DNA from: Alphaproteobacteria bacterium UBA4588
GTDB taxonomy: Bacteria > Pseudomonadota > Alphaproteobacteria > Rhodobacterales > Rhodobacteraceae
Reading direction: 5' to 3'
NCBI GenBank assembly: GCA_905182195.1
Contig: CAJJAW010000005.1
Span: 1-64,000 of the forward strand
Length of the DNA stretch: 64,000 bases
Shown here: positions 1 through 64,000 of the stretch, piece by piece
How the letters are laid out: every line of letters begins with the position of its first letter
Numbering within the stretch: the stretch's first letter is position 1
Notes under the pieces: model-generated
What the model was told of the DNA's origin: nothing
The model's input: only the letters and a program-made list of their open reading frames with translations
Databases searched by the model: none
Program-made: the position numbers and the translations under genes

Positions 1-1
1 C

Positions 2-601
2 ACATTGCCAAAGAGGATCAAAGGGCCAACGATTTTTATCTCCCTATTACCGATGATAGTGACACCCCTGATTGGATCGTTGATCTTGTTCTGGATGATT
101 GATGCCAACGGTATCTTAGGCGCGACGCTGCAACGGATATTTGATGATCCAGATCTATCACTGAAAGCATCCCCTACCCTTACTTGGATTATGCTTATGG
201 TTTACGGGGTATGGCACTCTGCGCCCTTCGCGTTCATCGTTTTCTATGCGGGGCTACAGACAGTGCCTGCCGACACAATGGAAGCAGCTATGATTGATGG
301 GGCCTCGCGTTGGGAGCGGACACGCTATGTTGTCTTGCCTCATTTGATGCCGCTTACGGTCTTCATTTCTCTGATCCAGTTGATGGACAACTTCCGCGTC
401 TTTGAGCCGATCGTCAGCTTTTCGGCCCAAGCCAGTGCCACTTCTTTGTCGTGGATTATCTACAACGACCTTGTTGGCACTGAGAGCCAGTTCTTTGGCT
501 CAGCCGGTGCTACCTCTGTCCTAACAATTATCGGTGTGAGCATCCTGCTTATTCCAGTGCTGATCCGCACTTGGCGCGACTTTAATCAGAAGGTGGTATG
601 A
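2..601 (+). CDS. ABC transporter permease, MalF/UgpA type (5' end outside window)
   Basis: This is the C-terminal two thirds of a carbohydrate-type (CUT1) inner-membrane permease. The visible protein has several hydrophobic membrane segments and the cytoplasmic EAA loop, seen as EAAMIDGASRWERTRYV around residue 92, which docks to the ATPase. Family members are about 290-300 residues with six membrane spans. Only about 199 residues are present and the frame is open to the window edge, so the start lies upstream. The stop overlaps the start of the next permease (ATGA), so the two are translationally coupled and form a heteromeric pair. The solute-binding protein and ATPase should lie further upstream. 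Substrate cannot be read from the sequence; a sugar, polyol or sulfonated polyol would fit the dehydrogenases downstream. Confidence 0.88.
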   Translation, partial: TLPKRIKGPTIFISLLPMIVTPLIGSLILFWMIDANGILGATLQRIFDDPDLSLKASPTLTWIMLMVYGVWHSAPFAFIVFYAGLQTVPADTMEAAMIDGASRWERTRYVVLPHLMPLTVFISLIQLMDNFRVFEPIVSFSAQASATSLSWIIYNDLVGTESQFFGSAGATSVLTIIGVSILLIPVLIRTWRDFNQKVV

Positions 602-1482
602 TGTCAGATATCGTTCATCGCCGTTCACCTGTTTTGAGTACGGTCATCTGGGGCCTTGTCCTGGTCTGGATCATAGCCGCAGGCTTTCCGTTCCTTTGGA
701 CGCTTTGGGGGTCTTTCAAGGTACAGGGCGACTTCTTCTCGAAGGCCGATTGGACCAACGCAGTTTATGGCGTGCGCACACAAATCGAAACGGGCGGTAC
801 TCTCACAGGCAATGGGTATTACGGCGCTTGGGTTACCAAAGAGTTTGGGCTTGCCGCGGTTAACACCAGCATCGTCGTGGTTTCTGTGGTTATCATCTCA
901 TTGACACTTGGTACCCTTGGGGGCTACGCCCTCGCCCGCTCAGGCAAGAAATATGCGTTCTATCTGTTGATGCTCGCCTTGGTATTTCGTGCCATGCCCC
1001 ACATCACTTTAGTATCTGGCTATCTCCTGCCGTTCTTTGAATGGAACCTCTGGGGACACTTACCGACTGCGATCATCGTGATGGTGGCAATTAATCAACC
1101 CTTCACCCTTTGGATGTTGCACAGCTTTTTCCTAAACATTCCCAAAGACCTAGACGAAAGTGCAATGGTTGATGGCTGCACACGTTTTCAAGCATTTCGT
1201 CATGTCATTGTGCCGGTCATGTGGCCAGGCGTTGTCACGACAGGCTTATTTTCCTTCTTGCTAGCCTACAATGACTTCACCGTGACCGCGACATTGCTAA
1301 GCCAAGCAAACCAGACGATGGTGCCAAAAATCGCCAGTTTCTTGGGAACAACCCAGACTGAGGGAAACATCATGTTTGCAGTTGCCGCAGTTGTTTCTGC
1401 AACTGCACCATTGTTTGTCTTGATCCTATTTTTCCAACGCCAAATCGTAAGTGGCCTAACAGCAGGAGCCGTCAAAGGATGA
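598..1482 (+). CDS. ABC transporter permease, MalG type
   Basis: This is the second inner-membrane permease of a CUT1-type importer, 294 residues, the usual family length. An N-terminal membrane helix at about residues 14-34 is followed by a periplasmic stretch and further helices. The EAA-type loop reads DESAMVDGCTRFQAFRHVIVP at about residues 188-208. Two adjacent ATG codons (598 and 601) could start it; both overlap the stop of the upstream permease. It runs into the next gene by a four-base overlap, which places the transporter and the catabolic genes downstream in one operon. Confidence 0.9.
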   Translation: MMSDIVHRRSPVLSTVIWGLVLVWIIAAGFPFLWTLWGSFKVQGDFFSKADWTNAVYGVRTQIETGGTLTGNGYYGAWVTKEFGLAAVNTSIVVVSVVIISLTLGTLGGYALARSGKKYAFYLLMLALVFRAMPHITLVSGYLLPFFEWNLWGHLPTAIIVMVAINQPFTLWMLHSFFLNIPKDLDESAMVDGCTRFQAFRHVIVPVMWPGVVTTGLFSFLLAYNDFTVTATLLSQANQTMVPKIASFLGTTQTEGNIMFAVAAVVSATAPLFVLILFFQRQIVSGLTAGAVKG

Positions 1483-2024
1483 GCGGAGCACGCCCAGAAC
1501 AAGCCGTATTGTCGCGCGACACAGACATGTCCAAAACGGCTGAAACCCGCGCGGTTATCGAAGGTATGGTTGATGGTCTCAACGACCACCGCATTGCGGA
1601 TATTGGTGAGTTTTTCAGTCAAGGGTTTAGCTGGATGGGCAACACAGGCTGTGGAACGAAAGCTGGTATCAAGGAATTCCAGGAAAACTGGCAAAAGCCG
1701 TTCCAAGCCGCATTCTCGGATAAGGTTTGCGTTGATGAGGCGCGCCTTTACATGGGCGAATGGGCCGCGGCATTTGGACGGCAAGAGGCTTTACACTCGG
1801 GCAAGTTTATGGGTGTCGAGGCCTCGGGCAAGCGGATTGAAATTCGCTACATGGATTTTTGGAAGGTGGAAAATGGCAAAATTACCGACAACTGGGTGAT
1901 GGTTGATTTTCCACACGTCCTTGTGCAATTGGGCGTGGATGTTTTCAACGGCCATGGCTGGGAAGCCTATGACCGTGGTGAGAAAACGCCACCCTCTCCT
2001 ACGACAGAAACAGGAAAAGACTGA
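1479..2024 (+). CDS. SnoaL/NTF2-fold protein (single domain)
   Basis: This 181-residue protein resembles SnoaL-like polyketide-cyclase/NTF2-fold proteins: a short helical start followed by alternating strands, ending with [19 protein letters not shown] near residues 126-144, typical of the fold's last strands. The same ending ([15 protein letters not shown]) recurs in the protein at 3354-4400, so the two are paralogues. The fold covers cyclases, isomerases, hydratases and non-enzymatic binding proteins, so the reaction is unknown. Start 1479 overlaps the permease stop; an in-frame ATG at 1527 (MSKTAETR) is an alternative. It overlaps the next gene by one base. Confidence 0.75.
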
Positions 2025-3353
2025 TGGCAGTAGAATACCTAAAACGCGGAAAACCAGACGTAGAGCGGGCTGAAGATGACGCTAAAACCAAAGCTGTCGT
2101 CGAAGTCACTTTGAAAGATATAGAGCTGCGCGGCGATGCAGCTGTGCGTGATCTATCAGCCAAGTTTGACAACTATACGCCCGCATCCTTCAAGCTGTCA
2201 CAAACGGAAATTGAGGGTCTGATCGCGTCCCTTTCGGATCGCGAATTGGCAGATATTAAGTTCGCCCAAGAACAGGTGCGCAATTTTGCACAAGCCCAGC
2301 GCGACAGCATGCTAGATATCGAAGTTGAAACAATGCCTGGCGTCATTCTAGGTCACAAGAACATCCCCGTTCAATCGGTTGGCTGTTATGTTCCAGGCGG
2401 TAAGTTCCCGATGGTTGCCTCGGCCCATATGTCTGTGGCCACAGCCACAGTTGCAGGCGTTCCACGGATCATTGCCTGCACCCCACCCTTTAACGGTAAA
2501 CCCAACGCCGCAGTGATCGCAGCCATGCACCTTGGTGGTGCACATGAAATCCACGTCGTGGGCGGTATCCAAGCCGTTGGTGCGATGGCCATTGGCACTG
2601 AAACAATCGAACCTGTTCATATGCTTGTCGGCCCGGGCAATGCGTTTGTCGCTGAAGCCAAACGCCAGTTGTTTGGTCGCGTGGGCATTGATTTGTTTGC
2701 AGGCCCAACAGAGACGATGGTGATTGCTGACGACACCGTTGATGGTGAGTTATGTGCGACCGACCTTTTGGGGCAAGCGGAGCATGGTTATAACAGCCCC
2801 GCCGTACTGCTGACCAATTCGCGTAAATTGGCCGAAGACACGCTGCGCGAAATCGATCGCTTGCTCAAAATCCTTCCAACTGCGGATACTGCATCTGTTA
2901 GCTGGGCGGATTACGGTGAAGTCATTTTATGTGATACCTATGACGAAATGCTGGCAGTTGCTGACGATATCGCGTCTGAGCATGTACAAGTCATGACAGA
3001 TCGTGACGATTGGTTTTTGGAGCACATGACCTGTTATGGTGCTTTGTTTCTTGGGGGCGCGCACGAACGTATCAAATGGGGATAAAGTGATCGGTACGAA
3101 CCACACGTTGCCAACCAAAAAGGCTGGTCGCTACACGGGCGGGCTTTGGGTTGGGAAATTCCTGAAGACCCATTCATACCAAAAGATTACTACAGACGAA
3201 GCCGCAACGCTGGTTGGCGAATACGGCAGCCGCCTCTGTATGCTTGAGGGGTTTGTAGGTCATGCTGAGCAATGCAACGTTCGCGTACGCCGCTATGGTG
3301 GGATCAACGTCCCATACGGCACAGGCGCGCCTTATCGGGATTTGAAAGATTAA
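2024..3353 (+). pseudogene. HpsN-like / histidinol-dehydrogenase-family dehydrogenase, frameshifted
   Basis: The family comprises zinc- and NAD-dependent dehydrogenases that oxidise an alcohol through the aldehyde to the acid. Members are histidinol dehydrogenase and sulfopropanediol (DHPS) 3-dehydrogenase HpsN. The sequence shows the VPGG turn, [13 protein letters not shown] and QAEHGYNSP (zinc-ligand Q..H), and after the shift [12 protein letters not shown] (late ligand His). The frame starting at 2024 leaves the family pattern after ALFLG. Reading resumes one base later as [20 protein letters not shown] and runs to the stop at 3351-3353. A run of five G (3053-3057) where four would keep frame is the likely site. 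The context (transporter, SDR) and absence of histidine genes favour HpsN-like over HisD, but substrate is unproven. Sequencing error is possible. Confidence 0.82.
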
Positions 3354-4400
3354 ATGAACGTCACTCGTAGCAATACCAAAGCAATCCAACCGCTGCTGGC
3401 GGCATTGCGTGATTTTGACGAAGCGACTGTACGAGCCGCGCTGCAACAGCTCATGGCACCGGACGCGATTGTTCACATGTGTCAACCTTTTGGGGATCTT
3501 GCAGCAGAGGCGCTTTACGATACTTGTTTTGCGCCCTTGTACGAATCCATGCCTGACCTTGAGCGGCGCGATACAATCCTTGTCAGCGGCAAAACCCCTG
3601 AGGGCAACGATTGGATTGGATGTTGTGGCTCTTACATTGGAACCTTTGCGGCCCCCTTTCTAGATATCCCACCGACGGGCCATCTCGCACATATGAGGTT
3701 TCACGAGTTTTACCGTTTTGTGGGGGGACAAATTGTTGAGGTTCAAGCGATCTGGGACATTCCAGAACTAATGATGCAGGCCAATGCATGGCCAATGGTT
3801 CCAAGTCTGGGTCGTGAATGGCATACCCCTGGCCCAATCACCCAAGACGGATTGCTGGACGCAACCGATCGAGAGGATCGCGCGCATTTCTGCCAAACTC
3901 ATGTGCTACAAATGCTGGCCGCGTTGGTGCGTCATCCTGCCGAACCTGTTGAAGCAATGGAACTTGAACGCTTTTGGCATCTTAAGATGACATGGTACGG
4001 GCCAGCGGGCATCGGTACTGCGCGTGGCATTTCTGGCTTTCGCCATTGGCATCAAATCCCCTTTCTAAACGCAATGCCAGATCGTGGGCAGTTTCCCGAT
4101 GAAACAACTTCCCACTTTTTCGCCGAAGGTGATTATGTCGCCGTCACTGGATGGCCAAATATGGTTCAAACTGTAACTGATCCAGGATGGATGGGTATTG
4201 CGCCCAATGATCAGAAGATTGAAATGCGATCCTTGGATTTCTGGCGTTTGGATGGTGACAAAATTCGGGAGAACTGGGTTCTTATTGATCTGCTTGATGT
4301 TTACCGCCAACTAGGCGTTGACGTGTTTGCACGCTTGCGCGAATTCAATAAAGCGCGGAACATCGGACCTTTGAATTTCCCTATCGGAGGCCGACTGTGA
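3354..4400 (+). CDS. Tandem SnoaL/NTF2-fold protein
   Basis: This 348-residue protein appears to hold two SnoaL-like halves. Residues about 10-140 contain a first copy (ending HMRFHEFYRFVGGQIVEVQ) and residues about 190-330 a second copy (MRSLDFWRLDGDKIRENWV, then QLGVDVFARL). The second half ends like the single-domain protein at 1479-2024. SnoaL-type proteins are small cone-shaped barrels that bind or transform hydrophobic or polyol-like substrates; no catalytic residues can be assigned here. It starts directly after the stop of the HpsN-like gene (TAAATG) and overlaps the SDR gene by four bases, so it is part of the same operon. Confidence 0.75.
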   Translation: MNVTRSNTKAIQPLLAALRDFDEATVRAALQQLMAPDAIVHMCQPFGDLAAEALYDTCFAPLYESMPDLERRDTILVSGKTPEGNDWIGCCGSYIGTFAAPFLDIPPTGHLAHMRFHEFYRFVGGQIVEVQAIWDIPELMMQANAWPMVPSLGREWHTPGPITQDGLLDATDREDRAHFCQTHVLQMLAALVRHPAEPVEAMELERFWHLKMTWYGPAGIGTARGISGFRHWHQIPFLNAMPDRGQFPDETTSHFFAEGDYVAVTGWPNMVQTVTDPGWMGIAPNDQKIEMRSLDFWRLDGDKIRENWVLIDLLDVYRQLGVDVFARLREFNKARNIGPLNFPIGGRL

Positions 4401-5155
4401 AACTACCAACGACACCGTCACTTTCGTTAAAAGGCATGCGCGCGTTGGTCACCGGTGCATCCTCTGGCATTGGCCAAGCCTGCGCTGTGGCAATGGCCGA
4501 AGCTGGTGCGATGGTTGTATGTGCCGCACGTGGCGCAGATCGCCTGAACGAAACCGTAGACGCCATGAAAAACAAAAGCTTGGGCGCTGAAGCGTTGGTT
4601 TTGGATCAATCAGATCTGGGCGCTTTGAAGGCAGTGTTGGCCGACCCGTTTGACATTATCATAAACTCAGCTGGTCTTGCCCGCCACAAGCCTGCACTTG
4701 AGACCCAGCCAGAGGATTTTGATGCTGTTATGGACGTGAATTTACGCTCGGCGTATTTCTTGTCCACCTATGCAGCCAAAGCTATGAAAGCTGCAAATAT
4801 TAAAGGGTCGATCATCCACATCTCATCGCAAATGGGTCATGTGGGCGGCTTTGACCGTACGGTGTACTGCACGTCCAAACACGCCCTTGAGGGTATGGTC
4901 AAAAGCATGGCGATTGAGTGGGGTGAATTGGGGATCAGGATTAACACAATCTGTCCAACCTTCATTCGAACACCTTTGACTGCCGCCACCTTGGATGATC
5001 CAGTCCGTGCTGCGTGGATCAACGATAAGATCAAACTTGGCCGCGTTGGCGAAGTTGAAGACATCATGGGGGCTGCGTTGTACCTGGCCTCTGGCGCGTC
5101 TTCGATGGTGACGGGCACCCACGTTCTTGTTGACGGAGGATGGACAGCTGGCTGA
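4397..5155 (+). CDS. SDR-family NAD(P)-dependent dehydrogenase
   Basis: This is a classical short-chain dehydrogenase of 252 residues. The Rossmann nucleotide motif TGASSGIGQA lies at about residues 19-28, NSAG at about 91-94, and the catalytic Ser/Tyr/Lys in ISSQMGHVGG and YCTSK. The closing VTGTHVLVDGGWTAG is typical of the gluconate 5-dehydrogenase/FabG-like group. It presumably oxidises or reduces a hydroxy intermediate of the operon's substrate. If the neighbouring dehydrogenase is truly HpsN-like, this could fill the role of an HpsO/HpsP-type dehydrogenase, but that is inference. The start overlaps the previous stop by four bases, and the end overlaps the LacI-type regulator. Confidence 0.9.
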   Translation: MKLPTTPSLSLKGMRALVTGASSGIGQACAVAMAEAGAMVVCAARGADRLNETVDAMKNKSLGAEALVLDQSDLGALKAVLADPFDIIINSAGLARHKPALETQPEDFDAVMDVNLRSAYFLSTYAAKAMKAANIKGSIIHISSQMGHVGGFDRTVYCTSKHALEGMVKSMAIEWGELGIRINTICPTFIRTPLTAATLDDPVRAAWINDKIKLGRVGEVEDIMGAALYLASGASSMVTGTHVLVDGGWTAG

Positions 5156-6167
5156 TCGCATCACATCGTTCCAAGTTGCCCAGCGTGCCGGTGTTAGTCA
5201 GTCCGCAGTCAGTCGTGTTTTCACCAAAGGCGCGTCTGTCAGTCCGAAAACCGAATTGAAGGTGCGTCAAGCTGCCCTTGAACTTGGATATCGACCTAAC
5301 GTTTTGGCGCGGTCCTTGATCACAGGAAAAAGCCGTATCATAGGGTTAATCGTTGCCTATTTGGACAACTATTTTTATCCTCTAGCACTTGAAAAACTAT
5401 CGAACTCATTGCAGGCAGAGGGATACCACGTTCTCGTTTTCATGGCTTCAAACGATACGCAATCAACGGATCAAGTAATCGACGAATTGTTAGACTATCA
5501 GGTCGATGGAATTATTACCGCCAGCGTTGGTATCTCTAATGATTTGACCGCCCGTTGTGCAGCGGCTGGTGTTCCTGTTGTCCTGTTCAACAGGTCACAG
5601 GATACGACCGACCATTCGGCTGTCACGTCCAACAACTTTGCAGGTGGACAATCAGTTGCTGCATTCTTTGCAGCCGGCCAGCACCAGCGCATCGGATATA
5701 TCGGTGGCTGGGAAGGCGCATCGACACAGCGCGATCGCGAAGCAGGTTTTCGCGATGGATTGACCCAAGCGGGCCTGCCCCTTGCGGCACACGAGTTGGG
5801 GAAATTTACTGTAGTCGGAGCCAAAGACGCTGCGCGTAAAATGTTTGACACCCCTACCCGCCCTGATGCCGTTTTTGTTGCCACTGACCACATGGCCTTC
5901 GCGGTGATGGATGTCATTCGCAGCGAACTGGGCTTGCGCATTCCAGAAGATGTCAGCGTGATTGGTTATGATGACGTCCCACCAGCAGCATGGGCTGCTT
6001 ATGACCTGACCACAGTGCGCCAACGCGCCAATGTCATGGTCCAAGAAACTGTAGCCCTCATAGTCGATAAAATTAGCAACCCTGCGTCCGAACCACACCA
6101 TATCAAAGTGGACAGCCCACTTGTGGTGCGTGGCTCTGCCAAAATTCCAGAAGGATGGACCTCATGA
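5127..6167 (+). CDS. LacI/GalR-family transcriptional regulator
   Basis: The N-terminus has the LacI helix-turn-helix pattern (TSFQVAQRAGVSQSAVSRVF, then the hinge region) followed by a periplasmic-binding-protein-like effector domain from about residue 70 (SRIIGLIV to the C-terminus). It likely senses the operon's substrate or an intermediate and represses the cluster, whose promoter would lie upstream of this window. There is no in-frame ATG before the helix-turn-helix. The start must be TTG at 5127 or 5130, or possibly CTG at 5148, all inside the end of the SDR gene, so translation is coupled and probably weak. Length (about 340 residues) is normal. Confidence 0.9.
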   Translation: MLTEDGQLADRITSFQVAQRAGVSQSAVSRVFTKGASVSPKTELKVRQAALELGYRPNVLARSLITGKSRIIGLIVAYLDNYFYPLALEKLSNSLQAEGYHVLVFMASNDTQSTDQVIDELLDYQVDGIITASVGISNDLTARCAAAGVPVVLFNRSQDTTDHSAVTSNNFAGGQSVAAFFAAGQHQRIGYIGGWEGASTQRDREAGFRDGLTQAGLPLAAHELGKFTVVGAKDAARKMFDTPTRPDAVFVATDHMAFAVMDVIRSELGLRIPEDVSVIGYDDVPPAAWAAYDLTTVRQRANVMVQETVALIVDKISNPASEPHHIKVDSPLVVRGSAKIPEGWTS

Positions 6168-7132
6168 AAGGTTTCTCAGATTGTTTCACCGATTTTCCCG
6201 ACTACATTTTAGGGATTACCCAAGAAATTTGGGAACAACGAAACATTGCGACATTGCATCACTACTATGCAAAGGAGATCCCAGTGCGTTCTCCAGGTTC
6301 AATTGTCTTTGGAAATGAAGGTGTTATTGGTGCAACGATGGCAACGCTCGCAGAATTTCCAGACAGACGGTTGCTTGGTGAGGACGTGATTTGGTCAGGA
6401 TCTCCAGAAGACGGGATGTTGTCTTCACACCGCATCCTCACCACGGCAACACATCTGGGAGATGGTGTCTACGGCAAGGCCACAGGCAAAAAACTTCAAT
6501 ACCGTGTTATTGCAGACTGTCACGCAATTAATAACCAAATAAACGACGAATGGCTCATTCGCGATCAGGGGGCAGTTGTCCGTCAACTTGGCTGGGATCC
6601 AAAAGAGTATGCCTATGATTTGATTGTGCGTGAGGGTGGCGCTGACAAGTGTGTGCAGCCCTTTCATCCCGCCATTGACAAGGTCGGGCCATACACAGGC
6701 CGTGGGAATGATAACGCTTGGGGTGCAAAATACGGGGATATCCTGAACCGCATTATGGGTGCAGACTTGGGCGTTATTCCTGCAGAATATGACCGTGCAG
6801 TGACAGGGTTTTACCCTGGTGGAAAGGAACTACTGTCCACCGATGGTGTTGATGAATTTTGGATTGGGCTGCGGGCAGCCTTCCCATCTGCTGCCTTTAC
6901 AATTGACCATCAAATCGGACGGGAAGACCCGATGATGTCGCCCCGCGCGGCTATCCGTTGGAGCCTAACAGGCAAACACGATGGTTGGGGAGCATTCGGT
7001 AAACCCTCAGGCGCTGAAGTTCACGTAATGGGAGCAAGCCATGTTGAGTTTGGTCCATGGGGCATCCGCCGCGAATACACTTTATTTGACGAAACTTCGA
7101 TCTGGAAACAGATCGCGCTGAAGACAGGATGA
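6164..7132 (+). CDS. SnoaL/NTF2-fold protein, two-domain
   Basis: This 322-residue protein resembles the SnoaL-like/ester-cyclase group and is the third such protein in the operon. Its first half ends in INDEWLIRDQGAVVRQLGWDP, which matches the N-W-x-x-x-D...QLGVDVF ending of the proteins at 1479 and 3354, so all three share ancestry. The second half (about residues 205-315) is another NTF2-like unit. I chose ATG 6164 because it sits 8 bases after AAGGA and overlaps the LacI stop (ATGA); an in-frame ATG at 6155 is also possible. Function unknown; association with polyol or sulfonate-type catabolism is inferred from position. Confidence 0.72.
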   Translation: MKGFSDCFTDFPDYILGITQEIWEQRNIATLHHYYAKEIPVRSPGSIVFGNEGVIGATMATLAEFPDRRLLGEDVIWSGSPEDGMLSSHRILTTATHLGDGVYGKATGKKLQYRVIADCHAINNQINDEWLIRDQGAVVRQLGWDPKEYAYDLIVREGGADKCVQPFHPAIDKVGPYTGRGNDNAWGAKYGDILNRIMGADLGVIPAEYDRAVTGFYPGGKELLSTDGVDEFWIGLRAAFPSAAFTIDHQIGREDPMMSPRAAIRWSLTGKHDGWGAFGKPSGAEVHVMGASHVEFGPWGIRREYTLFDETSIWKQIALKTG

Positions 7133-7136
7133 TTCA

Positions 7137-8105
7137 ATGACACCAGCCGAAATGGAAAACCGGATCGTGCGCTATGGCGATCTGATCCCTTGCAAAACAG
7201 CCTTTATCGACGCCCATACACCGGGCAGTGATCAGAAGGAAAACTTCACGATTATTGGTGGTGGTGTAAGTGAAAGTGTCGACCAACACGTGCACATTAA
7301 CGACACGCCTGGCTTCAACATTGGAGCCGCAGGCCAGCCGCCCAAATGCCGCAACTCGTTACACAGTCATACTACAGCTGAAGTGTTCTTCGTCCTGAAG
7401 GGGCGTTGGCGTTTCTTTTGGGGGCGTTGGGGCGATGCCGGCGAGGTCACACTGGAAGAAGGTGATATTATTAATATCCCAACTGATATTTTTCGCGGGT
7501 TTGAGAACATTGGCACCGATTACGGAATGATTATGGCTGTGCTGGGCGGCGACGATGCTGGTGGCGGCGTGACTTGGGCCCCTCAGGTGATCCAAGACGC
7601 TGCTGAGCATGGGCTAATTCTTGCCGAAAACGGGAAATTATATGATACTAAACAAGGGGCTACATTGCCCGAGGGCGTGAAACCCATGCCCGTTCTGAGC
7701 GATGCAGAGCTTGCCAAAATAGCCGAACCTGCCGCTTTGGACGTGATTCCACGCCATGTTGCGCGTTATCTTGATCTGATGGGGTTGGCCGGAAAACTAC
7801 CTGTCAAAGTCATTGGCGTCGATGCGATCCTGCCAGACAAGCCTGGCTTTGACGTCGAATTCATTACGCGCGGGTCTTTGAAAAATACGTCCATTTCTAT
7901 TGATCATTCCGTTGTTTTGATGCCGATGCGTGGATACTGGAAGTTGTCTTGGGACGGTGGGTCATCGACATTGAACCCAGGGGACACATGTTTACTGCCA
8001 GCCAGTTTCACGCACACGCTGCAACCCTCGATGACAGGCGAAGCAAGCCTTTATCGTGTTGTTTCCAACGACGATCCAGCGGGACCAACCTGGACTGGAA
8101 AATAA
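7137..8105 (+). CDS. Bicupin protein
   Basis: This 322-residue protein contains two cupin barrels. The first has metal-site-like residues in SLHSHTTAEVFFVLKGRWRF and the second motif EEGDIINIP at about residues 79-117. The second barrel lies near residues 240-315 (HSVVLMPMRGYWKL, LNPGDTCLLP, SFTHTL). Cupins include isomerases, dioxygenases and non-catalytic binding proteins. With sugar-type transport and dehydrogenases nearby, an isomerase or lyase acting on the substrate is plausible but unproven. AGGA upstream of ATG 7137 supports the start; it lies 4 bases after the SnoaL-type gene. Confidence 0.8.
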   Translation: MTPAEMENRIVRYGDLIPCKTAFIDAHTPGSDQKENFTIIGGGVSESVDQHVHINDTPGFNIGAAGQPPKCRNSLHSHTTAEVFFVLKGRWRFFWGRWGDAGEVTLEEGDIINIPTDIFRGFENIGTDYGMIMAVLGGDDAGGGVTWAPQVIQDAAEHGLILAENGKLYDTKQGATLPEGVKPMPVLSDAELAKIAEPAALDVIPRHVARYLDLMGLAGKLPVKVIGVDAILPDKPGFDVEFITRGSLKNTSISIDHSVVLMPMRGYWKLSWDGGSSTLNPGDTCLLPASFTHTLQPSMTGEASLYRVVSNDDPAGPTWTGK

Positions 8106-8138
8106 CAACGCACCCAAGCTGAATTGGAAAGAATCACC

Positions 8139-9263
8139 ATGACTAAAATCCTGACCTCACATGTTGGCAGCTTGCCACGAACCCAAGATATTGTTGATTT
8201 CATTTTTGCGCGCGAAAATGAGCAACCTTATGACCAAGCGGCTTTTGACGCGGCCATGACCTTAGCAGTTGATGAAACTGTAGCGAAACAAGTCAAGGCC
8301 GGTATCGATATTGTCAGCGATGGCGAGACCTCAAAAATCTCGTACGCCACTTACGTTAAGGACCGCTACACAGGGTTTTCTGGTGACAGTCCCCGCAATG
8401 CGCCAGCAGATTTAAAAATGTTCCCAGGGTTTTTAAAACGCCTGGCTGACGACGGTGGGACCCCTCAATATGCGCGCCCAATGTGCACAGGTGCCGTGGA
8501 GTCAAAGGGCCAAGGCGAATTGCACAAAGACATCAACAATCTTAAGGATGCGATGGCGAACCACGGGGTCAATCGTGGCTTTATGAACGCGGCATCGCCA
8601 GGCGTTATTTCTCTGTTCCTGCAAAACGATTACTACAAAACACGCGAGGCATATCTAGCCGCTCTCGGTGACGCAATGCGCGAAGAATATGAAACTATTG
8701 TTGCCTCCGGCCTTGATCTTCAACTGGATTGCCCCGACCTAGCATTATCGCGTCACATGTTGTTCCAAGACCTTTCTGACAAAGAGTTCCTGAAAGTTGC
8801 CGCGTCCCATGTGGAAGCTCTAAACCATGCTTTGGAAAACGTTCCAGAGGATAGGGTGCGCATTCACATCTGTTGGGGCAATTACGAGGGGCCGCATTGT
8901 TGCGATATCCCGATGGACACTGTTTTCTCGACGCTTATGTCAACAAAAGCGCAATACCTCCTGTTTGAAACCTCAAATCCACGTCACGCCCACGAATGGA
9001 CTGTTTTTCGCGATCGTAAGTCAGAAATTCCTGATAACAAAGTTCTTGTACCAGGTGTGGTGGATACCACGACAAACTTTGTCGAGCATCCAGAATTGGT
9101 GGCGCAGCGTATTGAACGTTTTACCGGGATCGTTGGGTCTGATCGAGTTATCGCAGGCTCTGATTGTGGTTTTGGAACCTTTGCCGGTTTTGGTGCGGTT
9201 GATCCCGACATCGCATATGCCAAACTAAAGTCTCTTTCGGAAGGCGCGGCGTTGGTTGGATGA
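8139..9263 (+). CDS. Cobalamin-independent methionine synthase II-like zinc methyl/alkyltransferase
   Basis: This 374-residue protein matches the C-terminal barrel of MetE, the stand-alone group that includes epoxyalkane:coenzyme M transferase and uncharacterised methyltransferase-like enzymes. It begins with the family's SHVGSLPRT. The zinc-site residues are seen as HICWGNYEGPH (His-x-Cys) around residue 245 and the late Cys in GSDCGFGTF around residue 345. The N-terminal half of full MetE, which binds the folate tail, is absent, so it is unlikely to be the housekeeping methionine synthase. ATG 8139 follows GGAAAG. It may transfer or cleave a C-S or C-O bond of the operon's substrate. It overlaps the next ORF by four bases. 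Confidence 0.85.
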   Translation: MTKILTSHVGSLPRTQDIVDFIFARENEQPYDQAAFDAAMTLAVDETVAKQVKAGIDIVSDGETSKISYATYVKDRYTGFSGDSPRNAPADLKMFPGFLKRLADDGGTPQYARPMCTGAVESKGQGELHKDINNLKDAMANHGVNRGFMNAASPGVISLFLQNDYYKTREAYLAALGDAMREEYETIVASGLDLQLDCPDLALSRHMLFQDLSDKEFLKVAASHVEALNHALENVPEDRVRIHICWGNYEGPHCCDIPMDTVFSTLMSTKAQYLLFETSNPRHAHEWTVFRDRKSEIPDNKVLVPGVVDTTTNFVEHPELVAQRIERFTGIVGSDRVIAGSDCGFGTFAGFGAVDPDIAYAKLKSLSEGAALVG

Positions 9264-9484
9264 CACCCCTCGTCTTACTACCAGGCATGATGTGTGATGC
9301 GCGGCTATTTGCGCTTGTGTTGTGTGGGAGAGACGACATTTTGTGCCCTGTATCGCGCCACACGTTGATGGCCGATTGCCTTAGCGGCGCGACATTGAAA
9401 ATGATTGAAGGTGCAGGGCATTTGCCAGTGCTGGAATCCCCTGAAGAGACGAATGCGGCACTTGCCTGCTGGCTGGAGAACTGA
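9260..9484 (+). pseudogene. Alpha/beta hydrolase, internal deletion remnant
   Basis: The 74-residue frame joins the first strand of an alpha/beta hydrolase (LVLLPGMMCDARLF) directly to the C-terminal part (LVLCGRDDILCPV, then EGAGHLPVLESPEE, with the acidic and histidine members of the triad). About 150 residues normally between them, including the nucleophile elbow G-x-S-x-G and the lid, are missing. The frame is kept and there is no stop, so this looks like a clean in-frame deletion with its junction near 9305-9320. It cannot be a working hydrolase. Start and stop overlap the neighbours exactly as an intact operon gene would. Confidence 0.75.
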
Positions 9485-10180
9485 ATGAACGACACGCTTT
9501 TGACACTACTGAAAAAGGTAGACACGCCGACCGTTTGCAACGCGATTGAAGTCGCCCAAGGCAAGCGCGGTTTCAATGCATTTACGCGCGGAACAATGCT
9601 GGCCTCGGATCCTGGTGCGCCCGCTATGGTGGGCTATGCCCGGACTGCTCGTATTGCGGCAGTGAACCCACCAACAGAGACACCAGACGTGATTAAAGCC
9701 CGTAGAATGGCATATTATCGCCATATGGCAGAAGGGTCACGTCCAGCGATAGCAGTGGTTGAGGACGTTGATTTTCCAGAATGTATCGGCGCATACTGGG
9801 GCGAGATTAACACAAACATTCATAAAGGGTTTGGCCTTTCCGGTGCGCTGACTAACGGAGTGATGCGCGACCTTGGTGATCTGCCTGATGGCTTTCCAGT
9901 TGTGGCAGGCTCTATTGGACCCAGTCATGGGTTCGTGCATGTGACAGAGGTGGGAACTACGGTCTCAGTATTTGGAATGCAGGTTGCCGATGGAGACCTG
10001 ATCCATGCGGATCGGCACGGCGCGTTGGTTATTCCACCCAATCTTCTGCCAATTCTAGAAAAGGCAATATATAAACTGTTGGACACCGAAAAGCTTATCC
10101 TCGACCCAGCCCGCCAAAATGGTTTTGACTTTAACGCATTCGAGGCTGCATGGGCGGCCTTTGAAAGCGCGCGCACCTGA
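9485..10180 (+). CDS. RraA-like / HMG-aldolase-family protein
   Basis: This 231-residue protein belongs to the RraA/4-hydroxy-4-methyl-2-oxoglutarate aldolase fold. It shows GYART near residue 40, the GALTNGVMRDL pattern near residues 119-129 that carries the conserved Arg-Asp pair of the divalent-metal pyruvate aldolases, and GDLIHADRHGALVIP near the end. Family members cleave 4-hydroxy-4-carboxy-2-oxoacids to pyruvate or decarboxylate oxaloacetate. Some are RNase E regulators, which are shorter. As the last gene of the catabolic operon, an aldolase making central metabolites fits. The start ATG follows the previous stop immediately. Confidence 0.85.
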   Translation: MNDTLLTLLKKVDTPTVCNAIEVAQGKRGFNAFTRGTMLASDPGAPAMVGYARTARIAAVNPPTETPDVIKARRMAYYRHMAEGSRPAIAVVEDVDFPECIGAYWGEINTNIHKGFGLSGALTNGVMRDLGDLPDGFPVVAGSIGPSHGFVHVTEVGTTVSVFGMQVADGDLIHADRHGALVIPPNLLPILEKAIYKLLDTEKLILDPARQNGFDFNAFEAAWAAFESART

Positions 10181-10192
10181 TCCCGGAAAGCA

Positions 10193-10318
10193 ATGGATAC
10201 CAGCTATGCTACTAGCAACTTTGGTGGCTGGACGACTGATGGTGTAGGCCAAGGATACGGATCAGGCTATCCAATGAGTATTGCTGAGGGAGTGGCTGGA
10301 GAAGGCCAAGTAGGCTAG
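10193..10318 (+). other. Short glycine-rich ORF, uncertain
   Basis: An ATG 8 bases after GGAAAG opens a 41-residue frame rich in Gly, Ser and Tyr (MDTSYATSNFGGWTTDG...GEGQVG). It resembles no family I know. It could be a small protein, the debris of a longer repetitive protein, or chance. It sits between the end of the catabolic operon and the deoxyribosyltransferase-like gene, and nothing else is evident in 10181-10377. Confidence 0.25.
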
Positions 10319-10377
10319 CTTTTCAAAATCTTGAACCATAAGATAATGTTTCCACCAACTGATGTGAGTGTAGACGC

Positions 10378-10809
10378 ATGATCCAAAATATTTATATCGC
10401 AGGTCCCTTGTTTAACGACCATGAGAGAACCTACCTCGAACTTATAGCTGCAGAGTTAGAGGATAACGGCTACAAATGCTTTCTGCCCCACAGGGATCAG
10501 TCTGGGATTGATGAATCTGAGTTGGAAGGCACGAATATGAGCCAAGCCACAAAGGATAAAATCTTTAATACTGACCTGACTGCATTGAAGGAAGCAGACC
10601 TAACCGTTGCGCTAATAACAGGTCAAGACATCGACTCTGGAACAGCAGCTGAGATTGGTTTCACTTACGCGAATGGGAAGCCTGTCATAGCAATTACAGC
10701 CTACGAAAGACGGTTTAGAAATTTGTTTGTAGAAGGAATGATTACACAAAGAGTGAACTCAGTAGATAATATTATTAATTCTATTCAGTTAATTATAGAT
10801 AAAAAATAA
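10378..10809 (+). CDS. Nucleoside 2-deoxyribosyltransferase-like protein
   Basis: This 143-residue protein has the family's opening IYIAGPLFN, an internal acidic loop and the D-x-G-T-A-x-E-I-G-x-A-Y-like segment DSGTAAEIGFTYANGKP near residues 86-102, where the catalytic Glu lies. Enzymes of this family swap or hydrolyse the base of deoxynucleosides or nucleotides; many homologues have roles in nucleotide salvage or phage and defence contexts. It stands alone, with more AT-rich DNA than the preceding operon. Substrate unknown. Confidence 0.82.
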   Translation: MIQNIYIAGPLFNDHERTYLELIAAELEDNGYKCFLPHRDQSGIDESELEGTNMSQATKDKIFNTDLTALKEADLTVALITGQDIDSGTAAEIGFTYANGKPVIAITAYERRFRNLFVEGMITQRVNSVDNIINSIQLIIDKK

Positions 10810-10811
10810 TG

Positions 10812-10842
10812 TATTATTACCTGGGGACGGTATGTAATAATA
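10812..10842. repeat. Inverted repeat, possible weak terminator
   Basis: TATTATTAC and GTAATAATA form perfect 9-base arms around a 13-base loop just after the stop of the deoxyribosyltransferase-like gene. No T run follows, and the stem is nearly all A-T, so a terminator role is only possible. Confidence 0.35.
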
Positions 10843-10967
10843 ATAGTTTACGAAGGCCTATAAGTAATTTGACCAGCACCCACATGCAGCTTAATATTTG
10901 AGAGCAGCTACCCCAGACAGAATAATAGGATAGTGACTTGGCGCGTTTAGCTAATCAGACCTTATAT

Positions 10968-11720
10968 CTACCTAAATTTACTTATATTTTTACCAAATAG
11001 GCATCGTGGAAAAAAGGGATAGGCATGTGTTGCAAAGTATTTGTATGTGCCTTGCGATACTGCGCCATTACATTCGTCGAGGTTGCCAAAACCAGAAACG
11101 AACTCAAAATCTTCATTGTAACTTCCATCATACTTGCCCCCTGGAGCAGTCGGTCGCATCCCACGTTTCAGTATCCAGCTTGGCTTGGCAGAATCACCAA
11201 TATAATGAATTTCAAAGCCATCAGCTGCCCAGCCGATGCGACTGTCAGAGAGGCTGGCAGCTAAAGTCGGCGCAATGCCATGGTAGTGGTACAGCCCTCT
11301 ATTATCGACATGGGCTCTCTCGCGATCTAACCCCAGAGTGTTATTAGGGCCCATTCCATCTAAGTTCCAACCCGAGCTACTGTCGCGGCTATGCCCCCGT
11401 GGTGATGAAGCATCATAATAATCGGCCGTACCTGGGCGAATTATTATACCATTCTTGGCGATCCCAACTGTTCTGACCATTCGCACTTGATCACCCTTGA
11501 TTGGGTTGGCTGTGACACAAAACTTGATCTTCTGTGTTTTAATCCTGTGGGGGTTTCCTTTTCTTGGGAACCGTCCCACCTCATGATCCGCTATGCCATT
11601 TGATTCCACGCAAATTTGATTATTTTTTTTAGAAATTTTAATAAATTGTGTCGCAGCAAAAGCACCAATTGCCGTCATACTGAGAAGGCCAATGACCAAT
11701 AGAAAAGGTATCTTCTTCAT
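10968..11720 (-). CDS. Secreted YHYH-domain protein
   Basis: This 250-residue protein begins with a Sec signal peptide (MKKIPFLLVIGLLSMTAIGAFA, cleavage about residue 22). It then contains the YHYH domain signature GLYHYHGIAP near residues 142-151, preceded by the D-N-R loop and followed by LDECNG and the closing YPFFPRCLFG. YHYH proteins are exported proteins of unknown function found in marine and environmental bacteria. It faces the nucleoside gene and is divergent from the giant surface-protein gene. Its stop lies well inside the flanking AT-rich DNA and the gene looks intact. Confidence 0.85.
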   Translation of the reverse strand: MKKIPFLLVIGLLSMTAIGAFAATQFIKISKKNNQICVESNGIADHEVGRFPRKGNPHRIKTQKIKFCVTANPIKGDQVRMVRTVGIAKNGIIIRPGTADYYDASSPRGHSRDSSSGWNLDGMGPNNTLGLDRERAHVDNRGLYHYHGIAPTLAASLSDSRIGWAADGFEIHYIGDSAKPSWILKRGMRPTAPGGKYDGSYNEDFEFVSGFGNLDECNGAVSQGTYKYFATHAYPFFPRCLFGKNISKFR

Positions 11721-12275
11721 TATTTATCTATCTAAACATATTTAGTTAAACGGGTTCCTTCCATTGTTTTATCAGAAAACTAGAGCATCGTAATACTTAA
11801 AATGTAGATTAATTGACTATATTTATATATTATAATAAATATATTAAATACTTTTATAACATATATTTAAGTTAATAAAGTAATGTGAAAATATTTATCT
11901 ATTAACTCAAAACTTCATCACGCCACGCCCGCAGAAATTGAGGGCGCTAATACTGTTTGGATTTTTAGGCTCGTCGCTTGTTTCGTATTTCTGAGGTTCA
12001 ATCAGGCAATGGAACATAATTTATAATACCGAGATCCACTCCGTTGGACTGTGACCGCCCGCGTACCGAAAGCCCAAGTCATCGCCTTGATTTCGCTGAA
12101 CAAATGCAGCACGTAAAATCCTTACGCAACTATCCTCGACCCTTACTTTTAGATGGCACGTTATGTGCATTTATTTTATGCAGAGGTAATTATTGCGAAA
12201 GAATTTTTATTTAAATCATTTTAAAACAGATGGTTAAGTATTAAATTTTTTGACATCGAGGAACTGTTGTAAGAA
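11721..12275. other. Intergenic region with AT-rich arms and a higher-GC relic core
   Basis: The 555 bases separate the divergent YHYH and giant surface-protein genes. Bases 11740-11900 and 12140-12275 are very AT-rich and probably hold the promoters of both genes, though I cannot point to convincing -35/-10 pairs. The centre (about 11910-12140) has a coding-like composition and contains the SUMF-like remnant listed separately. Confidence 0.5.
12021..12140 (-). pseudogene. Remnant of a SUMF/formylglycine-generating-enzyme-like C-terminus
   Basis: On the minus strand, about 39 codons read EDSCVRILRAAFVQRN then GDDLGFRYAGG before a TAA. This resembles the end of SUMF-type domains (R-x-A-x-R-x-R-N ... 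D-x-x-G-F-R-x-A). No start, no upstream domain and no longer frame exist, so this is a relic if it is one at all. A second, clearer SUMF pseudogene lies at 46570-47296. Confidence 0.42.
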
Positions 12276-14258
12276 ATGCGTTTGATTTTTAGACTATTTT
12301 TCACAATTGCTGCACTTTTATGTGCAGGTTTTGCGCATGCGGCGCCCACAATTACCAGCACCACCATCAATGGGGCAAACTCCGAGCTGACGGTTACATT
12401 TAGTGAGGCTGTTTTCACCACGACCGATGGTTCTTCGCCTTTAGTGCCAGGTGACTTTACACTTTCAATGGCAGGTGGCGTGGCGACGATCGCTTCATTT
12501 GATAGTGTCGCAAGAACTTCAGATACAGAGTGGGTACTTAACTTCACTACAGCAGGAATTGCTGATGGATCTGAAGTTATCAAAGCTGTTCCAGCCAGCT
12601 CAAGCTCAATCTATGACGGAGCTAATAATCCTGCCGCAGTTGTGCAATCTAACAACACTGCGAGCCTAAATGAAAAAGTCTTACCGATAATTGCGGGGAC
12701 GGCTATCAATGCTGCCAACACTGAGCTGACCGTTACATTTAATGAGGACGTTTTCAGCACGACAGGTGGTGGCCCTGCAAATTTAGTGACAGGTGACTTT
12801 ACACTTTCAATTACAGGTGGCGTGGCGACGATCGCCTCATTTGATAGTGTCGCAAGAACTTCAGATACAGAGTGGGTACTTACCTTCACCACAGCAGGAA
12901 TTGCTAATGGATCTGAACGTATAACAGTTGTTCCTGCCAGCTCAAGCTCGATCTATGACGGAGCTGACAATGCTGCCGCAGCTACGCAATCTAACAACAA
13001 TGTGCTTTTGAATGAGAAGGTCGTACCCACACTCAGCAGTGTAAGCATAACTTCCAATAATGCGACCCCCACCTTGGCAGTTCATAATAACGTTGTGACC
13101 CTCACCTTTACTGCCAGCGAAACGCTTTCGGCGGCAGTGGTGACGTTTTCGAGTGGTGGAACTCCTATTAACTCCGGCAGGGTCACGCCGTCTAACAGTG
13201 GCAACGCTTGGACTTTTTCGTATAGTGCCCTCAATACTGACCCAGACGGCCAAATTACCTTCAGTGTCGCATTCACCGATGCCGCTGGAAATGTAGGAAC
13301 TCCTGAAACCAACGTTGACGATTCAAGTAGTGTCTTGTTTGATAAAAGCCCTCCCACACTAGGCCCCGTGACCATAGCATCAGACAACTCAACTTCAACT
13401 AGTTGGGCTAAAACTGGTGATGAGGTGACACTCAGCTACACTTCCAATGAAACTCTTCAGACGCCGCCGACAGTGGTGTTCCTGTCCGGCGGTCAGCCTG
13501 TTGTAAACAGACTTGGACACACTCCCGCCATTACCTATGCTAACACTGGAAATAGCTACACTGCACAGTACACGGCCGCGGGCGGTGATACGGAAGGCGT
13601 ACTGAGTTACATTATTACCTTTGCGAACCAGCACGGTATCAGCGGTGTTCCCGTCACTGGACCAACTAACTCAAGCAGCGTTACATTTGATAAAACTGCG
13701 CCCACTCTGAGCAATTTTACCCTTAACGCAAACAATACACACTCAACCCATGTATCGCTTCAAGCCAGTCCATTGGTGACCCTTAGGTTTCGCTCTAGTG
13801 ACCCGCTTACCGGCCTGCCAACGGTGACATTTACGACTGCTGGTAGCAACGCCACTGCGGCCACTCCAACAGTGACCCACAATGGGAACAATTGGTATAC
13901 TGCAACCTATGTTCCTCATATCAGTGATACACAGGGTCTTATCACCTACAATATCAGCAATTTCACCAATCTCTCTGGAACTGGCGGAACAACCGTCAGC
14001 AGAAACGATGGCAATGTTACATACGAAACAGTAGTACCCACACTCAGCAATGTGGATATTGAGACCAACAATGTAGCAGATGATACAGTTGGGATTAATG
14101 GCAATATCGTGACACTTGTCTTCACGCAGAGTGAGGATCTGATAGTACGTCCAGTGGTGGTGTTTAAGTCTGGTGGTGTCGCTATAACAGACCAAACTAT
14201 TAAAAAAGAAAAAGTCGGCAACTGTATACACTTATTCATATACAATCATGGCAGGTGA
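12276..14258 (+). CDS. Giant Ig-repeat surface protein, N-terminal segment
   Basis: This frame encodes the start of a predicted exported adhesin-like protein. It opens with a Sec signal (MRLIFRLFFTIAALLCAGFAHA, cleavage before APT). Two SwmB-like repeats of about 112 residues follow, sharing GGVATIASFDSVARTSDTEW. Then come Ig-like repeats of about 110 residues built on a plan of S-N-N, V-T-L-x-F, P-x-V-x-F-x-S-G-G, W-x-x-x-Y, G-x-x-x-Y-x-I-x-F and V-x-F-D-K-x-x-P-T. The frame leaves this pattern after KKEKVGN and stops at 14256-14258. The pattern continues in the next frame (+1) from about 14219 as ATVYTYSYTIMAGDAGGP. The break lies near the A6 and A5 runs at 14202-14213. Confidence 0.85.
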   Translation: MRLIFRLFFTIAALLCAGFAHAAPTITSTTINGANSELTVTFSEAVFTTTDGSSPLVPGDFTLSMAGGVATIASFDSVARTSDTEWVLNFTTAGIADGSEVIKAVPASSSSIYDGANNPAAVVQSNNTASLNEKVLPIIAGTAINAANTELTVTFNEDVFSTTGGGPANLVTGDFTLSITGGVATIASFDSVARTSDTEWVLTFTTAGIANGSERITVVPASSSSIYDGADNAAAATQSNNNVLLNEKVVPTLSSVSITSNNATPTLAVHNNVVTLTFTASETLSAAVVTFSSGGTPINSGRVTPSNSGNAWTFSYSALNTDPDGQITFSVAFTDAAGNVGTPETNVDDSSSVLFDKSPPTLGPVTIASDNSTSTSWAKTGDEVTLSYTSNETLQTPPTVVFLSGGQPVVNRLGHTPAITYANTGNSYTAQYTAAGGDTEGVLSYIITFANQHGISGVPVTGPTNSSSVTFDKTAPTLSNFTLNANNTHSTHVSLQASPLVTLRFRSSDPLTGLPTVTFTTAGSNATAATPTVTHNGNNWYTATYVPHISDTQGLITYNISNFTNLSGTGGTTVSRNDGNVTYETVVPTLSNVDIETNNVADDTVGINGNIVTLVFTQSEDLIVRPVVVFKSGGVAITDQTIKKEKVGNCIHLFIYNHGR

Positions 14259-17200
14259 TGCCGGCGGCCCGGTCACCTACACCATAGACTTTAAAGATTA
14301 TGCCGAAAATCCAGGAGTAACCATCACCAATGGTTGCGGCGCCTGCTCCGGCAGTGCGGTAGTTGATAGGACATTACCGACACTCAACAGTGTTGCCATT
14401 TCTTCAAATAATGCAGCCAACTCCGCCACCCACGCGAAGGCCGGTAATGCCGTGACACTCAGTTTTAACCAAAGTGAAACACTTGCAGCAGCGCCAACTG
14501 TGACATTTACGAGTGGTGGAATTGATATTAACGCCAGCAGGATCGCGACCAGTAGCGGTGGAGCACCCGGCTGGACATCGACATATACAACCGCCAATAC
14601 TGACTTAGATGGGCCCATCTCCTACAGAATTACCTTTAGTGATACTGCGGGCAATGCAGGAATAGCCGTCACAGGTAGCGGCGCTGTAGTATTTGATGAC
14701 GAAGCGCCAACAATTAGCAACGTAAGCATCGCGTCCAACAACTCGGTTCCAACCTTAGCGAAGGCTGGTAATGTGGTGACCCTCAGCTACACTGGCAACG
14801 AAACTCTTGTTCATCCACAAGCAGTGACGTTTACGAGTGGTGGTGGTGCTATTGCCTCCAACAGGGTCACCTATACTGACGACGGAGCAAGAAATTATAC
14901 TGCAAAGTATACAACCGCCAACGGTGATACAGAGGGAGCGGTAAGCTACACTATCGTTTTCAAAGATCTTGCGGATAATAACGGGACAAATATAACCAGC
15001 GGCAGTGGCAGCGTCACATTTGATAAGTCAGCACCCACACTGGTAGGCAGCACCAGCACTCCAGCCGATAACGCCACAGGGGTTTCTAGGAATGCAAATA
15101 TTGTTCTAAATTTTAATGAACTTATTACTGCAGGTAGTGGTAATATAACAGTAAATCTCACTGGAACATCAACTGAAACCTTTGCTGTAGGTGGGTCCAA
15201 GGTGTCAATTTCTGGAGCAACAATGACGCTCAATCCAGCCAGTGACTTTAACGCATCGGCTAGTTATGATGTTCAAGTGCCCAACACTGCAGTTGCCGAT
15301 ATGGCTGGTAATGCCTACGCCGGTATCTCAAATGCAACCACGCGTAACTTTACCACCGGGACTGGCTCTGGGCCTACAATTAACGCTGTCACATTACTGT
15401 CAGGCAACAACTTAGCTAAAGCTGGTGAAGTTGTAACCCTAACCTTCACAGCAAGTGTACAGATTAATACCCCAGTAGTTGTCTTTCGGTCGGGCGGCGC
15501 AGCTGTTGAAAACAGACTTGGAAATGGCAGCGGCATTACCTACACTCACTTGGGAAGCAACGAATGGACAGCGGCCTACACGGCTCACGCCAGTGATACC
15601 GACGGCACAATTAGCTACAACCTTACGACCACAGCGTTTGGAACTTCTAATTCAAGTACCTTTACTGGCAACGGTGTCACCTTTGATGCCAGCGCACCCA
15701 CACTTAGCAGCGTTGGCGTAGCATCAAACAACTCAACGTCAAACAGTTCAGCTAAAAATGGAGATGAAGTAACACTCAGCTTTACTGCTAGCGAAACCAT
15801 TGCAGCACCGACAGTTGTATTCCTGTCCAATGGTCAGCCTGTTGCTGATCGGCTCAATATCATCTACGCAAGCAGTGGGAATGACCACACGGCAAAGTAT
15901 ACGGCCGCGGGCAGTGATACAGACGGGGTAGTGAGTTACACTATTACCTTTACAGATAGCGCCGGAAACGCTGGGACAGACGTCACTGGGCCAACTAACG
16001 CAAGCAGCGTTACTCATGATGGAACTGCGCCCACTCTAAGTAATTATATATTCACGTCAGACAACGCCACAAACACCCGTGCGAATGCTGGTGATCGAGT
16101 GACCCTCGTCTTCACTGCCAATGAGCCTATCGTATCTGATGGGACATCAGGAACGCTAGCAGTAGCATTTAAGACTGCTGGCAGTAATGCCGTCACCAAC
16201 GCCACCTCTATTACAAACCCTAATGGAAACACATTTCATGCTTCGTATATTGTCGCTGGCGGCGACGTAGACGGCGCTATAACCTACATTATAAACTTTA
16301 CAAATGAAGCTGGAATTGCAGGAACTCAGGTTAGCCAAGTCGGCGGTGTCACCTCCGATAATACGGCACCGACAGCCAGTGCCGCTATAGCGTCAAACAA
16401 TGCCGATGCCAGCTGTTGTGCCGCCTTTGCAGAACCCGGTGATCTGGTAATCGTTACGATAAGTGCAAACGAAAACATTGCCCAGCCAGTAGTATCGTTC
16501 GAGTCCGGGGGGCATGCTATTACCAATGCTCTTTCTGTTACTTACGGCGGTAGTGGGACGTCTTGGACCGCCCAGTATACTGCCCACGCGAATGACACTG
16601 AAGGCGCTGTCACTTACAGTATCTCCTTTGATGACGAAGCGGGGAATTCAGGCACATCGGTCACCAGCGGTTCCGGCAGCGTTACATTTGACAAGATTGC
16701 ACCCACAATCGCTGCCGGTGCTAACAGCGTACGACTTGTATCTACCAATAATCCAACCACCCTCGCGAACGACCACGATGTTCCTATTGATGATTTTGTA
16801 ATACTTACATTCACAGCCAATGAAATACTTGAGCAGCCAACAGTAGTATTTAAGTCCGGTGGTAGCGTTGTGCACAACCGGGGTAACATCATCTACGCAT
16901 TTTCTAATAATAAAACAACTTGGACAGCAAAATATGCACCTCATTCAAGTGATAGTGAGGGCAATGTCACCTTCACTCTCGACTTTAACGATCGCGCTGG
17001 AAATGATGCAACTCAAGTAACCAGCACGACTGACTCAAGTGCCGTTGAAGTTGACCTTGATCATCCGGAACTAACCGCAACTCCATCTATAATTTCCAAC
17101 AATAGTACCAATACCTTAGCAAAGGCTGGTGATACTATAACTCTCACCTTTGTTACCGATGAAGAAACACATACGCCAACGGTCATATTCAGGAGCAACG

Positions 17201-19824
17201 GAGTAAATGTGGCCGCTTCCAACACCCCCACAAGCGCAGGTGGAAATAAAAGGAATTGGACGACGGCATATACCGCCCACCCGAACGACCAGGACGGCGA
17301 CGTCAGCTACACATTAGTCTTTAACGATCTTGCCACAAACTACGGGCCAACCATAGCCAACGGTGGGACTATTAGGTTTGATAACACCCTCCCCACAGTC
17401 ACCGCGGTAGCCATTGCATCTAACAACGCTGGATTCACAGCTCACGCAGATGTTGGCGATGTGGTAACCCTCCTTTTTACTACTGATGAAGCCATTAAAA
17501 CAAACCCAACAGTCGTATTTAAGCCTAACGGTGTTGCGATTGCCTCTAACAGGGTCACCTATACAGACCTTGGATCAAATAATTGGCGCGCCAGGTACAC
17601 AACCGCCAATGGTGACCAAGCGGGAGTGATCGGCTACAGCATAGGCTTTGAAGACCTTGCGGGTAACGGAGGATCCACTGTCACCGGCGGCCACGCCAGC
17701 AACGTTACATTCGATAAGACTGTACCCACAGTCGGTAGCGTGAGTATCGCATCTAACAATACTTGGCTCACTAATTGCTGCACTCCTGGGCCTACCACTC
17801 ACGCAAAAGTTGGCCACGAAGTAACCCTCAGCTTTACAGCTGATAATGCCGAAGTCCTTCGAACACCAACAGTGGTATTTATGTCTGGTGGTAACCCTGT
17901 TGAAAATAGAGCTGGAAATGGATCTCAAGTTATCTATGCGACTTCTGACAGTGGAGTTACTTGGACTGCAAAGTATACAACCCACGCCAACGACACGGAG
18001 GGACCGATCACCTATGCTATCGACTTCGTTGACCGTGCAGGGAACAATAATGGGACGGATATCACCAGCGGTAGTGGAAGCGTTACATTTGATAGGACCG
18101 CACCCACACTAAATTCTATCAGTATAACGTCAGATAATGTTCCAAGCACGCATGCAAATACTGACGATATTGTGACACTTACAATCGTCGGGTCCGAAAA
18201 GTTGCAACAGCCAGTAATTGTGTTCAATTCAGGTGGAGCAGCTTTGACAGGAACACCCACCATCACCTACGCGACTGCTAATAATGGGATTACCTGGACG
18301 GCAAAATATGTACCCCATGCCAGTGACACAAACGGCGATGTCACATCAACTATCAACTACAAAGATCTTGCCGGAAACGATGGAAATCAAAGGATCAGCG
18401 AGACTGACTCAAGTGCCGTTGAAGTTGATCTTATAGTTCCCACAGTAAGCGTGACGAGTATTGCGTCCAACAATATTACCAATGGAGCTCAATCACCTAC
18501 CTTAGCAAAGGCTGCTGATGTTATAACCCTGACCTTTGTCACCAATGAAAAAATACATGAACCAGTAGTGGTATTCGAGACCAATTCGCAGCCTGTTGTA
18601 AATCGTGCTGGAAACGGTAGCGGCATCACCTATACGAACGCTAGCGGTGATAAGAAAAATTGGACTGCGGCGTATACCACCCACGCGAGTGACCACGACG
18701 GCGATGTCAGCTACACTATCAACTTTGAAGATCTTGCCACAAACGATGGCGTTGAAGAAGCCGCCAGTGGGACTATTAGGTTTGATGATATATCACCCAA
18801 CCTTACCGGCGTTACCCTTTCATCTGGTAACTCAGCTGATCAAAGCTTTTGGTTTGCAGCGTCAAACAAATGGGCCAAGCCCGGCGACACTGTGTTTGTT
18901 GACTTCACGGGCAACACTGCTCTGATCAACTCAACAGTAGCGGTTCAATTTTTCTCGGGTGGTACTGCCGTGACGAATGCTGTCACCGTTGTTCCTAACA
19001 GTGGAAACGCATATACGGCCGCCTACGTGGCCCACGCTAATGACATAGATGGCCCAGTCACCTTCAAAATTAACTACAAAGATCTCGCCGGTAACGCAGG
19101 TACTGAGGATTCAAGCGTGGACGACGCTACCAACGTTACATTTGATAAGACCGCACCTAATATCACCGCCGTAGGCATTGCATCTAACAATGCCGCCCCC
19201 GGCCCCACAACTCACGCAAAAGTTGGCCATGTGGTAACCCTCACGTTCACTACTAATGAAGCAATACAGACCCCAACAGTCGTATTTACCTCCAATGGTG
19301 CGGCTGTTGCCGGTGGCGTCACCTACAACAACCCTGCTAATAAAAGAAGTTGGACTGCGCAGTATACGACCCAAAATGGCGACACTGAGGGAACGGTCGG
19401 CTACACGATAGACTTTACCAACCTGGCGGGGATCGATGGGACGGATGTCACCAGCGGCCACGCCACCAACGTTACGTTCGATAGGACTGTACCTAACATC
19501 ACCGCCGTAAGCATTGCATCTAACAATGCCGCCCCCGGCCCCACAACTCACGCAAAAGTTGGCCATGTGGTAACCCTCACGTTCACTACTAATGAAGCAA
19601 TACAGACCCCAACAGTCGTATTTACCTCCAATGGTGCGGCTGTTGCCGGTGGCGTCACCTACAACAACCCTGCTAATAAAAGAAGTTGGACTGCGCAGTA
19701 TACGACCCAAAATGGCGACACTGAGGGAACGGTCGGCTACACGATAGACTTCAACGACCTTGCGGGGAACAATAATGGGGCAGTTGTCTACCAGCGGCCA
19801 CGCCACCAACGTTACGTTCGATAG
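14248..19824 (+). CDS. Giant Ig-repeat surface protein, middle segment
   Basis: This 1858-residue frame continues the repeat array; real homology begins upstream of its first ATG, at about 14219. It holds roughly 16 complete Ig-like units, each closing with V-T-F-D-K-T-A-P-T-like linkers. One unit (about 15035-15360) reads PADNATGVSRNANIVLNF...YDVQVPNTAVADMAGN, a Big_5-type domain. Threonine, serine and asparagine are abundant and cysteines rare, as in bacterial surface stalks. The frame is lost at about 19788: after NNNGAVV it reads YQRPRHQRYVR and stops, while the sister repeat copy shows VVTSGHATNVTF. One extra base (GTTGTCTACC versus GTTGTTACC) accounts for it. Confidence 0.85.
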   Translation: MAGDAGGPVTYTIDFKDYAENPGVTITNGCGACSGSAVVDRTLPTLNSVAISSNNAANSATHAKAGNAVTLSFNQSETLAAAPTVTFTSGGIDINASRIATSSGGAPGWTSTYTTANTDLDGPISYRITFSDTAGNAGIAVTGSGAVVFDDEAPTISNVSIASNNSVPTLAKAGNVVTLSYTGNETLVHPQAVTFTSGGGAIASNRVTYTDDGARNYTAKYTTANGDTEGAVSYTIVFKDLADNNGTNITSGSGSVTFDKSAPTLVGSTSTPADNATGVSRNANIVLNFNELITAGSGNITVNLTGTSTETFAVGGSKVSISGATMTLNPASDFNASASYDVQVPNTAVADMAGNAYAGISNATTRNFTTGTGSGPTINAVTLLSGNNLAKAGEVVTLTFTASVQINTPVVVFRSGGAAVENRLGNGSGITYTHLGSNEWTAAYTAHASDTDGTISYNLTTTAFGTSNSSTFTGNGVTFDASAPTLSSVGVASNNSTSNSSAKNGDEVTLSFTASETIAAPTVVFLSNGQPVADRLNIIYASSGNDHTAKYTAAGSDTDGVVSYTITFTDSAGNAGTDVTGPTNASSVTHDGTAPTLSNYIFTSDNATNTRANAGDRVTLVFTANEPIVSDGTSGTLAVAFKTAGSNAVTNATSITNPNGNTFHASYIVAGGDVDGAITYIINFTNEAGIAGTQVSQVGGVTSDNTAPTASAAIASNNADASCCAAFAEPGDLVIVTISANENIAQPVVSFESGGHAITNALSVTYGGSGTSWTAQYTAHANDTEGAVTYSISFDDEAGNSGTSVTSGSGSVTFDKIAPTIAAGANSVRLVSTNNPTTLANDHDVPIDDFVILTFTANEILEQPTVVFKSGGSVVHNRGNIIYAFSNNKTTWTAKYAPHSSDSEGNVTFTLDFNDRAGNDATQVTSTTDSSAVEVDLDHPELTATPSIISNNSTNTLAKAGDTITLTFVTDEETHTPTVIFRSNGVNVAASNTPTSAGGNKRNWTTAYTAHPNDQDGDVSYTLVFNDLATNYGPTIANGGTIRFDNTLPTVTAVAIASNNAGFTAHADVGDVVTLLFTTDEAIKTNPTVVFKPNGVAIASNRVTYTDLGSNNWRARYTTANGDQAGVIGYSIGFEDLAGNGGSTVTGGHASNVTFDKTVPTVGSVSIASNNTWLTNCCTPGPTTHAKVGHEVTLSFTADNAEVLRTPTVVFMSGGNPVENRAGNGSQVIYATSDSGVTWTAKYTTHANDTEGPITYAIDFVDRAGNNNGTDITSGSGSVTFDRTAPTLNSISITSDNVPSTHANTDDIVTLTIVGSEKLQQPVIVFNSGGAALTGTPTITYATANNGITWTAKYVPHASDTNGDVTSTINYKDLAGNDGNQRISETDSSAVEVDLIVPTVSVTSIASNNITNGAQSPTLAKAADVITLTFVTNEKIHEPVVVFETNSQPVVNRAGNGSGITYTNASGDKKNWTAAYTTHASDHDGDVSYTINFEDLATNDGVEEAASGTIRFDDISPNLTGVTLSSGNSADQSFWFAASNKWAKPGDTVFVDFTGNTALINSTVAVQFFSGGTAVTNAVTVVPNSGNAYTAAYVAHANDIDGPVTFKINYKDLAGNAGTEDSSVDDATNVTFDKTAPNITAVGIASNNAAPGPTTHAKVGHVVTLTFTTNEAIQTPTVVFTSNGAAVAGGVTYNNPANKRSWTAQYTTQNGDTEGTVGYTIDFTNLAGIDGTDVTSGHATNVTFDRTVPNITAVSIASNNAAPGPTTHAKVGHVVTLTFTTNEAIQTPTVVFTSNGAAVAGGVTYNNPANKRSWTAQYTTQNGDTEGTVGYTIDFNDLAGNNNGAVVYQRPRHQRYVR

Positions 19825-20504
19825 GACTGTACCTAACATCACCGCCGTAGGCATTGCATCTAACAATGCCGCCCCCGGCCCCACAACTCACGCAAAAGTT
19901 GGCCATGTGGTAACCCTCACGTTCACTACTAATGAAGCAATACAGACCCCAACAGTCGTATTTACCTCCAATGGTGCGGCTGTTGCCGGTGGCGTCACCT
20001 ACAACAACCCTGCTAATAAAAGAAGTTGGACTGCGCAGTATACGACCCAAAATGGCGACACTGAGGGAACGGTCGGCTACACGATAGACTTCACCGACCT
20101 GGCGGGGATCAAGAATGGGGCGGTTGTTACCAGCGGCCACGCCACCAACGTTACATTCGATAGGACTGTACCTAACATCACCGCCGTAGGCATTGCATCT
20201 AACAATGCCGCCCCCGGCCCCACAACTCACGCAAAAGTTGGCCATGTGGTAACCCTCACGTTCACTACTAATGAAGCAATACAGACCCCAACAGTCGTAT
20301 TTACCTCCAATGGTGCGGCTGTTGCCGGTGGCGTCACCTACAACAACCCTGCTAATAAAAGAAGTTGGACTGCGCAGTATACGACCCAAAATGGCGACAC
20401 TGAGGGAACGGTGGGCTACACGATAGACTTTACCAACCTGGCGGGGATCGATGGGACGGATGTCTCCAGCGGCCACGCCACCAACGTTACATTAGATAAG
20501 ACCG
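19156..20504 (+). repeat. Four near-identical tandem repeats of about 336-340 bp
   Basis: Copies begin at about 19156, 19492, 19832 and 20171 (CCTAA..ATCACCGCCGTA) and end near 20504. Spacings are 336, 340, 339 and about 333 bases. Over most of their length the copies are identical at the DNA level, unlike the diverged Ig repeats around them. This points to recent tandem duplication or gene conversion. The 340-base second copy carries the extra base that shifts the reading frame; the third copy, 339 bases, is in frame. Short-read assembly of this stretch would be unreliable. Confidence 0.93.
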
Positions 20505-23500
20505 CACCCACAGTTGGTACCGTCAGTATTGTATCCAGCCAATCGCCCCCCACGTTGGCGAAGGTTGGTGATATGATAACTCTAACCTTTGTCACCAATG
20601 AAAAAATTCAGACGCCAACAGTAACATTCATGTCTAATGGAGTGACTACTGCCGGTACTAATACCCCCACAAGCACGGGTGGGGATAAAAAGAATTGGAC
20701 GACGTCATACATCACTCAACCGGGAGATACGCACGGCAATGTCACCTTCAGCATCGCCTTTAAAGATCTTGCCAGTAACGCAGGAATTACAGAAACCACC
20801 GTGGATGACGCAAGCACAGTTTTCTTTGACAAGACATTTCCGTGGCTCACTAATGTGGCTATCGCGTCCAATAACTCGACGTCAAACAGCTGGGCAACCA
20901 GTGGCGATATAGTGACCCTAAACTTCAAAGCCAACGAACAAATTCTAGCCCCCACGGTGACCTTTAACGCCGGTGGTACAGCAGTTAACGGCGCCAACAC
21001 CCCTACGAACCCCAGTGGCGATAAAATGAATTGGACGACGTCGTATACGGGTCACACAAGTGACGCAGGGGGCACGACTGGCCCAGTTACTTTTAGCGTC
21101 GCCTTTAATGATCTTTCAGGAAACTCAGGCACTGCGGACACCACGGTAGATGACGCAAGCAGCGTTACGTTTGATTTGACACCACCTATACTTACAAGTG
21201 TTGGCATAGCGTCAGACAACGCTACAAGCACGCTCGTAAGTCCTGGGGGTGTGGTAACCTTGGCGTTTACAGCCAACGAGCCAATTTCCGGGTCACTTCT
21301 ACAAGTTACCTTTCAGTCGGGCAGCGCCAATATTAATGATGCCTCCATAACTTATAATAACACCACCGGAAACACTTGGACCGCGTCCTATACGGCAGAT
21401 ACTAACGACACATCAGGCCCAGTCACTTTCACGATCGCCTTTACTAGTCTTTCTGGGATCACAGGAACAAACGTCACCAGTGTGAGTGATTCAAGCACAG
21501 TTACATTTGAAAACTCAACGCCCACACTCACAAGTACGTCCATGGCATCCAACAACGCTACAAACACCCTAGCAATCGTTAATGATGTCGTAAGCCTAAC
21601 ATTCACTGCGAATGAGGCTATTGCAACGCCAGAGGTAACGTTCAAGTCTGGGGGGGATGACGTTGATGACGTATCTATAACTTATGTGAACGCTAATGGA
21701 AATAAAAAGGACTGGACTGCGTCCTATACGGCACACGGTAACGATACCGACGGCAGCGTAACCTTTACCATCAACTTTAGCGACATTGCGGGCAACACAG
21801 GAATTCCAGTCACCAGTGGGAGTGGGAGTGTTGCGTTTGATAACACTTCCCCCACACCAAACAATGTTAGCATCTCCTCTAACAACGCAATTTCAACCAG
21901 CTGGGCAACCAGTACTGATATTATTACCGTCCTCATTAACCCGAATGAAACAATTTCCCAACCAACAGTGACGTTCAAGTCTGGTTCTGATACCATTAAC
22001 GCGAGCAGGGTCACCTATGCGAACCTGAGTGGAAACACGTGGACTGCCAAGTACACAGGTGTTCTCTCTGACGCAGAGGGCCTTGTAACTTTCACTATCG
22101 CCTCTTTTACCAACCTGCATGGGATCACCAAGACAGCACCCATCACAGCTGTGACTGACAATAGTAGTGTCACGTATGATAAGACGGCACCGGTACTTCA
22201 GAGCGTTACCATTGCCTCAAGTAATACACCAAACACGGTAGCGAATGGTGGTGATGTGGTAAAATTTACATTTACCACGGATGAACCAATTTCCGAGCCA
22301 GTTCTTACGGCTTGGTCTGGCGGCCAGGCTATTGCAGACGCAACTATTGACTACGTAAACACCACTGCAAACACTTGGACAGCTTCCTACACGGCCGCCC
22401 CAAATGATGGTGAGGGCCTGGTTACTTTTAATATTAGCGTTATTAATAATCTTTGCGGGATTGTGGCTCCCGGCGTCACTAGCGTGACTGACACCAGTAG
22501 CGTAACAATTGACACCACCGCACCAACAATAACCGTTCTTGACATCAACTCAGACAATCCCAAAAGCAATGTCGTGATAGAAAATAATGTCGTGACCCTC
22601 TCATTCACTACCAGTGAAGAGATACATGAACCAACTGTGACTTTCGTGTCTGGGGGCACACCTATCCCGTCCAGCGCTAACACCTTTGTCACCGATGAAG
22701 AAATTAAATCAAGTCCAGCAGTGAGGTCCAATTCTGGCCCCACTCTCATTGCCAGCTCGAGGGTTTCATACCTGAACCCTACTGGAGATAAAAAGACTTG
22801 GACCGCGTCGTATACCGCCCTCACTACAGACGGAGTAGGCCTGATCACCTACACTATTGTATTCACTGATCTTTCTGGAATCTTAGGGACTATTGGCGGA
22901 TCTACGGTCCCAACTGGAACAGTTACAGTAAACTCTCCACCAATTTCCAATGCGGGCATAAATCAAGCCGTGCTAAAAGAGACGGTTGTAACACTTGATG
23001 GCTCCACATCTTCAGATATCAATGCCGGTGATACTCTAACCTATGCCTGGGCACAGACATCCGGACCCACCGTCATTCTCTCAAGTGCTACCGCTATGAA
23101 ACCTACGTTCACATCTCCAACTATGATTAGAGGCGACGTGCCCTTACCTCTTGTCTTCTCACTGATTGTAACCGACGATCAGGGAAGAGCATCCTCGGCA
23201 GCTACCGTAACAATTGTCATATTTTTTACGTTTAATTTTGATCCTATTGCAAATGCAGGACCCGACAGGGCTTTGCCTTCCGGTTCGATTATCACACTTG
23301 ATGGTTCGTCATCATTAGATCCAGACGCTGACGATACGATCACGTTTGCTTGGACACAAATATCAGGCAGATCCGTGACACTCTCAAGTACTACGGTCGT
23401 AAAACCTACATTTACTGCACCGACATTGATCCCATATGAAGAACCCTTCGATTTGATCTTCTCGCTTATTGTAACTGATAACCACGGCAGGCCGTCGCTG

Positions 23501-24571
23501 GCTGACACTGTAACGATTACGGTGCGGCAACTCCTGCCGAGCGAAGCATTCGCAATGGTGCGGACAGAGGTGGAAGCGGCAATGCAATCAAATGCAGATA
23601 ACCAACTGGCTAACTTTTCTGCTGGAACTGGATCAGTTATGCAATCTGTTCGCACAGAATTCATCGACAAACAAACTTTCTGTAAATTTAAAACAGGCTG
23701 TGGAGGAGCTAACAGCAGGAACCAAGATACTAACCTGAATTTTTTAGCGAACCACAAAATAGCTAATATTAACGGTTCTACCAGGAAAATAAACGCTGCC
23801 CGTGATGGCAAGGCTACTATATCCACCGGTAATTTTTTATATACTAAACATAAAGACGGCGCAGAAACATTTAACGCGTCTCGGCACATAAGGTGGGAGT
23901 ACCCGGTAAGTGAACTTGTGACTCTAGGGAGATTTCTGGGCGGCTCGGTCTCCCAAACGAGCTCAGGTAAAGCTAACGAAATAAATATTTCTGCTCTTGG
24001 CCTTAACGCTGGGGGCTACTTCATTGGTAATGTGGCTCAAGATTTAATACTTGACGGATATATTGCAGGTTCAGTCACTAGAAATGAAATCTCTGTTGAG
24101 AATACTATTATGAAGGCGTCTTCAATCTACCCAGGTCAAATACTTGCCACTGGAATCGCGCTCACTGGGTCTATGGATATCAAAACTATTAAACTAAGGC
24201 CTTCATTATCTATGGACTTAAAAAAATCTTTTGCGCAGACCGCAAAATTTGGGGTTGAAGTAGGGTATAATTCATCTGTCGAGCAAGCTTCTTTTGGCCT
24301 CAGTGAACAGCTATCAATCGCGTTCACTCCTGAGTTTGTAGTACCTTACAACATGGATAAAACTTCTTGGGACGAAGCAGCAGTTATAACCGCAGCACCA
24401 AAACTTAGGTGCCAAAAAACAACTACGAGTAGCTGTGGCGGGGGCATGGCTGTTGGGTTTCGTGTCGTGAGCGCTGACTGGAAAGACAGTTTCACAACAA
24501 CCGCCAGCATCGATATAATTGGATCACAGATATCAAATACATTCAAAATGATGTATACTAAAACTTTCTAA
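19760..24571 (+). CDS. Giant Ig-repeat surface protein, C-terminal segment with PKD-like domains and beta-barrel-like end
   Basis: From about 19790 this frame continues the Ig-like array for about nine more units. Two PKD-like domains follow (about 22935-23225 and 23235-23530), with PISNAGINQAV/PIANAGPDRAL, LDGSTSSD/LDGSSSLDPD and W-x-Q-x-S-G. The last 340 residues include a Cys-containing linker and a run of alternating polar/hydrophobic strands, ending in Phe (MMYTKTF). A terminal aromatic after amphipathic strands is typical of outer-membrane barrels, so the protein may be a classical autotransporter that anchors its own passenger. Joined over the two shifts, the gene would encode about 4,097 residues. 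Barrel assignment is inference. Confidence 0.83.
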   Translation: MRGTIMGQLSTSGHATNVTFDRTVPNITAVGIASNNAAPGPTTHAKVGHVVTLTFTTNEAIQTPTVVFTSNGAAVAGGVTYNNPANKRSWTAQYTTQNGDTEGTVGYTIDFTDLAGIKNGAVVTSGHATNVTFDRTVPNITAVGIASNNAAPGPTTHAKVGHVVTLTFTTNEAIQTPTVVFTSNGAAVAGGVTYNNPANKRSWTAQYTTQNGDTEGTVGYTIDFTNLAGIDGTDVSSGHATNVTLDKTAPTVGTVSIVSSQSPPTLAKVGDMITLTFVTNEKIQTPTVTFMSNGVTTAGTNTPTSTGGDKKNWTTSYITQPGDTHGNVTFSIAFKDLASNAGITETTVDDASTVFFDKTFPWLTNVAIASNNSTSNSWATSGDIVTLNFKANEQILAPTVTFNAGGTAVNGANTPTNPSGDKMNWTTSYTGHTSDAGGTTGPVTFSVAFNDLSGNSGTADTTVDDASSVTFDLTPPILTSVGIASDNATSTLVSPGGVVTLAFTANEPISGSLLQVTFQSGSANINDASITYNNTTGNTWTASYTADTNDTSGPVTFTIAFTSLSGITGTNVTSVSDSSTVTFENSTPTLTSTSMASNNATNTLAIVNDVVSLTFTANEAIATPEVTFKSGGDDVDDVSITYVNANGNKKDWTASYTAHGNDTDGSVTFTINFSDIAGNTGIPVTSGSGSVAFDNTSPTPNNVSISSNNAISTSWATSTDIITVLINPNETISQPTVTFKSGSDTINASRVTYANLSGNTWTAKYTGVLSDAEGLVTFTIASFTNLHGITKTAPITAVTDNSSVTYDKTAPVLQSVTIASSNTPNTVANGGDVVKFTFTTDEPISEPVLTAWSGGQAIADATIDYVNTTANTWTASYTAAPNDGEGLVTFNISVINNLCGIVAPGVTSVTDTSSVTIDTTAPTITVLDINSDNPKSNVVIENNVVTLSFTTSEEIHEPTVTFVSGGTPIPSSANTFVTDEEIKSSPAVRSNSGPTLIASSRVSYLNPTGDKKTWTASYTALTTDGVGLITYTIVFTDLSGILGTIGGSTVPTGTVTVNSPPISNAGINQAVLKETVVTLDGSTSSDINAGDTLTYAWAQTSGPTVILSSATAMKPTFTSPTMIRGDVPLPLVFSLIVTDDQGRASSAATVTIVIFFTFNFDPIANAGPDRALPSGSIITLDGSSSLDPDADDTITFAWTQISGRSVTLSSTTVVKPTFTAPTLIPYEEPFDLIFSLIVTDNHGRPSLADTVTITVRQLLPSEAFAMVRTEVEAAMQSNADNQLANFSAGTGSVMQSVRTEFIDKQTFCKFKTGCGGANSRNQDTNLNFLANHKIANINGSTRKINAARDGKATISTGNFLYTKHKDGAETFNASRHIRWEYPVSELVTLGRFLGGSVSQTSSGKANEINISALGLNAGGYFIGNVAQDLILDGYIAGSVTRNEISVENTIMKASSIYPGQILATGIALTGSMDIKTIKLRPSLSMDLKKSFAQTAKFGVEVGYNSSVEQASFGLSEQLSIAFTPEFVVPYNMDKTSWDEAAVITAAPKLRCQKTTTSSCGGGMAVGFRVVSADWKDSFTTTASIDIIGSQISNTFKMMYTKTF

Positions 24572-24731
24572 CTTCGTCGAATTTTAAAATATATTTTCAT
24601 AAAAAAAATTAATTTAAAATCTGATGTATTTACTATAAACATAAAAGAGGTTTTTTGGTTTTTAAAGTATTAAATAATTAGTTAGTAAATAATCAAACAC
24701 AAATTATAATCTAAAGTTTAGAAGGCAGCAC

Positions 24732-25211
24732 ATGAAACTTATTCATTTATTATGGCGCATAATTTGGAATATCAAAACGATCGTAATCACACTTTTCTTT
24801 GTGTCATCTGTAGTTTTAAACGTAGCACTATTTCTAGGGGGCTCACTGTATTCTACAATAAATAATGGATTTGAGACACTAACTGGCATCCAAACTGTTG
24901 GCTCTAAACATGAATCGACAATCGAGAAACTTGGCGACGATGTAGCTACCGAACGTCAAGAAAAAATAAGATTTAAAAATGAATTAGATAAGAGCTCGAA
25001 GCAATGTACTTCTCAAAGCAGTCTTGAAAGACAGCTACAAGGTCAGCTAGCCGGTATTTCTGCTCAACTTGAGGCAGAGCGTCAGGCTAAACGTTCCTTA
25101 ACACGCAGGATAGACAGCCAAATCAATCAGATAATGTCCGAACAATCCAAAAATCAGGAACTAAAATCACAATTGATGTTGTGCTCTCCCACAGAACAAA
25201 ACGACGGTTAA
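24732..25211 (+). CDS. Single-pass membrane protein with coiled coil
   Basis: This 159-residue protein has a hydrophobic N-terminal segment at about residues 15-40 (TIVITLFFVSSVVLNVALFL). A long charged helical region with heptad-like spacing follows from about residue 60 to 145 (STIEKLGDDVATERQEK..., QLEAERQAKRSLTRRIDSQ). AGAAGG lies before the start. I recognise no family. Coming straight after the giant surface protein and overlapping nothing, it could be an inner-membrane accessory for that protein, but this is guesswork. It precedes the next small gene by 4 bases. Confidence 0.7.
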   Translation: MKLIHLLWRIIWNIKTIVITLFFVSSVVLNVALFLGGSLYSTINNGFETLTGIQTVGSKHESTIEKLGDDVATERQEKIRFKNELDKSSKQCTSQSSLERQLQGQLAGISAQLEAERQAKRSLTRRIDSQINQIMSEQSKNQELKSQLMLCSPTEQNDG

Positions 25212-25215
25212 AAAC

Positions 25216-25602
25216 ATGGATAGTTCGGAACGCGCAAAACTATTATCGGCCTACCAGCGTTATCTCAACGCTTTTAATGCAAATGATATCGACGTGATAA
25301 ATAGCTGCGTCAAGTTTCCGTTGGCTTACATAGGCGATGGAGAGGTCAAAATATTAGATTATTTTCCAATAACACCCGCGGAAATGAAGGCTGCAAAAGG
25401 ATGGGGGCGGAGTGAAGGCTTTGAAGTAGACGTCGTTGCAATTAGTGCGACAAAAGCCCATCTCGTCATGAGAAACACGCGCAGACTGCGCAATGATGGA
25501 TCTCTAATTGAAGAAGCGACCGGCTTCTATGCGTACACGAAACACGATGATGATTGGAAGATGTTTGCCATCTCAGATATCACCTTTCCAGCTCAAGGTT
25601 AA
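25216..25602 (+). CDS. NTF2/SnoaL-like small protein
   Basis: This 128-residue protein opens with a helix (KLLSAYQRYLNAFNANDIDVI) and ends with strands F-Y-A-Y-T-K-H-D-D-D-W-K-M-F-A-I-S-D-I. This is the arrangement of NTF2-like single-domain proteins of unknown function. It shows no resemblance in detail to the SnoaL proteins of the first operon. It is four bases downstream of the coiled-coil gene, so the two are likely co-transcribed. Confidence 0.6.
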   Translation: MDSSERAKLLSAYQRYLNAFNANDIDVINSCVKFPLAYIGDGEVKILDYFPITPAEMKAAKGWGRSEGFEVDVVAISATKAHLVMRNTRRLRNDGSLIEEATGFYAYTKHDDDWKMFAISDITFPAQG

Positions 25603-25639
25603 TTAGAATATCCCCGATGGGAATTAAGAGTTTTAAAAT

Positions 25640-25912
25640 TCAAGAGACCCGCGCAGCATGCGCCGCTATAAGGTCTTCAACGCTAAAAGCCATCAAAGGT
25701 TTTTCAACGTCTTCATCGCTGACAGAAGTTAAAATTTCATTGGTAATTTCGCGATAAACTTCTGATGCTTTCTCCAAATCACCGCCAAAAGCATCCCTAA
25801 CTTGCTCTATTTCTTCATGCGAGAATTCGCAGTAGAAAAGTTCTTGTTCGTAGGTTGCAGTGGACACGTCCAAGGGTCCGCGCATGTCAGTATAAACAGA
25901 TCCATCGGTCAT
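25640..25912 (-). CDS. Small acidic hypothetical protein
   Basis: A strong GAGGAG lies just before the ATG at 25912. The 90-residue product is rich in Glu and Asp (YEQELFYCEFSHEEIEQV, then DLEKASEVYREITNEI) and appears helical. I recognise no family. It follows the gene at 25916-26191 by three bases, so both form a two-gene transcript running against the upstream genes. Confidence 0.6.
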   Translation of the reverse strand: MTDGSVYTDMRGPLDVSTATYEQELFYCEFSHEEIEQVRDAFGGDLEKASEVYREITNEILTSVSDEDVEKPLMAFSVEDLIAAHAARVS

Positions 25913-25915
25913 ATT

Positions 25916-26191
25916 TTACTCCTCAGGCCGCTGTGAAACACCAAATACTTCGGTCCAGTCGTCAGGCTGTTCTTCTAAAAAAGAGCCTACCTCTTCCCAC
26001 CCCAGTTTGTCTGGGTTTTCCAGAACTCCTTCCTGTTCATTTCCAACAAAGAGTTGGTAATGGTCAGCCTCTTGGTCAGAAACGCCATAACAGGTCACAA
26101 AATTACCCTCAGCGTTTTTAAAAGTATGCTTTACGCCGGAAGCCCGAAGGTCATCGTAATATGGACCGAATGAAGTGTCAGTGTCAGTCAT
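25916..26191 (-). CDS. Small acidic hypothetical protein
   Basis: This 91-residue protein is strongly acidic (MTDTDTSFGPYYDD...LENPDKLGWEEVGSFLEEQ). It has no signal peptide, membrane segment or family I know. GGAACT lies 9 bases before the start. It is the first gene of a minus-strand pair with 25640-25912. Both proteins begin MTD and are of equal length, but I cannot align them further. Confidence 0.58.
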   Translation of the reverse strand: MTDTDTSFGPYYDDLRASGVKHTFKNAEGNFVTCYGVSDQEADHYQLFVGNEQEGVLENPDKLGWEEVGSFLEEQPDDWTEVFGVSQRPEE

Positions 26192-26344
26192 AAGTAAAGT
26201 TCCATTTATTAAAGTATAAAATAACCAATTGAAAAAAATTCATAACCAAGATCCAACATGCCTGCAAAACCAAATTTCAAAAACCATAGCCCCAGAACTA
26301 CCTCAGTTTGCAATTACAGAACTACATCCCAACTTGCTTAAACA

Positions 26345-26434
26345 ACTAAACCTGCGCATTGGCCTGCACTTGTTAATCGACCTAAGCCGTTGGACGGTGT
26401 TCGGACACTTGATGTGGTACTACTTGCACTTTAA
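26345..26434 (+). pseudogene. Possible remnant of a CaiB/BaiF family III CoA-transferase
   Basis: A 29-codon frame reads HWPALVNRPKPLDGVRTLD before a stop. It resembles the conserved stretch R-P-L-x-G-V-R-V-L-D found in family III CoA-transferases. Nothing upstream or downstream extends it in any frame, so it would be a relic. The rest of the gap 26192-26477 shows no supported gene. Confidence 0.38.
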
Positions 26435-26477
26435 TTGTCCAAGGACTTCAATTGGGGTAGTTCTTCAGACTATGACT

Positions 26478-26933
26478 TTACTCACTTAAAAATTGGCAGG
26501 AGTATTCCTCGCTGTCCCGCCAATCCTCTATCTCATCGCCATTTTTTTGTTTGAAGTACCTCTGTTCGAAAATTCGCTTTGCAACCTTAAAATCAATTAC
26601 CAATGTTTCTATTTTTTGAATCTTGTCGCCTTTAACTAAGTCTAGGGATGGAACATTTTTAGTCGCATAAACCTCATAATATTCTATTATTTTAGATTTA
26701 TTATCAGATACTTCCACCTCACATGGTTTTTTGTAGCCGTCAAAAGGCCTACACCAATCACCCCATTGATCATCAATTTTTTGTTCAACACTCGGCCTTC
26801 CAAAAAAAGGACTAACATACTTATAGTAGCGAGTTTCACCGCCACGGGCCTCGCAAACCATTGTAGTCTCAACAGCCACAGCCTGTGTGGCGACGGCCAT
26901 TAATAATACAAAAATGATCGTAATACTCTTCAT
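26478..26933 (-). CDS. Secreted hypothetical protein
   Basis: The 151-residue product starts with a Sec signal (MKSITIIFVLLMAVATQAVA, cleavage around residue 20), followed by a small mature domain with four Cys that could form disulfides (MVCEARGG, DWCRPF, KPCEVEV, YSCQFL). Charged residues are frequent. I know no family for it. It stands alone between the small acidic genes and the monooxygenase, in AT-rich DNA. Confidence 0.65.
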   Translation of the reverse strand: MKSITIIFVLLMAVATQAVAVETTMVCEARGGETRYYKYVSPFFGRPSVEQKIDDQWGDWCRPFDGYKKPCEVEVSDNKSKIIEYYEVYATKNVPSLDLVKGDKIQKIETLVIDFKVAKRIFEQRYFKQKNGDEIEDWRDSEEYSCQFLSE

Positions 26934-27179
26934 TCTGGGACCTTAAATTTAACTGAATGTAAGTTGGTGTACCTTAAGTTCAGTTACAATCAAATAAAAA
27001 CTTCAGCTGGGGGACTATCTTGATATTATTTTACTAAAATAGATACTTCGCGACTTAAATTATAAAACAGATCAAGACAAGTTGCAGAAATCTAGTATGA
27101 GGGCTTGGCAAATCTACGAAAACGTGGCTCAACATATAGGCGCCTAAAAACCTTAACTGGGGCGCACGGGAGGCAGGCC

Positions 27180-28397
27180 ATGAGCCCCAAAGCAATAATA
27201 ATTGGTGGTGGTATTGGTGGCTTAAGTGCTGCCATTTGCTTGCGAATGATAGGCTGGCAGGTTCAAGTTCTAGAACAAGCCCCAGAAATCTCAGAAGTCG
27301 GCGCAGGCGTGCAAATCAGCCCGAATGGCGTTAAGATCCTTGAAGAGATGGGGGTTATGCCGCTGCTAGACGCCAGCCTTTTTGAGCCAGACGCCATTGA
27401 AATTAGAATGGGCATATCGGGTAGAAAATTGCTTCGCCTGCCCATGAAAGACGCCGCTGTGCATCGCTGGGGCGCGCGTTATATTCAGATTCACCGGGCT
27501 GATTTGGTTGCGGGCTTAACCGCTCGGTTAGAAAAATTGGCACCCGATACGGTTCAAGTCGGTGCACAGGCGGCATCTTACACCCACCAAGCTCATGGAG
27601 TTCAAGTGGTTTTGAAGGATGGTACTATCGAGCACGCCAATCTAGCGATTGGAGCAGATGGCATTCACTCTACCATTCGCAACCAAATGCTCGGGCCAGA
27701 TGCTCCCCATTTTACCGGAAACATAGCGTGGCGCGCATTGGTTCCCGTGGAGCAGCTTGGAAATTTTGCGCCGCCGGCGACCGGCTGTATCTGGGTCGGG
27801 CGCGGCAAACATGCGGTCACCACGCGTGTCAGGGCTGGTGCCTTGGTAAATTTTATTGGTGTTGTGGAGCACTCAGATTGGAAAAAGGAGGGCTGGAAAA
27901 CTGAAGGCCGCAAGCAAGACGCCTTAGCTGATTTTATGGGCTGGGATCAACGTCTATTAAGCGTTATTCAACATGCAGAGGTACTCCACAAATGGGCCTT
28001 GTTTGATCGGCCACCCCTGCCCCACTGGCATGACAAACATGTTGTTTTGCTTGGTGACGCAGCCCATCCGATGCTGCCCTCAATGGCCCAAGGAGCTGTC
28101 CAATCAATTGAGGATGCTTATATGTTAGCGCAGTGCCTTAAGCGGACCAAGAACGACCGCATTCCAATAGCAATTGCTAGCTACTTTGACGAGCGTATTA
28201 AACGGGTAACAAAGGTGCAGCGGGTCTCAGCCCAGAATTTACGGCTGTTCCACAAACCTTCATTGCCTGCGCAAATACTGTCTTATGCTCCGGTATGGCT
28301 TGCTGGAAAGTTGGCTCCAGGATTAGTTCAGAAGCAAAATGATTGGCTTTATGGCAAAGTGTTTGAGCCACTCACAACTCCGAAACTAAATTTATAA
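27180..28397 (+). CDS. FAD-dependent aromatic monooxygenase, salicylate/3-hydroxybenzoate hydroxylase type
   Basis: This 405-residue protein is a group A flavin monooxygenase. The N-terminal FAD motif GGGIGGLSAAICLRM lies at about residues 9-23, the GADGIHSTIR motif near residue 160, and the GDAAHPMLPSMAQGA motif near residues 297-311. The family hydroxylates phenolic acids using NAD(P)H and oxygen. I prefer ATG 27180, which is preceded by GGGAGG and begins directly at the Rossmann strand, over an in-frame upstream start at 27105 that adds an unusual basic tail. It stands alone, so the aromatic substrate is not indicated by neighbours. Confidence 0.88.
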   Translation: MSPKAIIIGGGIGGLSAAICLRMIGWQVQVLEQAPEISEVGAGVQISPNGVKILEEMGVMPLLDASLFEPDAIEIRMGISGRKLLRLPMKDAAVHRWGARYIQIHRADLVAGLTARLEKLAPDTVQVGAQAASYTHQAHGVQVVLKDGTIEHANLAIGADGIHSTIRNQMLGPDAPHFTGNIAWRALVPVEQLGNFAPPATGCIWVGRGKHAVTTRVRAGALVNFIGVVEHSDWKKEGWKTEGRKQDALADFMGWDQRLLSVIQHAEVLHKWALFDRPPLPHWHDKHVVLLGDAAHPMLPSMAQGAVQSIEDAYMLAQCLKRTKNDRIPIAIASYFDERIKRVTKVQRVSAQNLRLFHKPSLPAQILSYAPVWLAGKLAPGLVQKQNDWLYGKVFEPLTTPKLNL

Positions 28398-28575
28398 AAA
28401 CAGAGTTCTATAAATTAAGAACACTTTTAGATGTGCCCCTAACCTTACTGTTTTTAAAATACACTTTTGAACTTTCATGCAGACCCATAGCTCTAATCTG
28501 GCTACTGATCCATTCAATGACTGCTGCATAGGTGCGAAGGAGGGAATGGTCTCCTGCAAATCGCTCTTGCGCTTA

Positions 28576-29019
28576 TTAAGTGGGTACGACGCTTGTCAGC
28601 ACATAGCGTAGCGCTGCTGCCACCTGTTGCGGTGTTTCTGCAACCACGAGCGCGGCGGCATCCACTTCTTTCAAAGCATGTTGATTATCAGGCCCATGCA
28701 TCACAATCAAAGACTTGCCTAAAGCCGCAGCATAGCCCGCATCAAAGGCTGCATTCCATTGTTTGTATTTGTCGCCAAATCGCACCACAATAATATCAGC
28801 TTGTTCAATACCGTTGCGCGTGCGGATGGCATTCAACTGGGCACCTTTGTGGTCGTGCCAAATTTTGTCAGCCTCTGTGCCCAAGATCAACACGCCACAG
28901 TCATCACTGGCCGCATGATCTGTTACCGGGCCGTCAAATGTCACATTTAGATCCGCACAGGCGGTAATAATCTGGTCGCGCCAATTGGTATGAATTTCAC
29001 CAGACAGATAAACACGCAT
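28576..29019 (-). CDS. YtoQ-family protein
   Basis: The 147-residue protein starts MRVYLSGEIHTNWRDQI and contains LGTEADKIWHDHKGAQLNA, a DIIVVRFGDKYKQWN segment and a DAGYAAALGK loop. These are features of the YtoQ family, distantly related to nucleoside 2-deoxyribosyltransferases. The biochemical function is not known. AGGA precedes the ATG at 29019. The upstream neighbour on the same strand is glycerate kinase, 90 bases away, so co-transcription is possible. Confidence 0.82.
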   Translation of the reverse strand: MRVYLSGEIHTNWRDQIITACADLNVTFDGPVTDHAASDDCGVLILGTEADKIWHDHKGAQLNAIRTRNGIEQADIIVVRFGDKYKQWNAAFDAGYAAALGKSLIVMHGPDNQHALKEVDAAALVVAETPQQVAAALRYVLTSVVPT

Positions 29020-29109
29020 AATATTTTCCTATTTCGAATTTAAGTTTTAATTTTCAACACCTAGCCCCGCAATAATTGGCCTAGCGCCAACATCACATAC
29101 CTCACAAAA

Positions 29110-30321
29110 TTACGCCCGTATTAAAACACCAAGATCGGCCACATTGGTACCAGTGCCCCCAGTAATGAGCAAAGCCTTTGCAGCCTGTAAAGCAGAATAA
29201 GCGTCATTGTTGGCCAAAAGTTGATTGGGATCAATCCCTACAGAACTCATGGCAGATACACTGGCTTCACAAACCACACCACCAGCAGCATCCGTGGGCC
29301 CATCCCGGCCATCGGTCCCAGCCTGTAAATACAGCCAGCGGCCTTGCCAGTTTTGATATTCAGCCAAAAGTGCAACCCGCAGCGCCAATTCTTGATTGCG
29401 GCCACCGCGCCCTGTACCTGTCAGCCTGACCGTCGTTTCGCCACCAAATAGATGTATGCCAGGGCCCGCTGCCGCCACCCGGGCTGCGGCCTGTGACACA
29501 TCCCCGACTAAGGGCATTTTATGAATTGTTGCCTCTGGGATCTCTTTGCCCATCGCCACTAGGCTAAGGACATTGGAACCAATTAAAATATTCTTAGTCA
29601 CTGGTAAATCAATAATTTCCTCAGGCCTCTCTAAAGCTGTCTTTACCGCCGCGTTGGTTTGCCCCCATAACCCCAACGCCTTAAGCTCGGAGCACGCTTG
29701 GAGCCGCGTGCCAATAGGCGAAACAGTTAGGCCGCTAGCAACAACTCGCAGATCATCGCCAATCACATCAGACAGGATTAAACTGGTAACTGGACTTGGA
29801 GACGCATAGCTCAACATGCCACCACCTTTAAGCAAGGACAGCTGTTGGCGAATTAGGTTCATCACCTCAATATTTGCACCACTCGCAAGCAACAACGCAT
29901 TGAGGTCAATTTTATCTTGCAAAGAAATTCCAACAATAGGGGCAGGTAACAGCGCAGAGCCGCCACCAGAAATCAGACACAGAACCGGCCGCTGAGCGGC
30001 GGAGGCCCTCTGCAAGGCAGCAATCACAGTCTGGCCCGCCTTCAATCCTATTTGATCAGGTATTGGATGTGCTGCAGCGAATACCTGCGCGCCTGGCAGA
30101 TCAGACGCGTTTTCAGGGTTGGTGACCACTAAAACCTCAGGAAGATCCCCCAGTACAGACTGCGCTGCACGCGCCATACTAACCGCTGCTTTGCCTACCG
30201 CTATCAACGTCGGGGCTTGATCAAATGAGGGCAAAGCTTTGCAGACAGCCACAGCCGGATCAGCAGCGGCAACACCAGATAAAAACGCTTTCAAGGCTTG
30301 GTCGTAATAAGGATGAAACAT
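29110..30321 (-). CDS. Glycerate 2-kinase, MOFRL family (TtuD/GckA type)
   Basis: This 403-residue protein belongs to the class that phosphorylates D-glycerate to 2-phosphoglycerate. It was often annotated as hydroxypyruvate reductase. Visible are VGKAAVSMA near residue 42, the SGGGSALLP loop near residue 119 and the C-terminal MOFRL-like part with FGGETTVRLTGTGRGGRNQELAL near residues 292-314 and AGTDGRDGPTDAAG near residues 337-350. GAGG precedes the start. It would feed glycerate from photorespiratory-type or glyoxylate metabolism into glycolysis. Nothing beside it shows the source of glycerate. Confidence 0.92.
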   Translation of the reverse strand: MFHPYYDQALKAFLSGVAAADPAVAVCKALPSFDQAPTLIAVGKAAVSMARAAQSVLGDLPEVLVVTNPENASDLPGAQVFAAAHPIPDQIGLKAGQTVIAALQRASAAQRPVLCLISGGGSALLPAPIVGISLQDKIDLNALLLASGANIEVMNLIRQQLSLLKGGGMLSYASPSPVTSLILSDVIGDDLRVVASGLTVSPIGTRLQACSELKALGLWGQTNAAVKTALERPEEIIDLPVTKNILIGSNVLSLVAMGKEIPEATIHKMPLVGDVSQAAARVAAAGPGIHLFGGETTVRLTGTGRGGRNQELALRVALLAEYQNWQGRWLYLQAGTDGRDGPTDAAGGVVCEASVSAMSSVGIDPNQLLANNDAYSALQAAKALLITGGTGTNVADLGVLIRA

Positions 30322-30534
30322 GCAATGCCTCTTTAGTTAAGGTCAGGTTATCCAATGGAAAGCAGAATGAACATATCGTCTAAACAAGGCAGCCCTTCAA
30401 AACACTAGTTGGGTAGTTCACCGCACGGCGCCACGGCACAAAGCCCAGACAAAAAACCAATTATGAAAAAAAGCGGTGTAGCGTTCGAAAAATTCGTGCA
30501 GACTGGCACCGTAGCCAGCACATTAGGAAAAAGT

Positions 30535-30927
30535 ATGAGCATATTTGATGAAGATCTATTTTTAAAAGGTTTGGAGCAACGCAAAAGCACACTCGGTGCG
30601 GAGTATGTCACCACTAATCTTGCCGGAGCAGATGACTTCACCCGCCCGTTCCAAGAAGCTATGACAGCTTGGTGCTGGGGTTTCGGCTGGGGTGATGATG
30701 TCATCGACGCAAAAACTAGGTCAATGATGAACCTTTCGATGCTTGGGGCGTTAGGCAAAATGCATGAATGGGAAGTGCACTGTAAAGGTGCCATCAACAA
30801 TGGTGTGTCTGTCGAAGAAATTCGCGCAATCATCCATGTGATTGGGATCTACTGCGGCGTCCCACAATCAGTGGAGTGTTTTAGATCGGCCCGCAAGGTA
30901 CTGACTGAGGCAGGTCTGCTTGAATAG
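30535..30927 (+). CDS. Carboxymuconolactone decarboxylase (CMD) family protein
   Basis: This 130-residue protein has the all-helical CMD/AhpD-like pattern: FDEDLFLKGLEQRKSTLG at the start, then AWCWGFGWGDDVIDAKTRSMMNLSMLGALGK and HVIGIYCGVPQSVEC. The typical gamma-carboxymuconolactone decarboxylase begins in this way, so I set the start at ATG 30535, preceded by AGGA. The frame is open upstream to 30409, but that part has no family character. No protocatechuate-pathway partners are near. A role in degrading a CoA- or lactone-type intermediate with the FadH-like enzyme next door is possible. Confidence 0.83.
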   Translation: MSIFDEDLFLKGLEQRKSTLGAEYVTTNLAGADDFTRPFQEAMTAWCWGFGWGDDVIDAKTRSMMNLSMLGALGKMHEWEVHCKGAINNGVSVEEIRAIIHVIGIYCGVPQSVECFRSARKVLTEAGLLE

Positions 30928-31006
30928 ACATTGGAGTTTAATCAATTCCGTGACGGAATAGTTGCAAATGTACCTGAAACTTGTACTTAAAAGTCGAAAT
31001 ATTTAG

Positions 31007-34695
<3,689 letters not shown>

Positions 34696-34929
34696 GTAGA
34701 ACCTACTCCCCGAGCTGTTGGGTTGTTTTAAGCAGATTACACTCGTACGGCTAGTCCGTTGAGCAACGTGACGTACAAAAATTTCCATTAAGGAGCCGTC
34801 AACTCTTCTTTGATAGGCTATCTTATCTGAGACAACGGTCACATATTTTTCATATTCAGCGTACAAATTGCCAAGCTGACGTTTTATTGCCGCCTAAACT
34901 ATGAAAGACTTCTTGGAATAGGGGGCGAT

Positions 34930-36591
34930 GTGGAAGCAGATTTTGTAATTATTGGATCCGGCTCAGCAGGTTCGGCCATGGCTTCGCGTCTGTCTGAGGA
35001 CGGTAAGCATTCTGTTTTAGTACTGGAATACGGCGGCACAGATGCTGGACCACTGATCCAAATGCCAGGTGCTCTGTCATACCCAATGAATATGACGCGC
35101 TACGATTGGGGCTATTTCTCCGAACCAGAGCCGCACCTGGGTGGTCGAAAATTGGCCTGCCCACGCGGCAAGGTCATTGGTGGCTCCTCCTCAATTAACG
35201 GCATGGTTTATGTGCGCGGCCATGCGGGCGATTACGATCACTGGGCAGAAACCGGTGCGGACGGGTGGTCCTATGCAGATGTACTCCCCTACTTTCTAAG
35301 AATGGAAAACTGGCATGACAGCGGCCAGGGCGGTGATCCTGATTGGAGAGGCAATGATGGGCCTTTACACATCACTCGAGGCAAGCGTGACATTCCTCTT
35401 CATCAAGCCTTTGTCGAAGCCGGGCGCCAAGCCGGGTTTGAAGTCACCAAGGATTACAACGGTGAACAGCAAGAGGGCTTTTCGCCTATGGAACAAACGG
35501 TATGGAAAGGCCAACGTTGGTCTGCTGCCAATGCCTATCTCAAGCCCGCTCTGAAGAGGCCCAATCTTGAGATTTACAAATGCTTGGCGCGGCACATCGT
35601 CATCGAAGATGGCCGTGCTGTGGGGGTCGAGGTCCAACGGGGACGGAATATTTCTGTTGTGCGTGCGCGCCGTGAGGTGATTGTGGCCGCCTCTGCCATC
35701 AATTCGCCCAAACTCTTGATGCTGTCTGGCATCGGACCCGCGGCACATCTGAAAAAAATGGGAATTGAACTCATAGCAGACCGGCCGGGCGTGGGCCAAA
35801 ACCTTCAAGATCATCTAGAACTTTATATCCAACAAGCCTGTCTGCAACCAATCACCCTGTTTAAATATTGGAACCTATTTGGCAAAATGCGGGTGGGGCT
35901 GGAGTGGCTGTTCAACAAAACTGGGCCGGGGTCGTCGAATGCCTTTGAATCCTGTGCATTTCTGCGTTCAAAACCTGGTATAAAATATCCTGACATCCAA
36001 TATCACTTTTTGCCAATTGCCGTGCGTTACGATGGGCAAGCCGCAGCAGAAGGACATGGGTTTCAAGCCCATGTGGGGCCAATGCGCTCCACCTCGCGCG
36101 GGGCTGTCACCCTACGCTCATCCGATCCTACGGAGGATCCTAAGATCATGTTCAACTATATGTCAGACCCACAAGACTGGGCCGATTTTCGCCATTGCAT
36201 CCGCCTCACCCGATCCATCTTTGGACAATCCGCTTTTGATCCCTTCCGCGGCAAGGAAATTCAGCCCGGTAAAAATACGCAAAGTGATGTAGAGCTGGAT
36301 GCATTCATCAGCGATCATGTGGAAAGCGCCTATCACCCCTGCGGAACCTGTAAAATCGGCCGCGCTGACGATCCAATGGCGGTGGTTGATCCTGAATGTC
36401 GGGTCATCGGTGTTGATGGGCTGCGGGTGGTAGATAGTTCGATCTTTCCACGCATACCCAATGGCAACCTCAACGGGCCCTCAATCATGGTTGGGGAGAA
36501 AGGTGCCGATCTCATTCTAGGACGTGCGCGCCCGCCAAAAGACAACCGCGCTCCATGGATCAACCCACGCTGGGAAACATCCGATAGGTAA
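34930..36591 (+). CDS. GMC-family oxidoreductase, choline-dehydrogenase-like
   Basis: This 553-residue flavoprotein has the ADP-binding motif [17 protein letters not shown] at about residues 6-22, the GMC signature [15 protein letters not shown] near residues 79-93, and the second signature around [15 protein letters not shown]. The catalytic histidine lies in [12 protein letters not shown] near residue 463, with [13 protein letters not shown] following. Length and order fit BetA-type choline dehydrogenases and alcohol dehydrogenases of this family. The substrate is a primary alcohol; choline itself is not certain because no betB or betC lies beside it. The region 34696-34929 between it and the divergent ThDP gene must hold both promoters. 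Confidence 0.88.
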
Positions 36592-36648
36592 TTGCAAAGA
36601 AATGCCCCCCGCGCGGCTACATTTGCCGCAAGCGGCGCAGGGTACGCT

Positions 36649-37293
36649 TTAGGAAACGATTTTTCCCAAGGTAGCGGCACGCAATTCGGCTTCGCTGATG
36701 CCACCAGCGGTTTCAACGATCGCTAAACCACCCTCAACCACATCCAAAACGCCAAGGTTGGTTATAATACGATCTACAACTCCAGCTCCAGTTAGTGGTA
36801 GGCTGCAGGATGGTAGAATTTTGCTTTCACCCTTTTTATTGGTGTGATCCATAACCACCACAACACGGCGCACACCGGCCACCAGATCCATCGCCCCACC
36901 CATGCCTTTTACAAGCTTACCTGGGATCATCCAATTGGCCAAATCGCCATTCTCAGACACTTCCATCGCACCCAAGATCGCCATAGCAATCTTACCACCA
37001 CGGATCATACCAAAAGAGGTGGCACTATCAAAATAAGCGGTTTGCGGCAGCTCAGTGATGGTTTGCTTACCCGCGTTGATCAGGTCTGCATCAACTTCAT
37101 CCTCGGTTGGGAAAGGTCCCATACCAAGCATGCCGTTTTCCGATTGTAGCGTCACTTCCACACCCGCAGGGATATAGTTGGAGACCAAGGTTGGAATTCC
37201 AATCCCAAGGTTCACATAGGTGCCATCTTCTAATTCAAGAGCAGCACGCGCTGCCATTTGATTGCGATCCCAGCCTTTTGTATCTATGGCCAT
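36649..37293 (-). CDS. scoB: 3-oxoacid CoA-transferase subunit B
   Basis: This 214-residue protein shows LGIGIPTLV, the catalytic-glutamate segment [10 protein letters not shown] near residues 50-59, [23 protein letters not shown] and [10 protein letters not shown], all typical of the beta subunit. With the alpha subunit it moves CoA from succinyl-CoA to acetoacetate or another 3-oxoacid. Its ATG overlaps the stop of subunit A (TAATG). This enzyme would suit final processing of acetoacetate from carnitine, 3-hydroxybutyrate or ketone breakdown. Confidence 0.93.
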
Positions 37294-37988
37294 TATGATG
37301 CCCTCACTGTGCGTTGCTCAATGCGTTTTTCATGGGTGCCTTGGATCAGACGATGCACGTAGATGCCCGGTAAATGGATGAGATCTGGGTCAAGGCTGCC
37401 AGTTGGGACGATTTCCTCAACCTCTGCCACACAAATCTTGCCACACATTGCAGCCGGAGGATTAAAATTACGAGCAGTTTTACGAAACACCAGATTGCCA
37501 GTTTCATCAGCCTTCCAAGCTTTTACAATCGATAAGTCCGCAAACAAGCCAGTTTCGAGAATATAAGTCTCGCCGTTGAAATCCTTATGCTCTTTGCCCT
37601 CTGCTATAACAGTTCCCACACCTGTTTTAGTATAGAATCCTGGAATGCCACAGCCCGCGGCTCGCATGCGCTCAGCTAATGTACCTTGCGGATTGAACTC
37701 AAGCTCCAATTCGCCAGACAGGTATTGCTGCATAAAGGTATCATTTTCACCCACATATGAGGCTATCATTTTCTTAACCTGACGGGTCTGTAGCAAAATC
37801 CCAATACCAAAATCATCCACCCCTGCATTGTTCGAGGCAAAGGTGAGGTTTTGAGTTCCAGCAATGCGGATGGCTTGCAGCAAGTTTTCAGGCAAACCAC
37901 AAAGGCCAAAGCCACCTGCTGCCACAAACATCCCGTCAAACAATAATCCCTTTAGGGCTTCGCTGGCTGATCCATATATCTTTTTCAT
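37293..37988 (-). CDS. scoA: 3-oxoacid CoA-transferase subunit A
   Basis: This 231-residue protein begins [12 protein letters not shown] and has the glycine-rich CoA-binding segment [13 protein letters not shown] at about residues 22-34, [15 protein letters not shown] and [19 protein letters not shown], typical of the alpha subunit. It is the first gene of the pair with scoB on the minus strand. The family includes beta-ketoadipate CoA-transferase as well; without pathway genes nearby, the succinyl-CoA:3-oxoacid type is the default. Confidence 0.93.
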
Positions 37989-38130
37989 AATTAAGCTGTC
38001 CCATAAGTCTTATCGGTGTTCAAAAACACTGATGGCAGACTGGGTCAAGCCTAGGCTCAGTTTTATAACAAATCTGACAATTAAAAAAAGAACGGGTACG
38101 AGTCCTTAAACTTGTATCTGCACGCATTTC

Positions 38131-39237
38131 TTACAAAAACGGAATGTCTACTAAAGAAGCTTGGACATGCCGCCCATCTGCGCGCCGCAGCGTTACAATA
38201 TCTCCAATTGTGCAACTCCGGGAGATAAGCGCGTAGCCAATGTTCTTTTTAAGCCGCGGCGACCACACACAATTTGTCATGTCACCAACTTTTTTACCAT
38301 TCATCAAAATGTCTTCCCAAGAAAACGCCAAAGCGTCTGGGCTGTCACCTTCCAAAACTAAACCAAGTTGATGCCGCTTTGGGCCTTCCGCATGAATACG
38401 ACGCAGAGCTTGAATGCCAACCACCTGATCTGCTACATCAAGGTCAACATATCCCCCCAGCCGTACTTCAAAAGGGTTTGTATTCTCATCAGTATCAGAC
38501 CCACAGCTAACCAACCCACTCTCAGTTCGTTCCGGCGACGTGGGGCCACCGTTGCCAATCCCGTAGGGTTGGCCCGCTTCCTTAACTATATTCCAAAGCT
38601 CGTCGCCACGGGTACCATCACGAAGGTAAATTTCAAATCCACCTTGCTTAGACCAACCAGAACGCTGCACCGCAACAGGTATACCGTTCAGTTCTGTTTC
38701 AGAAAACCAAAAATATTTTAAATCATGAACCCAATCACCAAAAATTGAGGAAACAACTGCTGCAGATTTAGGCCCTTGTACCGCCAATGGAGACACATCT
38801 GGCTCAGTGATTTTTACATTCAAGCCTCGTTCGGCAGCAATTGCACGCGCCCAAAACCAGATGTCGCTGTCTGCAATTGAAAACCAATATAGATCTTCTC
38901 GCAATTTCAGCATGATTGGGTCATTGATTAAAACACCATCATGATTACACATCGGCACATATTTGCCCTGACCAATCTTACATTTTGACAGATCACGGGG
39001 GCTCAGAATTTGTGCAAGTTTCCCCGCGTCGGGCCCCTCAAGCTGGACTTGGCGTTCAACAGCCACATCCCACATGACGACACCATTAATCAGATCCCAA
39101 TATTCTTTTTCCGTATTACCAAAACTTGCAGGTAAAATCATACGATTATAGATGGATGCGCTTGTGCAACCCTCAGCCATTACTGATTTAAAATATGGCG
39201 AAGGCCTCAACCGAGCCGTTGGGAAGAATTCGAACAT
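38131..39237 (-). CDS. GcvT-fold demethylase, DmdA-like
   Basis: This 368-residue protein is an aminomethyltransferase (GcvT/YgfZ-fold) homologue. Its segments SPLAVQGPKSAAVVSSIFGD (about residues 149-168), RSGWSKQGGFEIYL (about 192-205) and ERTESGLVSCG resemble DMSP demethylase DmdA more than housekeeping GcvT, which lies beside gcvH and gcvP. The start MFEFFPTARLRPSPYF also fits DmdA (..P-S-R-R-x-R-x-T-P-F..). DmdA moves a methyl from DMSP to tetrahydrofolate. DmdA-like proteins outside the true clade act on unknown methylated compounds, so substrate is unproven. AGGA precedes the start. It is divergent from the HyuA operon. Confidence 0.78.
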   Translation of the reverse strand: MFEFFPTARLRPSPYFKSVMAEGCTSASIYNRMILPASFGNTEKEYWDLINGVVMWDVAVERQVQLEGPDAGKLAQILSPRDLSKCKIGQGKYVPMCNHDGVLINDPIMLKLREDLYWFSIADSDIWFWARAIAAERGLNVKITEPDVSPLAVQGPKSAAVVSSIFGDWVHDLKYFWFSETELNGIPVAVQRSGWSKQGGFEIYLRDGTRGDELWNIVKEAGQPYGIGNGGPTSPERTESGLVSCGSDTDENTNPFEVRLGGYVDLDVADQVVGIQALRRIHAEGPKRHQLGLVLEGDSPDALAFSWEDILMNGKKVGDMTNCVWSPRLKKNIGYALISRSCTIGDIVTLRRADGRHVQASLVDIPFL

Positions 39238-39473
39238 TATTGCAATCCTGAGTTAATGTATCAAACTGCTGTAATCCAAATTTATCTTCATAGAGAGTAC
39301 TCGCTGCGACAAACGTAGGACACTCTGCGACACTCCATTATGACCTAGCGTCACGAAAAAAGTTGGATCCTTGGCTCCCCACACCAAATTTCTAAATTAT
39401 GATAGTAATTTCTTCAAATAATTCCCCATAATGTTTTGAGTCGCAGTAACTTGCCATCAACTTGGAGAATTCT

Positions 39474-41561
39474 ATGCACGATCCAACTGTTCGCCTGGGC
39501 GTCGATATTGGCGGCACATTCACAGATGTCGTCTTAGAAAATGGCACCGCACTATTTTCCGCAAAGGTTTTAACCACCTATGATGCCCCTGAAAACGCGA
39601 TCATTGAAGCAATGCACCGCGTGTGTCAGCAATCCAGCATTAACCCGACACAAATCAGCCAGATCATCCACGGCACAACATTGGCAACCAATGCGTTGAT
39701 TGAACGACGCGGCGCGAAAACCGCTCTCATAACCACCGAAGGGTTCCGCGATGTGATCGAGATGCGCACCGAAAGCCGGTTCGAGCAGTATGATCTCAAT
39801 CTCAGCCTACCCGAGCCTTTACTGCCCCGCAATTTCCGCTACACCATAGATGAGCGCATGCAGGCAGATGGTCAGGTGCTTAAACCATTGAAACGCTCAC
39901 AAATCGAAACCTTGGTTGATCAGATCAATGCCGCAGGTTTTGAAAGCGTGGCAGTTGGATTGCTACACTCCTACGTGAATGATGCCCATGAGCGGCTGGT
40001 TGCTGACGTTTTGGCAAAACGGATGCCTCAGGCCATGGTATCTCTATCTTCGCAAGTGAGCCCACAGATGCGTGAGTATGAGCGGTTCAACACGACCATT
40101 GCCAATGCCTATATCAAGCCCTTGATGAAATCCTACCTAGGCCGCCTTAAGGCTCGATTGGCTGATGAAGGTGCTGATTGTCCAATTTTTCTAATGCATT
40201 CCGGGGGGGGGATTATCAGTCTTGAGAATGCGGCTGAATTTCCGGTCAGATTGGTTGAATCAGGCCCCGCTGGTGGCGCGGTCTTTGCGGCCCATATCGC
40301 GGCAAGTCATGGTTTGGATAAGGTGCTATCATTCGATATGGGCGGCACCACGGCCAAAATTTGTTTAATCAAAAACCAGACCCCTAAGACCACCAGGGTT
40401 TTTGAAGTAGCCCGCACCTACCGTTTCAAGAAAGGCTCCGGCATGCCCATCTCTATACCGGTTATTGATATGGTTGAGATTGGCGCGGGCGGCGGCTCAT
40501 TGGCGCATGTGGACAGTATGCGCCAAATCAGAGTCGGACCAGAAAGCGCGAGCGCAGAGCCCGGCCCAGCCTGTTATGGCCGTGGCGGCGTACGGCCGGC
40601 TGTTACAGATGCAGATTTGGTGCTGGGCCGCTTGGATCCCATTAATTTTGCTGGTGGCACCATTCCATTGGACGCAGCTGCCAGCAACACCGCCCTAAAA
40701 ACCCAATTGGGTGACCCGCTGGAGATGGACGCCGAGACCGCAGCCTTTGGACTGGCGGAAGTGGTTGATGAAAATATGGCCAATGCCGCCCGGGTCCATG
40801 CGGTGGAAAATGGCGAAGATCTCAGCGAATATACCATGATTGCATTCGGCGGTGCCGCCCCTTTGCATGCGGGCCGGCTCTGCGAAAAACTGGGTATAGA
40901 ACGTATGTTGGTGCCTGCCGGAGCTGGGGTTGGATCGGCCATCGGATTTCTGCGCGCGCCTTTTAGCTTTGAGGCCAACCGCAGCCAATTCATGCGCCTG
41001 TCAGATTTTGATGCCCCAGCCATCACAACGCTGCTGAATGACCTTAAAGTCGAGGCCACAACCTTTGTGCGCAGCTGTGACGCGCAGGCCAAAATTGAAG
41101 CCCAGTATAAAGTCTATATGCGCTATTCCGGCCAAGGCTGGGAAATTCCGGTGCAATTGACCGCCAAGGAAGCCGAAACCCCCGATCTGTCCACCTTCCA
41201 GGCGCTGTTTGAACGAGAATACGCAGCCCTGTTTGGCCGTGTTGTTGAGGCAATGGATGTGGAGATCACAGTTTGGTCGGTCAACGCCACCACCCCCGCC
41301 CAATCGGTCACGCCCGTAGATGTCGTGCCAAGCCTGCCGCTGATGACGACACAGACACACCGCAAGCTGTTTGATCCGGCCACCGGCGCCGTGGCGCAAG
41401 CTTCAGAGGTTCTGAGATCAGATATGAAACCGGGTACCAGTCTTGTCGGGCCTGCAGTGATCACAGAGGACGAAACCACAATCATCGTGCCCACCTCCCG
41501 TAATGCCACAGCCCTCGCCGATGGCTGCATCGATGTTGCGGCAAAAGGAACAGTCCTATGA
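39474..41561 (+). CDS. hyuA: Hydantoinase/oxoprolinase subunit A (HyuA family)
   Basis: This 695-residue protein has the ATPase-like N-terminal motif VDIGGTFTDVV at about residues 9-19, HGTTLATNALIERRGAKTALITT, the FDMGGTTAK motif near residue 291, and C-terminal DETTIIVPTSRNA. With HyuB it forms an ATP-dependent N-methylhydantoinase, 5-oxoprolinase or acetone-carboxylase-like enzyme. ATG 39474 has GGAG 6 bases upstream; a TTG start at 39462 would add four residues. It overlaps HyuB by four bases. The operon partners (DAO oxidase, one-carbon-type DmdA-like protein on the other strand) suggest opening of an N-methylated cyclic amide. Confidence 0.92.
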   Translation: MHDPTVRLGVDIGGTFTDVVLENGTALFSAKVLTTYDAPENAIIEAMHRVCQQSSINPTQISQIIHGTTLATNALIERRGAKTALITTEGFRDVIEMRTESRFEQYDLNLSLPEPLLPRNFRYTIDERMQADGQVLKPLKRSQIETLVDQINAAGFESVAVGLLHSYVNDAHERLVADVLAKRMPQAMVSLSSQVSPQMREYERFNTTIANAYIKPLMKSYLGRLKARLADEGADCPIFLMHSGGGIISLENAAEFPVRLVESGPAGGAVFAAHIAASHGLDKVLSFDMGGTTAKICLIKNQTPKTTRVFEVARTYRFKKGSGMPISIPVIDMVEIGAGGGSLAHVDSMRQIRVGPESASAEPGPACYGRGGVRPAVTDADLVLGRLDPINFAGGTIPLDAAASNTALKTQLGDPLEMDAETAAFGLAEVVDENMANAARVHAVENGEDLSEYTMIAFGGAAPLHAGRLCEKLGIERMLVPAGAGVGSAIGFLRAPFSFEANRSQFMRLSDFDAPAITTLLNDLKVEATTFVRSCDAQAKIEAQYKVYMRYSGQGWEIPVQLTAKEAETPDLSTFQALFEREYAALFGRVVEAMDVEITVWSVNATTPAQSVTPVDVVPSLPLMTTQTHRKLFDPATGAVAQASEVLRSDMKPGTSLVGPAVITEDETTIIVPTSRNATALADGCIDVAAKGTVL

Positions 41562-43282
41562 GCGCCCAGACTCCAACATGCCAACCCTCTACTGTGCAAT
41601 ATCAGGTGATGTGGAACCGCTTGATCTCCGTGGTCGAAGAGCAAGCCCAAGCCTTAGTGCGCACAGCATTTTCAACCTCCGTTCGAGAAGCGGGGGATTT
41701 GTCCGCCGGAGTATATGATCAAGATGGAAATATGCTCGCGCAGGCGGTGACGGGAACGCCCGGACATGTGAATGCCATGGCCGATGCCGTGGCCCATTTT
41801 ATCCGCAGGATTGGCCGCGAAAACTTTGCTGAGGGCGATATCTATATCACCAATGACCCTTGGGAAGGTACTGGGCATTTACATGATATAACTATCGTAA
41901 CTCCCAGTTTTTACAATGGACTTTTTGTTGGATTTTTTGGCTGCACCGCCCATATCGTTGACATTGGTGGCCGTGGGTTTGGCGCTGATGCCAACAGCGT
42001 TTACGAAGAAGGTCTCTATATCCCCATTATGAAATTCGCCGATCGCGGTGTGGTGGACAAAACCTTAGTGCGGATTATCCGCGGCAATGTGCGCGAGCCT
42101 GACCAACTGGTAGGTGACGTCTATGCACTGGCCACCTGCAATGAAATTGGCCACCGCCGCTTGGTAGAGATGATGTTGGAATTCAACCTCACGGATCTCA
42201 CCGGCATTGCGAATTTCATCCTCAGCAATTCAAGGCGCGCCACGTTAGAACGGATCAATGCACTCGCCCCCGGCGTTGCTCATGGGGAGATGCGCAGCGA
42301 TGGATATTCACATCCTGTAGATCTCAAGGTGCGCCTGAGCATCCAGAAAGATCGGGTGATCTGCGATTTTGAAGGCACCTCGGGGCTGGACAAGAAAGGC
42401 ATCAACTGCCCCTTGGTCTACACAAAAGCTTATGCCTGCTATGCGCTAAAATGTGCGGTTGCGCCTGACATTCCCAACAATGCTGCCAGCCTTGCGCCTT
42501 TTGAAGTTATTGCACCAGAAAACACCATAGTGAATGCGTTGCACCCTGCCCCAGTCGCTCTGCGCCACGTCATTGGCCATATGGTGCCCGATGCGGTTTA
42601 TGCAGCCTTAGATCAACTGCTTCCAGATATGGTGCCCGCCGAAGGCGCAGGCTGCCTATGTAATTTTCAAGTTTCCCTCCGCCCGCGCACTGATGCGCCA
42701 GCGCCCTTACACGCTCGGCGCGCTGAGGTTTTGACATTCAACTCCGGTGGTTCCGGCGCGCGACCAGCCCTAGACGGAATGAACGCCACAGCTTTCCCCA
42801 GCGGTGTAATGACCATGCCCGTTGAAGCGACTGAGCAAGTTGGCCCAGTGATCATTTGGCGCAAAGAGTTACGGCCCGACAGCGGCGGCGCGGGTCGCCA
42901 TCGTGGCGGGTTAGGGCAATATATGGAAGTAGGCGCGCAAGAGGGTCATGAGTTTGACATTCAAGCAATGTTTGACCGTGTCAACCACCCTGCGAACGGT
43001 CGTCAAGGCGGTGACATTGGCGGGGCCACCACCATCGGGCTGGACGACGGCACGGTGATGCGCGGCAAGGGCAAGCAATTCGTGCCCCATGGCCGTCGTG
43101 TCATTATGGCTTTCCCCGGTGGGGCTGGTTATGGTCCTGTGACCGAGCGATCAAGGGCTGAGATCCTGCGGGACCTAGCGGGCGGCTACATTTCACCGCA
43201 AGCTGCTGCCAAGGTTTATGGGCTGGACGCTGACACAATCGATGACACTCTAAAACGTGCCCATAATGGAGAGGTTTTTTAA
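41558..43282 (+). CDS. hyuB: Hydantoinase/oxoprolinase subunit B (HyuB family)
   Basis: This 574-residue protein carries the subunit B landmarks: MWNRLISVVEEQAQALVRTAFS at the start, NDPWEGTGHLHDI near residue 103, and GHRRLVEMMLEFN and FPSGVMTMPVEATEQVGPV later on. It is the catalytic partner of the A subunit directly upstream, with the ATGA overlap typical of fixed stoichiometry. It ends one base before the start of the DAO-type oxidase (TAAGATG). Which cyclic amide is hydrolysed cannot be read from the sequence. Confidence 0.92.
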   Translation: MSAQTPTCQPSTVQYQVMWNRLISVVEEQAQALVRTAFSTSVREAGDLSAGVYDQDGNMLAQAVTGTPGHVNAMADAVAHFIRRIGRENFAEGDIYITNDPWEGTGHLHDITIVTPSFYNGLFVGFFGCTAHIVDIGGRGFGADANSVYEEGLYIPIMKFADRGVVDKTLVRIIRGNVREPDQLVGDVYALATCNEIGHRRLVEMMLEFNLTDLTGIANFILSNSRRATLERINALAPGVAHGEMRSDGYSHPVDLKVRLSIQKDRVICDFEGTSGLDKKGINCPLVYTKAYACYALKCAVAPDIPNNAASLAPFEVIAPENTIVNALHPAPVALRHVIGHMVPDAVYAALDQLLPDMVPAEGAGCLCNFQVSLRPRTDAPAPLHARRAEVLTFNSGGSGARPALDGMNATAFPSGVMTMPVEATEQVGPVIIWRKELRPDSGGAGRHRGGLGQYMEVGAQEGHEFDIQAMFDRVNHPANGRQGGDIGGATTIGLDDGTVMRGKGKQFVPHGRRVIMAFPGGAGYGPVTERSRAEILRDLAGGYISPQAAAKVYGLDADTIDDTLKRAHNGEVF

Positions 43283-43283
43283 G

Positions 43284-44492
43284 ATGGCTTTGGCACCCAG
43301 CACTCCGAAATTGTCCCATTATGATGTCGTCATTGTCGGCGGCGCGATGTATGGTAGCTCGGTCGCTTGGTGGTTGTCACGCAATTCAGATTTTGACGGC
43401 TCAATATTAGTGGTGGAGCGCGACATGAGCTTTGAGTTCACCTCGACCAGCCACACAAATTCCTGCATCCGCCAGCAGTTCTCAAACCCAACCAATATCC
43501 AAATCAGCCAATTTGGAGCGGAATTTATCAACAACTTCCGAAGCTTTTTTGATGATGACCCAAGAGTTCCAGAGATACACATCCAATCCTTCGGCTATAT
43601 GTATCTTGCCGACAGCCCGGAGTTTGCTGCAACTCTGAAAGACAACCAAGCAATACAGGCCAAGCTGGGCGCTGGCACGCAGCATATGACGGCCGCTCAG
43701 ATCAAAGCCGACTATCCGTTTTATATGGTCGACGACATTGTGGCAGGCAATCACAACCGGATCAACGAGGGCTATTTTGACGGTGGCACTATCTTCGATT
43801 GGTGGAAGCGCGCCGCGCGCGAAAAAGGCACAGAATACATTGAGAATGAGGTACTAAATATTGATATAAAGAGTAAACGCGTTACTGGGATAACGCTGAA
43901 GTCTGGAGAAAACATATTCTGCGGAACTCTAGTCAATTGTACGGGACCACGCGCAGTTGAGACCGCGCGCATGGCTGGTCTAGATCTACCAGTTGAGCCT
44001 CGCAAGCGTTACACCTTCATCTTTGACGCGCAAACCCCATTGGACTGCGACCTACCCTTAACTATCGATCCCTCCGGCGTGCATATACGCTCGGAAGGCA
44101 GCTATTATCTGGCCGGCTGCCCCCCAGATGACGATCAAGCGGTGGATTATGATGACTTCACCCAAGATCACGCAATCTGGCAAGAGAAGGTTTGGCCGAT
44201 CATTGCAACTCGCATTCCACAATTCGAAGCCATCAAGCTCGTCAACAGTTGGGCGGGCCATTACGCCTATAACACCTTTGACCAAAACGCTGTAATTGGG
44301 CCGCATCATGAGATTGAAAACTTCATCTTTGCCAACGGGTTTTCGGGTCATGGCTTTCAGCAATCGATGGCCATGGGCCGCGGCTTGTCGGAGATCATCA
44401 CCTATGGCACCTATCGTAGCATTGACCTCACCCCCTTCGCCTACCGGCGCATTGCCCAAGGCAAACCCTTCATAGAAAAGGCAGTGATATAA
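43284..44492 (+). CDS. FAD-dependent oxidoreductase, DAO/sarcosine-oxidase-like
   Basis: This 402-residue protein has the FAD fold at the N-terminus (DVVIVGGAMYGSSVAWWLS, about residues 14-32), the acidic strand end VVERD, and the C-terminal FANGFSGHGFQQSMAMGRGLSE (about 350-371) of D-amino-acid/sarcosine/dimethylglycine oxidases. It would oxidise a secondary or tertiary amine, such as the product of hydantoin opening. I chose ATG 43284 because the region upstream overlaps HyuB; GGAGAGG lies before it. Its stop overlaps the next start (TAATG). Confidence 0.87.
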   Translation: MALAPSTPKLSHYDVVIVGGAMYGSSVAWWLSRNSDFDGSILVVERDMSFEFTSTSHTNSCIRQQFSNPTNIQISQFGAEFINNFRSFFDDDPRVPEIHIQSFGYMYLADSPEFAATLKDNQAIQAKLGAGTQHMTAAQIKADYPFYMVDDIVAGNHNRINEGYFDGGTIFDWWKRAAREKGTEYIENEVLNIDIKSKRVTGITLKSGENIFCGTLVNCTGPRAVETARMAGLDLPVEPRKRYTFIFDAQTPLDCDLPLTIDPSGVHIRSEGSYYLAGCPPDDDQAVDYDDFTQDHAIWQEKVWPIIATRIPQFEAIKLVNSWAGHYAYNTFDQNAVIGPHHEIENFIFANGFSGHGFQQSMAMGRGLSEIITYGTYRSIDLTPFAYRRIAQGKPFIEKAVI

Positions 44493-45328
44493 TGAAAAAA
44501 CTTGTGTTGACCGGGGCCGGTGGCCGTTTGGGATCGTATCTCCGCGAACCGTTGAGCAAGATGTGCGATGAATTAGTCTCAACCGATTGGATAGAGGACA
44601 TCGGCACGCTGTATTCGGGTGAGAGTTATGTCAAAGCTGATCTTGGGTCGTTAGAACAAATGGAAACCGTACTTGAGGGTGCGGATATGGTGGTGCATTT
44701 TGGCGCGATTGGTGACGAGGCCGCTTGGGACGCCATCCTGCACTCCAACATCATCGGAGCTTACAACGTGTGGGAGGCCGCCGCACGTAAAGGACTGCGT
44801 CGGGTCGTCTATGCCAGCTCCATCCATGCAGTAGGAATGTACCCAAAAACCCAACGGATCGATACAGAAGTACCGCACCGCCCAGACACCTACTACGGTT
44901 TGGCTAAGTGTTTTGCCGAAGATTTAGGCAGCCTATATTGGGACAAAAAACGTATCGAAAGCGTGCATATGCGGATTTTATCCGCGGCTCAGGTCAACAA
45001 TACACGATCCCTGGGGTCTTGGCTGTCTTATGATGACATGATCCATCTGGTGGAGCGCGCCATCACGACCCCGATCACAGGCTTTTCCATAGTCTATGGC
45101 GTGTCTGACAATGACCGCACCACAGTCGACAATCACAAAGCCAGTTTTTTAGGTTACCGGCCCAAAGACAATGCCGAGCAATTTGCCGAAGTCGTTTTGG
45201 CGGAGGCAGAACAGTCTAATCCCACAGATCCCAGTCAAATGTGCCAAGGCGGGCCATTTGCGTCGGTGGAGATTGGCTTTTCAGGCATCGCCAGCATGAA
45301 TATTGTACAAGATAAAAAAGAAACTTAA
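44492..45328 (+). CDS. NAD-dependent epimerase/dehydratase-family protein, uronate-dehydrogenase-like
   Basis: This 278-residue extended SDR has LTGAGGRLGSYL at about residues 5-16, the HFGAIGD loop, the catalytic Ser in YASSIHAVG and the Tyr-x-x-x-Lys pair in YYGLAKCFAED near residue 134. These resemble uronate dehydrogenase, which oxidises hexuronates to lactones. Neighbouring genes are amine-oxidising, so the natural substrate may differ; assignment beyond the family is open. Confidence 0.84.
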   Translation: MKKLVLTGAGGRLGSYLREPLSKMCDELVSTDWIEDIGTLYSGESYVKADLGSLEQMETVLEGADMVVHFGAIGDEAAWDAILHSNIIGAYNVWEAAARKGLRRVVYASSIHAVGMYPKTQRIDTEVPHRPDTYYGLAKCFAEDLGSLYWDKKRIESVHMRILSAAQVNNTRSLGSWLSYDDMIHLVERAITTPITGFSIVYGVSDNDRTTVDNHKASFLGYRPKDNAEQFAEVVLAEAEQSNPTDPSQMCQGGPFASVEIGFSGIASMNIVQDKKET

Positions 45329-45390
45329 AATAAAGTGTAAATACCGCCTTGTGATAAGCGGACTGCAATAAACCTAAGAAAGTCTCCGCA

Positions 45391-46482
45391 ATGACAGCGC
45401 TGTTTAATTCATTAAAAATCAAAGATATTACCCTGAAAAATCGTATAGGTATGGCACCTATGTGCCAATATTCAGCTGTTGATGGCGTCATGAACGATTG
45501 GCATCGCCACCACTTGGGAGCCCGCGCAATGGGCGGAGCAGCACTGATCATCTGCGAAGCCACCGCAGTTTGCCCCGAAGGCAGAATTAGCCCAGGCTGT
45601 GTGGGGCTATGGAATGATGCGCAAATGCAGGCTGTAGCACCAATCAATGCGTTCATTGAAAGCATGTGCGCGGTGCCAGCCATACAAATTGGCCACTCTG
45701 GTCGCAAGGGCAGCGCCAATGTGCCATGGGATGGCGGTGCGCATATCGCCGATGATGATCCACAAGGATGGCCCACATACAGCCCCACCGCGGAAGCTTT
45801 CGATCCAGACGGCACGCGCTTGTGGAAAACACCAAAAGAGATGAGCCTCTATGACATTGCGACGATGAAAAACCATTTTGTTGCTACAGCTAAACGGGCC
45901 CTAGAGTGCGGGTATAAAATACTGGAGCTGCACGCAGCCCATGGCTATCTTCAGCATTCATTTCTCACCCCACTGATCAACACCCGCACCGATGCTTATG
46001 GGGGTGATCTGCGCAGCCGGGCCCGGTTCTTATTGGAAACAGCCGAAGCCGTGCGTGCAGTTTGGCCAGAGCACCTGCCGCTAGCAGCGCGAATCTCTAT
46101 TCATGATTGGATTGACGGCGGGCATGGGTTGGATGAGAATATTCAAATTGCCAAATGGCTTAAGGAAGCTGGGGTTGATATGGTCGATTGCTCAGGCGGC
46201 GGTGCAACACCCAAAGCGCGTGGCAGCATTGGTGAACGTACATCCAGCCAAGTCGACCTCGCCGGTGAATTGCGCGCAGCCACCGGCCTGACTACCATGG
46301 CTGTTGGGTATATAACCGATCCTAAACAGGCCAACAGCCTGATCGAGAGTGGCACCTGCGACATAACCCTGCTGGGCCGTCAATTGCTGCGAGATCCATA
46401 TTGGCCAACCCGTGCAGCGCAAGAGCTTGGGGTCGATCCAAAACCACATATGCCAGTGCAATATCATGTTGTGGCGAGCTAG
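45391..46482 (+). CDS. Old Yellow Enzyme, YqjM-type NADPH dehydrogenase
   Basis: This 363-residue FMN barrel starts with LFNSLKIKDITLKNRIGMAPMCQYSA, where the Cys is the redox-tuning residue of YqjM/XenA-type enzymes. It continues with the QIGHSGRKG active-site segment near residue 98 and HAAHGYLQHSFLTPLINTR near residue 182. The family reduces alpha,beta-unsaturated carbonyls or xenobiotics with NADPH. It follows the uronate-dehydrogenase-like gene by 62 bases and is probably the last gene of the HyuA operon. Confidence 0.9.
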   Translation: MTALFNSLKIKDITLKNRIGMAPMCQYSAVDGVMNDWHRHHLGARAMGGAALIICEATAVCPEGRISPGCVGLWNDAQMQAVAPINAFIESMCAVPAIQIGHSGRKGSANVPWDGGAHIADDDPQGWPTYSPTAEAFDPDGTRLWKTPKEMSLYDIATMKNHFVATAKRALECGYKILELHAAHGYLQHSFLTPLINTRTDAYGGDLRSRARFLLETAEAVRAVWPEHLPLAARISIHDWIDGGHGLDENIQIAKWLKEAGVDMVDCSGGGATPKARGSIGERTSSQVDLAGELRAATGLTTMAVGYITDPKQANSLIESGTCDITLLGRQLLRDPYWPTRAAQELGVDPKPHMPVQYHVVAS

Positions 46483-46569
46483 GTGACTTAAGCCATACCA
46501 ATTGTGGCACCCCGGCTCGAGGTAAAGCCCAAGGTCTGAGCTCCCCCCTTCCCGGGGTTGGGGCTCATA

Positions 46570-47296
46570 CAGGCACGCTTTGTAACATTCCCGGTGGATC
46601 TGGGCTCCTTGGTACCGATCACCCTGTGATCAAAACCGATGGCGAAGGACCGCTGCGTAAAACCAAAATCAAGTCATTTAGTATGAGTCAAACTCCCGTG
46701 AGTAACCACGATTTTTCGCCTTCATAGCCGACACGGGCTTTATAACAGAGGCCGCACGCTTTGGCTGGTCTTTTGTCTTTCACGCACAGGTGCCGAAGTC
46801 TCAGCAAACTCAGCAAGGCGCGCAAGCCAATTGCGCATGGGCCGGTGGTCGCCTGCCAGCCGAGCTTGAGTGGGAGCATGCCGCTCATGGTGGCTTGGGT
46901 AATGTGATGTATCCTTAGGGCAATGCGGATCCAGACGACACCCAACACCTACCCTGCAACATTTGGCAAGGCGAGTTTCCAGACTATAACACCACGGCAG
47001 ATGGCTACGCCTTCACCAGCCCTGCACAGTCATTCGACGCTAATGAATATGGGCTTTATGGCATGGCTGGCAATGTTTGGGATTGGACGGTGGATCTATT
47101 TTGTATCAAATCTTTGTCCAAAGCCAGCAAAACTAAGGCCGCGGCCATGCGCGGCTATAGGCTAATCAAAGGTGGTAGCTATTTGTGTCATGCATCCTAC
47201 TGCACCCGCTACCGCATAGCGGCGCGCACCGAAAACTCTCCCGAAAGCTCGACCAGCCATACCGGGTTTCGCATTGTGTTTGATCAAAATTGGTAA
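46570..47296 (+). pseudogene. Formylglycine-generating enzyme (SUMF1-type), degraded
   Basis: The protein pattern of a sulfatase-maturing formylglycine-generating enzyme is readable only by changing frames: CNIPGGSGLLGTDHP and DGEGPLRKTKI, then FIADTGFITEAARFGWSFVF, then WAGGRLPAELEWEHAA, then NIWQGEFPDYNT, MAGNVWDWTVDLF and GGSYLCHASYCTRYR. There is a missing base near 46710-46715, an internal deletion after FHAQVP (the usual middle, including H-P-V-x-x-V-S-W, is gone), and a nonsense TAG at 46916-46918 where Y-P-W-G is expected. The gene is therefore dead. The last frame still contains the catalytic-Cys region and runs to a clean TAA. No sulfatase is nearby. Confidence 0.87.
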
Positions 47297-47339
47297 GAAA
47301 ATTTATATTGTCTTTGGTATTCGGAGCTCTGAAATAAAA

Positions 47340-48197
47340 CTACCTTCCGTGGCCGCCATTATAAGCGTTAAGCCGCGACTCGGCAAAGCCCTCTAGGCTT
47401 TTCGGCTTATATATTTCGATGACCAAAGGGTAACAGGGCACCTTATCGCTGGAATGTTTGTCGCCGCAATCCCCTCCCGGACAGGCAGACAAGCCCAGAG
47501 TTATATCCGTTTGTGCCTCCAACTCAATGAAATCCCCCGGACGCACTGGGCTTGCTTTCATGAAGTACTGATGCGTATCTTGGGTGAACCCTGTCAGCAT
47601 GAAGACGTTCATGACATCATGTACTTGCATCTCAGCCGCCGCCAAACTCAAACCAAAGTGATCGGCCGCAGCCCTAGTGAGGTTTGAGTGACAGCATTGG
47701 TGATAGTCTACCCCACTGAGCAACCGCCCCGTATAGGGATCGCAGCGAGTGCCTATGACATCATGCACCGAGCCACCATCCGCATCATAGCCATACCAAT
47801 CTAAGGTATCACAGGTTATATGGGCTAAAGGCCGCATATAGGGGAGGTTTGACCACAGACTGTCACCGGTACTCACATGGGTGCCATGTAGCGCGCGGGT
47901 TTTGCCGCTGTAGAAGCGTTCCCCAATATTATGGGTATTCCAGATGTTCAGATCCCCCACCTGCGGCCCATCCACAGATAAGATACGCGCGAAACAGCCA
48001 GCAGGCAAATCCACGCAAGCTGCATGGCGGGCGGGCACATTGATCGAATTGACCATTTTAGCCCCCACACGGCGCGTCTGAGCACCCGCAAGATCCACAG
48101 CAGGCAAGGTCTCAATTGGGTAACAGACCAGCACGCCCGTACTTCGGCGGCCCACCGCATCTAGAGGCTCTGGATGGTTTGGATGATCAAGTTTCAT
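47340..48197 (-). CDS. DUF1989 / urea-carboxylase-associated-type protein
   Basis: This 285-residue protein matches the DUF1989 family: NSINVPARHAACVDLPAGCFARI, GDLNIWNTHN, SNLPYMRPLAHITCDTLDW, a Cys/His pair in GVDYHQCCHSNL, and MNVFMLTGF. Members lie beside urea amidolyase, guanidine and amino-acid-utilisation genes and may be hydrolases or carriers. AGGA precedes ATG 48197. It is divergent from the PLP-enzyme gene. A nearby amino-acid cluster supports nitrogen metabolism, but function is not established. Confidence 0.85.
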   Translation of the reverse strand: MKLDHPNHPEPLDAVGRRSTGVLVCYPIETLPAVDLAGAQTRRVGAKMVNSINVPARHAACVDLPAGCFARILSVDGPQVGDLNIWNTHNIGERFYSGKTRALHGTHVSTGDSLWSNLPYMRPLAHITCDTLDWYGYDADGGSVHDVIGTRCDPYTGRLLSGVDYHQCCHSNLTRAAADHFGLSLAAAEMQVHDVMNVFMLTGFTQDTHQYFMKASPVRPGDFIELEAQTDITLGLSACPGGDCGDKHSSDKVPCYPLVIEIYKPKSLEGFAESRLNAYNGGHGR

Positions 48198-48314
48198 GGG
48201 CTATCCTTGCGAGAGATGAGTAACATTAAGCATATGACACCGGCTGTCAATTATTCACCGTTAGAGGTCGTTTATGTGCTTGCCCTCCAGATGGCTTTGA
48301 GGTCAGCTGAAGGA

Positions 48315-49364
48315 ATGAAAATTTCACACAACCCGCACCGCAGTATTGGCCTGAACGTAGATATTTTGCGTGACATGCCGGCCCCTTCAACCGATGCCGC
48401 GCAGGTGCAAGCTCTGCTGACGCGATGCCCCAGTGCAGCCGTCACTCCGCTGGTGGAAGCTACGGATATGGCCACTGATTTGGGCCTTGCAAAAATCAGC
48501 ATCAAAGACGAACGCAACCGCATGGGGCTTGGCAGCTTCAAAGCCCTGGGAGCCTCCTATGTGATCGCTTATTCTGCCGTCGTTCAAAGTCAAGATCAAA
48601 GCCAAAAAACCTATGTAACCGCCAGCGCAGGTAACCACGGTTTAAGCGTTGCGGCCGGAGCCAAAGCATTTGGTGCCGCCTCAGTGGTGTTTATCTGTGA
48701 TACTGTTCCGGAAGCCTTTGCCACAAGACTGGCCGCCCAAGGAGCGCAAGTGATGCGGGCGGGAAAAACCTATGAGCAAAGCATGGCCGCAGCGCAAGCG
48801 GCCGCAGAGGGCAATGGCTGGTCGCTGCTCTCCGACAGCTCTTGGCCCGGCTACTCTGAGCCCAGCCATCGCCTGATGGAGGGCTACACCGCCCTTATGG
48901 CCGAAGCTGACACGCAAATGCAGACCCCAAGCCACATTTTTCTGCAAGCCGGGGTGGGTGGACTGGCAGCGGCGGCCGCCGCCATGGCACGCAAACTATG
49001 GCGGCAAGAGCCGGCAATCGTGGTGGTGGAACCACACAACGCCCCCGCACTTCACGACTGCATCCAAGCTGGTGACTTTGTGACCGCAACTGGCCCCGAC
49101 AGCGCCATGGGGCGGCTCGATTGCAAAGAGGCCTCCTTAATTGCCCTAAAAGGCCTCTCGTATGATGCAGATTTTTTTGCACTGATCAGCGAAGAGGAAG
49201 GCCAAGCCGGCGCGGATTACGCCGCCAGCCATGGCATGGAAAGTACCGCCTCAGGGGCCGCTGGATTGGCCGGGTTGTTGGCCTCACAAAAACACCGCGA
49301 CGCGCTCAACCTCGACAGTAACGCGCATGTGATGCTCATCATGTCAGAAGGACCAGAGGAATGA
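48315..49364 (+). CDS. Diaminopropionate ammonia-lyase-like PLP enzyme
   Basis: This fold-type II PLP enzyme has the cofactor lysine in GLGSFKALGASY, the phosphate-binding SAGNHGLSVAAG and the C-terminal GMESTASGAAGLAGLL. Relatives are diaminopropionate ammonia-lyase and threonine dehydratase-like enzymes, which eliminate ammonia from 2,3-diaminopropionate or related beta-substituted amino acids. I chose ATG 48315, giving 349 residues and leaving about 117 bases for the divergent promoters. Starts at 48216 or 48174 are in frame but crowd or overlap the DUF1989 gene. It overlaps the peptidase gene by four bases. Confidence 0.82.
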   Translation: MKISHNPHRSIGLNVDILRDMPAPSTDAAQVQALLTRCPSAAVTPLVEATDMATDLGLAKISIKDERNRMGLGSFKALGASYVIAYSAVVQSQDQSQKTYVTASAGNHGLSVAAGAKAFGAASVVFICDTVPEAFATRLAAQGAQVMRAGKTYEQSMAAAQAAAEGNGWSLLSDSSWPGYSEPSHRLMEGYTALMAEADTQMQTPSHIFLQAGVGGLAAAAAAMARKLWRQEPAIVVVEPHNAPALHDCIQAGDFVTATGPDSAMGRLDCKEASLIALKGLSYDADFFALISEEEGQAGADYAASHGMESTASGAAGLAGLLASQKHRDALNLDSNAHVMLIMSEGPEE

Positions 49365-50506
49365 CCAAGGGCTTTCCCACTCAGGAATTCCAAACACGCG
49401 TTGCAAAGGCCCAAGCACGTATGGTCACACAAGGGCTGGACGCGCTATTGCTAACCACCGAACCAGATGTGCGGTATTTTACCGGCTATCTCACACGTTT
49501 CTGGGAAAGCCCCTGCCGTCCTTGGTTTTTAGTGATCCCCACCGCGGGTGATCCGATTGCGGTGATCCCCTCGATTGGTGCGGTTTTAATGGCACGAACT
49601 TGGATCACAGACATCCGCACATGGCGCGCTCCAGATTTGGACGACGATGGCGTCAGCCTTCTTGCAGATACCCTGCGCCAATTGGGGCCGCGCATTGGCA
49701 CGCCCAGCGGGATACAGTCGCATTTGCGCATGCCACTGGACGACTTTGCCCGCCTGAACGCCGCGCTACCCCAGCCGATAGGTGCGGACGGAGGCATCGT
49801 GCAAACTCTGCGTTTGGTGAAATCTGACGCTGAGATTGAAAAAATCCGTGCCGCATGCCAGATCGCCAATCGTGCATTTTTGCGGACGCCGGAAATTGCG
49901 CGGGCGGGCGTGCCCCTGGAGCGTGTCTACCGTGACTTTCAGCGCCTGTGCTTAGATGAGGGCGCGGATTGGGTGCCCTATCTGGCCGGGTCCGCCGCCC
50001 CAGGCGGCTACGGCGATGTGATTTCGCCCGCCGATGACCGTCCGCTCGCTGTGGGCGATGTTCTGATGCTGGACACCGGTTTGGTGCATGATGGATATTT
50101 CTGCGATTTTGACCGCAACTTTGCCGTGGGCAATGTGGGCGCAGAGGTGAACATAGCCCATAGCACATTAATTGACGCCACTCATGCCGCTTTTGCAACC
50201 GCACGACCAGGGGCTACCGCAGCCGATCTTTTTCATGTGATGGATAAGATCGTGACCGGTGGCGCCGGTGGGTCAGATACCGGGCGCTATGGCCATGGCT
50301 TGGGCATGAATCTCACCGAATGGCCCAGCTTAATCCCAACCGACCACACTCCTTTGGCAAAGGGCATGGTGCTTACTTTGGAGCCTGGAATTGAAATTGC
50401 CCCAGGTATGGCGCTGGTTCATGAGGAAAATATCGTGATTAGTGAGACGGGTGCAGAGTGGTTGAGCAAGCCCTATGGCCATGTCATGACAAGATTATCC
50501 ATATGA
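49361..50506 (+). CDS. M24-family metallopeptidase, creatinase/ectoine-hydrolase-like
   Basis: This 381-residue pita-bread protein keeps all metal ligands: two Asp in LDTGLVHDGYFCDFDR, His in GRYGHGLGMNLTE, Glu in TLEPGIEI and Glu in VHEENIVI. The N-terminal creatinase-like domain (about residues 1-140) contains LLTTEPDVRYFTGYLTRFW. This family includes Xaa-Pro dipeptidase, creatinase and ectoine hydrolase DoeA/EutD. Neighbouring DAL-like and Asp/Glu-racemase-like genes resemble the ectoine-degradation gene set, but doeB/eutE is absent here. The start overlaps the PLP-enzyme gene. Confidence 0.87.
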   Translation: MTKGFPTQEFQTRVAKAQARMVTQGLDALLLTTEPDVRYFTGYLTRFWESPCRPWFLVIPTAGDPIAVIPSIGAVLMARTWITDIRTWRAPDLDDDGVSLLADTLRQLGPRIGTPSGIQSHLRMPLDDFARLNAALPQPIGADGGIVQTLRLVKSDAEIEKIRAACQIANRAFLRTPEIARAGVPLERVYRDFQRLCLDEGADWVPYLAGSAAPGGYGDVISPADDRPLAVGDVLMLDTGLVHDGYFCDFDRNFAVGNVGAEVNIAHSTLIDATHAAFATARPGATAADLFHVMDKIVTGGAGGSDTGRYGHGLGMNLTEWPSLIPTDHTPLAKGMVLTLEPGIEIAPGMALVHEENIVISETGAEWLSKPYGHVMTRLSI

Positions 50507-51243
50507 GCTTATTTAGCTATACTACTGTAAATATAGAACCAACCAGAATTGGCATCATCGTACTTCAATCAGATGAGACCATTGAGCGGGATCTGATGGC
50601 AATGCGCGGTGATGCGGACTTATTCTTCAGCCGCGTACTCAGCGGGCAAGAAGTCACTGCGGAAACCCTGCAGTCCATGGCCGGTCATATTGCAGCATCC
50701 GCCAGCCTATTCCCACAAACAATTAACTTTGACGCCGTGGGTTATGCCTGTACTTCAGGCACGGCACAGATCGGGGTTTCGGAAATTGAACTTCTGGTGA
50801 AGTCTGGAACGCAAACCAAAACGGTCAGCCAGCCAGTGTCGGCGCTTGTGGCGGCCTGTCAACATTTGGGCCTCAAACGCATTGCCTTTTTATCGCCCTA
50901 TATTGAAAGCGTCAGCGCAAATCTGCGGCAGGTTTTACAAGACAATGGCGTCGAGACACCTGCCTTCGGAACCTTTGGCGAGGCTGAAGAATCCAAAGTG
51001 GTCCGCATTGCTGGCGCATCCGTCATGGCAGCCGCCAAAACATTGGCGCAAGAGGCCGTTGTCGACGGGATATTCCTAAGCTGCACCAATCTTCGTACCA
51101 TGGATTTAATCTGCCCGCTAGAAGCCGAGCTCGGCATGCCAGTTTTGTCTAGCAATCTGGTGCTGGCTTGGCATTTGACCCAGCTGTCATGCAATCCCGA
51201 GGCCTTAAGCGGCCCCGGGCGTCTGTTTGCTGCCAAGGCCTAG
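50503..51243 (+). CDS. Asp/Glu racemase / arylmalonate-decarboxylase-family protein (EutA-like)
   Basis: This 246-residue protein carries the two conserved cysteines of the family in YACTSGTAQIG (near residue 83) and FLSCTNLRTMD (near residue 192). The maleate isomerase/EutA group uses this pair for proton transfer or isomerisation. It overlaps the stop of the M24 peptidase (ATGA) and ends four bases into the convergent PutA gene. Together with the two preceding genes it could act on an amino acid racemised or opened upstream; the specific substrate is open. Confidence 0.83.
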   Translation: MSLFSYTTVNIEPTRIGIIVLQSDETIERDLMAMRGDADLFFSRVLSGQEVTAETLQSMAGHIAASASLFPQTINFDAVGYACTSGTAQIGVSEIELLVKSGTQTKTVSQPVSALVAACQHLGLKRIAFLSPYIESVSANLRQVLQDNGVETPAFGTFGEAEESKVVRIAGASVMAAAKTLAQEAVVDGIFLSCTNLRTMDLICPLEAELGMPVLSSNLVLAWHLTQLSCNPEALSGPGRLFAAKA

Positions 51244-53474
51244 CTGGCCAACAAGGCTGCATTGCCGCCGGCGGCGGTTGTATCGATGCATATAGATTGC
51301 TCTCGCAACAACCACATTTCGAACCCCTCATCCATTAACAGCGGCACAATCGGACCCGCGCGCTGGCTTAGGGCTCGGCGTAGCTTCTGCGCATCATACC
51401 CCGCATAGATCACCACTTCCAAATCCGCGATCATGATCAGATCCTGTGGTGCAACGGTTGCTGCAACCGCAGCACAGCCCAAAGCACGGGCGCGAGCAGC
51501 ATGAGCCTCCGCACCCTGCCCCATAACCAAAACCCTCCCCTTTGGTGCCAAAACATAACGGTTCGACTCTCCAGTGGGCCCCGGTAGATTTTCAGGCTCA
51601 TAGAAGGTTGCTCGTAGTGAGACGGTGAAAGCAGTAGTCAGCTCTGCCAACGACATTTTCGCCGGCAAGTCGCCTTCGGAGCTCAACAACGTCTGGGCTG
51701 CAAAACGCGGCAGATAGCGTGGCCCACCAGCCTTTGGCCCAGTTCCACTCAGACCATGACCACCAAAAGGCTGTGAGCCCACAACTGCACCAATTTGATT
51801 ACGATTGATATAAAGGTTTCCAACATCAACCCGGCTCACCACACGCTGGACACGGTCATCAATCCGACTGTGAAAACCAAAGGTCAAACCATATCCGCTG
51901 GCGTTGATATCATCGATTACCTGATCAAGTTCCTCAGCCGCAAATGTGGCTAAATGTAACACTGGCCCGAAAATCTCTTCGCTCAGGTCCCCAATTCCCT
52001 GCACTGCCAAAACCGTGGGGGCCACGAATGTGCCTGTCTGAGGCGCTCCGGCTTGAAACAAGATTTCGCTTTTTGCGATATGCTGCAAAATCTTGGACGT
52101 TGCCACAACGTCAATCACAGGGCCCACGTCGCAATCGACATCCACGGGATCACTAACTACCAAAGCCTGCATCGCACCGAACAGCATTTGGTTAAATTCC
52201 ACCGCGATATCACTCTGAACATAGAGCACCCGCAAGGCCGAGCAGCGCTGACCTGCTGATTGGAAGGCACTCACCAGTACATCTCCAACCGCCTGTTCAA
52301 GCAAGGATGTACTGTCCACGATCATCGCATTAAGCCCACCAGTTTCAGCAATCAAAGGCACCTGCGGCAATAAGTTATCAGCCATCACGCGGTTGATGCG
52401 CTGAGCCGTGGTAGTAGAGCCGGTAAAACACACGCCCGAGATAGAAGGCGCACTGCACAGCACAGGACCAACAACAGCCCCCTCGCCCGGAACCAACTGC
52501 AAGCAATCCACCGGCACGCCAGCCTGGTGCAACAGGTCCACAGCTACATGGGCAATTATACTGGTACTTTCGGCTGGTTTTGCCAGGACACCGTTGCCAG
52601 CTGCTAAAGCAGCCACAATTTGTCCAGTGAAAATTGCCAGAGGGAAATTCCATGGGCTGATACAGGTGAATATGCCTTTAGAGGAAGCCTTATGAATCTC
52701 CGCCTCAGCGGCATAGTATCTTAAAAAGTCCGCCGCCTCGCGCAGTTCTCCAACGCAGTCCAAAAGAGTTTTGCCTGCCTCATGGGTGAGCAAAGCGAAA
52801 AGCTCTCCAGCATGGGCCTCGTAGAGATCAGCCGCTTGACGCAGCACTTGGGCGCGCACACTTGGACTTTCCCGCCAAGGTCTTGCAGTTGATATTTTGC
52901 TCGCAGCTTGCGTGGCAGTCAAAAACCGAACCTGCCCAATCCGCTCACCTGTCGCAGGGCTTAAGACCTCTTGCACTTGGCCCAAATCGCCAAAATCCCA
53001 ATCTTGGGCAGACCGCCGAACCGCCTGCAATCTCGCCAGCACCAATGGGTCAGACAGATCAAACCCAATGGAGTTGGTCCGCTGAGGTGCAAAAATATCT
53101 TTGGGTGCTGAAATATTTGGCCCCGCCTCGCCCACTTTATCAAACGGGTCGGCCGCCACGATTGTAGAGGACACATCCGCATCAAAAATCTGGTTCACAA
53201 AGGAGGAATTAGCACCATTCTCCAGCAATCTACGTACCAAATAGGCCAGAAGATCACTGTGATGACCTACCGGCGCGTATATCCGACATGTCACACCCTG
53301 AGTAGCAACCACTTGTTCATAGAGCGCCTCGCCCATACCGTGCAAACGTTGAAATTCATAGTCAGTAGCGCCTTGCTCGGCAGCAATATGCAGCACAGCG
53401 GCTATAGTATGGGCATTATGTGTGGCAAACTGCGGATAAATTCGGCTAGACATGCTCAAGCAATTTGGCGGCAC
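51240..53474 (-). CDS. putA: P5C-dehydrogenase half of PutA, open reading frame
   Basis: The longest surviving frame of the broken putA has 744 residues. It starts at the end of the proline dehydrogenase barrel (RIYPQFATHNAHT, FQRLHGMGEALYEQV). An aldehyde dehydrogenase domain follows, with CISPWNFPLAIF near residue 273, FTGSTTTAQRI, ETGGLNAMIVDST (catalytic Glu) and SAGQRCSALRVLYVQ (catalytic Cys), then a C-terminal tail. If expressed from an internal start, it could still act as a P5C dehydrogenase, but no good ribosome site is evident at its first codons. It is probably a surviving stretch of a decaying gene. Confidence 0.72.
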   Translation of the reverse strand: MPPNCLSMSSRIYPQFATHNAHTIAAVLHIAAEQGATDYEFQRLHGMGEALYEQVVATQGVTCRIYAPVGHHSDLLAYLVRRLLENGANSSFVNQIFDADVSSTIVAADPFDKVGEAGPNISAPKDIFAPQRTNSIGFDLSDPLVLARLQAVRRSAQDWDFGDLGQVQEVLSPATGERIGQVRFLTATQAASKISTARPWRESPSVRAQVLRQAADLYEAHAGELFALLTHEAGKTLLDCVGELREAADFLRYYAAEAEIHKASSKGIFTCISPWNFPLAIFTGQIVAALAAGNGVLAKPAESTSIIAHVAVDLLHQAGVPVDCLQLVPGEGAVVGPVLCSAPSISGVCFTGSTTTAQRINRVMADNLLPQVPLIAETGGLNAMIVDSTSLLEQAVGDVLVSAFQSAGQRCSALRVLYVQSDIAVEFNQMLFGAMQALVVSDPVDVDCDVGPVIDVVATSKILQHIAKSEILFQAGAPQTGTFVAPTVLAVQGIGDLSEEIFGPVLHLATFAAEELDQVIDDINASGYGLTFGFHSRIDDRVQRVVSRVDVGNLYINRNQIGAVVGSQPFGGHGLSGTGPKAGGPRYLPRFAAQTLLSSEGDLPAKMSLAELTTAFTVSLRATFYEPENLPGPTGESNRYVLAPKGRVLVMGQGAEAHAARARALGCAAVAATVAPQDLIMIADLEVVIYAGYDAQKLRRALSQRAGPIVPLLMDEGFEMWLLREQSICIDTTAAGGNAALLAS

Positions 53475-54604
53475 AGCAGATGTAACTTAATATCCGTATG
53501 ATGTTTGGCCACCAACACCGGAAAGCCGGGCAGGCTTTCAACTTGTGCCAGTTTGATCTCCGTGTCCCAATAGGCGCCTTTGACCAAGCGCACCATAATC
53601 CGGCGATCCAAACGCGTGGCCAATCGGTAGAGCCAATCAATAACATGGGTAGCACGCTTGCCATAAGCCTGCACCACCACACCAAACCCGTCCCACCCAG
53701 CCAGGCTCGGCTCAGACAGAACCGCCTCAATAACATCCAAGGAAAGATCTAAGCGCGCGGCTTCCTCCGCATCAATATTAAGTCCAATACCCGCTGACTT
53801 AGCCAGCAAGCGCTAGGGAACGCGCGCGTGGTACCAGATCCCGCATCACCTGATCACGATGTAGCAAATCGTATTTTGGATGCAGCGCCGAAAGCTTGAT
53901 CGAAATACCTGGATTTCTACGTATGTCATCGCCAGAGGCTGCCTTAGAAATTTGGGCAATAGCATCGGCATAGGCCATATGATAGCTGCGGGCATCGAGA
54001 TCGTTGATAGCCGCTTCACCCAGCATATCATAACTGTAACTATAGCCCTGTTTTTCGAGGATGTCGGCGCGTTTGATAGCTTTTTGAATGGTTTGGCCCA
54101 ACACAAATTGTTGCCCCATTTCACGCATCACCCGCGTCACGGCCTGTCGGATAACAGGCTCCCCCAAGACGCTTGATCGCGCCGCGCAAAATACCAGCTA
54201 TGCCTTTTCCTGGCTCATCTCAAAACCTGCCCAGTAACAAATAATGCCCATGTGGAGGCATTTACTAAAGTTGAATGACTTTCCCCCAGGTGCTTTCCCC
54301 ACTCCGAGGGCACAATTTTATCTTCGATCAGCGCATCAATTGTGGCTGCGTCCGGTACGCGCAAAAGCGCTTCAGCCAGACACATCAGCGCCACACCTTC
54401 ATCCGATGAAAGCCCATATTCGCCCAAAAAAAGCTCCATCATCGATGGTTTTGCGCCGTGACGCAGTTGATCGACTATAGCACTGGCTTGGATGGAAATG
54501 GTTTGGCGCGCATCTTGATCCGGTGCTAAGAATGCGACGCGCGTCAAGACTTCAGTGTCAGCGAGAAATGCATCAGCCCGCATTTCTGCGCGAATTCTAT
54601 CCAT
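51240..54604 (-). pseudogene. putA: PutA, bifunctional proline dehydrogenase / P5C dehydrogenase, multiply frameshifted
   Basis: PutA oxidises proline to glutamate through P5C. The pattern is complete only across frames. The N-terminal region (54604-54215, HLGESHSTLVNASTWALFVTG) is followed by a segment in another frame (DEPGKGIAGILRGAIKRLG), then GYSYSYDMLGEAA, then DAEEAARLDLSLD and AYWDTEIK, then SYICCAAKLLEH, and finally RIYPQFATHNAHT. I count five breaks: near 54218, the five-C run at 54161-54165, near 53805-53812, near 53480 and near 53468. Each is explained by one extra base (or two missing). The proline dehydrogenase half is therefore dead, while the P5C dehydrogenase half stays open to 51240. 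Start overlaps the cyclodeaminase stop (TGATG). Confidence 0.88.
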
Positions 54605-55665
54605 CAAAGCGCCCCTTTAGCGCGGTTAATCATACCAAACAAATCGCGTGGGTCATCAGGATCAGCCAACAAATCCAACTCGATATAATGACCGGTTCTT
54701 TCCAACTGATCGCGGACATAGCGCAGGGCTGAGAAATCTTCAGTGGCAAAACCTACACTATCAAACAAAGTAATTTGACGCTCAGAACTGCGGCCCGGAA
54801 CTTGTCCAGTGATGACCTGCCACAATTCAGTTACAGAATGGTCAGGATCCAGAGCTTGGATTTCACCCTCAATCCGGGTTTGAGGCGGGTATTCTACAAA
54901 TATATCTGAGCGCATCAAAATATCACGGTGTAGCTCTGTCTTACCCGGACAATCACCACCAATGGCATTAATATGAACCCCAGCGCCAACCATGTTATCA
55001 GTCAAAACAGTGGCGTTTTGCTTGTCTGCGGTACAGGTAGTGATGATATCCGCACCAGTTACCGCAGCTTCAGCGGTGGTACAAATCGTGACTACTAATC
55101 CAGAATTTTCCAGATTTTTCGCAGCCTTTACGCGTGGCTCTGGGGCTCAATATCATATAGCCTCACAGCCGTAATCCCAACAATTTCCTTGAAAGGCCAA
55201 TGCCTGGAACTCACATTGCGCCCCGTTACCAATCAAAGCCATGGTGCGCGCCCTTTTGGGTGCAAGATATTTGGCAGCCAAAGCGCTGGTGGCAGCAGTG
55301 CGCAGCGCGGTCAACACCGTCATTTCCGAAAACAATACTGGATAGCCGTTTGAAACCCTCGCCAAAACCCCAAAAGCCGTGACCGTCTGAAATCCACGCG
55401 CCAAATTTGCGGGATGCCCGTTCACATATTTAAACCCATAATACTCCCCATCAGAAGTGGGCATCAATTCAATTACCCCTTCCTCGGAATGCGCGCCTAA
55501 CCTTGGGGTTTTATCAAACAGCGGCCAACGAGCAAAATCCGCCTCGATATAGGCACAAATATCACGCATCATCTGCCGCGCGCCAATGGAATTAACTATC
55601 CGCATCATGTTTTGCACAGAAACAAAGGGCACCATGGCTAAGGCTGAAGGGTTGAGATTGGTCAT
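54604..55665 (-). pseudogene. Ornithine cyclodeaminase, frameshifted
   Basis: Ornithine cyclodeaminase converts ornithine to proline and ammonia. The N-terminal frame (MTNLNPSALAMVPFVSV ... GNGAQCEFQALAFQ) and the C-terminal frame (TDNMVGAGVHINAIGGDCPGKTEL ... GMINRAKGAL) are readable. Between them the pattern moves to a second frame (EIVGITAVRLYDI) and back (PRVKAAKNLENSGL, ADIITTCTADKQ). One extra G near 55185 and one missing base near 55150 explain this. The first frame stops at 55153, so the enzyme is truncated. AGAGG precedes ATG 55665, only one base after the arginase stop. Mu-crystallin-like or EutC relatives are alternatives, but arginase and PutA neighbours fit ornithine. Confidence 0.86.
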
Positions 55666-55666
55666 G

Positions 55667-56596
55667 TCATAATCCTCTGGTGCGGCGATCAAGAACCTTT
55701 TGACCCAAAAGAGAGCCAGTAAGATCACACATGAGCGTTGCAGTTTTTCCTCGTATATCGAGGAAGGGGTTTAATTCGGTAAGATCAAGAGATGTGGCCA
55801 AGCCACTGTCATGGACCATTTCCATGATCAAATGTGCCTCTCGGAATGTGGCGCCGCCCGGAACGGTGGTACCAACAGCGGGAGCAATCTCTGGATCTAG
55901 AAAATCGACATCAAAACTCACATGCAAAAGGCCATTAGCCGCGGAGACCCGCTGCAGAAACTCTGACACCGGTTTGGCCACGCCTAACTCATCAATCCGG
56001 CGCATGTCATATACATCCATGCCCAATTCACGGATAAATTGGTGCTCGGCTTCATCAACAGACCGCAGCCCAATCATACACACATTGGCAGGATCCAAAG
56101 GCGCTAATACAGGTGGAAAAATACCCTCAAAGCTGGGCATCCCAAGCGCATAGGCCATCGGAGTACCATGTAAATGCCCACTCAACGTACTAGTCAATGT
56201 GTTCATATCGGGATGTGCGTCCAGCCATAGAACAAATTGTGGTTGTCCTTTGGCAGCAGCTGCTTGGGCAACGCCAGTTAATGTTCCAGCCGCCATCGAA
56301 TGATCACCACCAATGAAGATGGGGAAAGTGTCTTGCGCAGCGAGCTCTGCAGCTTGCACTTGGATGTCCTTTGTCCAGGCCACAATTTCTGATGTTTTCT
56401 TTAAATGTGCAGGGCACAAAATATCTGGAGTGTATGTTGGAAAAGGTAAATTTCCCAAGTCAGTCAAGCCTAACCCTTGGCTGGTGATCACCTCACTCAA
56501 GCCCGCCGTGCGAAAGGCATCTGGCCCCATAAGGCAGCCACCTCGGCCCGTACCAGCCTGCAGTGGCAAACCCAAGATTGTGCAATGACCAAGCAT
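55667..56596 (-). CDS. rocF: Arginase
   Basis: This 309-residue ureohydrolase has all the manganese-site motifs: GGDHSMAAG near residue 99, DAHPDMNT near residue 124 (with HLHGTPMAYALG after it, as in arginases rather than agmatinases) and SFDVDFLDPEIAPAVG near residue 225. It hydrolyses arginine to ornithine and urea. ATG 56596 follows GGAG by 8 bases; an upstream in-frame start at 56662 would add an unrelated tail. It is the first gene of the minus-strand operon with the cyclodeaminase and PutA, and it is intact. It faces a divergent Lrp/AsnC-type regulator. Confidence 0.93.
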   Translation of the reverse strand: MLGHCTILGLPLQAGTGRGGCLMGPDAFRTAGLSEVITSQGLGLTDLGNLPFPTYTPDILCPAHLKKTSEIVAWTKDIQVQAAELAAQDTFPIFIGGDHSMAAGTLTGVAQAAAAKGQPQFVLWLDAHPDMNTLTSTLSGHLHGTPMAYALGMPSFEGIFPPVLAPLDPANVCMIGLRSVDEAEHQFIRELGMDVYDMRRIDELGVAKPVSEFLQRVSAANGLLHVSFDVDFLDPEIAPAVGTTVPGGATFREAHLIMEMVHDSGLATSLDLTELNPFLDIRGKTATLMCDLTGSLLGQKVLDRRTRGL

Positions 56597-56645
56597 AATA
56601 TTCTCCAATATTAAAAAAACCTTGTGCAGATTGCCACGGCGAAGC

Positions 56646-56673
56646 TTGAACAATGAGCCCAAATAGTGTTCAA
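56646..56673. promoter_or_regulatory. Inverted repeat in the arginase/Lrp divergent region
   Basis: TTGAACA at 56646-56652 and TGTTCAA at 56667-56673 are perfect 7-base arms with a 14-base spacer. The site lies midway between the start of arginase (minus) and the Lrp-type gene (plus), an expected position for an Lrp/AsnC regulator binding site. Assignment is inferred from position. Confidence 0.5.
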
Positions 56674-56678
56674 AAGGT

Positions 56679-56710
56679 ATAATTAATGATCAATTTGTGA
56701 GGCTAATTAT
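56679..56710. promoter_or_regulatory. Second inverted repeat at the Lrp promoter
   Basis: ATAATTA (56679-56685) and TAATTAT (56704-56710) form perfect 7-base arms about 6 bases before the start of the regulator gene. The arms are AT-rich, as in Lrp-type sites. It could serve autoregulation or overlap the promoter. Confidence 0.4.
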
Positions 56711-56715
56711 TCAAA

Positions 56716-57144
56716 ATGTCTAAACTTGATGAAGTAGACCGTAAAATCATTGCCCGGCTCCAAATCGATGGGCGCGCCTCTGTCACCACTTTGGCAGGTG
56801 TACTGAGGCTGGCGCGCGGTACAGTTCAAAGCCGCCTGACCCGTTTGATTAACAGCCGAACCATCAAACGCTTCACCATTGATTTAAATACACTCGAAAC
56901 TGATGAGCTGGTGCGCGCCGTGATGATGATCGAAGTACGCGGCAATACAGCGAGCTCAGTGCAAAAGTCTTTGCAACGCATGCCTGAGGTGTCCGCACTG
57001 CACCGCACCTGCGGGGTGTGGGATTTGGTTGTAGAGTTGGAAACTACCAGCCTATATGAATTTGACGGCGTATTAGCGAGGATCAGAGAATTGACCGGCG
57101 TCTCAAACTCCGAGACCTGCCCTTTGCTGCGACGCGTGGGATAA
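56716..57144 (+). CDS. Lrp/AsnC-family regulator
   Basis: This 142-residue protein has the N-terminal helix-turn-helix (VDRKIIARLQIDGRASVTTL, then RLARGTVQSRLTRLI) and a RAM-type ligand domain (VRAVMMIEVRG, HRTCGVWDLVVELE). It is divergent from the arginase operon, and paired inverted repeats lie between them. A regulator of arginine or ornithine use responding to an amino acid is the natural reading. It is intact although two of the enzymes it would control are broken. Confidence 0.9.
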   Translation: MSKLDEVDRKIIARLQIDGRASVTTLAGVLRLARGTVQSRLTRLINSRTIKRFTIDLNTLETDELVRAVMMIEVRGNTASSVQKSLQRMPEVSALHRTCGVWDLVVELETTSLYEFDGVLARIRELTGVSNSETCPLLRRVG

Positions 57145-57452
57145 ACCCTACGCAGGCACTCAAGCTGCGTTTGGTGCCAAGCAGGTTTTTGTGATACCAG
57201 CATAGACAGGCTTTAGTGCCGCGTGGTTGGCACTATAAGCAATTTATATGGCGGGCGTACATGGATAAGAGACACCATTACTCCGACCTACCCCCACTCC
57301 CTGAAACGAGCCAACAAGTGTCGTAGCCTTCGTCTGGTTTACGTCGCGTATAGTTGGCGTATCGTCGCTTAAAAATTTGTATTCTTACTGAAAATAGCTT
57401 AAAAAAATAATACCTGCGCAATAGCGCAATTCTTTTCGGATATGGAGCTACT
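57145..57452. other. Intergenic region before the quaternary-amine transporter
   Basis: No gene is supported in these 308 bases. A perfect 7-base hairpin (TAGTGCC / GGCACTA, 57214-57235, loop 8) lies near the regulator's end and may help terminate it. A 5-base inverted repeat (TGCGC AATA GCGCA, 57415-57428) lies just before the binding-protein start and could be an operator or a leader structure. The AT-rich stretch 57370-57410 may hold the promoter. GGAG precedes ATG 57453. Confidence 0.5.
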
Positions 57453-58460
57453 ATGAAAATTAAAAATTTAACAGGTATTTCTATCGCGTCAGCCATGACA
57501 GTTTTAGGATCTTCTGCTTTCGCAGATTGTGGTGATATTACGATGGCAGACATGAACTGGCCATCGGCGACTCTTATGGCGAATGTAGATAAAATCATTC
57601 TTGAAGCTGGGTACGGCTGCTCAGTTGAAATGGTTGTTGGTGCCACAACAACAACTTTTGCATCTATGAATGAAAAAGGTGCGCCGGATGTTGCAGGCGA
57701 GCTATGGATTAATGCTGTACGTGAGCCTCTTAACGCAGCTATGTCAGAAGGCCGCCTACACTCAGCACTGAAGGGGCCAATTACAGATTTGGGTGAGGGC
57801 TGGTGGATACCACCTTTCACAGCTGAAAAGCACCCAGAATTGAAAACAGTTCTAGATATTCTTGATCATCCTGAACTTTTTCCAGACAAAGAAGATCCTT
57901 CAAAAGGTGCCTTTATTGGTTGCCCAGCAGGCTGGGGATGCCAATTGTCGAACATCAACTTGTTCCGTGCTTTTGAAATGGAGAAAAAAGGCTGGGTGTT
58001 GATTGATCCGGGTTCACAGGCCGGACTTGATGGGTCTTTGATCAAAGCTAACGAACGCGGTGACAATTGGTTTGGTTATTACTGGGCCCCAACATCTATC
58101 ATTGGTAAATATGGCATGAAACTTATGCCATTTGGAGTTCCTTTTGCCGGGAATGACAACTGGGACGGGTGCATTGCCAAAGCAGAACAAGACTGTGCTG
58201 ATCCAAAGCCTTCATCTTGGACTGAATCTGAAGTCCACACAGTGGTAACAGATAGCTTCAAGTCAAAAGCAGGCGTTGCAATGGATTACTTTGCCAAGCG
58301 GGTTTACCCAGGCTCAGTGATGGGTGCCATGCTTGTGTACATGGAAGAAGAGCAAGCGGATGGTCCCGATGCTGCTGCCGAATTCATGTCACGTCATGAA
58401 GACCTATGGATGCAGTGGGTACCTGCTGATGTTGCAGCTAAAGTAAAAGCCGCACTTTAA
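57453..58460 (+). CDS. ABC transporter substrate-binding protein, glycine-betaine (ProX/OpuAC) type
   Basis: This 335-residue protein opens with a Sec signal (cleavage around SSAFA-D, residue 25). The OpuAC-like fold follows, with aromatic residues in MNWPSATLM, GEGWWIPP and NWFGYYWAP that can form the box for a quaternary ammonium or sulfonium group. It captures the substrate in the periplasm and hands it to the permease encoded downstream. Glycine betaine, proline betaine, carnitine, choline and DMSP are candidates. A strong terminator follows it. Confidence 0.9.
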   Translation: MKIKNLTGISIASAMTVLGSSAFADCGDITMADMNWPSATLMANVDKIILEAGYGCSVEMVVGATTTTFASMNEKGAPDVAGELWINAVREPLNAAMSEGRLHSALKGPITDLGEGWWIPPFTAEKHPELKTVLDILDHPELFPDKEDPSKGAFIGCPAGWGCQLSNINLFRAFEMEKKGWVLIDPGSQAGLDGSLIKANERGDNWFGYYWAPTSIIGKYGMKLMPFGVPFAGNDNWDGCIAKAEQDCADPKPSSWTESEVHTVVTDSFKSKAGVAMDYFAKRVYPGSVMGAMLVYMEEEQADGPDAAAEFMSRHEDLWMQWVPADVAAKVKAAL

Positions 58461-58472
58461 TCTAAACAAAGC

Positions 58473-58511
58473 AAAAAAAGTCTGTTAGCTATCCTGCTAG
58501 CAGGCTTTTTT
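58473..58511 (+). terminator. Intrinsic terminator/attenuator inside the transporter operon
   Basis: GTCTGTTAGC (58480-58489) pairs with GCTAGCAGGC (58496-58505), using two G-U pairs, around a 6-base loop, and is followed by six T. Seven A precede the stem, so it may also work on the other strand. It lies between the binding-protein and permease genes. This would let the binding protein be made in excess over the membrane parts. Confidence 0.82.
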
Positions 58512-58533
58512 ATTTCATACATGGGGTTTAGGC

Positions 58534-59424
58534 ATGAGCTTTTTTGATAAGTTTCCAGCAATGGAGCGCACAGATCTGAGAGACTTAAAAAAGGGGATCG
58601 ACTCCTCGTTCAAAGAGTTTTCAAGATCTTGGGGAGAGGGTATCGAAGCTTTTTTTGACCCTCTTTTTTATTTTTTAGTCAATTTTGAAAAGTTATTGCT
58701 GGCCACGCCGTGGCCGATTATCATCGCGATAGTTGCAGCTTTAAGTTATTTAGGCTCCAGGAGTTGGAAGCTATCAGCCGGCGCCGCAGTCTCATTTTTA
58801 GTAATCGGTTATCTTGGAATGTGGAACAACACCATGTCGACCGTGGCTCTAATCTCCGTGGCAACATTTATTTGTATTGCACTGGGTATTCCAATTGGGA
58901 TCGCGATGTCCAAATCTGATAGGCTTCAGGCAATAATAACACCAATACTAGATATTATGCAGACAATACCAATCTTTGTATACTTGCTACCCGTGGTAAT
59001 GCTGTTGGGCATTGGAAAAGTCCCAGGACTAATAGCCGTATGCGTCTATGCAATGCCACCCATCGTCCGTTTGACTAATCTAGGCTTGCGACTTGTCGAC
59101 AAAGAAATTCTTGAGGCGGCGGATGCATTTGGGTCAAATTATCGACAACGTCTTTTTAGAGTTCAGCTACCGCTCGCGTTGCCTAATATTTTTGCGGGTG
59201 TAAACCAAACAATTATGATGGCGCTCGCAATGGTTGTTATCGCTTCAATGATTGGCGTTAAAGGCCTCGGCGTGCCAGTACTCCAATCGATACAAAACCA
59301 GTATCTCGCACTTGGCCTAATGAACGGTCTGGCAATCGTTGCACTTGCAATTATATTTGACCGGGTATCACAACAATATGGCAAACGCCTTCAGCGGCAC
59401 CGGGAAGGTGGAAATGATGTCTGA
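58534..59424 (+). CDS. ABC transporter permease, ProW/OpuAB type
   Basis: This 296-residue protein has a charged N-terminus (FKEFSRSWGEGIEAFFDPLFYF) before several hydrophobic spans. The permease loop is ADAFGSNYRQRLFRVQLPLALP, near residues 195-216. It forms the channel for the quaternary-amine substrate with the binding protein and the ATPase. Its stop overlaps the start of the ATPase gene. The order binding protein, permease, ATPase is the reverse of E. coli proVWX. Confidence 0.9.
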   Translation: MSFFDKFPAMERTDLRDLKKGIDSSFKEFSRSWGEGIEAFFDPLFYFLVNFEKLLLATPWPIIIAIVAALSYLGSRSWKLSAGAAVSFLVIGYLGMWNNTMSTVALISVATFICIALGIPIGIAMSKSDRLQAIITPILDIMQTIPIFVYLLPVVMLLGIGKVPGLIAVCVYAMPPIVRLTNLGLRLVDKEILEAADAFGSNYRQRLFRVQLPLALPNIFAGVNQTIMMALAMVVIASMIGVKGLGVPVLQSIQNQYLALGLMNGLAIVALAIIFDRVSQQYGKRLQRHREGGNDV

Positions 59425-60466
59425 TTACAAAATTGAAATAAAAAATCTTTATAAAATATTTGGACCAGATGACAAAAACATGGTCGAACTCGTGGCAAAC
59501 GGACTTGGTAAACAAGAACTCTTGGATCAGCATCAGCATGTTTTGGGTTTACGAGACGTCAATATTGGTATTTCAGCAAGTTCTATCAATGTAATTATGG
59601 GGCTGTCCGGGTCTGGAAAATCGACTCTAATAAGACACATTAACCGTTTGATTGAACCAACAGTTGGAGAAATAATTGTAAACGGCGAAAATGTGCTTGC
59701 CATGGATCAAGATAAAATTCGAGACTTTCGACGTTTTGGTGCTTCGATGGTTTTTCAGAACTTTGGATTGATGCCACATCGAACAGTTTTAGAAAATGCA
59801 ATGTATGGTTTAAACATACAGGGAGTAGTCTCCAGTGAAGGCGAAAAAAGAGCCCAACATTGGTTAGACCGTGTCGGTTTGTCAGGTTTTGAAGATAGGT
59901 TTCCTGCTCAACTTTCGGGCGGCATGCAACAGCGCGTGGGGCTAGCCCGTGCGCTTGCAACCGACGCTGATATTTTACTTATGGATGAAGCTTTTTCAGC
60001 ACTTGACCCACTAATCCGTGCCGATATGCAGGCTATTTTGCTGGATTTACAGGATGAATTACACAAAACAATTGTCTTTATAACGCATGATTTAGACGAA
60101 GCTTTGAGAATTGGGGATGATATTGCAATATTACGTGACGGTGAATTAATCCAAAAAGGTACACCACAAAAAATCGTTTTAAAACCAGCTAATGATTACG
60201 TTGCCGATTTTACCAAAGATGTGAACCGTGCTAGGGTCCTTACTCTGGACACACTGTCCCACGAGGTAGGATCAAAAAAGGGGCTGCCACTTGAAAGCAA
60301 TCTCCCAATCGAAGATGCAATGCAAAAGATGGTCGAGTCAAAATTTGATTTGATCACGGTTATGAAAGATAATAAGTCAATAGGTCAAGTCTCTCTTGAC
60401 GATATGGTTGCTGCTATATCGAGACCAAAACCTACTGACTCAGGGTCAACAACAAATTATCGCTAA
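59414..60466 (+). CDS. ABC transporter ATP-binding protein, ProV/OpuAA type
   Basis: This roughly 350-residue ATPase has the Walker A GLSGSGKSTLIRHI near residue 61, the signature LSGGMQQRVGLARALA near residue 167, Walker B ILLMDEAFSALDPL and the H-loop FITHDLDEA. A C-terminal CBS-like regulatory tail follows (LPIEDAMQKMVESKFDLITV). Such tails sense ionic strength or substrate in this family. ATG codons at 59414 and 59417 are both possible; GGAAGG precedes them. It overlaps the permease stop and ends next to the convergent acyl-CoA synthetase. Confidence 0.92.
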   Translation: MMSDYKIEIKNLYKIFGPDDKNMVELVANGLGKQELLDQHQHVLGLRDVNIGISASSINVIMGLSGSGKSTLIRHINRLIEPTVGEIIVNGENVLAMDQDKIRDFRRFGASMVFQNFGLMPHRTVLENAMYGLNIQGVVSSEGEKRAQHWLDRVGLSGFEDRFPAQLSGGMQQRVGLARALATDADILLMDEAFSALDPLIRADMQAILLDLQDELHKTIVFITHDLDEALRIGDDIAILRDGELIQKGTPQKIVLKPANDYVADFTKDVNRARVLTLDTLSHEVGSKKGLPLESNLPIEDAMQKMVESKFDLITVMKDNKSIGQVSLDDMVAAISRPKPTDSGSTTNYR

Positions 60467-60473
60467 CTCTCAT

Positions 60474-62567
60474 TTAAGTTCTCACAAATTTATGCACTAA
60501 CACGTCTACCGCACAAACTCGATTTGAATATACAAAAAGTGGATTTATCTCAATTTCTGCTATTTCATTCTGATGTTTTAAATAGGTCGTACACAGCCGA
60601 TGTATTTGGATGGATATCTTCTCGAGGTCTGCCGTTGGACGGCCACGAAACCCTTCAAGAAGTCCAGCTACGCGTAATTTTTTAAGCGCACCAGTTATCT
60701 CGTGCGGAGATATAGGCAGTAAAAGGGTTACGGCGTCACCAACTAATTCGACAAGGATCCCACCACTACCCAGAACTAAAGCTACTCCAAACTGAGGATC
60801 CCTACGCAATGTTACAATTAGCTCAGCTAATGGTTTAGGAGACATATTCTCTAAAAGGAATTGGTCTGTGACTGCCTGTGGATTATAAGAGTTCACATCA
60901 GCCCGCATCTTTATTGAAGCTCTTATAACCGAGCCTGAATCACTTAAGTTCAACACGACCGCACCAGCTTCTGTCTTATGCGCCAAATAAGGGCTTACCA
61001 TTTTAAGTGCCAAAGGATACCCAAGTTCATTCGCAACAGCACCGAGTTTTTGTCCTGACACAACTTTGCCCCGCGGCACTGCAAAGTCGTTAGCTGCCAG
61101 CCAGGCCTTGCCGTCCGGCTCAGATACCATCACTTGTTGGCCCCCTTGCAAATTTAGTGACAGAGGTTCAGGTGTATCCAACAAGATACGCTGGCGTGTT
61201 TGCAACCATTCAGCAGAAGCACTGATAGCATTCAAAGTTTCGTGAATGCCTTGCATAGGCGCCACTCCTTTAGAAATTAAAAGTTGGCGCGTTTCTACAT
61301 CCATATTTTCTGGTATGGTTGCACAAATAGCAGCAGGCAGACCTTGTTCCTGTGTGGCTTTTGCAAATGCTATGGCATCTCTTTGATAAAAAACCTTAGA
61401 ATTATCCAAACCAGGGGCCGGGTAATCCTGAACCAAAACAGCAGAGTCTGATTCAATAGCCAAAATAGCCTTTGAAAAAACTGGGTAGGTCAGATCTGCT
61501 TGCCCCCAAATAGGTGTTGTATAATCAAGGGGATTTGAAACAGTTGCAATTTTTGGTAACAAATTTGCTAGTTCAGTTTCCTGCATCGGATCAACTGGCA
61601 AAAAACTCAGGCCAATCTGTTCAGCATAATCTGCAAGCATAGTTGCCCCACCTCCAGAACAAGTAAACCCCACCAAATGCTTACTTTTGGGCGCACCGAC
61701 AACACACAGGAACTTTAGGGTTTCGAGGAATTGGGAAGGGTTAGAGACGCTGATAATACCAGTGCGCGCAAACAGCGCCTCGTAAAGTTCAGCGGAACCA
61801 GACAAGGATCCTGTGTGGCTTATAGTTAACTCAGACCCAATCGTAGAACTACCAGTCTTAAGTACCACGACCGGAATGCCTTTAGATAGTGCCTTTAAAG
61901 CAGCACACTCAAACCGAAGGATATCTTGCAAACCCTCAATGTGTAATCCAATGGCTCGCACCAGTGGGTCGTCCACAAAAAATTCTAAAAAATCTTCTTG
62001 GCCCAATACTGCCTGATTACCCGCAGAAACCATGTAAGCCAACGGCAGTGATCGTTGGCTCATAGTGATATCAGACGAAAACATTCCAGACTGAGTGATA
62101 ATTGCGGCGCCGTAGCCGGGCGACCAGCCTCCGTGCTCAAAAGACCAAAGTGCGGAATTGTCGATGTAATTGATGAGGCCGTAACAGTTGGGGCCAATTA
62201 AAGCCATGTCTCCCGTAGCATCCACCAAATCTTTTTCATCTTGAATATTACCTGCTTCTTTGAACCCAGCTGAAAAACAAACCACACCGCCAGCACCTAA
62301 GAGAGCCAAACTATGTAAGGCCTCAACCACATCGCTAGCCGGGATTGCCAGGTAAACCGCATCGGGCGCGATAGGTAGATCTTCTATAGAAGCAACACAG
62401 GGAACGCCTGCCAAATCAGATCGCTTAGGGTTTACAGCCCACATTTCTCCATCAAATCCACGGCGACGGGCCTCATCAATAGCAATAATAGCATAGCGGC
62501 CACCAATAAAAACAATGTGCCGCGGCTTTAACAGGCGTTGAAAATTTGCTCGACGACGAGGGGTCAT
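60474..62567 (-). CDS. NDP-forming acyl-CoA synthetase (CoA-binding plus ATP-grasp)
   Basis: This 697-residue protein has a CoA-binding Rossmann domain (HIVFIGGRYAIIAIDEARRRG at the start), succinyl-CoA-synthetase-like middle domains with the phospho-His in LTISHTGSLSGS near residue 251, and a C-terminal ATP-grasp domain (YPLALKMVSPYLAHKTEAGAV near residue 540). The superfamily makes acyl-CoA with ADP release. It also contains the DMSP-cleaving enzyme DddX and enzymes for betaine-type acids. Which one applies is not visible. It follows the acyl-CoA dehydrogenase gene with an ATGA overlap, so the two act in sequence on one acyl chain. Confidence 0.88.
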   Translation of the reverse strand: MTPRRRANFQRLLKPRHIVFIGGRYAIIAIDEARRRGFDGEMWAVNPKRSDLAGVPCVASIEDLPIAPDAVYLAIPASDVVEALHSLALLGAGGVVCFSAGFKEAGNIQDEKDLVDATGDMALIGPNCYGLINYIDNSALWSFEHGGWSPGYGAAIITQSGMFSSDITMSQRSLPLAYMVSAGNQAVLGQEDFLEFFVDDPLVRAIGLHIEGLQDILRFECAALKALSKGIPVVVLKTGSSTIGSELTISHTGSLSGSAELYEALFARTGIISVSNPSQFLETLKFLCVVGAPKSKHLVGFTCSGGGATMLADYAEQIGLSFLPVDPMQETELANLLPKIATVSNPLDYTTPIWGQADLTYPVFSKAILAIESDSAVLVQDYPAPGLDNSKVFYQRDAIAFAKATQEQGLPAAICATIPENMDVETRQLLISKGVAPMQGIHETLNAISASAEWLQTRQRILLDTPEPLSLNLQGGQQVMVSEPDGKAWLAANDFAVPRGKVVSGQKLGAVANELGYPLALKMVSPYLAHKTEAGAVVLNLSDSGSVIRASIKMRADVNSYNPQAVTDQFLLENMSPKPLAELIVTLRRDPQFGVALVLGSGGILVELVGDAVTLLLPISPHEITGALKKLRVAGLLEGFRGRPTADLEKISIQIHRLCTTYLKHQNEIAEIEINPLFVYSNRVCAVDVLVHKFVRT

Positions 62568-63724
62568 GCACCAAGAGGTCGCAGTATTGATCGTGTAATA
62601 ATGTGGCGTTGTATCTCAGAAGTTCCATCCCAGATACGCTCCAATCTACTGTCACGCCAGAAACGTTGTATGGGCATCTCTTCCATAAGCCCCATGCCAC
62701 CAAAAATTTGTACTGCATCATCAGCAATTTTATTCAGCATTTCAGAGCAAAATACTTTAATCATCGCAGCATCAGCATCACTCATCACGCCGTTCTCAGC
62801 ACGGGCTACAGCGTCATTGACCAACAGATCCGCGGCACGCAGGTTCATCGCACCATCGGCCAGACGAAAACCCGTGGCCTGAAATGTCCCAATGGGTTTT
62901 CCAAATTGTTTTCGAGTTGCCGCCCAATTTGTAGCCATGTCCAAGATACGCTCTGCCTTACCACAGCAAGTTGCACCCACCCAAATGCGCCCCATGCCTA
63001 ACCACTTGCCAGCCAGATCCAAACCAAGACCCTCTTCGCCCAGAACTTGTTCTTTGCCCAATCGAACATTGTCAAAATGCAGTTCAAAAGTTTTATACCC
63101 TCGATAACTTATGCAACGGGTCCCTTCTCGGCAGACAAAACCATCCATCCCCACATCGACCAGAAAAGCAGTGACCCGTTTACGGGGACCCCGCGAAGTT
63201 TCATCTTCACCCGTCGCAGCGAAGACGATTGCAAAATCAGGCATGCAAGGGCCCGAGATGAAGTGTTTAGAACCGTTAAGTATCCAATCATCCCCATCAC
63301 GTCGCGCGTTTGATTTCATACCCATCACGTCAGATCCTGCGTCAGGTTCAGACAAGGCAAACAATTCTCGTTTCTCTCCACGTACTGCGGGCAAAAGGTA
63401 CCGCTCGCGCTGATCTCCTTCACAGGCCATCAGCAACTCTGTCGGACGCGCCGCCCAACTTTGTAGTGCATGGCTGGTTTTACCGTATTCACGCTCAATC
63501 AGCGACATCGGGCCATAGCCCAGGCCACCCCCACCAACCTCTTCAGGCAAATTGCATGCAAAGAGGCCAAGCTCTTTCGACTTGGCTTCAATAGCACGGC
63601 CTATCTCATCAGGAACATGGCCCAGGCGGTCGACTTCCTCCTCATGCGGAAACATCTCAGTCTCAACAAAACGGCGGACGGTGCTCACCAACAGGTCTAT
63701 TTCGTGATTTGTTTCAATGGTCAT
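62564..63724 (-). CDS. Acyl-CoA dehydrogenase
   Basis: This 386-residue flavoenzyme has ALSEPDAGSDVMGMKSNA near residues 128-145, GSKHFISG, and RIWVGATCCGKAERILD near residue 257. The C-terminus has GGMGLMEEMPIQRFWRDSRLERIWDGTSEIQRHIITR. The catalytic Glu should lie in RIWDGTSE. I set the start at ATG 63724, preceded by GAGG and beginning MTIETNHEIDLL; the frame is open upstream to 63841 but without family character. It is transcribed with the acyl-CoA synthetase and may desaturate its product. Confidence 0.9.
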   Translation of the reverse strand: MTIETNHEIDLLVSTVRRFVETEMFPHEEEVDRLGHVPDEIGRAIEAKSKELGLFACNLPEEVGGGGLGYGPMSLIEREYGKTSHALQSWAARPTELLMACEGDQRERYLLPAVRGEKRELFALSEPDAGSDVMGMKSNARRDGDDWILNGSKHFISGPCMPDFAIVFAATGEDETSRGPRKRVTAFLVDVGMDGFVCREGTRCISYRGYKTFELHFDNVRLGKEQVLGEEGLGLDLAGKWLGMGRIWVGATCCGKAERILDMATNWAATRKQFGKPIGTFQATGFRLADGAMNLRAADLLVNDAVARAENGVMSDADAAMIKVFCSEMLNKIADDAVQIFGGMGLMEEMPIQRFWRDSRLERIWDGTSEIQRHIITRSILRPLGA

Positions 63725-63889
63725 GGAAGCCTCGCTTAATAAATGTGTGCTGCACTTTGCATTATTGGATACCAAAGATAAAAAATAAGAGCGCCTATTG
63801 GGATTAAGGTCATACGCCGTTGCTAGCTCTCTTTTTTTCAATCACTTAGTGGGCATCATAGATTTTCAAATCTACCAGTGTTGACAATA

Positions 63890-64000
63890 TTAGCCATCAG
63901 CGCCCCGCAACTTTAGCTTGTTACGAGCTTGCTGTGGCGTAGCCACGCGCCCACCCATGCGCTCAATAATTTCGCGGGCTCGAGTGACCAACTGCGCGTT
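63890..64000 (-). CDS. BKACE-type (DUF849) beta-keto acid cleavage enzyme, C-terminal end
   Basis: Thirty-six codons from the window edge read NAQLVTRAREIIERMGGRVA, then TPQQARNKLKL, before a TAA at 63890-63892. This matches the closing helix of DUF849/BKACE proteins (..R-x-x-x-I-I-E-x-x-G-R-x-V-A-T-P-x-E-A-R..). These enzymes cleave beta-keto acids with acetyl-CoA, for example 3-dehydrocarnitine to a betaine and acetoacetyl-CoA. Upstream sequence is missing, so the call rests on a short end. It lies in the same direction as the acyl-CoA dehydrogenase. Confidence 0.62.
   Translation of the reverse strand, partial: NAQLVTRAREIIERMGGRVATPQQARNKLKLRGADG

Follow-up and report, generated by a model that had tools for sequence, protein, structure and literature searches.

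A conserved operon combining SnoaL-type proteins, a bicupin and a MetE-like zinc protein in marine Rhodobacteraceae, possibly for LacI-controlled uptake and breakdown of a sugar-like compound

Among described gene clusters, those for DHPS degradation, i.e. hpsRNOUP-suyAB of Cupriavidus pinatubonensis and hpsN-comDE, share with the operon reported here an HDH/HpsN-type four-electron alcohol dehydrogenase, an SDR and a local regulator, as far as the available passages of PMC11382572 go. However, the HDH of the operon carries a different motif, sulfolyase or sulfopyruvate genes were not seen here, and these clusters, as the passages present them, contain nothing that corresponds to its genes for SnoaL proteins, bicupin, MetE-like protein, hydrolase and aldolase. 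Non-phosphorylative oxidative pathways for sugars and sugar acids of the lactonase-aldolase type likewise have CUT1 or TRAP uptake, a LacI regulator, an SDR, a lactonase-like hydrolase and a terminal pyruvate aldolase, but where these pathways use an enolase- or IlvD/Edd-type dehydratase the operon has several SnoaL proteins, a bicupin, a MetE-like protein and the HDH instead; dehydratase families, including these two types, are absent from the domain matches of its proteins. With the core MetE or cobalamin-independent methionine synthase II family the operon protein shares the zinc ligands and the GSLPR and DCG motifs, but it lacks the N-terminal half of MetE and, unlike the core family, clusters with SnoaL/NTF2 genes in Roseobacter relatives, one haloarchaeon and three sphingomonads. 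The SnoaL/NTF2 enzymes (SnoaL, IdmH, SnoaL2, Lsd19, MonB, limonene epoxide hydrolase) have the fold of the single domains in common with the operon proteins (IdmH, TM 0.79 by target), and Lsd19 consists of two fused domains, as does SnoB2; however, whole-chain superposition of SnoB2 on Lsd19 or MonB is poor (TM 0.3, rmsd 16-17), and the operon proteins are encoded beside a transporter. The initial annotation of this DNA knew of no described pathway with such a gene set, and the literature searched yielded none either; the available passages of PMC4052901 mention neither histidinol nor cyclase, and the main text of PMC9040609 does not mention SnoaL-like proteins.

The window, i.e. the whole stretch of 64,000 nucleotides analysed, begins with base 1 of contig C5, so that the locus is cut by the contig edge. 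The last 4818 bases of another contig, C3, match window positions 1-4818 end to end with 98.2% identity, and the upstream operon genes therefore sit on C3, which supplies the ABC ATPase, the solute-binding protein and the rest of the first permease, and in addition a fourth, divergently transcribed SnoaL gene coding for a two-domain protein. A true duplication of the operon, with two copies of 98% identity in the genome, was considered and rejected, the copies being the overlapping ends of two contigs. Since each of them has its own one-base indels, their differences most likely reflect variation between strains or errors of assembly. One such difference, five G in the window as opposed to four in C3 near position 3055, splits the HDH frame, which runs uninterrupted in the C3 copy. 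The features are as follows:

2..601, + strand: ABC transporter permease A (CUT1, sugar type), 3' part, Pfam BPD_transp_1; its start lies on contig C3, and the complete ORF of 344 aa is found at L006:11340-12374
598..1482, + strand: ABC transporter permease B (CUT1), Pfam BPD_transp_1; nearest NCBIfam models GlcU/MalG, below cut-off
1479..2024, + strand: SnoA1, single-domain SnoaL protein, PF07366 (E 1e-16); nearest solved sequence 1sjw
2024..3353, + strand: HDH, zinc/NAD alcohol dehydrogenase, third subfamily of the HisD/HpsN superfamily, broken near 3055; assigned by PF00815 on the first piece, TIGR00069 on both pieces, the C3 overlap, and the tree and motif of its relatives
3354..4400, + strand: SnoB2, two-domain SnoaL protein, two PF07366 stretches; model pLDDT 93.3, Foldseek
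4397..5155, + strand: SDR oxidoreductase; best NCBIfam model KduD, below cut-off
5127..6167, + strand: LacI-family regulator, PF00356 and PF13377; putative TTGCAnnCGnnTGCAA binder
6155..7132 (start possibly 6164), + strand: SnoC2, two-domain SnoaL protein, two PF07366 stretches
7137..8105, + strand: bicupin, PF07883; 31-row alignment, model pLDDT 81, Foldseek
8124..9263, + strand: MetE-type zinc protein, C-terminal half only, cobalamin-independent methionine synthase II family, PF01717
9264..9484, no strand: 221-base gap without a gene; in many relatives a PcaD-like alpha/beta hydrolase is encoded here
9485..10180, + strand: RraA-like aldolase, PF03737

Profile scans of the window proteins thus recovered all gene types named by the initial annotation, all on the + strand, and among them three SnoaL proteins of which two are two-domain, as it had stated. 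Its description of genes overlapping by 1-4 bases holds at 598/601, 1479/1482, 2024 and 4397/4400. HDH and SnoB2 abut at 3353/3354, LacI as called (TTG, 5127) overlaps the SDR gene by 29 bases, and SnoC2 and LacI overlap by 4 bases if SnoC2 starts with the ATG at 6164 and by 13 if it starts at 6155. Downstream of these genes the spacing is looser, with gaps of 4 and 18 bases on either side of the bicupin gene and one of 221 bases ahead of RraA. The window has no Rfam match and no tRNA.

The gene set of about 14 genes is conserved and common in the marine family of the host. The bicupin, taken as a marker, is present in 79 of 198 family genomes (about 40%), the own genome included, and the substrate is therefore probably a common compound. 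At 60 places in the family, selected by the bicupin alone (59 genomes; a subset of 82 bicupin places, the own genome and 21 others being left out), the neighbours include HDH (55), LacI (53), SnoC2 (49), SDR (45), MetE (44) and SnoB2 (43), where ABC and LacI matches below about 40% identity, which are probably unrelated paralogues, were counted as present, and where absences are upper bounds because several stretches stop at contig ends. The gene-order check was passed by 49 of the 60, trivially so for loci with few genes. As a block the genes also recur in 80 named loci that were selected by means of SnoB2, with which four of the 60 family stretches share DNA. In particular, the MetE-like gene travels with the SnoaL genes: SnoC2 and MetE occur together in 43 of the 60 loci, SnoC2 alone in six, MetE alone in one and neither in ten (p 1e-6, Fisher's exact test). 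A chance mix of genes can be rejected, as the genes recur together across genera. The single catabolic-looking operon proposed at the outset is hence seen as a block elsewhere, and its families are found together, not just one by one at unrelated sites.

In line with a LacI regulon, a conserved palindrome lies at the divergent promoter. For 60 of 141 loci, SnoD2 and the ABC gene are divergent and close, and in these 60 promoter regions, from which the pattern was itself read off, TTGCAnnCGnnTGCAA is found exactly in 58 and, with one mismatch allowed, in all 60, compared to at most one of 60 base-shuffled control regions; it is paired in 49, with a spacing of 54-56 bases. When all 16-base palindromes with no more than one mismatch are considered, 51 of the 60 regions contain one (4.1 after shuffling). 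The own genome has its TTGCAnnCGnnTGCAA site at G000:C3:276857, upstream of the operon and outside the window. Among 16 genomes hand-picked from the carriers of the operon, an exact site lies at the operon in 12 and is absent as such from G310, G568, G787 and G911, while G932 has another exact site ahead of an unlinked copy of ABC and SnoB2 genes. Eight exact sites outside the CCGG type lie elsewhere in the 16 genomes, and one of the three inspected precedes operon-type genes; TTGCAACCGGTTGCAA sites, which are presumably of the GapR type, were left out of this count as belonging to another regulator. We propose from the promoter sequences that TTGCAnnCGnnTGCAA is the putative operator bound by the LacI protein of the operon.

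Taken as a whole, the locus may well be a LacI-controlled operon by which a small and polar sugar-like compound, in which a hydroxymethyl and a hydroxyl group are neighbours, is taken up and oxidatively broken down, with a pyruvate aldolase as the last enzyme, although we put this forward tentatively. From the gene families we infer the following reactions and their order. The CUT1 ABC transporter would import the compound, HDH would use two NAD+ to turn its CH2OH group into a carboxylate, and a secondary alcohol might be made into a ketone by the SDR. Lactones or enol-lactones formed on the way would be opened by the amidohydrolase and the alpha/beta hydrolase in those loci that have them. 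Acid/base chemistry without a cofactor, be it dehydration, isomerisation or retro-aldol cleavage, might be the task of the SnoaL proteins, which would stand in for the usual sugar-acid dehydratases. At this upper stage of the pathway the MetE-like zinc protein might also transfer a methyl group or a thiol, before RraA, or HpcH/HpaI in some relatives, would split a 4-hydroxy-2-oxo acid into pyruvate and an aldehyde.

The dehydrogenase invites another reading, namely that HDH is an HpsN and that the operon degrades a sulfonated polyol similar to DHPS; a sulfonate-containing polyol was among the substrates suggested by the initial annotation. Indeed, among solved proteins the first reading-frame piece matches the (R)-DHPS dehydrogenase 8wwe best (E 3.5e-97) and true HisD less well, the HpsN Lys353, which helps to hold the sulfonate, is kept, and so are the QAEHG, EH and GDK (Asp-Lys) positions, i.e. 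the Gln, His, Glu-His and Asp residues to which the available passages of PMC11382572 tie zinc binding and catalysis. However, these passages also give the final His (His126) of GRY[AS]H as the mark of DHPS dehydrogenases, and HDH has Met or Leu at this position, its motif being GK[FY]P[ML]: of 73 HDH-family ORFs, 72 have GKFPM and one belongs to an amidase-linked class, and six outer relatives have GKYPL. In a tree of 27 rows, in which the operon group was not starred and which carries a long-branch warning, HDH is sister to HpsN but forms a separate group (support 92/99). In addition, no sulfolyase (SuyAB, CuyA, Xsc) or sulfopyruvate decarboxylase was seen among the recurrent neighbours, judged by eye for clusters in at least four named loci or at least three of the 60 family loci, with ten of the thirteen family-locus clusters also scanned, although a rare one could be missed. 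Finally, the same genome has a canonical HpsN with the motif GRYSH at a separate locus together with both sulfopyruvate decarboxylase subunits (comDE). Catabolism of a sulfonate by this operon is thus highly improbable. A role of HDH in histidine synthesis was likewise rejected, as its motif is not GSAPL; a closer HisD candidate, with the motif GLASY, lies at G000:C4:42771.

The bicupin could instead point to an aromatic or quinone-like substrate, the ring of which it would cleave as a dioxygenase before hydrolase and aldolase steps as in meta-cleavage. Salicylate 1,2-dioxygenase and quercetinase come first in its Foldseek ranking, with oxalate decarboxylase also among the top ranks, the alpha/beta hydrolase is nearest to PcaD, and in sphingomonads the MetE-like family is also found in clusters together with ligA and ligK. 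Metal-dependent cupin dioxygenases bind their metal by a His-x-His, a Glu and a further His. In an alignment of 31 rows out of 70 matches, H76 and H78 of the bicupin are at least 90% conserved and E82 is invariant, but the fourth ligand position is an invariant Arg120. This arginine in place of the usual third metal ligand, the poor whole-chain fold superposition (TM 0.4-0.5), the sugar-type transporter with LacI regulation, and an operon protein set that includes neither a hydroxylase nor a monooxygenase make catabolism of such an aromatic or quinone-like substrate very unlikely. As to the SnoaL proteins, which PF07366 places in the SnoaL fold, an alternative is that they have no catalytic part in the pathway and instead bind ligands or act as scaffolds, keeping hold of reactive intermediates. 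Up to five of them are encoded in one locus (Halobellus limi), and Asp121 of 1sjw, which we take to be the catalytic base of SnoaL, aligns with Val140 in SnoA1, the one protein aligned in this way, so that classical cyclase chemistry is not supported. The N-W-V...Q-L-G motif shared by the operon proteins is not special to them: the stretch that carries it aligns to this nogalonic acid methyl ester cyclase. Against a mere binding function, each SnoB2 domain retains one invariant acid (Glu118 and Asp295; 37 rows of 99 matches), with Asp126 kept in SnoA1, many of the best SnoB2 fold matches are known or proposed enzymes, and no other scanned operon protein would fill the role of the dehydratase. 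We therefore regard a scaffold function as unlikely, while the particular reaction step assigned to these proteins is a guess.

Returning to the oxidative breakdown of a sugar-like compound, the solved relatives of the binding protein are generic sugar binders. Of the 80 named loci, 46 have the PcaD-like alpha/beta hydrolase and 30 a lactonase-like amidohydrolase; the former is also present in 41 of the 60 family loci. RraA is present in only 30 of the 60 family loci, partly because stretches end early, and in L168, L169, L170 and L250 its place is taken by an HpcH/HpaI aldolase (Pfam; nearest models HpaI and GarL), which is expected to belong to the same reaction class. The RraA family also includes decarboxylases and non-enzymes, and no solved relative of RraA was found at E 0.001. 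In the MetE-like protein, His248, Cys250, Glu282 and Cys348, matched to 3rpd, are invariant in 28 rows and coincide with what we take to be the zinc ligands of MetE (His-x-Cys, Glu and Cys). The substrate may be methylated, which the initial annotation had also suggested.

A more specific version, distinctly unlikely as it stands, would be that the operon serves to degrade an abundant methylated cyclic polyol of algae and other hosts, that the SnoaL proteins form a new class of catabolic dehydratases or lyases which replace sugar-acid dehydratases, and that the MetE-type enzyme demethylates onto homocysteine or another thiol. Mycosporine/gadusol-type cyclohexenones, which have an O-methyl group and a hydroxymethyl group beside a tertiary hydroxyl, are one candidate for such a polyol. 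If true, HDH would have a third function beside histidinol and DHPS oxidation. Naming the substrate would in any case add a missing arrow in the carbon exchange between algae and bacteria and a third activity to the HisD/HpsN superfamily, and would show what several SnoaL families and the MetE-like family do; the operator and the named cultured carriers (Ruegeria, Shimia, Roseibium, Oceanicola) make the system directly testable. In some lineages, other transporter types (TRAP, MFS, TonB with a symporter) lie beside the enzyme core. TRAP and amidase variants of the locus exist, and the substrate may therefore vary.

The operon at the start of the window, which is also the first base of contig C5, and its upstream continuation comprise the following genes.

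Genes of the locus (position; strand or orientation; product)
within first 10.2 kb; +; CUT1 permease, 3' end
within first 10.2 kb; +; second permease
within first 10.2 kb; +; SnoA1, single-domain SnoaL protein
within first 10.2 kb, frame break near 3055; +; HDH, HisD-superfamily dehydrogenase
within first 10.2 kb; +; SnoB2, two-domain SnoaL protein
within first 10.2 kb; +; SDR
within first 10.2 kb; +; LacI regulator
within first 10.2 kb; +; SnoC2, two-domain SnoaL protein
within first 10.2 kb; +; bicupin
within first 10.2 kb; +; MetE-type zinc protein
within first 10.2 kb; +; RraA-like protein
upstream, contig C3; same locus; ABC ATPase
upstream, contig C3; same locus; solute-binding protein
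upstream, contig C3; same locus; first permease, complete
upstream, contig C3; divergent; SnoD2, third two-domain SnoaL protein

The same-strand operon with three SnoaL genes, two of them double-domain, described in the initial annotation is thus present (SnoA1, SnoB2, SnoC2). As the terminal 4818 bases of C3 (G000:C3:279773-284590) match window positions 1-4818 end to end at 98.2%, the locus continues upstream on that contig. The HDH frame broken near 3055 is open in the C3 copy, in which a one-base difference fuses SnoA1 with HDH, while both the ATPase and the binding-protein gene are interrupted there. One-base indels hit different genes in the two copies, the same genes are intact ORFs in the nearest named relative (L055), and the breaks presumably reflect homopolymer assembly errors or strain variants.

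The operon is a conserved system. Among 80 named loci picked with SnoB2, out of 206 confirmed stretches, SnoC2, HDH and SnoA1 are each found in 69, LacI in 67, bicupin in 63, SDR in 59, SnoD2 in 58, RraA in 54 and the MetE-like gene in 52; HDH, SnoB2, LacI, SnoC2 and bicupin occur all together in 63, and this five-gene set is incomplete in 6 of the 57 loci of at least 20 kb. Because this sample was selected by SnoB2, a second one was drawn by bicupin, which is present in 79 of 198 Rhodobacteraceae genomes (own genome counted). At 60 of its 82 places in this family, the neighbours are HDH (55), LacI (53), SnoC2 (49), SDR (45), the MetE-like gene (44), SnoB2 (43), an alpha/beta hydrolase (41), RraA (30) and SnoA1 (29), with the downstream gene order preserved at 49. 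The neighbourhood search proposed initially thus finds the families recurring together. In broader samples, again counting the own genome, relatives of SnoB2 occur in 28 of 385 genomes (class-wide), and those of SnoC2 and the MetE-like protein in 23 and 27 of 398 (phylum-wide). The view that no described pathway has this gene set agrees with the full-text literature searched, which covers few subscription papers and preprints, so that a description may exist.

The initial annotation took the MetE-like protein to suggest a methylated or thioether/sulfonate polyol. The best solved match of the first HDH piece is indeed the (R)-DHPS dehydrogenase 8wwe, above true HisD, and the zinc and catalytic positions, common to HpsN and the operon HDH, are retained together with an Asp-Lys pair. 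However, according to PMC11382572, HpsN carries the motif G-R-Y-A/S-H, whose His binds the sulfonate, and HisD has G-S-A-P-L, whereas 72 of 73 HDH-family ORFs have G-K-F-P-M, the exception being an amidase-linked class in Martelella; six outer relatives have G-K-Y-P-L. In a 27-row tree, to which a long-branch warning applies, the operon HDHs form one group (support 92/99, not starred) that is sister to HpsN and distinct from a fourth class, whose motif is GRYP[LI]LSAP. Moreover, a canonical HpsN (GRYSH) adjoins both sulfopyruvate decarboxylase subunits, alpha and beta scoring above model cut-offs, at a separate DHPS locus of canonical type (G000:C7:168000-187900) that also holds an SDR, a zinc-type alcohol dehydrogenase and a LacI gene split in two ORFs, and another HDH of the genome resembles biosynthetic hisD. 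Given the motif, the tree group and these two further genes, the substrate is unlikely to be a sulfonate, and the operon HDH probably has a third specificity beside those of HpsN and HisD. The GRYP[LI]LSAP class itself occurs at G000:C4:189116-190321 and in L144, L167 and L168; in rhizobia and enterobacteria-like genomes, an amidase-signature protein and a long SnoaL protein are encoded nearby, neither of which stands alongside it in the source genome.

The SnoB2 model is confident (pLDDT 93.3). MonB and Lsd19, polyether epoxide hydrolases that are likewise two-domain, head its Foldseek matches, but superposition over the whole chain is poor (TM about 0.3, rmsd 16-17). A good fit to one SnoB2 domain is given by single-domain polyketide cyclases, IdmH among them (TM 0.79 by target). 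Glu118 and Asp295 of SnoB2, located in the strand preceding the final strand of each modelled domain, are invariant in a 37-row alignment, and in SnoA1 the corresponding motif holds a conserved Asp126. Val140 of SnoA1 aligns with Asp121, the catalytic base of SnoaL. These residues make acid/base catalysis plausible but give no support to classical cyclase chemistry.

For the bicupin (model pLDDT 81), the top Foldseek matches are salicylate dioxygenase, quercetinase and oxalate decarboxylase, which also superpose poorly over the whole chain (TM 0.4-0.5). Conservation reaches at least 90% at His76 and His78 and is complete at Glu82 and at Arg120, the latter in a position where the cupin motif usually has a metal-binding His. 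The MetE-like protein, alignable to solved MetE relatives, shares all four zinc ligands with MetE but lacks its N-terminal half.

Among the 80 loci, the alpha/beta hydrolase occurs in 46, a metal-dependent amidohydrolase in 30, a SAM methyltransferase in 14 and a GMC oxidoreductase, resembling those of relatives, in 5; the closest curated models of the two hydrolases, both below cut-off, are 3-oxoadipate enol-lactonase types and L-fucono-1,5-lactonase, respectively. In the window, the stretch 9264-10180 has no alpha/beta hydrolase, whose usual position is taken by a 221-base gap ahead of RraA, and the RraA that follows is 76% identical to that of L055, as opposed to 95% for MetE and HDH; the last step may have been relaxed or replaced in the UBA4588 lineage.

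The transporter varies beside a constant enzyme core: Roseobacter relatives and Sinorhizobium medicae have CUT1 ABC genes, and Roseibium aggregatum has TRAP next to ABC genes; by Pfam, L170 has TRAP, L167 and L168 have MFS, and L169 and L250 combine a TonB receptor and a sodium:solute symporter (L167-L170 are from another class of the phylum, L250 from the same class). An HpcH/HpaI aldolase, in L168 closest to HpaI and GarL, takes the expected RraA position in L168, L169, L170 and L250. Since two aldolase families occupy one place, this suggests a pyruvate-yielding retro-aldol step as the conserved function.

SnoaL genes and a transporter occur without the enzyme core in Phaeobacter piscinae and Vibrio pelagius. 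On a plasmid of the haloarchaeon Halobellus limi (L136:6747-13140), five SnoaL genes adjoin a MetE-like gene, which extends this association to archaea. In three sphingomonads the MetE-like gene adjoins one NTF2-like gene, the pair lying inside a cluster that also holds aminomethyltransferase-type, MTHFR and purU genes in Croceicoccus and Novosphingobium and 6-10 kb from such genes in Sphingobium. The MetE-like family also occurs without SnoaL neighbours (Rhodococcus, Natrinema, several further loci). In the family sample, 43 loci have both SnoC2 and MetE, 6 SnoC2 only, 1 MetE only and 10 neither (Fisher p 1e-6, indicative only as the genomes are related). In our reading, the SnoaL set and MetE form an upper module, and the lower module consists of HDH, SDR, bicupin, hydrolase and aldolase.

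In the pathway that we infer, the transporter would import the substrate, HDH would perform a four-electron oxidation of a CH2OH group, the SDR would oxidise a secondary alcohol and the hydrolases, where present, would open lactone-type intermediates. The SnoaL proteins might catalyse cofactor-free dehydration or isomerisation, dehydration being assigned to them because the profile matches of the operon proteins include none of the known families of sugar-acid dehydratases; the MetE-like protein would transfer a methyl or thiol group, and a final retro-aldol cleavage would yield pyruvate. A methylated cyclic polyol, e.g. a mycosporine-type compound, is a candidate substrate.

With respect to regulation, a search not tied to any pattern, for 16-base palindromes in which no more than one pair is mismatched, gave 51 of 60 divergent regions between SnoD2 and the ABC genes, versus 4.1 when shuffled. 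The pattern TTGCAnnCGnnTGCAA, subsequently counted in the same 60 regions from which it was derived, is exact in 58 and present in all 60 allowing one mismatch, as against at most 1 of 60 base-shuffled controls; 49 regions have two copies 54-56 bases apart. The source genome's copy lies at C3:276857, and the window has none even at one mismatch. Exact operon sites occur in 12 of 16 chosen carrier genomes (absent in G310, G568, G787 and G911), which hold eight off-operon exact sites, CCGG type excluded. Of three inspected, one (G932:C4:782192) precedes an ABC-binding protein-permease-permease-SnoB2 locus unlinked to the operon, and the other two stand beside unrelated genes. TTGCAnnCGnnTGCAA is a putative operator of the operon's LacI protein. 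Another perfect palindrome, TTGCAACCGGTTGCAA, recurs off-operon (G000:C1:216022, C1:223661, C5:125734 and seven other genomes of the 16) and is probably the operator of a different LacI-type regulator.

Elsewhere in the window, a very large Ig-like repeat protein (Big_5; 12276-24571) is split over three long overlapping ORFs in different frames. An ORF at L006:2213-3157 begins, by eye, like ribosomal protein L21 and continues into a long tail of LLWQNRQQK-unit repeats, perhaps a frame-shifted repeat extension.
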